From a virus, in the IMG/VR virus record IMGVR_UViG_3300037240_000057, positions 1 through 24,731 of that record: a stretch of 24,731 bases of DNA; one strand, written 5' to 3'. This document shows, piece by piece, positions 1 to 24,731 of the stretch. Under the pieces are notes generated by a model. That model was not told the DNA's origin, did no database searches, and saw only the letters and a program-made list of their open reading frames with translations. Positions within the stretch are counted from its first letter, which is position 1, and every line of letters starts with the position of its first letter. Position numbers and translations under genes: made by a program.

Positions 1-51
1 ACTGCTGTTGGTGGGCTGAGCAGCCATGATGTGGTTTTTAGGTCAAGCACC

Positions 52-82
52 CTCATGGCCCGCAGCCCATGAGCGCCTTTTT
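52..82 (+). terminator. Possible intrinsic terminator before the terminase genes
   Basis: A perfect 7-bp inverted repeat (CTCATGG at 52-58, CCATGAG at 67-73, 8-nt loop) is followed four bases later by five T residues (78-82). This is the layout of a weak factor-independent terminator and could end transcription from a gene left of the window. The rest of 1-131 holds no convincing gene; it ends with the strong AAGGAGGG ribosome site of the terminase small subunit. The stem is short, so this is tentative. Confidence 0.35.
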
Positions 83-131
83 CGCTGGTACCAAATCGGT
101 TTCAAGGGTCCAAGATCACCAAGGAGGGCCG

Positions 132-620
132 ATGCCGCGCACGAAAAAGCCTGCTGGGGCGGCTGTGGACCGCCGGAATGGCCGCCGCGCCGAGCTGGAG
201 GTGGCCGCTGGCGGCCTGGAGCGCTTCGAGCTACCATCCCGCCGCCCTCCGTGGCTCGTGATCACTCAGGAGGCGTGGGAGGGTGCGTGGGCGGACGGTG
301 TGGCGTCGATGTGGACGCCGGGTGACCGTCCGCTGCTGCTGCGGTGGGCTGATTCGATCGACCGGGCGGCGCGGGCGCTGCGGCGGGCTGACCGCAAGCC
401 GGTGGTGATCGGCGGGAACATGCAGCTGACCGAGCACCCGTCGTACATGACCGCGAAAAGCGCGCTGGCGACGGCGGAGCGGTGTGAGGCGCAGCTCGGC
501 TTCGGTGCTTTGAACCGGAACCGGCTGGGCCTGACGGTGGCGGCGGCGCAGAAGTCGCTGCTTGAGCTGAATGACCAGTTCATGCGGGAGGGTGAGGATG
601 AGCCAGACCCCCGGCTCTGA
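132..620 (+). CDS. terS: Terminase small subunit (P27-like)
   Basis: This 162-residue protein probably recognises phage DNA and loads the large terminase during packaging. Basic N-terminus (PRTKKP), then a PPWL-type segment, helix-rich middle (DRPLLLRWADSIDRAARALRR), an NP-like HPSYMTAKSAL stretch and a C-terminal RLGLTVAAAQKSLLEL segment. This order matches P27-family small terminases, where a late 'LGLTP..R' motif is typical. The start at 132 was chosen over an in-frame one at 69 because AAGGAGGG lies at 121-128. It stands directly before two small genes and TerL, the usual place. Family assignment is from pattern recognition, not a search. Confidence 0.7.
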   Translation: MPRTKKPAGAAVDRRNGRRAELEVAAGGLERFELPSRRPPWLVITQEAWEGAWADGVASMWTPGDRPLLLRWADSIDRAARALRRADRKPVVIGGNMQLTEHPSYMTAKSALATAERCEAQLGFGALNRNRLGLTVAAAQKSLLELNDQFMREGEDEPDPRL

Positions 621-810
621 CGCAGCGCCTCGCTGTCCGCGCTGCTGCGTACACGGCCTGCCGTTTGCCAGGGAGGACCAGCGGCAATTCGGCACTGTCG
701 GATGGTGCGGCTGGTGCCAGGACATCGCGGAAGGATACGGCGATGACTGCCGGATCTCTCCTGGCGAACCTCAATGGCTGTGTCCTCACGGCATCGGTGA
801 GGCCCAATGA
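598..810 (+). CDS. Small Cys-rich, probably zinc-binding protein
   Basis: A 70-residue protein of unknown function. It has seven cysteines and two histidines arranged as CPRCCVHG (C13, C16, C17, H19), CGWC (C37, C40), C51 and CPHG (C62, H64), which could bind one or two metal ions. The ATG at 598 overlaps the end of TerS by 23 bases and has a GGGAGGG ribosome site inside TerS, so the two are probably translated together. A more upstream in-frame start at 571 is less well placed. It lies between the two terminase subunits, where HNH nucleases or small accessory proteins are common; no HNH motif is visible. Confidence 0.55.
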   Translation: MSQTPGSDAAPRCPRCCVHGLPFAREDQRQFGTVGWCGWCQDIAEGYGDDCRISPGEPQWLCPHGIGEAQ

Positions 811-1094
811 GCCAGATCCCCGCCTCGCCTGACGGCTGGATCGTCCCGCCGCTGTGGCTGCAAGCGCACGACCTTGACCAGGAGGCGCTTGACGAGCTGA
901 AGGCGCGGTTCCTGGAGGCTGTTGAACGCGGCGGCCCGCCGGTCGTCCTGTCGGAGCCCCGGTTCCGGTGGTGGGATTGGCCCGCTGTCCAGTGGTGGTG
1001 GTACCGCCAGTACAAGCGGGCTGACCGGCGAGCATTCAGGCGCGAGTGCGAGCAGATCCGCTGGCGCGGGATCTGGCGGCCCAATGGCGACTGA
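807..1094 (+). CDS. Hypothetical protein, Trp-rich, between terminase subunits
   Basis: A 95-residue protein with no recognised family. It begins with an acidic helix-like part (DQEALDELKARFLEAVERGG) and has a striking tryptophan- and arginine-rich second half (FRWWDWPAVQWWWYRQYKR, then RRAFRRECEQIRWRGIW), suggesting a nucleic-acid or protein-binding surface. The start ATGA overlaps the stop of the preceding gene by four bases and its own end overlaps TerL by 11 bases, so it belongs to the terminase operon. Function is unknown. Confidence 0.6.
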   Translation: MSQIPASPDGWIVPPLWLQAHDLDQEALDELKARFLEAVERGGPPVVLSEPRFRWWDWPAVQWWWYRQYKRADRRAFRRECEQIRWRGIWRPNGD

Positions 1095-2673
1095 CCCCGG
1101 CTGCATCGACTGCGGCTGGCAGCCCGCTCCCGGCGCGCTGTGGCCCACGGAAGGCCCGCTGGCGGTCCGGTGGATGGAACGGTTCCTGATCTGCGCCGAG
1201 GGCGACTGGTTCGGCAAGCCGCTGCGCCTGCGCCCCGACCAGAAGCGGTTCGTCTACCGGTGGTATGAGTTCTGCCCGGCGTGCGGCTACTGGCGGTACG
1301 ACGAGGCGCTCCGCGGCGCAGCGACCGGCGACGGCAAGACGACGTTCGTCGCGGCGCTGGAATGCCTGGAGATGTTCGGGCCGCCGCAGATCGCGCCCGT
1401 CTCCCCGAACATCATCAACGCCGCCGCGTCGTTCGAGCAGGCGGACCTGCTGTTCGCTATCGCCGGGGTGATGCTCGGCGGCCGGGACCAGGCCGTCGCT
1501 GAGGCGCCGCTGTGCGGTTACGCCGAGGTGTACGACACGGAGATCAAGTACGCGGACGGCCGGCCAGGCATCATGAGACGGGTCGCCGCGGTGGCCGGGA
1601 CGAACGAGGGTGGCCTGCCGTCCCTGTTCGTCGGCGACGAGCTGCACGAGTGGGGCGACGTCGGCTCGACGAAGGCCCGCGTCCACATGGTCATCGGCAA
1701 GTCCACGCGCAAGCGGCGGATGATCTGCCGGCTGCCTGATGGCCGGGAGGTGACCCGCGGGCCGGGCCGGAAGCTGGGGATCTCGACGGCCGGGTTCGAT
1801 GTGGACCACACGCTGCTCGGCGCGATGTACAAGCACGGCCGCCGCGCCCAGCACGACCCGTCCGTGTCGCCGCGGCTGCTCTTCGACTGGCGTGAGGCCC
1901 CTGACGGCCTGGACTACTCGAAGGCGGACGACCGGCGGCAGGCCGTGGTCGCAGCCTCGGCGGCGGCCGGGGTGCTGTGGGACATCGAGGGCCGCGTCCG
2001 CGAGTGGGACAACCCGGCGGTCGAGCATCATGAGTGGATCCGCTACTACGGCAACGCCTGGGTCGATGTGCCGGCTGACTCGTGGCTGAAGGATCACCCG
2101 GCGGCGTGGGGGAAGTGCCGGGGGACGTGGGAGCTGGCCGGGGACGAGCTGGCCATCCTGGCGATCGACATGGCGCTGAAGCGGGACAGCGTGAGCGTCC
2201 GCACCCTGACGAAACTGCATGACGGACGGGTGGCCACGACTAACCGGACCTGGTACCCGGCGGACGGGAAGATCGACCACCTTGAGGTCTGGGAGTACAT
2301 CCGCGAGCAGGCGCTCGCCATGGGGCCGCGGTTCAGGGGGATCGTCTACGATCCGCGGTTTTTCGAGCTGCCGGCCCGCCAGCTCGAGGAAGAGGGCTTC
2401 CTGGTGATCGAGTTCAACCAGTCGCCGCAGCATATGGCCCCGGCGTGCGGACTGGCGTTCGACATGATCATCCATCAGCAGATCGTGCATACCGGTGACC
2501 CGGACGAGGCGCGGCAGGTCAAGGCGGCGGTGAAGCACCAGCAGGAACGCGGGTTCACCTTGAGCAAGGGCCGCTCACGGGTGCACATCGACGCGGCGAT
2601 CACGCTGTGCATGGGCGTGGACGAGCTGGCCCGGCTGACAAAGCCGCGGGACTGGGCGAACACGGTGTGGTGA
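1084..2673 (+). CDS. terL: Terminase large subunit (ATPase-nuclease)
   Basis: 529-residue packaging motor: an N-terminal ATPase pumps DNA into the prohead and a C-terminal RNase H-fold nuclease cuts concatemers. Visible motifs: Walker A-like GAATGDGKTT at 78-87 (K85), Walker B LFVGDE at 181-186 (D185, E186), a GISTAG coupling-type motif near 232-237, and nuclease acidic residues D362 (AIDMALKRD), D423 (VYDPRFF) and D503 (HIDAAIT). Length is normal for HK97-like TerL. Two CxxC pairs (C7/C10, C64/C67) bracket the region before Walker A and could hold a zinc ion. The start at 1084 overlaps the upstream gene and excludes an out-of-place extension back to 922. Confidence 0.95.
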   Translation: MATDPGCIDCGWQPAPGALWPTEGPLAVRWMERFLICAEGDWFGKPLRLRPDQKRFVYRWYEFCPACGYWRYDEALRGAATGDGKTTFVAALECLEMFGPPQIAPVSPNIINAAASFEQADLLFAIAGVMLGGRDQAVAEAPLCGYAEVYDTEIKYADGRPGIMRRVAAVAGTNEGGLPSLFVGDELHEWGDVGSTKARVHMVIGKSTRKRRMICRLPDGREVTRGPGRKLGISTAGFDVDHTLLGAMYKHGRRAQHDPSVSPRLLFDWREAPDGLDYSKADDRRQAVVAASAAAGVLWDIEGRVREWDNPAVEHHEWIRYYGNAWVDVPADSWLKDHPAAWGKCRGTWELAGDELAILAIDMALKRDSVSVRTLTKLHDGRVATTNRTWYPADGKIDHLEVWEYIREQALAMGPRFRGIVYDPRFFELPARQLEEEGFLVIEFNQSPQHMAPACGLAFDMIIHQQIVHTGDPDEARQVKAAVKHQQERGFTLSKGRSRVHIDAAITLCMGVDELARLTKPRDWANTVW

Positions 2674-2690
2674 CCAGAGAGGTGATCGTG

Positions 2691-3083
2691 ATGGCTGAAC
2701 CGATTTTCGAGCGTGTCGAGGAAGACCTGCTGCACCCCTGGAAAGCTTTCGAGCGTCACCACCACCCGGGCGCTACCATGATCGCAGCGTCAGTGCAAGC
2801 GCAACCCCCGGAGGCACCTGTGAGCGTCATCACCGAAATCAAGGCCGGACTCGAAGACCTGGTGGCCAAGGCCGAGGGCATCGACGAGGCCGCCGTGACG
2901 AAGCTTGAGGCGATCGCGGCCAACCCTGCCGCTGTCGAGGTGATGGACACGCTGGCCACGGTGCTGCATGTGCCGGCCAACGGGCTCAGCGTCGCCGTGG
3001 AGGTCCTGAAGGGCCTCGGCGCGCTGTGGGACAAGCCAGCGGCCGCCGAGGCGCCGGTGGCTGAGCCCGCGCCTGCGGTGTAA
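2691..3083 (+). CDS. Hypothetical protein, helical, Ala/Pro-rich tail
   Basis: A 130-residue protein of unknown function. The N-terminal 40 residues contain HPWKAFERHHHPG; from about residue 44 it is a predicted amphipathic helix bundle (ITEIKAGLEDLVAKAEG...), ending in a low-complexity Ala/Pro/Glu tail. ATG 2691 has a weak AGAGAGG site. An in-frame GTG at 2820 with a much better GGAGG site (2810-2814) could give an 87-residue form starting VSVITEIK; which one is used, or both, is undecided. It lies 17 bases after TerL and directly before the next ATG. Confidence 0.6.
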   Translation: MAEPIFERVEEDLLHPWKAFERHHHPGATMIAASVQAQPPEAPVSVITEIKAGLEDLVAKAEGIDEAAVTKLEAIAANPAAVEVMDTLATVLHVPANGLSVAVEVLKGLGALWDKPAAAEAPVAEPAPAV

Positions 3084-3434
3084 ATGACCGCTGCCACGGC
3101 GCCGCTGCGGCTGCCTGCGTGCCCGGGGTGCGCGGGTGGCCGTGAGGTCAACGGGGTGCCGTGCCGGGACTGCGGCGGGACAGGCCGCCAGCGCGCCGCG
3201 CCGCGCATGCCGGCCAGCTTGCGGGCGCTGGGGCGCCGCTGGTCGCTGGCCGGCGCGGAGGTGGCGGGGACGCTGGTGCGCTGGTCGGCGAGCGTCCCTG
3301 GCGTGGCCGGCGCGGCGGGTGTCACACTTGGGGTCGCGATGATCGTTCATGGTGTGTTTCACCAGGTTCCCGAGCTGGGCGTGATGGCTGCGGCCGGGGG
3401 CCTGTTCGGGCTGCTCGCCGACAGGCAGCTGTAA
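3084..3434 (+). CDS. Membrane protein with DnaJ-type zinc ribbon
   Basis: A 116-residue protein with an N-terminal CPGCAGG...CRDCGGTG pair (C13, C16, C27, C30), the spacing seen in DnaJ-like zinc ribbons, followed by an Arg-rich segment and two hydrophobic stretches at about 72-94 and 97-112 that look membrane-spanning. The ATG follows the previous stop without a gap. Inference: a cytoplasmic zinc site tethered to the host membrane; its role is unknown. A membrane protein directly before the portal gene is unusual for a structural cluster. A similar architecture recurs on the minus strand at 23716-23970 with the order reversed. Confidence 0.65.
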   Translation: MTAATAPLRLPACPGCAGGREVNGVPCRDCGGTGRQRAAPRMPASLRALGRRWSLAGAEVAGTLVRWSASVPGVAGAAGVTLGVAMIVHGVFHQVPELGVMAAAGGLFGLLADRQL

Positions 3435-3436
3435 CC

Positions 3437-4696
3437 ATGGCGGTGTTCGCCGGCCCGCTGCCTCGTGAGCGCGCCGCGGCGTCCCGCCCGGGCCGCGAGC
3501 AGCGGATCGCCCAGCTGTCGTTCGTGGCCCCGCCGGTCGGCGCGCACATCAACGCGGTCGAGGAGCTGTACGGGTCCGGGTCGCCGGAGATGGCGTTCCG
3601 GCACTCGACGGTGTGGGCGTGCGAGGACCTGCTCGGGTCGATGATGGGGATGCTGCAGCCGTGGGCGTTCCAGCTGCCCGCCACGGGCGTGCAGACGCCC
3701 ACGCCGGGCCCGGGGATGGGCCTGACGGAGGAAACGCCGCAGAAGGTGGCGAGGCAGCCGCAGATCCTCAACGAGCCGTCCGCCGACATGGACATCGGCG
3801 ACTTCCTGTACGCGGCGACGGTGTCGCTGTCCCGCGGCAACACGTACGGCAAGATCGTGAACCGGGACCGGCTCGGCTACCCGTCGCAGATCGAGCTGCA
3901 GGACAACGGGAAGGTGCAGGCCCGCCGGAAGGCGGACGGCAGCCCGGAGTTCAAGTTCGGCGGGCAGGTGCAGGACCCGGCGACGGTGTGGCACAAGACG
4001 ATTTTCCGGCCGGCCGGGTCGATGACAGGCATGTCGATCCTGTACTACGCGCAGCAGGCCGTGCGGCTGGGCCTGAACGCCGAGGAGTTCGGCAACGGGT
4101 TCTTCGAGGACGGCGCCCACCCGTCGGGGCTGCTGCTGAACGACTCGCAGGACGAGTTCAGCCAGGAGGACGCGCAGACGGTCAAGCAGAAGTTCATGGC
4201 CGCGGTGCACGGCTCCCGGGAGCCGGCGGTGATGACGGGCGGCTGGAAGTACCAGCAGGTGCAGGTCAGCCCGACTGATAGCCAGTTCCTGGACACGCAG
4301 GGCCTGTCCGACTTGAAGGTGTGCCGGTTCTTCCGGATCTGGCCGGAGATGGTCAGCGTGACGATGCAGGGCTCCAACGTCACCTACGCGAACGTGGAGC
4401 AGCGGGCGCTGGACTTCCTGACGTACACGATGCAGCGGTGGATCACCTGGTGGGAACGGAAGCTGGGGGCGATGACCCCGCCTGGGCAGTACGTGAAGTT
4501 CGACCTGTCGCCGCTGCTGCGCACCGACATCCTGACCCGGTGGACGGTGAACCACGCGATGATCGCGTCCCGCACCGTCACGCAGGACGAGGTCCGCCAG
4601 GGTGAGGACATGACGCCACTGACCGACGCGCAGCGCGAGCAGGTCAACGCGATGCCCCTGGCGCCGATGCTGCCGAGAATGAGCCAGGGACTGTAG
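3437..4696 (+). CDS. Portal protein (HK97-type)
   Basis: 419-residue portal, forming the ring at the capsid vertex through which DNA enters and to which the neck attaches. Recognised by family-typical segments: an early SPEMAFRHSTVWACEDLLGSM stretch, LSRGNTYGKIVNR, the HKTIFRPAGSMTGMSILYYA segment, GLNAEEFGNGFFEDGAHPSG, and RFFRIWPEMVSV with YANVEQRALDFLTYTMQRW near the C-terminus. Length is normal. The ATG at 3437 follows the previous stop by two bases and starts a conserved-looking N-terminus; an in-frame extension back to 3161 would overlap the membrane-protein gene. The ribosome site is poor, so it probably relies on coupling to the upstream gene. Confidence 0.95.
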   Translation: MAVFAGPLPRERAAASRPGREQRIAQLSFVAPPVGAHINAVEELYGSGSPEMAFRHSTVWACEDLLGSMMGMLQPWAFQLPATGVQTPTPGPGMGLTEETPQKVARQPQILNEPSADMDIGDFLYAATVSLSRGNTYGKIVNRDRLGYPSQIELQDNGKVQARRKADGSPEFKFGGQVQDPATVWHKTIFRPAGSMTGMSILYYAQQAVRLGLNAEEFGNGFFEDGAHPSGLLLNDSQDEFSQEDAQTVKQKFMAAVHGSREPAVMTGGWKYQQVQVSPTDSQFLDTQGLSDLKVCRFFRIWPEMVSVTMQGSNVTYANVEQRALDFLTYTMQRWITWWERKLGAMTPPGQYVKFDLSPLLRTDILTRWTVNHAMIASRTVTQDEVRQGEDMTPLTDAQREQVNAMPLAPMLPRMSQGL

Positions 4697-4706
4697 GAGG
4701 CCGGGA

Positions 4707-6236
4707 ATGGATGAGGCAGTGCGCCGGGAATTGCGCCGTCAGCGGCGGATAGCGATGCAGGGCATGCCTGAGCGGCTGGGGATGTCGTTCACGCCCGGGG
4801 TCGCGCTGACTGCCGGGATCAGCCGGATTGAGATGCGGGCGAAGCCGAACGGCACCGCGGCCGGGTCGAACTTCGAGTTCACCGGCTACGCCACGGTGTA
4901 CGGCACTGAGTTCGACATGTGGGATCCGGCCGGTGAACCGTACAGGGAGTACGTCGCACCGGGGGCATGCAAGCGGTCGCTGTCGAATCCAAATCTGGAT
5001 GTGCCGTTCCTGATCGGGCACGACGACGGCGACATCGCGCTGGCGCGGACCAGGTCGGGGACGATGCGGCTGGCCGAGGACACCCACGGGCTGCATGTGC
5101 AGGTGCCGTCGATGGACGGCAGCCTTGAGAGAGTCCGTCAGCTCGCCAGCGCTGTTAAGCGTGGCGACATGAGCGAGATGTCGCTCGCATTTGTGTGCGT
5201 GCAGCAGCAGTGGGATGACAGTTTCGAGCGGCGCGGCGTCATGCAGATGGAACTTAACCGCGGTGACGTGTGCGCGGTGGTCCACGGCGCGAACTCGGCG
5301 ACGGCCGGTGTGTCGATGTCCCCTGTCGAACTGCTCGCGGCGCGGCGCCCGGTGCTGATCGGGCGCCCAATGCGCGAGCGGCGGATGCCGACCCAGCCGT
5401 ACGAGCGGGGCGCTGACGAGCATGTGACCTGCTTGCAGTGCCAGTCGGGGAACGACGCGGACGCCCGCTACTGCGACCAGTGCGGCAACGGGATGCGGCC
5501 GCTGATGGACTACGCCGGGGACCCGGACGACACGCAGGAGTGCCGGTGCGGGCTGTGGAACGCGCCGGACGCGAAGATCTGCGACCAGTGCGGGCAGGGG
5601 CTGGCCAACGACCACGACGCGGACGACGGCTACCCGTCGCTGACAGGCTGGGCGGCTGGCCGGCCGCTGGAGCGGCGCGCGGCGGTCAGCGCCGCAGACC
5701 AGAACGACCTGCCGGACAGCGATTTCGCGTACATCGAGCCGGGCGGCAAGAAGGACGCCGAGGGCAAGACGACGCCCCGGTCCAAGCGGCACTTCCCCGT
5801 CCAGGACGCCGCGCACGTCCGCAACGCGCTGGCCCGGGCGCCGCAGTCCCCGTTCGGCGGCAAGGCCATGCCGGGGATCAAGGCGGCGGCCGGGAAGCAC
5901 GGCGTCGACGTGGCCGGGCAGCACGCCTCGGCACGGCCGCTGGAGCGCCGCGCGTCGGCCGAGGAGGACATGGACCTGGCCGCCACGCCGGACTACAACC
6001 CGGCCCCTGTCGCTGCTGGGCTGACGTGCCCGCAGTGCCAGGCGGGGAACGACGGGGGCGCGAAGTTCTGCGACCAGTGCGGTCACGGCTTCGCGACGGG
6101 CGCGACGGTGACCGTGGATGACTCGACGGGCATCCCGGGCCCGGAGACGCAGATGGCGGCGGCCCGCAAGCTGGAGCTGCTCACCAGGGAGCTCGACCTT
6201 GAGGAGCTGGCGTCACACCGTGTAGCCTGCGCTTAG
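4707..6236 (+). CDS. Prohead protease with three zinc ribbons and a DUF6582-like domain
   Basis: 509 residues, about twice the usual size of HK97-family (S78-like) proteases that cut scaffold and capsid delta domains. The protease occupies about 40-210: His105 in LIGHDD and Ser159 in MSEMSLAF are the likely catalytic residues. Then come zinc ribbons with C242/C245/C256/C259 and C279/C281/C292/C295, a motif PLERRA (320-325), a DUF6582-like stretch (about 334-402, including HFPVQDAAHVRNALARAPQ), a second PLERRA (411-416), and a third ribbon C441/C444/C455/C458. The ribbons share NDADARYCDQCG-type sequence, so they arose by internal duplication. AGGAGG at 4695-4700 fixes the start. The extension could serve as a built-in scaffold; that is inference. 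Confidence 0.9.
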   Translation: MDEAVRRELRRQRRIAMQGMPERLGMSFTPGVALTAGISRIEMRAKPNGTAAGSNFEFTGYATVYGTEFDMWDPAGEPYREYVAPGACKRSLSNPNLDVPFLIGHDDGDIALARTRSGTMRLAEDTHGLHVQVPSMDGSLERVRQLASAVKRGDMSEMSLAFVCVQQQWDDSFERRGVMQMELNRGDVCAVVHGANSATAGVSMSPVELLAARRPVLIGRPMRERRMPTQPYERGADEHVTCLQCQSGNDADARYCDQCGNGMRPLMDYAGDPDDTQECRCGLWNAPDAKICDQCGQGLANDHDADDGYPSLTGWAAGRPLERRAAVSAADQNDLPDSDFAYIEPGGKKDAEGKTTPRSKRHFPVQDAAHVRNALARAPQSPFGGKAMPGIKAAAGKHGVDVAGQHASARPLERRASAEEDMDLAATPDYNPAPVAAGLTCPQCQAGNDGGAKFCDQCGHGFATGATVTVDDSTGIPGPETQMAAARKLELLTRELDLEELASHRVACA

Positions 6237-6278
6237 TTACACGGGTGATTTTGCCGGGCAGTCTCCGCCGGGCCGCCT

Positions 6279-6292
6279 GCCCCTGACGGGGC
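6279..6292 (+). terminator. GC hairpin in the protease-capsid gap
   Basis: A compact hairpin with a perfect 5-bp GCCCC/GGGGC stem and TGAC loop lies 42 bases after the protease stop. It could slow or partly end transcription so that capsid and protease levels differ, or protect the 5' end of capsid mRNA. There is no T tract, so a true intrinsic terminator is not well supported. Confidence 0.25.
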
Positions 6293-6312
6293 CAGCGGTC
6301 ACGCGGCAGCTT

Positions 6313-6361
6313 CCACGCAGAGACGGTCACGCCGTGATCCCAAGTCATCTCTGCGTGGAGG
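6313..6361 (+). promoter_or_regulatory. Long inverted repeat overlapping the capsid ribosome site
   Basis: A perfect 11-bp inverted repeat (CCACGCAGAGA at 6313-6323; TCTCTGCGTGG at 6348-6358) encloses a 24-nt loop, itself able to fold through TCAC/GTGA (6327-6330, 6334-6337). The 3' arm runs into the GGAGG at 6357-6361 that serves the capsid ATG at 6368. Folded, the hairpin would mask part of the ribosome site, so it is a candidate translational control element, or a 5' stabiliser or operator. The palindrome is directly visible; the role is inference. Confidence 0.5.
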
Positions 6362-6367
6362 CGTTTG

Positions 6368-8065
6368 ATGCCTGACGACGGCCATGATCTGACTGGCCAG
6401 CTGGAAACCCGCCGGACGTCCCTGATCGGCGCGAACCGCGAGATCCTGTCGGCGGCGTCGGCGGCGTCCCGGGCGACGACGGCTGAGGAGGACACGCGGT
6501 ACGCCGCGAACATAACGGAGATCCGGGCGCTGAACCAGCGGCTGGACGACCTGGGCGACCAGGCGCAGCGTGAGGAGCGCGCCCGGGCGGCCCGCGCCGG
6601 GAACGCCGGGATCGCCGACGACCACGGCTCCGGCGCCCGCGCGTCCGGCGTGCAGGTCACCTCGGAGCCGATGATTTACGGGCAGCACAGCCCGAACAGT
6701 TACTGGGCGGACCTGGCCCGTGACGCGTTCTCCAACGGCGACGGCGGCGGCGGACTCGACGCGTCCCGGGAGCGGCTGGGACGGCACGCCGCTGAGCTGC
6801 GTGTCGAGCTGCCGAACCGGCGTGAGCGGCGGGCCCGCGCGGCGCAGGAGCGTGTCGAGCGGCTGCACACCGCGTCGCGGCGTGAGGAGCTGGCGTTCGA
6901 GCGGTTCCTCGGCTCGGGTGTGAACGTTTTCGAGACCCGGGCGCTCAACAGAACGGATGGCACGGGCGGGTATTTCGTGCCGCCACTCTGGTTGGTTGAC
7001 GAATATGTCGCCTACCTGCGTGCGGGCCGCACTCTGGCGAACCTGTGCAACTCGATGCCGCTGCCTTCCGGCACGGACTCGATCAACCTGCCGCGGATCA
7101 CGACTGGCACGGCGACTGGCGCCCAGGCTTCTGACGGCGGCCCTGTGCCGGGCCGGGACATGGCCGACAACTACGTCAACGCGCTGGTCCGCACCGTGGC
7201 CGGGCAGGAGGACGTGGGCATCCAGCTGCTGGACCAGTCCCCGATCGCGTTTGACTCCGTGATCACGAAGGACCTGATGCAGGATCACGCGATGCAGGTC
7301 GATGGCCTGGTGATGCTGGGTTCCGGGTCGTCTGGCCAGATCACGGGCCTGTACCCGCAGGGCACGATCACCGGCGGCAGCACTCCGGGCATCATCGTCA
7401 ACGGCGTGACCGCCTCCACCGCGGGGGAAGTCTGGACCGGTGGCGACAGCGGGCGCAACGACTTCTACTCCGGCGTCGGCCAGCTGTTCTCCCAGATCGG
7501 CAGGAACCGGTTCCAGCGGGCGAAGGCGCTCGTCTCCAATGAGGCGGTGTGGAACGCGTTCGCGACAGCGGTGGACGGGAACAAGCGGCCTCTCGTGCCG
7601 CCGTCCAACCAGGGCCCGTGGAACGCGGCGGCGACTGGTGACTTCGACCCGGGCGCGCCGGATGAGGGCCCGGTCGGCACGATCCTGGGCCGCACCTGGT
7701 ATGTGGACAACAACATCCCGCTGACCTTCGGCGGGGCGACGACCAGCCCGGGCATGTCCAGCGTCTCCGCCGGGCACGTGTCACCCACGGACGGCTCCGG
7801 GTCGGGGGACACGTTCACCCCGGTCATCGCGGGCGTGTTCGACGACCTGCTGCTGTTCGAGGGCGAGGTGCGGACCCGCGTCCTGCAGGAGATCCTGTCC
7901 GGCACCCTGCAGGTCCGCTTCCAGATTTACAGCTACCTGGCGTTCCTGCCGAACCGTTACCAGGACGCGAACTCCCGGATCATCTCCTATGGCAACGTCA
8001 ACTCGGGGACCACGACCGCGGCGGCGCTATCGACCGGCACCGCCGGCGGATTGGTGGGCTTCTGA
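6368..8065 (+). CDS. Major capsid protein with N-terminal delta domain (HK97 fold)
   Basis: 565-residue shell protein. The first ~190 residues are charged and helical (LNQRLDDLGDQAQREERAR and later Arg-rich repeats), as expected for a scaffolding delta domain removed by the prohead protease. The shell fold begins near NRTDGTGGYFVPP (194-206), a typical mature-start region, and continues with LPRITTGTATGAQASDGGPV, AGQEDVGIQLLDQSP, a GLVMLGSGSSGQITGL stretch and GEVRTRVLQEILSGTLQVRFQ near the end. ATG 6368 is preceded by GGAGG; a TTG just before it is not needed. Lying after the protease, it is the expected substrate; a cut near FETR-ALNR is plausible but not shown. Confidence 0.95.
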   Translation: MPDDGHDLTGQLETRRTSLIGANREILSAASAASRATTAEEDTRYAANITEIRALNQRLDDLGDQAQREERARAARAGNAGIADDHGSGARASGVQVTSEPMIYGQHSPNSYWADLARDAFSNGDGGGGLDASRERLGRHAAELRVELPNRRERRARAAQERVERLHTASRREELAFERFLGSGVNVFETRALNRTDGTGGYFVPPLWLVDEYVAYLRAGRTLANLCNSMPLPSGTDSINLPRITTGTATGAQASDGGPVPGRDMADNYVNALVRTVAGQEDVGIQLLDQSPIAFDSVITKDLMQDHAMQVDGLVMLGSGSSGQITGLYPQGTITGGSTPGIIVNGVTASTAGEVWTGGDSGRNDFYSGVGQLFSQIGRNRFQRAKALVSNEAVWNAFATAVDGNKRPLVPPSNQGPWNAAATGDFDPGAPDEGPVGTILGRTWYVDNNIPLTFGGATTSPGMSSVSAGHVSPTDGSGSGDTFTPVIAGVFDDLLLFEGEVRTRVLQEILSGTLQVRFQIYSYLAFLPNRYQDANSRIISYGNVNSGTTTAAALSTGTAGGLVGF

Positions 8066-8679
8066 TGAGTGATCTGACATCCGGCCGGTACCCCGACTCC
8101 GAGGAAGAGTGGCTGCTCGACGGCAGCCCGAACCCGCCGTACCGGCGCACGATCAGCCGCCGCGACATCACGGCGGTCACGATCACGCTGGCCACCACCG
8201 TCCTGACCGTCTACGCCGTCCCGGTGCAAGTGGGCGACATCTTCGACTTCGTCGCTTTCAACGTGAAGACCCAGGCGACCGCGACGGCGGCGCACTCCTG
8301 GGTCGCCCTGTACAACGGCGTCAGCACCGGGGCCGCGCTGCTGGGGCAGACCACGGACGTCACCGCAGGGTGGGCGGCCGGGGCGCAGCACCTCCAGCTG
8401 TCGGCGCTGGCGCAGGACATCGGCACCATCGGTGTCCCGGGCGGCTCCCTGGACGCCCCGGCTGTGTGGGGCCTGGCGTTCTACAACGTCACCTCCGGCA
8501 CCGGCACGGTCCTCGACGGGATGGCCGGCGGCAGTGTCGCGGGCGAGCAGGCCATCTCCACCCAGGTCCCGCTGGTCTCCACCGCGACCGTGTCGACCAC
8601 GGCCACGGCCCCGGCAGTGCTGCCGACCATGGCGGCCGCGTCGGCCGGAATCGCCTACGCGATCCTGTCGAGGAGCTGA
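8065..8679 (+). CDS. Probable head decoration or fibre protein
   Basis: 204 residues. A polar N-terminus (SDLTSGRYPDSEEEWLLDG) precedes a beta-rich body with many Thr/Val/Ala strands (ITAVTITLATTVLTVYAVPVQ, WVALYNGVSTGAALLGQTTD), resembling jelly-roll or immunoglobulin-like structural proteins. Its position directly after the major capsid gene, with start and stop sharing TGATG, supports a head decoration or head-fibre role. No specific family is recognised; alternatively it is a minor tail protein. The strand pattern resembles the proteins at 15410-15868 and 15883-16470 in composition. Confidence 0.6.
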   Translation: MSDLTSGRYPDSEEEWLLDGSPNPPYRRTISRRDITAVTITLATTVLTVYAVPVQVGDIFDFVAFNVKTQATATAAHSWVALYNGVSTGAALLGQTTDVTAGWAAGAQHLQLSALAQDIGTIGVPGGSLDAPAVWGLAFYNVTSGTGTVLDGMAGGSVAGEQAISTQVPLVSTATVSTTATAPAVLPTMAAASAGIAYAILSRS

Positions 8680-8682
8680 CGC

Positions 8683-8955
8683 GTGATGGCGCCGTCGCAG
8701 GAAGGCCGGTACACCTTCGAGAATCAGCGCGCCAGGGCTGCCGCGGCGGCGGCCAGGGCCGCCGTGCCGCCAGAGGCGGAGACCCCGCCGGTTTCCGTGG
8801 CCGACCAGCGCGCCCAGGGCGTGGCCGCCGCGGACACGGTGACCATGGCGGACCAGAGGGCGGGCGCCGCCGCCAGCGTGGTCCCCGAAGCGCCGGATCC
8901 GCCCGCGCCGAAGCCGCGGCCCGCGGGCCCGAAATCGCCCGCCGCTGAGGGGTAG
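8683..8955 (+). CDS. Low-complexity Ala/Pro-rich hypothetical protein
   Basis: 90 residues, mostly Ala, Pro, Arg and Glu, with a repeated phrase (VADQRAQGVAAADTV, then MADQRAGAAASVV) and a proline-rich end (PPAPKPRPAGPKSP). It looks intrinsically disordered and may be a linker or peripheral virion protein. GTG 8683 and ATG 8686 are both possible; GAGGAG at 8670-8675 suits the GTG spacing best. The gene lies tightly between two structural genes. It could be a non-conserved filler, so function is not assigned. Confidence 0.5.
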   Translation: MMAPSQEGRYTFENQRARAAAAAARAAVPPEAETPPVSVADQRAQGVAAADTVTMADQRAGAAASVVPEAPDPPAPKPRPAGPKSPAAEG

Positions 8956-8957
8956 GC

Positions 8958-9176
8958 GTGGCGACCCGCGCGCACGTCCTCGGCCAGCTTCAGCGTGAGC
9001 TGCGGCACGCCCGGGACGTGCGCGCGGACGCCTACGCGGCGCAGCTCGAACGCGAGATAGCGCGGCTGTCCGCCGGGACGCCAGAGCACCCGGCGAGGGA
9101 AACGCTGGCGGCTGGCGAGAGCGGGGAGGTGACCCATGGGGCCGTACGACCTCGGCGCTCCCGTGCCGCCCGCTGA
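8958..9176 (+). CDS. Small hypothetical helical protein
   Basis: 72 residues starting at GTG 8958 after a GAGGGG site. The first 40 residues form a charged helix (VLGQLQRELRHARDVRADAY, then AAQLEREIARLSAG), the rest is basic and Arg-rich. Its last 41 bases overlap the following connector gene in another frame. Such short helical proteins with an LxxELxxAR pattern occur between capsid and connector genes in many actinophages; function unknown. Confidence 0.5.
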   Translation: MATRAHVLGQLQRELRHARDVRADAYAAQLEREIARLSAGTPEHPARETLAAGESGEVTHGAVRPRRSRAAR

Positions 9177-10059
9177 CCTGCCGTTCTATGTGACCAATGA
9201 CAGCGGCGTCCCGGTGGCCGCTTCGGTCAGCCCCGTGCTGACGATCACCCTGCCGGACCAGACCACCACCACGCCCGCGGTGGCTGCCACCGTGACCGGC
9301 ACCTACGAGCCCGCCGCGCATTACGTCACCACCCAGGCCGGTCACCACCTGTGGGCCTGGACGGTCGGCGGCACCTACCCGGGCGCCTACGTGGACTCCT
9401 TCGAGGTGCGCGCGGCGCCGGACCCGACGATCACCTCCCTGGCGGAGGAGCGGGAGATCCTGAAGCTCGCCGCCTCCGACACCTCCCAGGACAGCGTCAT
9501 CCGCGGCTACAGCCAGGCGGTCACCGAGTGGATCGAGTACGTGTGCGGCCCGGTGGTCACCCAGCAGGTGACCGAGGTGGTCCGGGCGCAGGGCACGGTG
9601 CTGATCCTGAGCAAGTCGCCGGTCCGCACCGACATGGGCGCCATCCTGGACGCGTCGGGCCGCCGCGACGGCTCGACCACCAACGGCATCGTGTCGATCA
9701 CCCCGGTGCTGTCGTACGGGTTCATGTACGACCTCGACCAGCTGCTGTGCGACGGGCCGAAGGGCATCGTGCGGCACCTGGCCGGGCTGCCGTTCTTCTA
9801 CTCCGGCGACCCCTTCAGTCAGTTCGCGGTGGTGTACTGGGCGGGCCGGAAGATCATCCCGTGGGGGATCTACGAGGCGCACAAGATCGCGCTGAAGCAT
9901 GTGTACGGGGTGAACCGCGGCGGGATGGCGTCGGCGTCGGCGTCGATGGCCGCCGACGAGGAGACCGTGGAGACCGGGTTCGGGTTCAGCGTGCCGAACC
10001 GGGCCGCTGAGCTGCTGACCCCGCATTCAGGCAAGGCCAGCCGGGCGGCGTTCGCATGA
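9136..10059 (+). CDS. Head-tail connector (gp6-like) with N-terminal Ig-like domain
   Basis: 307 residues. Residues about 15-95 form a beta-sandwich-like region (FYVTNDSGVPVAASVSPVLT, TYEPAAHYVTTQAGHHLWAW). From about 98 the helical connector part begins: ITSLAEEREILKLAASD, then VIRGYSQAVTEWIEYVCGPV, which matches the pattern of gp6-like adaptor proteins that sit under the portal. GGGAGGTGA at 9122-9130 supports ATG 9136. The Ig-like extension is larger than in plain gp6 proteins and might contact the head surface or host. The gene is followed by a tail terminator with a 4-base overlap. Confidence 0.8.
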   Translation: MGPYDLGAPVPPADLPFYVTNDSGVPVAASVSPVLTITLPDQTTTTPAVAATVTGTYEPAAHYVTTQAGHHLWAWTVGGTYPGAYVDSFEVRAAPDPTITSLAEEREILKLAASDTSQDSVIRGYSQAVTEWIEYVCGPVVTQQVTEVVRAQGTVLILSKSPVRTDMGAILDASGRRDGSTTNGIVSITPVLSYGFMYDLDQLLCDGPKGIVRHLAGLPFFYSGDPFSQFAVVYWAGRKIIPWGIYEAHKIALKHVYGVNRGGMASASASMAADEETVETGFGFSVPNRAAELLTPHSGKASRAAFA

Positions 10060-10571
10060 CCGCGACCACGACGCAGGTCCCCGCGGTCCTGGACTACCTG
10101 GTCACCACGTGCCAGGCGAGCGCGTCGCTGGGGCAGGCCAGCCCGGCGGTGATCGTCCTCGACGGCCCGCACATCACCAATGACACGCTGACCGAGCCGC
10201 TGCACCTGTGGATCGGCTACGACCCGGTGAACCCCGGCGAGCCTGCGGCCACGACGGATCAGGACTGGCCGAACCTCGACCAGGCCCGGACCCTGGACGA
10301 GGACGGGGAGATCACCTGCGCCGCTGAGGCGTGGGGCGGCGGCGACACGGTCAAGACGCTGCGGGACTCCTGCGACGGCATTGTCGCCGCGGTGGCCCTG
10401 CTGCTGCGCGGCACCGTCGCGGCGGGCGGGCCGGGGGACACGCAGATGGGCGGCCTGGTGTTCTGGTCGCTGGTGACGGCGGGGTCGTGGTATCAGCGGC
10501 CGAGCCAGGACGGGATTTCCGTCATGCACGTGTTCAAGATCGTCTACCGGGCAAGGCTGGTGTCTTCATGA
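10056..10571 (+). CDS. Tail terminator / tail completion protein
   Basis: 171 residues. Helical N-terminus (VPAVLDYLVTTCQASASLGQ), then an alternating strand/helix body with VIVLDGPHITND, LHLWIGYDP and TLRDSCDGIVAAVALLLRG, ending in a strand (VFKIVYRARLVSS). This layout is typical of actinophage tail terminators, which cap the tail tube and join it to the neck. ATGA overlap with the connector indicates coupled translation. Assignment rests on size, layout and position before the tube gene. Confidence 0.7.
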   Translation: MTATTTQVPAVLDYLVTTCQASASLGQASPAVIVLDGPHITNDTLTEPLHLWIGYDPVNPGEPAATTDQDWPNLDQARTLDEDGEITCAAEAWGGGDTVKTLRDSCDGIVAAVALLLRGTVAAGGPGDTQMGGLVFWSLVTAGSWYQRPSQDGISVMHVFKIVYRARLVSS

Positions 10572-10801
10572 GGCAGGTCAGGTGCATCCGGCCGCGGGCC
10601 GGCATCGAGGTCGGGGACCTGGCCGAGGTCGGTGATGACGCGGAAGTCAGCGACCTGTACTGGGAGCCCGTTCAGGAGGTTTCCTCCAATGCCGGGGGCA
10701 AATCCGCTCCAGGAGACTCAGAGGTTTCCTCCAGCCCGCCGCCGGTGCTGATCACCCCGGACGGCCCCCGGCCGGCTGACACGAAGGGCGCGGCGTCATG
10801 A
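10568..10801 (+). CDS. Small hypothetical protein in neck-tail cluster
   Basis: 77 residues, beginning MRQVRCIRPRAGIEVGDLAE and ending in a Ser/Pro-rich acidic tail. It has ATGA overlaps with both neighbours, so it is embedded in the tail operon. A 13-bp direct repeat (GAGGTTTCCTCCA at 10676-10688 and 10721-10733) encodes EVSSN and EVSSS. Its position between terminator and tube is common for short, poorly conserved proteins; no function is assigned. Confidence 0.55.
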   Translation: MRQVRCIRPRAGIEVGDLAEVGDDAEVSDLYWEPVQEVSSNAGGKSAPGDSEVSSSPPPVLITPDGPRPADTKGAAS

Positions 10802-11883
10802 GCACCTATCCCGGCTCAGGGATCCTCACCCAGTTCTACGGCCCCGTCACCGAGGCCACTTACGGCGTGTCGCCGACGCTGACCGGCGCCCATTTTTACG
10901 CCATCAAGGGCGGGGAGTCGCTGAAGGGCAAGAAGGTCACGGCCCAGGGTGAGGGCCTGTTCTCCGGCGCGCTGCACCCGAAGGCCGCCCGCAGGGTGCT
11001 GACCGGCTGGGACGCTGGCGGCGCGGTCTCGATGGAACTGCCTGCCAGGAACCTGCAGCAGTGGCTGTTCCCCATGTTCGGGTCGTACGGGCAGGCGGCG
11101 TCGGCGCTGACGGAGGACGGGGTGACCCTCGCCTACAGCGCGGTCCACGCGCCGGGCCCGCTGCAGACCCACAGCTTCGCCGTGCAGAAAGGCGTCCCGT
11201 CTGTGGACGGGACGGTGATGCCGTCCACAATCGTGGGCTGCAAGATCTCCGAGTGGGAGCTGTCGGTAGCGAAGCACGGGATCGCGGAGCTGGCCGTCAC
11301 GATCATGGCCCGCAACGAGCTGCTCGGCGCGGGCAACTCGGACCCGCTGAATGTGGCGGTGCCGTCGCTGGTGGCCTACTCCACCCCGATCGGCGGCGTG
11401 TTCCACTGGGCTGAGGCCAGCCTGTACACGGGCGGCACCTGCTCGACGACCTCCGGCGTGACCACGGTCTCCGCCCCGGTGAAGACAGCGAACGTGCGGA
11501 ACGTCAGCATCAAGTACACGATCCCCCTCGACGGCGACCGCTACGAGATGGGGAACGCCGGGTTCCGCTCCGAGCCGATCGACAACGGGCTGCGCGTCAT
11601 CATCGTCTCGTTCGAGGTCGAGTGGCTGAGCTCGGCGGCGATGTACAACGCGTACGCGGCGGACACGCCGACCGCGCTGGAGCTGACGCTGATCGGCCCG
11701 TCGATCGGCTCCGGCTCCGACTTCTCGACGCTGACGATCCTGGTGCCGGAGATGTTCTTCAACGGCGAGCCGCCGGACATCCAGGGCACGCAGGTGGTCA
11801 CCCAGAAGATCGAGCTGGCGGGCCTGGACGACGGGACGAACAACGTGATCCAGGCGACTTACTGGACGCTGGACAGCGCCTGA
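10798..11883 (+). CDS. Major tail tube protein
   Basis: 361 residues. The opening GSGILTQFYGPVTEATYGVSP and the KGKKVTAQGEGLFSGALHPK segment match actinophage tail tube proteins; the rest is strand-rich, as expected for the tube fold that polymerises around the tape measure. A middle insertion (about 205-235, TGGTCSTTSGVTTVSAP) may be surface-exposed. It has a 4-base overlap with the upstream gene and shares TGATG with the downstream one. It is larger than the ~200-residue minimal tube protein, so an extra domain is likely. Confidence 0.8.
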   Translation: MSTYPGSGILTQFYGPVTEATYGVSPTLTGAHFYAIKGGESLKGKKVTAQGEGLFSGALHPKAARRVLTGWDAGGAVSMELPARNLQQWLFPMFGSYGQAASALTEDGVTLAYSAVHAPGPLQTHSFAVQKGVPSVDGTVMPSTIVGCKISEWELSVAKHGIAELAVTIMARNELLGAGNSDPLNVAVPSLVAYSTPIGGVFHWAEASLYTGGTCSTTSGVTTVSAPVKTANVRNVSIKYTIPLDGDRYEMGNAGFRSEPIDNGLRVIIVSFEVEWLSSAAMYNAYAADTPTALELTLIGPSIGSGSDFSTLTILVPEMFFNGEPPDIQGTQVVTQKIELAGLDDGTNNVIQATYWTLDSA

Positions 11884-12236
11884 TGGTCACGACGCGGATC
11901 ACGACGACAGGCGCTCTCGGCGGTGGCGGCGATCTGGGCGCGGCGGCGCAGGTCATCGCGGACCGGGCGAAGGTGATGGCCGGGTGGTCGGTGAAGATCC
12001 CCCCGAAGATCAGGGTCTCGGTGTCCGGGAACGTGGCGACGATCTCGTGCGACGCCGGGCCGGCGTACCCGAACGAGGTGGCGGGGGTGCGGCATCCCAC
12101 GTTCGGCCGCGATCCGTGGGTGACCAACGCGCACCGGCCGTTCCTCGGCCCGGCGGCGGACGCCGGGGCGGACGCGGCGATGGCCCGCTACGCAAAGAAG
12201 GTCGACAAGATGTGCCGGGCCGCTGGCTACAGGTAG
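11883..12236 (+). CDS. HK97 gp10-like neck protein
   Basis: 117 residues. The segment RHPTFGRDPWVTNAHRPFLG followed by a terminal helix (AMARYAKKVDKMCRAAGYR) matches the C-terminal pattern of HK97 gp10-like neck/minor capsid proteins, and the N-terminal helix (AAAQVIADRAKVMAGW) also fits. These normally lie before the tail terminator and tube; here the gene follows the tube, an unusual order. It has no ribosome site of its own and shares TGATG with the tube gene. A longer in-frame start at 11622 would overlap the tube gene extensively and is not favoured. Confidence 0.65.
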   Translation: MVTTRITTTGALGGGGDLGAAAQVIADRAKVMAGWSVKIPPKIRVSVSGNVATISCDAGPAYPNEVAGVRHPTFGRDPWVTNAHRPFLGPAADAGADAAMARYAKKVDKMCRAAGYR

Positions 12237-12253
12237 GAAGGCAAAACCCCCTC

Positions 12254-12622
12254 ATGAGTGAAGTGACAGACCAGAGCGCCGAGATACGCGAGCAGGTGGC
12301 CGAGGCGATCAGCCCTCGCGCCTTCGGCGTCGATTACGGGTTCGACGTGTGCTGGATGGCGGCGCAGGTGCCGACCGCGCAGGGCCCCCGGATGATGCCG
12401 GTGTACATGCTCCTGATCACCCGCCGCTCCCCGCTGCTCGGCCAGCCCCCGCTGTCCCATCTGGCGCAGATACCGTTCGCCCGGCCGACGGACGCGCAGA
12501 TCGATGAGCAGGTGGCCGAGGGCCTGCGGCTGCTCGCCGAGCTGTTCGAGACGCTGAAGAAGCCCCCGGCCGCCCCGCCCGCCCAGAACGGCCGGGCGCT
12601 CGTGAACGGGCGTGGCCGGTGA
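12254..12622 (+). CDS. Hypothetical protein upstream of tail chaperone
   Basis: 122 residues, no recognised family. Helical N-terminus, a central hydrophobic strand-like part (MMPVYMLLITRRSPLLG) and a C-terminal helix (EQVAEGLRLLAELFETLKK) followed by a Pro/Ala tail. The ribosome site is AGGAAGG at about 12236-12242. The stop shares GTGA with the following chaperone gene, so they are probably co-translated; a role in tail assembly is inferred from position only. Confidence 0.6.
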   Translation: MSEVTDQSAEIREQVAEAISPRAFGVDYGFDVCWMAAQVPTAQGPRMMPVYMLLITRRSPLLGQPPLSHLAQIPFARPTDAQIDEQVAEGLRLLAELFETLKKPPAAPPAQNGRALVNGRGR

Positions 12623-13044
12623 AGATCGACTTTGAAGGCCGGGTGTGGGAGTTCGACCCGGACACGGTCACCGTCCAGCAGGGCATCGCGATCTGGCTGG
12701 CCCACGGCCTGACCCTGCTCGACTGGGAAGAAGGCATGGAACGCGGCGACCCGCGGGCGCTGCAGTCCACGTACTGGCTGATGCTCACCCAGGACGGCGC
12801 CGTCAAGCCGATCAAGGACTGCGACTTCGCTGTCGGCCCGTTCTCCCAGGCGCTGGCCGCCGCCCAGGAAGCCGCCGCCCAGGAAGCCGCCGCCCAGGAA
12901 GCCGCCGCGGCGGCGAGCGCACCAGCCGTGGAGCCGGAGCCGGTCCCTACCCAGCCGGGCGCTCCTCCATCACCGGAGCGACCCTCCCCGACGGATACGA
13001 CCCCGCCGCCGAGCGGGCAGGAGGCCGCTCCTGGCACCGCGTAG
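12619..13044 (+). CDS. Tail assembly chaperone, short form (gpG-like)
   Basis: 141 residues starting at a GTG that overlaps the upstream stop. Lambda gpG-type proteins bind the tape measure and tube subunits during tail assembly. The first ~90 residues look folded (VWEFDPDTVTVQQGIAIWLA, STYWLMLTQDGAVKPIKDCD); then come AAAQE repeats and a proline-rich tail that is probably only a read-through of the unshifted frame. Position right before the tape measure is diagnostic for this role. A longer form made by frameshifting is described separately. Confidence 0.75.
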   Translation: MKIDFEGRVWEFDPDTVTVQQGIAIWLAHGLTLLDWEEGMERGDPRALQSTYWLMLTQDGAVKPIKDCDFAVGPFSQALAAAQEAAAQEAAAQEAAAAASAPAVEPEPVPTQPGAPPSPERPSPTDTTPPPSGQEAAPGTA

Positions 13045-13205
13045 AGACCCAGAGCCTGCGGGACCTGCGCGCCGAGTACCTGTTCGGCCTGGCCCACATC
13101 TGCCACATCGGGCCGCGTGACGTGGACCGGCTCACCGTGACGGACTTCGCCGGCCTCATCGACGCGATCGACGCCTACCTGAAAGCAAGCAAGCCACCGG
13201 AGTGA
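12619..13205 (+). CDS. Tail assembly chaperone, probable -1 frameshift fusion (gpG-T-like)
   Basis: The -1 frame (relative to the short form) is open from about 12636 to 13205 and after the stop at 13044 encodes a protein-like segment: LRDLRAEYLFGLAHICHIG, then DRLTVTDFAGLIDAIDAYLK. Between about 12950 and 13110 this frame has no ATG or GTG start, so the segment is reachable mainly by a -1 slip from the short frame, as for lambda G/GT. The fusion would be about 195 residues. No XXXYYYZ heptamer is present in the short frame; a single-tRNA slip at CCCT (12945-12948) is one candidate. The shift point itself is not resolved. Confidence 0.6.
12856..12900 (+). repeat. Three tandem 15-bp repeats
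   Basis: Three perfect copies of GCCGCCGCCCAGGAA encode AAAQE three times in the tail chaperone frame. In the -1 frame the same bases give RRPGS-type sequence. The array lies upstream of the presumed frameshift. As multiples of three, copy changes leave the frame intact. Confidence 0.9.
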
Positions 13206-13216
13206 GGTGACACAGC

Positions 13217-15400
13217 ATGGCCGGAACCCTGGTGAAGTCCGTCATGCTGAAGATCGTCTCCAATGACGGTGACACCGAGTCCAAGCTTGACCTGATCACG
13301 AAGAAAGCCGACGAGCTTGGCCGGCTGCACCCCGACATCAAGGTGAAGATCGACTCGGCGGCGGCCAGCGCGAAGCTCGGGGTGCTGCGGCAGGAGCTGA
13401 AAGACACCACGAAGGCCGAGAAAGACACCGGGGACCAGTCCGCCACCCTGAAGAGCCGGCTGGCGGGGCTCGCCGGGGGCATGAACTCGTTCGCGACCGG
13501 GGGCCTGTCCGGCGGCGGGGCCGCCGGGGGCATGACCATGGCGCAGAAGGCGATGCTGGGCCTGAACGTCGCCACCGGCCTCGGCGAGCCGCTGGTCGCC
13601 GGGCTGACCGTCGCGGTCGGCGGCCTGGGCGCGGGCCTGGTGTCCGCGGGGCTGGGCGCCGGGATTTTCGGGCTGGTGACCAAGTCGGCGTTCTCCCAGG
13701 TGACGGCGGCGAACACGGCGGGCAAGAAGCTGACCGGCGGCCTGGGCGAGATGCAGTCCAGCCTGAAATCCGCGACGGGCGAGTGGAACGGCTTCGTGAA
13801 AGCCGCGTCGCCGGGGGTGGCGTCGGTGATCGCGCAGGGGTTCGGGCTGATCCCCAAAGCCCTCGCGCTGATGAAACCGTTCCTGGCCCCGGTGGAGACG
13901 GCGCTGCACGGCATCATCGCCGACATCTCCCACGGGATGGACAGCTCCGGGTTCAAGTCGTTCATGGGCACGATGGCGAAGGACAGCGGCCCGATGCTCA
14001 CCGGGCTGGCCCACGCCATCGGGGACATCGTCGTGGGCCTGGGCGGGATCCTGCGGGCGTTCATGCCGGTCTCGCATTCGATCATGGGCGGCCTGGACGG
14101 CATCACGGCGAAGTTCGCCAAGTGGGGGACGACCCTCGGGTCGCACTCGGGGTTCCAGTCGCTGATGGCCACGTTCAAGACCGAGACGCCGCTCGCGGTC
14201 AATGTCCTCAAGCAGCTCGGCGGGGTCATCAAGACCGTCGTCGCGTCGATGACCGGGCTGTCCACCTTCAGCAACTCCAAGATGCTGCTGCAGATGGCGC
14301 TGCCTGTCCTCCAGCTGCTGAACTCGCTGCTGAAAGCCAACCCGCAGCTGGTCCGCCTCGGCCTGTACATGCTGGCCGCGAAGGACGTGGCGTCGAAGAT
14401 GGCGCCCGCGTTCGCGGGCGTGGCGACTGGCATCAAGGGGGTGAAGGCGGGCGCGTCTGCGTTCCAGGACCTGTCGTCCGGGTTTTCGAACACGTCGGCG
14501 GCGGCGTCGGACGCGTCCGGGGTGTGGGGCACGTTCGGCGGGAAGCTGTCCACGGCGATCACGGCTGTCAAGTCGTGGGGGATCTGGTCGAAGCTCGCGG
14601 GCGCGGCGACGAAGGTGTGGACCGGGATCCAGGCCGCGTTCGACCTGGTGATGGACGCCAACCCGATCGCGCTGGTCGTCATCGGCATCGCCGCCCTGAT
14701 CGCGATCATCGTCATCTGCGTGATCAAGTTCAAGGCGTTCCGCGAGTTCTGGATCGGCCTGTGGAAAGACGTCAAGTCGTTCCTCGGCGACGCCGTGTCG
14801 TGGATCAAATCCCACTGGGAGCTGCTGCCCCTCATTTTCATGGGCCCTATCGGCATCGTGGTGGCCCTGGTCAAGTCGCATTTCACGCAGATCAAGTCGA
14901 TAGCCATGTCGGTGATCAATGACGTCGTCGGGTTTTTCCGGGCCCTGCCGGGGCGGGTCATCTCGGCGATCGCCGGGCTGGGCGGGATGCTGTTCCGGGC
15001 CGGGCAGAACGTGATGCGGTCCCTGATCTCCGGCCTCACCTCGATGATCGGCGCGGTCGGGTCGTCGGTCGCGGGGATCGCGGGGAAGGTCGCCGGGTTC
15101 TTCGGCCTGTCCCCGGCGAAAGAGGGCCCGCTGTCCGGCGCGGGCGCGCCGGAGGTCCGCGGCGCCCATTTCAGCCACGCGTTCGCGGCGGGCGTGTCGT
15201 CAGGCGCTGGGCGGGTGGCCGGCGCGGCGGCGCGGGTGGCTGGCGCGGCCGCGGCCACCGCGGCAGGCGGGGCCGCGGCGGGCGGCGGCGGGGGTGGCCG
15301 GAACGAGCTGGTCCTGACGTTCGCTGAGGGGCCGTTCCGGACGGCGTTCAAGGCGTCGATACGCAACCACGGCGGCAACCCGCTGGTGATCGGGAACTAA
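13217..15400 (+). CDS. Tail tape measure protein
   Basis: 727 residues. It sets tail length and is injected ahead of the DNA. N-terminal charged helices (LDLITKKADELGRLHPDIKV), long Gly/Ala-rich helical and hydrophobic tracts (LVSAGLGAGIFGLVTKSAF), a strong membrane-type stretch at about 482-505 (IALVVIGIAALIAIIVICV) and an Ala/Gly-rich C-terminus. At about 0.15 nm per residue the tail would be roughly 110 nm (rule of thumb). GAGGTGA precedes ATG 13217. The gene directly follows the chaperone frameshift region, which fixes the assignment. No peptidase or lysozyme domain is visible. Confidence 0.95.
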   Translation: MAGTLVKSVMLKIVSNDGDTESKLDLITKKADELGRLHPDIKVKIDSAAASAKLGVLRQELKDTTKAEKDTGDQSATLKSRLAGLAGGMNSFATGGLSGGGAAGGMTMAQKAMLGLNVATGLGEPLVAGLTVAVGGLGAGLVSAGLGAGIFGLVTKSAFSQVTAANTAGKKLTGGLGEMQSSLKSATGEWNGFVKAASPGVASVIAQGFGLIPKALALMKPFLAPVETALHGIIADISHGMDSSGFKSFMGTMAKDSGPMLTGLAHAIGDIVVGLGGILRAFMPVSHSIMGGLDGITAKFAKWGTTLGSHSGFQSLMATFKTETPLAVNVLKQLGGVIKTVVASMTGLSTFSNSKMLLQMALPVLQLLNSLLKANPQLVRLGLYMLAAKDVASKMAPAFAGVATGIKGVKAGASAFQDLSSGFSNTSAAASDASGVWGTFGGKLSTAITAVKSWGIWSKLAGAATKVWTGIQAAFDLVMDANPIALVVIGIAALIAIIVICVIKFKAFREFWIGLWKDVKSFLGDAVSWIKSHWELLPLIFMGPIGIVVALVKSHFTQIKSIAMSVINDVVGFFRALPGRVISAIAGLGGMLFRAGQNVMRSLISGLTSMIGAVGSSVAGIAGKVAGFFGLSPAKEGPLSGAGAPEVRGAHFSHAFAAGVSSGAGRVAGAAARVAGAAAATAAGGAAAGGGGGGRNELVLTFAEGPFRTAFKASIRNHGGNPLVIGN

Positions 15401-15409
15401 GGAGAGACC

Positions 15410-15868
15410 ATGACTGTGAACGGGCACGTGTTCCCGCAGTTCATCATTGGCGTGAACCTGGGCGACATCTCGCTTCCCGGCGGGACGTGGAAGGTCGCCC
15501 TCGGCAACGTGGCGGGGCCGATCAGCCTGGCGACGGCCGGGATCTCGACGGCGAAGCTGTTCAGCGACTGGACGGCGATCGTCCCGGATATCACCGGCCC
15601 CGGCTACACGGCGGGCGGCGTGGCGGTCGCCAGCCCGACCTGGTCGGCTGGCGGCGCGAATAACAGCATCGCGACGTTCACTTCCAGCACGAATCCGTCA
15701 TGGACGACGGCCACGTTCAGCGCCAACCAGGCGGTTCTTTACCAGTCGTCGGCCAGCACGTATCAGCTCGGGGCTTTCTTCGATTTCGGCGGGGCGGTCC
15801 CGGTGACCGGGGCGACGTTCACCCTGACGATCAACGCCTCCGGCCTGCTCACCGCGACCGTCTCCTAG
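15410..15868 (+). CDS. Small structural (minor tail) protein
   Basis: 152 residues, strand-rich and dominated by Thr/Ala/Gly/Ser (GTWKVALGNVAGPISLATAG, TASTYQ-like segments, ending VTGATFTLTINASGLLTATVS). A strong AAGGAGAGACC site precedes ATG 15410. The final strands resemble repeating beta modules of phage virion proteins. The pattern suggests a minor tail or baseplate-associated protein; no family is recognised. Confidence 0.65.
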   Translation: MTVNGHVFPQFIIGVNLGDISLPGGTWKVALGNVAGPISLATAGISTAKLFSDWTAIVPDITGPGYTAGGVAVASPTWSAGGANNSIATFTSSTNPSWTTATFSANQAVLYQSSASTYQLGAFFDFGGAVPVTGATFTLTINASGLLTATVS

Positions 15869-15882
15869 GGAAGTGACCTGAC

Positions 15883-16470
15883 ATGCCTTCAACCCTCTGG
15901 TCCGCGCCGTCGTCGCCGGGGAACGTCGCCCCGGTGGTCTCGTCCGGCTTCACGACGGCGACCCTGACGGACATCTCCCCCGGCCAGTGCCTGATACCCG
16001 CTGGGATGCTGAACGCCGGCACCCGGGTGCGGATCACCGCGACGGGGTCCTACATCGCCACCACGACGGCGTCCACGATCACGTGGGGCCTGTACATGAA
16101 CAACGCGGGAACCGCGATCACGACCACCCCGGCGATCCTCACGACCACCCCGGCGATCACCGCTGTGGCCATCTCGGGTATCACGTGGGTCCTGCAGTGG
16201 TGGGGGAAGATCACGGCGGTGTCCACCACGTCGGGCACCGCGGGCACGATCGTGGGCCACGGGACCGCGTTCGCCGGCCTGACGTCCCTGACGGCCGCTG
16301 GCGCGGTGTACCCGATGCCGGTCACGACAGCCGGGATGACGGTGGCGCAGACGGCGACGGGCCTGATCACCTACAACGAGCAGAACATCATGGTCGGCGC
16401 GACGATCGCGACGAACACGGGCCTGACCAGCATCACCACCGACGAGCTGACCTGCGAGCTGGTCGGCTGA
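15883..16470 (+). CDS. Small structural beta-rich protein
   Basis: 195 residues, highly enriched in Thr/Ile/Ala, with segments such as ALTDISPGQ-like loops, PAGMLNAGTRVRITATGSY, TWGLYMNNAGTAITTTPA and VLQWWGKITAVST. This is the pattern of jelly-roll head or tail decoration proteins. AGGGAAGTGA lies upstream of ATG 15883. It follows the previous gene by 14 bases and precedes the large tail gene by 38. A role as tail accessory protein is likely; a host-binding role is possible but unproven. Confidence 0.6.
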   Translation: MPSTLWSAPSSPGNVAPVVSSGFTTATLTDISPGQCLIPAGMLNAGTRVRITATGSYIATTTASTITWGLYMNNAGTAITTTPAILTTTPAITAVAISGITWVLQWWGKITAVSTTSGTAGTIVGHGTAFAGLTSLTAAGAVYPMPVTTAGMTVAQTATGLITYNEQNIMVGATIATNTGLTSITTDELTCELVG

Positions 16471-16508
16471 CCTTTCCCCGCACCGAGCGCGCCGGAGGGA
16501 GGTGAAGC

Positions 16509-19500
16509 ATGACGATCAGCCGGGCAGCCGGGTTCCCCGTGGGCGGGGGCGACAGCTCCAGCGGCGGCGTGACCAGCGTCACGGTCAGCCCGGCGGCTAT
16601 TGGCGACCTGGTCGTCGTCTCCGTGTTCATCGGCTCGACGAGCATCACCGTCTCCGGGGTGTCCGGCGGTCACGCGACCGGGTGGGCGCGGGCCGAGGGC
16701 TTCACCGACAGCACCTCGACGCTGCGGGCGGAGATCTGGATAGGGACGGCCACCGCCACCGGGTCGGCCGCCGCCTCCGTCACCTTCTCGGCGTCGATCT
16801 CCACGACGTACGTCGAGATCGACGCCGACAGCCTGCACAGCTCTATCGGCGGCCCCTGGTCGGTTGTCGCTTCTGGTGGCCAGCACGATGTCACGGGGAC
16901 GTCCAACCCATTTCCGCCGCTGACCGCGACGGTGACCGGGCAGGCGTACTGGGGCATCGACAGCCCGGCGAACACGCCGTCGGCGGGCAGCGACAGCGGG
17001 TTTGTCTACAACCTGCTCGACAGCTCGTTCGTGTGCACAGCGCTGAACGTGGCCGTGACGGCCGGGACTGTGGCCCCGAGCGCGGGCCAGTCCCCGACGG
17101 GGACGGCGACCACCGTGGCGATCATCGTCACCGACGCGTTCAGTGCCGCAGGCGGCCCCAGCATGCCGTTCATGCCCGCCCCGGGCTGGCATCCGGGCCT
17201 GGGCCTGCCGGGGATGCCGGGCGGGACGCCGTTCTACGCGCCGCAGGCGCTCAGCAGCCCGCCAGCGGCGCCGACCGTCACGGTCACACTCCCGGCAGCC
17301 GCCGTGACCCTGGCCGCGCCCATCGTCGCGCCGGCCGCGGGCGCGACGATCGCGCTGCCCGTGGCCACGGCCGCGCTGGCCGCGCCGGTCCCGTCAGTGA
17401 CAGCGGGGGCTACGGTCGCACTTCCAGTGGCTGCCATCGCCCTGGCCGCGCCGGTGGTCACCCCGGCGACCGCGGTGCTGCTGCCCACCGCCACAGTGGC
17501 GCTCGCGGCCCCGGCCGCGACGCCTGCCGCGGGCGCGACGGTGGCGCTCCCGGCAGCAGCCATGGCGCTGGCCGCGCCCGTGGTGACGCCCAGCGGCGGC
17601 CCAGCGCCGTTCGACTCCCTGCCGTCCACGACGTTCCCCGCCACACCCCTCGACGGCCGGGTGGAGCTTCTCCTCGGCGGCGTGTGGACAGACGTCACCA
17701 GCTACCTGGTGCAGCCCCTGGACTCCGTCGTCCCGATCACCCGCGGCCACCCCGACGAGTCCACCACCACGGCCCCGTCCGGCGTCCCGCTGACCCTGTT
17801 CAACGGCGACGGCCGGTTCAGCGGCAAGAATCCGACCGGGCCTTACTACGGGCAGCTGGCGCGGAACACGCCGCTGCGGTTCAGCATCCCTGAAGGCGCA
17901 AGCTACCTGCGCAGCGAGGTGGACCAGGCCAGCTACGTCCAGTGCCCGGACACGGCCGGCATCAGCATCACCGGCGACATGGAATTCCAGCTCGACCTGA
18001 CCCTGGACAACTGGAACTCCTCCCAGATCCTGGCGGCCAAGTGGGCGTCCGGGCAGGCGTCGTGGCTGCTGCTGCTGTGGAACGACGGCACCCTGCAGTT
18101 CCAGTGGTCCCAGGACGGCTCGTCCATCAACGCCGCCCGCACGAGCGTGAGCGTGCCGCTGCCGCCGTCGCGACGCATGTCCCTGCGCGTCACCCTCGCG
18201 GTGGCCACGGGCACCGTCACCTACTACACAGGGCCGCCGGGGCTGTCCAGCCCGTCGTGGACGCAGCTGGGCAGCCCGATCGTCCTCGGCGCGAACAACG
18301 TGTTCAACTCCACCGCGCCGCTGCAGATCGGCTACGGCCCGTCGTCGGGCACCGGGTTCTTCGGCTACTACGGCAAGCTGCACGCCGCCCAGCTGCTGTC
18401 CGGCATCGGCGGCACCGCGAAAGCGTCGCCGGACTTCACCGCCCAGACGCCGGGGACCACCAGCTTCAGCGACGCGCAGTCGAACACGTGGACGCTGGAA
18501 GGCACCGCGGAGATCAGCGGCCGGGACTACCGGATCCACGCCGAGGCCAGCGCCTGGCCGCAGTTCTGGGACCCCACCGGCCACGACGTCACCGTCCAGC
18601 TCACCGCCGCCGGGCCGCTGCGCCGCCTCGGCCAGAACGCGAACAGGCAGGTGTTCGCCTCGGCGATGCGCCGCGCCTACCAGCGGCTCACCGGCCCCAC
18701 CGCGCCGGTCGCCTACTGGCCAGCCGAGGACGGCGCGAACTCCACGCAGATCGCGTCCGGGCTCGGCGGCCCCGCCATGCAGGTGTCGGTCCCGCCGCAG
18801 TTCGGCGGGAACTCCGGCTTCCTGTGCTCCAGCCCGATCCCCGCCCTGGCAGCGGGCTCCACGTGGTCCGGGGCGGTCCCCGCCTACACCGGCGGGGTGG
18901 ACAACGTCCTGCGGTTCCTCATGCAGGTCCCGGCGGCCGGCGACGTCAACGGCGGGATCATCGCCCGCATGTACACCCGGGGCACCATCACCCGCGCCGA
19001 CCTCGTCTACGGCACCGGCGGCGGCCTGACGATGAACGTCTACCAGGGCTCCACCCTGCTCAGCTCGTTCGGGCCCTTCTCGTTCAGCGTCAACGGCGAG
19101 CTGCTGCGCGTCAGCCTTGAGCTGCAGGCGTCCGGCGGGAACGTCTCCTGCAACATCGTGACGCTCCAGGTCGGCGCGTTCTCCGGCATCGGCGACGGCG
19201 GCACGCAGACCGGCGCGACCGTCGGCAACGTGACCCAGGTCGTCATCAACCCGGGCGGCCTGCTCACCGGCACCGCGATCGGGCAGATCTCGGTGCAGCC
19301 GGTGTGGGAGACCCTCTACGACCTGGGCTCGGCGCTGAACGCGTGGCAGGGCGAGGCGGCCGGGGCCCGGTTCAAGCGGCTCTGCGACGAGGAGGCCATC
19401 GTGTTCCGCGGGCAGGGGAACCTGGCCGCGTCCACGCCGATGGGCCCGCAGACCCCTGAGGCGCTGACCACGCTGTGGCAGGAATGCGCCGACGCGGACC

Positions 19501-20387
19501 GGGGGGCCATCTACGAGCCGCGGCAGCAGCTGGCCCTCGGCTACCGCACCCGCGCGTCCATGCTCAACCAGGGCGCGGCGGCCGCCATCCCGTACTCGAT
19601 GCTGATGGCCCCTTTGCTGCCCACCGAGGACGACCAGATCATCGCCAACGACGTGACCTGCACCCAGAACCAGGACGGGTCGTTCAGCGAGCAGGCGCAG
19701 GCGACGGGCCCGCTGAACATCCAGTCCCCCAGCCAGGACCCGGACGGGGTGGGCCGGTACGCGGTGAGCGTGCCGGTGAACCTGGCCGCTGACAGCCAGC
19801 TCGACGGCGAGGCGTCGTGGATCCGGCACATGGGCACCGTGGACGAGCCCCGCTACCCGGCGCTGTGCGTCGACCTGGCGTCCACCGAGAGCGGCGTCGC
19901 GTCGATCTTCTCCGCCCTGCTCGGCCTGGACATCGGGGACCGGGTCACGGTCACCGGGACGCCGCCGTGGCTGCCGCCGGACGGTATCGACCTGCTGATC
20001 CAGGGCGTGACGGAGAACATCTGGCTGAAGAAGCTGAACCTGTCGCTGGCGTGCGTCCCGTCGTCGCCGTGGAACGTCATGACGTGGAACGACCCGGTGT
20101 GGGGCCGGTGGGCCAGCGACGGCTCTGCGCTCGCCGCCGGCGTCTCAAGCTCGGCGACGTCGCTGAGCGTCTCGACCACAAACCCTGGCAGCCCGCTGTG
20201 GACCACGTCGGCCGGCGATCTCCCGTTCGACATCCTGGTGGCTGGCGAGCGGATGACCGTGACCGCGATCAGCGGCGCGTCCAGCCCGCAGGCCTTCACC
20301 GTCGTCCGCAGCGTCAACTCTGTTGTGAAAGCACAGACGGCGGGCGCGCCGCTCACCCTGTTCTACCCGCCGATCTGGAGCCTCTGA
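16509..20387 (+). CDS. Large multidomain tail protein (Dit/Tal-like with lectin-like domains)
   Basis: 1292 residues, the largest protein here. Order: beta-rich N-terminal domain (1-215), a short Pro/Gly/Met hinge (216-245), five Ala/Pro repeats (259-364), a Dit-like region with VWTDVTSYL and NGDGRFSGKNPTGPYYG (385-460), a concanavalin/LamG-like module (464-631), a baseplate-like region, a second LamG-like module (about 730-930), and a C-terminal baseplate hub-type part (RFKRLCDEEAIVFRGQG, then TEDDQIIANDVTCTQNQDGS), ending in a small beta domain (1205-1290). GGAGGGAGGTGA precedes the ATG. It probably forms the tail tip and contacts host sugars. Domain limits are by eye. Confidence 0.85.
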   Translation: MTISRAAGFPVGGGDSSSGGVTSVTVSPAAIGDLVVVSVFIGSTSITVSGVSGGHATGWARAEGFTDSTSTLRAEIWIGTATATGSAAASVTFSASISTTYVEIDADSLHSSIGGPWSVVASGGQHDVTGTSNPFPPLTATVTGQAYWGIDSPANTPSAGSDSGFVYNLLDSSFVCTALNVAVTAGTVAPSAGQSPTGTATTVAIIVTDAFSAAGGPSMPFMPAPGWHPGLGLPGMPGGTPFYAPQALSSPPAAPTVTVTLPAAAVTLAAPIVAPAAGATIALPVATAALAAPVPSVTAGATVALPVAAIALAAPVVTPATAVLLPTATVALAAPAATPAAGATVALPAAAMALAAPVVTPSGGPAPFDSLPSTTFPATPLDGRVELLLGGVWTDVTSYLVQPLDSVVPITRGHPDESTTTAPSGVPLTLFNGDGRFSGKNPTGPYYGQLARNTPLRFSIPEGASYLRSEVDQASYVQCPDTAGISITGDMEFQLDLTLDNWNSSQILAAKWASGQASWLLLLWNDGTLQFQWSQDGSSINAARTSVSVPLPPSRRMSLRVTLAVATGTVTYYTGPPGLSSPSWTQLGSPIVLGANNVFNSTAPLQIGYGPSSGTGFFGYYGKLHAAQLLSGIGGTAKASPDFTAQTPGTTSFSDAQSNTWTLEGTAEISGRDYRIHAEASAWPQFWDPTGHDVTVQLTAAGPLRRLGQNANRQVFASAMRRAYQRLTGPTAPVAYWPAEDGANSTQIASGLGGPAMQVSVPPQFGGNSGFLCSSPIPALAAGSTWSGAVPAYTGGVDNVLRFLMQVPAAGDVNGGIIARMYTRGTITRADLVYGTGGGLTMNVYQGSTLLSSFGPFSFSVNGELLRVSLELQASGGNVSCNIVTLQVGAFSGIGDGGTQTGATVGNVTQVVINPGGLLTGTAIGQISVQPVWETLYDLGSALNAWQGEAAGARFKRLCDEEAIVFRGQGNLAASTPMGPQTPEALTTLWQECADADRGAIYEPRQQLALGYRTRASMLNQGAAAAIPYSMLMAPLLPTEDDQIIANDVTCTQNQDGSFSEQAQATGPLNIQSPSQDPDGVGRYAVSVPVNLAADSQLDGEASWIRHMGTVDEPRYPALCVDLASTESGVASIFSALLGLDIGDRVTVTGTPPWLPPDGIDLLIQGVTENIWLKKLNLSLACVPSSPWNVMTWNDPVWGRWASDGSALAAGVSSSATSLSVSTTNPGSPLWTTSAGDLPFDILVAGERMTVTAISGASSPQAFTVVRSVNSVVKAQTAGAPLTLFYPPIWSL
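17283..17600 (+). repeat. Five imperfect Ala/Pro repeats within the tail protein
   Basis: Residues 259-364 of the large tail protein consist of five units of 20-22 residues with consensus VALPxAAxALAAPVVTPAxG. The DNA repeat is degenerate, so divergence followed the duplications. Alternating hydrophobic and proline content suggests an extended, stiff linker between the N-terminal domain and the tail-tip core. Confidence 0.8.
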
Positions 20388-20388
20388 G

Positions 20389-20802
20389 ATGACAACTCCC
20401 TACCCCCTGGCCGGGCAGCTGGCCGAGGCCGCGAACGTGTCGCCCACCGCGTGGGTCGCGTTCACCTTCGCGAACTCGTGGTCCAACATCGGCGGCGGTG
20501 TGGTCACCGCGCAGATGCGGCTGCTGCCGCTGACCAATGAGGTCGAGATGCTGGGCGGCATCGCCCACGCGTCGGTCAGCGGGACGTCGCTGTTCTCGGC
20601 GACGCTGGGGGCGGCGTACCTGCCAGCCTCACAGCAGAGCCGCTGCCTGGAGAAAGTGGTCGCCGCCTCGGCCACTTACTACGCCGCCACCACGGTGGGG
20701 CCGTTCGTGGTCATCCCGACCACCGGCGCCATCCAGTTCCAGGACTTGCCTGCGGGCACGACGCAGGTCGAGTTCGCGTTCACCTACAGCCTGGACGCGT
20801 GA
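20389..20802 (+). CDS. Small tail-associated protein
   Basis: 137 residues. Strand-rich: WVAFTFANSWSNIGGGVVTA, EMLGGIAHASVSGTSLFSAT, TTVGPFVVIPTTGAIQF, ending QVEFAFTYSLDA. The pattern resembles C-terminal receptor-binding or tail-fibre accessory modules. ATG 20389 lies 1 base after the tail protein stop with GGAG at 20377-20380. Proposed role: tail-tip or fibre component; not established. Confidence 0.6.
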   Translation: MTTPYPLAGQLAEAANVSPTAWVAFTFANSWSNIGGGVVTAQMRLLPLTNEVEMLGGIAHASVSGTSLFSATLGAAYLPASQQSRCLEKVVAASATYYAATTVGPFVVIPTTGAIQFQDLPAGTTQVEFAFTYSLDA

Positions 20803-21185
20803 TGGGCCACATCCTGTGGATCCTGTTCGGGCCGGGGACCTATGGCGCGGGCGGCAACATGGTCGCCTGGGTGATCTGCGGGGCGATCGCCGGACTGTGG
20901 CTGCGGGGCCGGCTGAAAGCACACGAGGCGCTGGCCCGGCTGCATCACCAGCAGAAGATGGCGCAGTCGCAGGCGAATCACGACGCGCTGATCGCGCATG
21001 TGACGGCGACGGCGACGCTGGCGGTCACGGCGGCCGAGCCGCAGGTAAGCGGAGGTAGCCGGTCGCAACCCGGCTCGATGGGTTTGCCAGAAGAGAGCGC
21101 GCTGGTCCCGCCTCCCGCCGCCGCTGACCCGGCGTGGGGCAAGGCGGAGGACGCGTGGAAAGACGCGCTGCCGCCTAGTCCGTGA
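20802..21185 (+). CDS. Single-pass membrane protein, holin-like position
   Basis: 127 residues. Short hydrophobic start (MGHILWILFG), a membrane span at about 19-35 (NMVAWVICGAIAGLWL), then a basic amphipathic helix rich in His/Gln (LKAHEALARLHHQQKMAQSQ) and a disordered tail. The ATG overlaps the upstream stop; a GTG three bases earlier is also possible. It opens the lysis/host-interface block, so it may be a holin or membrane accessory. Its 3' end overlaps a convergent minus-strand gene by 11 bases. Confidence 0.6.
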   Translation: MGHILWILFGPGTYGAGGNMVAWVICGAIAGLWLRGRLKAHEALARLHHQQKMAQSQANHDALIAHVTATATLAVTAAEPQVSGGSRSQPGSMGLPEESALVPPPAAADPAWGKAEDAWKDALPPSP

Positions 21186-21354
21186 GTTCGGCCATGAACC
21201 GGAAGGTGATCTCGGTCCCGTCGGTGAAGGTCATCACCCAGTAGCCGTCGTCGTTGCCGATGCCGTGGTCGTACTCCAGCGATACGACTATCTTCCCTGA
21301 TGACTGCCCGCTGATCTGCCGTCGCTGCTCAGCCGTGTATTCCATGTCCGCCAT
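21175..21354 (-). CDS. Small minus-strand hypothetical protein
   Basis: 59 residues. It reads MADMEYTAEQRRQISGQSSG, then KIVVSLEYDH, and ends with YWVMTFTDGTEITFRFMAEL, a coherent strand pattern with G/C-rich third positions, so it looks coding. The start at 21354 was chosen over an upstream GTG-type extension; the second ATG three codons in is also possible. It is the only minus-strand gene inside the late plus-strand block. Unknown function; a small regulator or anti-host protein is possible but not supported by a motif. Confidence 0.55.
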   Translation of the reverse strand: MADMEYTAEQRRQISGQSSGKIVVSLEYDHGIGNDDGYWVMTFTDGTEITFRFMAELTD

Positions 21355-21416
21355 GTTCTCACCGAAAGGCGCGCTGCCGCCGGAGCGCTGACCACGCTGT
21401 TTGCCCTGCGCCGGCG

Positions 21417-21427
21417 GATAATAAGGC
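21417..21427 (+). promoter_or_regulatory. Candidate promoter for a leaderless GTG gene
   Basis: GATAAT at 21417-21422, close to the actinobacterial -10 consensus TANNNT, lies five bases before the GTG at 21428, which has no usable ribosome site (only AAGG directly before it). This fits a leaderless transcript starting at the GTG. No clear -35 box is seen. The 73-bp gap to the divergent minus-strand gene would be the shared control region. Confidence 0.4.
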
Positions 21428-21985
21428 GTGAGCACCGACGACGACCTCCACGCCCGCGACCGGGAATCGCAGACCCGCTATGAGATGGCCACCGGTGTCG
21501 TCGCAGAGCCAGCCGGGGAATCCGGCTGGGTGTCGCTGCGGGACCACCTTGAGGCGCTGCGGGGCGGTGACGACCGGCGGTACGCCGAAGTAGGGAAAGA
21601 ACGCGACCAGCGGTACGCCGAGGTGAAAGCCGAGCAGGAAAAGGCGCTGGTCATCAAGGACACGGCGAACCGCGACGCCCTCGCGCTCGCCCGCCAGGAC
21701 CAGACGTACAAGGACGAGCAGGCGAACAAGCTCCGTGAGCAGATCAACTCCGAGCGGGGCCTGTACGCCACGAAGGACGACCTGGCGAACGCGGTGCGGG
21801 AGATGACGGTGCAGATCCGGCCGCTGGCCGAGTACGTGTCGGCGTCCGCTGGCCGTCAGGGCGGTGAGCAGCACATCCGCACTGAGCAGCGGCTGAACGC
21901 GAACCTGGTGGTCGGCATGGTGGCGCTGCTGCTGACGGCTGTCATCATCGCGGTATCCATCACCGTGGCGGCGCACGGTGGGTGA
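21428..21985 (+). CDS. Coiled-coil membrane protein with C-terminal anchor
   Basis: 185 residues. A long charged helical region (about 40-130), with repeats RRYAEVGKERD and QRYAEVKAEQEKALVIKD, then LARQDQTYKDEQANKLREQI, precedes a strong membrane span at 159-182 (VVGMVALLLTAVIIAVSITV). This 'YAEV...EKAL.IK...YKDEQANKLREQI' pattern is familiar from actinophage lysis regions. Probably an N-in, C-out membrane protein, holin or spanin-like; assignment is positional. Possibly leaderless (see promoter). Confidence 0.75.
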   Translation: MSTDDDLHARDRESQTRYEMATGVVAEPAGESGWVSLRDHLEALRGGDDRRYAEVGKERDQRYAEVKAEQEKALVIKDTANRDALALARQDQTYKDEQANKLREQINSERGLYATKDDLANAVREMTVQIRPLAEYVSASAGRQGGEQHIRTEQRLNANLVVGMVALLLTAVIIAVSITVAAHGG

Positions 21986-22157
21986 CATCGAGGACGCCGA
22001 GCGGCTGGTCAAGCGCCGGGCAGCCGAAGGTAAAGGCCTGTCCCTCAAACGATCTCGCAAAACTCTCGTACCCGCCAGTAACGCCGGGCAGATGCTCCTG
22101 GCCGCCGCCCTCGCCGCCGGTGCCGTAGTGGCCGTGATCGCCGTGTTCGGGCGGTGA
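21978..22157 (+). CDS. 59-residue membrane protein
   Basis: Starts at GTG 21978, overlapping the previous stop by 8 bases. Basic N-terminal half (RLVKRRAAEGKGLSLKRSRK) followed by one hydrophobic span (MLLAAALAAGAVVAVIAVFG) and a short end. The charge pattern suggests the N-terminus stays in the cytoplasm. Tight overlap and strand agreement support a real gene. Possible holin accessory; function unknown. Confidence 0.6.
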   Translation: MGDIEDAERLVKRRAAEGKGLSLKRSRKTLVPASNAGQMLLAAALAAGAVVAVIAVFGR

Positions 22158-22223
22158 AGAGAGCATCATGGGTGCCATGAACCAGCCTGCGGACAGGAGG
22201 CACGCCATGGGAGGCGACGACTG

Positions 22224-22343
22224 ATGCTCGGTGACGGCGGTCCCTGGGGCAACGGTGACAGCTACAAGGTCGAGCGCCCGGAGCTGCCCGCCTACGGCGC
22301 GGTGCTCGTGGTCCGGCCGCCGTGGTTCCGGGTGGGCCCGTGA
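22224..22343 (+). CDS. 39-residue hypothetical protein
   Basis: ATG 22224 follows a good GGGAGG site (22209-22214). The product begins MLGDGGPWGNGDSYKVERPE and is followed by AYGAVLVVRPPWFRVGP. It is short and unrecognised, but the ribosome site and context favour translation. It lies between the membrane genes and the lysin. A still shorter ORF upstream (22168-22224) is not called. Confidence 0.45.
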   Translation: MLGDGGPWGNGDSYKVERPELPAYGAVLVVRPPWFRVGP

Positions 22344-22389
22344 CCCGGTTCACGGTGCCGCGGGTGGCCCACTGCGACGGAGGGGTGTC

Positions 22390-23007
22390 ATGACCCGGCT
22401 GATGCGCGACAGCACCACCCTGGCCGACGACCCGATCAGCGGCACGGACATCGTCGCCGCCTACGCCAACGGCCTGTACAAGACCACCAGCGCGGCGGTG
22501 GCCGGCCGGTTCGAGGGCCTGCCCGAGGTGTGGATCGACGTGAACGGCACCGACGTGTACGCCGACGTCCTCGACGTGGAGACCGGCGACGCCACCCTGG
22601 CCGGCGCGGTCGCCTGGGTGAAAGCGAAGCTCGCGACCAAGCCCGTCTACCCGCCGGTCGTCTACTGCGACCGGTCCACGTTGACGCCCCTGTTCAATGC
22701 CATGAGCGCGGGCGGGCTGCACGTGGGCACCCACTTCCGGCTGTGGATCGCCACCCTCGACGGCACCAAGACGGTCCCGGACATGACCGGGGTGACCGCC
22801 GTCCAGTACGCGGGGCAGCCGCAGACCGGCCACCACTACGACGAGTCCATCGTCTACGACAACGCGTGGAAGGCGGCCGCCCCGGCCCCTGCGCCGAAGC
22901 CAGCACCTGTCGTGGTGCTGCCCGTGCTTACTGGGGTGCTGGTGCAGTTGCCCGGCGGGGCGTCACGCATCGTGGTGTCCCACGACGGCGGGAAAACCTG
23001 GCAGTAA
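22390..23007 (+). CDS. Putative endolysin, GH25-like, with C-terminal Asp-box
   Basis: 205 residues. WIDVNGTD (48-55) and VLDVETGDAT (60-69, D62/E64) followed by a TIM-barrel-like core and FRLWIATLDGTK (116-127) then VTAVQYAG (135-142) and YDESIVYDNAW (150-160) match the core layout of GH25-like/DUF1906-type hydrolases, which cleave peptidoglycan glycans. After a Pro/Ala linker (163-173) comes a short tail ending VVSHDGGKTWQ, an Asp-box signature (SxDxGxTW). No signal peptide, so release would need a holin; a strong GGAGGGG site precedes ATG 22390. Activity is inferred. Confidence 0.65.
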   Translation: MTRLMRDSTTLADDPISGTDIVAAYANGLYKTTSAAVAGRFEGLPEVWIDVNGTDVYADVLDVETGDATLAGAVAWVKAKLATKPVYPPVVYCDRSTLTPLFNAMSAGGLHVGTHFRLWIATLDGTKTVPDMTGVTAVQYAGQPQTGHHYDESIVYDNAWKAAAPAPAPKPAPVVVLPVLTGVLVQLPGGASRIVVSHDGGKTWQ

Positions 23008-23019
23008 GGAAGGAACATC

Positions 23020-23193
23020 ATGTGGGCTATCGCTGCGGCGTTCGCGTTCGCGGTCGCATTGCTCCTGGACCTCGCCGACCTCAGCAAGGGGCATCTCAAC
23101 GTGACCACGTTCGCGCTGATCGGCCTGCTCTTCGTCGCGCTGCACCTGGCGTGGCCCGCCTTCTACCCGTGGCGTAACCGGACGGCGGCCTGA
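23020..23193 (+). CDS. 57-residue two-span membrane protein, holin candidate
   Basis: ATG 23020 with AAGGAAGGAAC upstream. Two hydrophobic stretches (WAIAAAFAFAVALLLDLADL and TFALIGLLFVALHLAWPAF) flank a short polar loop, ending in WRNRTAA. It follows the lysin by 12 bases, the classical place for a holin in actinophages. Below the usual size cut-off for gene callers. Confidence 0.65.
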   Translation: MWAIAAAFAFAVALLLDLADLSKGHLNVTTFALIGLLFVALHLAWPAFYPWRNRTAA

Positions 23194-23194
23194 C

Positions 23195-23266
23195 ATGGAC
23201 CTGGTCGGCCTGCTGGTGCTCATCCTCGTGATCTGCGTGGTTTTCTGGCTGGTCAGGCACCGCTAA
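23195..23266 (+). CDS. 23-residue membrane micro-peptide
   Basis: ATG 23195, one base after the previous stop. Sequence MDLVGLLVLILVICVVFW then LVRHR: a single hydrophobic helix with a basic end. It is the last + strand gene before the palindromic gap. Too short for certainty, but the helix is clean and the gene abuts its neighbour. A membrane accessory peptide is plausible. Confidence 0.5.
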   Translation: MDLVGLLVLILVICVVFWLVRHR

Positions 23267-23286
23267 CTATCTACTTTCTAGATAGT
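23266..23286 (+). terminator. AT-rich palindrome after the late operon
   Basis: An 8-bp perfect inverted repeat (ACTATCTA, TAGATAGT; 5-nt loop CTTTC) begins at the last base of the 23-residue gene. It could end late transcription or act as an operator. It is AT-rich in an otherwise GC-rich genome and lacks a long T tract. Confidence 0.45.
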
Positions 23287-23308
23287 GGTTCCCGCAGGTC
23301 AGCTAGCC

Positions 23309-23351
23309 GGTGTGGAAAAACCGCTTATAACATAAGCGCGATTTACACACC
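23309..23351 (-). terminator. Nested hairpin, intrinsic terminator of the minus-strand operon
   Basis: On the minus strand a perfect 7-bp stem CGCTTAT-GTT-ATAAGCG (23338-23322) is followed by GTTTTTCC (23321-23314), the hallmark of a factor-independent terminator. An outer repeat GGTGTG/CACACC (23309-23314, 23346-23351) encloses it. It lies 17 bases after the stop of the minus-strand operon's last gene. Confidence 0.65.
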
Positions 23352-23354
23352 TAC

Positions 23355-23429
23355 TCAGCCGGCCCGTGGCCGCAGCCACAGCCACACGGCCACCTCGGCC
23401 AGCACCAGGACCGCGATCAGCCACCTCAC
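23355..23429 (-). CDS. 24-residue membrane micro-peptide
   Basis: GTG at 23429 shares GTGA with the stop of the gene before it. The product is MRWLIAVLVLAEVAVW followed by LWLRPRAG: one hydrophobic helix with a basic end. It is followed directly by the intrinsic terminator. It mirrors the 23-residue membrane peptide converging on it from the + strand. Existence rests on overlap and position. Confidence 0.5.
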   Translation of the reverse strand: MRWLIAVLVLAEVAVWLWLRPRAG

Positions 23430-23719
23430 CGCCGAGGTTCCCGGATCCGCTCACCGGACCGGCGCCGCAGCGGCTCCGGTTCCTGCCGCCGCTCCTCCCA
23501 CCGGGAGAACACCAGCCCGCCGAGGGCCAGCAGGCCGCACCCGGCCAGCGTCGCGGCGATGGCCAGGACGACGCCCAGCACATGCGCGTACGGGGCGGCC
23601 GCGTGGGCCACCCCGACCACAGCGGCCAGCACCAGGACGAGGGCCGCCGCCTCCCACGGGAACCCGCCACCGCCGCCCTCGACCGTGACCCGCCGCGGGT
23701 TGCTGAATACCGCCTTCAT
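23426..23719 (-). CDS. Two-span membrane protein
   Basis: 97 residues starting at ATG 23719 (four-base overlap with the upstream gene). A short N-terminal basic part and Gly run (EGGGGGFPWE), then spans at about 23-42 and 45-71 (AALVLVLAAVVGVAHA; VVLAIAATLAGCGLLALGG), and a cytoplasmic-type basic tail (SRWEERRQEPEPLRRR). AAGAGG provides the ribosome site. Unknown role in the membrane. Confidence 0.7.
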   Translation of the reverse strand: MKAVFSNPRRVTVEGGGGGFPWEAAALVLVLAAVVGVAHAAAPYAHVLGVVLAIAATLAGCGLLALGGLVFSRWEERRQEPEPLRRRSGERIREPRR

Positions 23720-23970
23720 GGCCGCCTCTTCTTCTTGTTTTCCCTGACCGCGTTCGATGTGCCGCGGATCATCTTGTGGAGCGCCCGTGAGCCGGGCCGC
23801 TGCGTCAGCCTCGTCCCACCGCACCGCTGGCACCGGCCAAGCCGCTTCTTCGTCGACCACGGGTTGGTGCCCTTCCCTTTGCACGCCCGGCACGGGCCGA
23901 AGGGGTGGTAGTAGATGAAGATCAGCCGACCCACGATGAGGACCAGGGCGATGATGACGAGGTGGCTCAT
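23716..23970 (-). CDS. Membrane-anchored zinc-ribbon protein
   Basis: 84 residues. N-terminal span (HLVIIALVLIVGRLIFIYY), then CRAC (C27, C30) and CQRCGG (C47, C50) knuckles in a basic region, ending in a basic tail (ENKKKRRP). The spacing is DnaJ-like. ATGA overlaps on both sides put it in one operon. The same pairing of a span with a CxxC pair is found at 3084-3434. Possibly a membrane-localised nucleic-acid or redox protein. Confidence 0.75.
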   Translation of the reverse strand: MSHLVIIALVLIVGRLIFIYYHPFGPCRACKGKGTNPWSTKKRLGRCQRCGGTRLTQRPGSRALHKMIRGTSNAVRENKKKRRP

Positions 23971-24398
23971 ATGTGGCCCCTCGGGCACGCCGCCATCCCG
24001 TCCGGGTAGCCGTCGGCGTAGCCGTCCCGCCACCCGTCGTCGTGGCCGTCGCGGTACGCCATGCAGCCGGTGCGCTTACAGTCGCCGTCCCGGCATGCAG
24101 CCGGCCGGGGATGCTCCGGCCGCGCCTTCCTCGCCGCCGCCCGCTTGGCTGCCGCCGCTTCCTTCTTCGCCTTCGCGGTGCGCCGCTTGAAGTCGGTCCG
24201 CGTGGTGCAGGTGTGGGTCAGCGGGTTGCCGAGCGGTTTCCGGCACTGCTGGCACTTCGCCGACAGCGACGGCTTCAGCTTCGTCCGGCCGGCCGCTCGG
24301 CCCATCCGGGAGACGCAGACGTGGCCGAGCGGGTTGCTGTAGGACTTGCGGCAGGTGCCGCAGCGGAACAGCGCACCCCGGATCTTCACCTTCACCAC
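23967..24398 (-). CDS. Zinc-binding protein with two C-x2-C-x9-H-x-C fingers
   Basis: 143 residues. Two tandem modules CGTCRKSYSNPLGHVC (C13, C16, H26, C28) and CQQCRKPLGNPLTHTC (C49, C52, H62, C64) are clear duplicates. Then a Lys/Arg/Ala helix (73-95) and a C-terminal part with a GY/GW-DG repeat (DGHDDGWRDGYADGYPDG) flanked by Cys residues (C102, C107, C112, C138). GTG starts at 24398 or, with better spacing from AGGAGG (24408-24403), 24395. It heads the operon. Nucleic-acid binding is likely but unproven. Confidence 0.75.
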   Translation of the reverse strand: MVKVKIRGALFRCGTCRKSYSNPLGHVCVSRMGRAAGRTKLKPSLSAKCQQCRKPLGNPLTHTCTTRTDFKRRTAKAKKEAAAAKRAAARKARPEHPRPAACRDGDCKRTGCMAYRDGHDDGWRDGYADGYPDGMAACPRGHI

Positions 24399-24410
24399 GG
24401 GCCTCCTAGC

Positions 24411-24517
24411 CGCTACCGCAGTAGCTTCGCCGCTACCGCCGCTGACCTGCGTATATGCGTATAGCTGCTACCGCTGGCCCGGGTGGCAGCGCTGTGACCT
24501 GCGCGGTAGCGAGTAGC
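24411..24517. repeat. Cluster of GCTAC/GTAGC motifs upstream of the minus-strand operon
   Basis: Within 107 bp GCTAC occurs at 24412, 24432 and 24467 and GTAGC at 24421, 24506 and 24513, three in each direction; CGCTACCGC or its reverse occurs four times. Between them lies a direct repeat GCGTATA-T-GCGTATA (24449-24463), the most AT-rich stretch nearby. The region has no gene and lies just upstream of the minus-strand operon; it may hold its promoter and operators, or replication iterons. Confidence 0.5.
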
Positions 24518-24519
24518 AG

Positions 24520-24731
24520 TCACCGGCTAGCCTCACGCTCAACAGCCACACGGCGGCAACCACGGGACTTACTCCCGGCCGTCGATACCATCACCGACGG
24601 CACACCGTGGCTGCGGAGCTGAGCGGACATCGCCTCACCGGTCAGGTCCGCCCACCGGTCCGGCCAGCGCCCCGCGAGCCGGTCGGCCAGCTCGTCCCAG
24701 TGCAGGCCGGGGTCGTCGCCGAACACGGCGA
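24520..24731 (-). CDS. C-terminal end of an FtsK/Tra-like or DUF3631-like DNA protein (partial)
   Basis: At least 70 residues, open at the window end. Visible parts: GDDPGLHWDELADRLAGRWP, a DLTGEAMSAQLRSHGVPSV segment and GSKSRGCRRVAVE before the stop. A layout with tryptophan-containing helix, LRxxGVPSVxV strand and KGCRRxxVE ending is familiar as the C-terminal domain of FtsK/Tra-type and DUF3631 proteins of Streptomyces elements and phages, where it probably binds DNA. The catalytic part is outside the window. Confidence 0.65.
   Translation of the reverse strand, partial: AVFGDDPGLHWDELADRLAGRWPDRWADLTGEAMSAQLRSHGVPSVMVSTAGSKSRGCRRVAVEREASR

Follow-up and report, generated by a model that had tools for sequence, protein, structure and literature searches.

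The gene at positions 4707 to 6236 of the window (the whole 24,731-nt stretch of viral DNA analysed here) encodes an S78 prohead protease, in which the catalytic core is followed by a mosaic extension of small, exchangeable cassettes and by a conserved tail. Judging by the E-x-R motif in its linkers, the protease is likely to take its own tail apart while the head is being assembled. More specifically, we propose an S78 protease with cassettes on flexible linkers that cuts itself at E-x-R together with the delta region of the capsid protein, a reading that we consider somewhat likelier to be right than wrong. It builds on the anatomy of the protein, the pattern of exchange among its relatives, a motif common to linkers and capsid protein, and the positions of the linkers in the structural model. 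The features concerned are the following (window positions and strand; arrows mark candidate cuts).

4707..6236, + strand: S78 prohead protease of the HK97 type, 509 aa, extended by cassettes at its C-terminal side (open reading frame; Pfam PF04586, E 6.5e-22)
4827..4841, + strand: IEMR↓A, E-x-R just upstream of the core, a possible but weak N-terminal cut (20 of 27 aligned proteins; low-confidence segment 20-52)
4866..5306, + strand: S78 catalytic core, residues 54-200 (Pfam; model confidence mostly 75-93)
5019-5021, + strand: candidate catalytic His105 (invariant, 27 aligned proteins)
5181-5183, + strand: candidate catalytic Ser159 (invariant, 27 aligned proteins)
5373..5387, + strand: RERR↓M, junction 1 (residues 223-226), separating the core from the ribbons; candidate cut site (21 of 27 aligned proteins have E-x-R here; low-confidence linker 209-228)
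5424..5603, + strand: zinc ribbons 1 and 2, residues 240-299 (Pfam DZR, E 3.9e-10; model confidence about 57-87)
5661..5685, + strand: 25-nt direct repeat flanking the DUF6582 module, left copy (92% identity between the copies, which are 273 nt apart)
5664..5681, + strand: PLERR↓A, junction 2 (PLERRA, residues 320-325), candidate cut site (alignment; low-confidence stretch 303-346)
5679..5921, + strand: DUF6582-type module, residues 325-405 (family of 80+ viral proteins; mean model confidence 87.7)
5934..5958, + strand: 25-nt direct repeat, right copy (L006 has the repeat once and lacks the module)
5937..5954, + strand: PLERR↓A, junction 3 (PLERRA, residues 411-416), the most conserved candidate cut site (E-x-R in 23 of 24; low-confidence linker 406-436)
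6021..6095, + strand: zinc ribbon 3, residues 439-463 (Pfam Zn_Ribbon_1; slot His-rich or DnaJ-like in relatives)
6102..6233, + strand: conserved tail VTVDDSTGIPGPE..., ending in helix 479-508 (alignment of relatives, dN/dS, model)
6368..8065, + strand: major capsid protein, beginning with a delta region of about 191 residues (residues 201-417 match Pfam Phage_capsid, E 3.6e-14; phrog_2263)
6929..6952, + strand: FETR↓ALNR, predicted capsid maturation cut (relatives' capsid proteins have E-x-R in the corresponding position)

The assignment of the core is clear. Peptidase_S78 covers residues 54-200 with 78.9 bits against a cut-off of 21, the protein matches phrog_80 (E 1.5e-22), and the gene order is portal (3161-4696), protease, HK97-fold capsid protein (gene 6365-8065). 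We take His105 and Ser159 to be the catalytic pair. Three contigs are identical where they overlap the window. The nearest genome matches are to Kitasatospora, Streptomyces and other Actinomycetota, and an actinobacterial host is likely by this sequence comparison. Ten open reading frames tested further along (11984-23911, including two of 727 and 1292 aa) gave no Pfam match at E <= 0.01.

A preliminary description of this DNA had recognised, besides the protease, three zinc ribbons, two PLERRA motifs and a stretch resembling DUF6582 in the protein, and this layout was borne out by the 509-aa frame and the Pfam matches. In the extension, DZR (PF12773, residues 242-296) and Zn_Ribbon_1 (PF13240, residues 441-460, E 8.2e-08) scored above their curated cut-offs, while DUF6582 (PF20223, residues 355-403) stayed below its own, with an E-value of 0.0077 and 17 bits versus 27.3. 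Structure prediction yielded a folded core, ribbons, module helices and tail helix; the whole-protein model does not predict how the domains are placed relative to one another (pTM 0.40).

The ribbons combine four cysteines in two knuckles with a profile match. The first knuckle of ribbon 2 is CxC, not CxxC, as is also the case in L114, L135, L137 and L138. Ribbons 1 and 3, 597 nt apart, are 81% identical over 67 nt and ribbon 2 is a looser third copy, which confirms that they are internal duplicates. Paired cysteine knuckles are common to the DZR and Zn_Ribbon_1 families and the window protein, but in the window, unlike in these families generally, the ribbons are fused to a capsid protease. 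Zinc binding in a protease of this kind had been called unusual. This is true of the isolated phages in the collection searched, none of which matched with a ribbon-bearing protease, but ribbons were seen again in some 20 viral contigs from the environment and at a locus of one Kitasatospora genome. In the prophage-like locus L200, from Kitasatospora sp. MAA4, the nearest relative that can be cultivated, a single ribbon is present. Most of the cassettes, the ribbons included, are putatively metal-binding.

An alignment of about 25 related viral proteases showed that the region between the catalytic core and the conserved C-terminal helix is a mosaic with three slots. Slot 1 holds either the double zinc ribbon or a DPDGDGDCD loop that resembles a calcium loop (L111, L112, L126, L130). 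Slot 2 is occupied by DUF6582 in the window protein, L103, L105, L127 and L129 and by an LPDGSYPI module in L104, L106, L107, L111, L115, L126 and L130, and it is empty in L006 and L108. These two modules fall in the same place of the MAFFT alignment, and hhalign gives a probability of 8.5% over 18 columns for their relationship. Slot 3 contains a zinc ribbon, a His-rich stretch (L103, L107, L127, L130) or, in L105 and L129, a DnaJ-like zinc motif along with a His-rich stretch, and is followed by the tail helix. Mapped on the core tree, the states of slots 1, 2 and 3 changed at least 7, 5 and 6 times, respectively, with labels set by regular expressions and with the incomplete L112 and L113 left out. 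Most homologous cassettes display dN < dS, a pattern that is clearest for ribbon 3 and for the tail. That unrelated putative metal-binding motifs replace each other in one slot suggests that metal binding itself is under selection. We also looked at synonymous divergence as a sign of recent cassette transfer; a difference was seen only in L105 (p 0.03) and L006 (p 0.02), both p values being uncorrected, and we make no claim of such transfer.

Cassette-free S78 proteases (for example L142 and L201) stop soon after the core, whereas in the window protease the cassettes, their linkers and the tail add about 280 residues. L140 and L142 consist of the core and a short C-terminal segment only, which suggests that the tail is older and that the cassettes were inserted ahead of it. 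The middle cassette is missing from a number of relatives, and L140 and L142 have no cassette at all, so S78 function in general can do without them, a point that weighs against our main reading. As a separate observation, the nearest syntenic relative, L006, has about 550 nt between its protease and capsid genes (1484-2030) that are absent from the window.

The linkers between these cassettes share a short motif. Ahead of the last cassette, E-x-R is found in 23 of the 24 aligned proteins that have this column, usually followed by Ala, a count in which relatives share ancestry and are not independent events, and in which MAFFT may favour aligning charged linkers. Over all extensions, E-x-R occurs 59 times where shuffling predicts 16.4, that is, 3.6 times more often than expected, and Ala is the next residue in 32 of these 59; the control motifs D-x-R (13 versus 26.5) and R-x-E (5 versus 16.4) are rarer than expected. 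In L105, the motif flanks ribbons, DUF6582, the His-rich stretch and the DnaJ-like motif alike. It is absent at some junctions, namely before slot 3 in L106 (ELLASAAED) and at junction 2 in L104 and L107. Because E-x-R also occupies conserved positions inside the folded core (alignment columns 164 and 199), the motif by itself is no proof of cutting, and its position matters. Junctions 1-3 of the window protein all lie in low-confidence stretches of the model between folded parts. The comparison thus speaks for the earlier proposal that the two PLERRA motifs are self-cleavage sites, in that E-x-R is shared by the capsid site and by linkers whose surroundings vary, and the linkers have low confidence in the model; what has to be revised is that the motif is wider than PLERRA and that its duplication is partly a repeat at the DNA level.

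This repeat leads to the strongest competing explanation, in which the E-x-R linkers are merely recombination joints or solubilising spacers and the motif is copied along with the cassettes but stays uncut. The two PLERRA copies form a 25-nt direct repeat of 92% identity around the module, only one copy (PRERRAS) is present in the relative L006, which lacks the DUF6582 module, and the core tree shows much turnover of cassettes, all of which such an explanation would account for. The simplest reading of the sequences is in fact that the module was gained or lost by recombination at the repeat, a history that would be compatible with cutting. However, copying does not readily explain why different versions of the motif (E-L-R, E-Q-R, E-R-R, E-E-R, E-F-R) preserve it in the protein sequence, why it matches the site in the capsid protein, which has no cassette, or why it is also found in the cassette-free L140 and L142. 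We therefore regard joints or spacers without cleavage as unlikely, though as an explanation to be taken seriously.

In all the neighbouring capsid proteins listed, the mature domain is preceded by FETR↓A, FEQR↓A, FEKR↓A, FERR↓A or another E-x-R, with the start of the mature protein deduced from alignment position.

Two further roles for the extension had been suggested in the preliminary description. As internal head proteins, the ribbons and the basic DUF6582 module would stay with the DNA, be delivered to the host and act there on nucleic acid or proteins. The DUF6582 region is indeed basic (pI 9.2), and DUF6582 recurs with zinc motifs in other head-gene proteins (L024, L027, L036, L071). 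Against this, ribbons 1 and 2 (pI 4.1) and the extension as a whole (pI 4.8) are acidic, the replacement of cassettes by non-homologous ones is a poor fit to one specific host target, and prohead propeptides are generally expected to exit the head (PMC10052503); we consider this role improbable. That the extension is an integral scaffold or a size-determining core in head assembly is very improbable: fusions of DUF6582 to several protease families and to scaffold-like coiled-coil proteins would fit it, but the extension of the window protein consists of small separate folds, it shows no long coiled coil and its sole long helix is the final one of 30 residues (479-508), most cassettes are missing in relatives, and a scaffold is not needed, given that some 191 residues ahead of FETR↓A already serve the capsid protein as a delta region.

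Returning to self-cleavage, we can outline how it might proceed. The protease would enter the procapsid with its extension still attached, probably anchored there by the C-terminal helix. Once active, it would cut the delta region of the capsid protein at F-E-x-R before Ala, and its own linkers at the matching E-x-R before Ala or Met, which would set the core free and reduce the extension to small fragments, either lost from the head or retained with the DNA. Exchange of cassettes between phages might take place via the similar linkers. Before cleavage, the cassettes would most likely serve for binding inside the procapsid or for delaying protease activity. We also raise, with considerable reserve, the possibility that in this phage clade, whose hosts are probably actinobacterial, exchangeable non-homologous cassettes with putative metal-binding motifs act from fixed slots as metal-dependent timers or procapsid anchors, each flanked by the cut site of the protease itself, with the entire device being destroyed at maturation.

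To our knowledge, the way in which a prohead protease is restrained until the shell is complete is poorly understood. Swappable, putatively metal-binding cassettes on linkers predicted to be self-cut would offer a concrete and testable handle on it. A precedent for the window protease comes from the T4-like head maturation of phage SPN3US, in which gp245 removes its own C-terminal propeptide of 64 residues in vivo; long propeptides in the family of gp245 are cut at several sites. That protease belongs to another family and has another cleavage preference, and no metal-binding cassettes are reported for it in the portion of the source at hand (PMC10052503 for all of these statements).

The DUF6582-type module extends far beyond these proteases. 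Pfam gives no function for PF20223, and a literature search for DUF6582 found no papers in the library searched, in which two papers, a mobilome analysis and a phage genome/proteome study, mention both a prohead protease and a zinc ribbon. By profile comparison, the window stretch belongs with some 80 further viral proteins in a single family (E about 1e-26 to 1e-43). Searching viral contigs with a 14-row alignment returned at least 530 relatives among 599 candidate stretches. We scanned 80 proteins with Pfam, 79 of them module-bearing plus L006. PF20223 was reached at E <= 0.01 by 36 of these, and L008 passes the cut-off with 27.7 bits; a conserved block is common to the window copy and the PF20223-matching members. 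The modules are mostly attached to prohead proteases: 48 of the 80 proteins also match S78, 4 an XkdF-type protease and 3 a Mu-like protease, while 3 match a capsid family. The module precedes the core in L031, L060, L062, L095 and L100 and follows it in the window protein and L014; because it can stand on either side, we regard it as a recurrent appendage of head proteases. DUF6582 thereby gains a clear context, since it is found mainly as an add-on to head proteases of phages, and these belong to several families.

Folded in isolation by AlphaFold, the module consists of strands and two helices (mean confidence 87.7, pTM 0.76). Searches for relatives of this fold gave none in the PDB (best E 6.4) and none below 0.2 by sequence, but viral matches included the prohead protease A0A6J5NJ62 (probability 1.00, E 0.052) and the 661-aa protein I3VYW8 at 50% identity. 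The latter has the same length as Tsac_2860 of Thermoanaerobacterium phage THSA-485A, a head-gene protein that also contains a DUF6582-type module (37.6% identity over 149 residues). Unlike the window protease, Tsac_2860 has 661 aa, no CxxC motifs and an S78 match at E 0.013 only.

Other proteins combine the module with zinc motifs in different ways. In L024 (3635-5263), L027 (3410-5491), L036 (3470-5470) and L071 (3707-5482), a DnaJ-like zinc motif lies ahead of DUF6582 in coiled-coil-rich head-gene proteins; those of L024, L027 and L036, which were scanned singly, gave no Pfam match to S78. L015 (4530-6422) carries ChaB, a zinc ribbon-like motif and DUF6582 fused to a Mu-type head protease. 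In L035 (3893-5275), DUF6582 and an S78 core occur in one protein together with a DnaJ-like CxxCxGxG zinc motif; their order differs from that in the window, and this appears to be a separate case.
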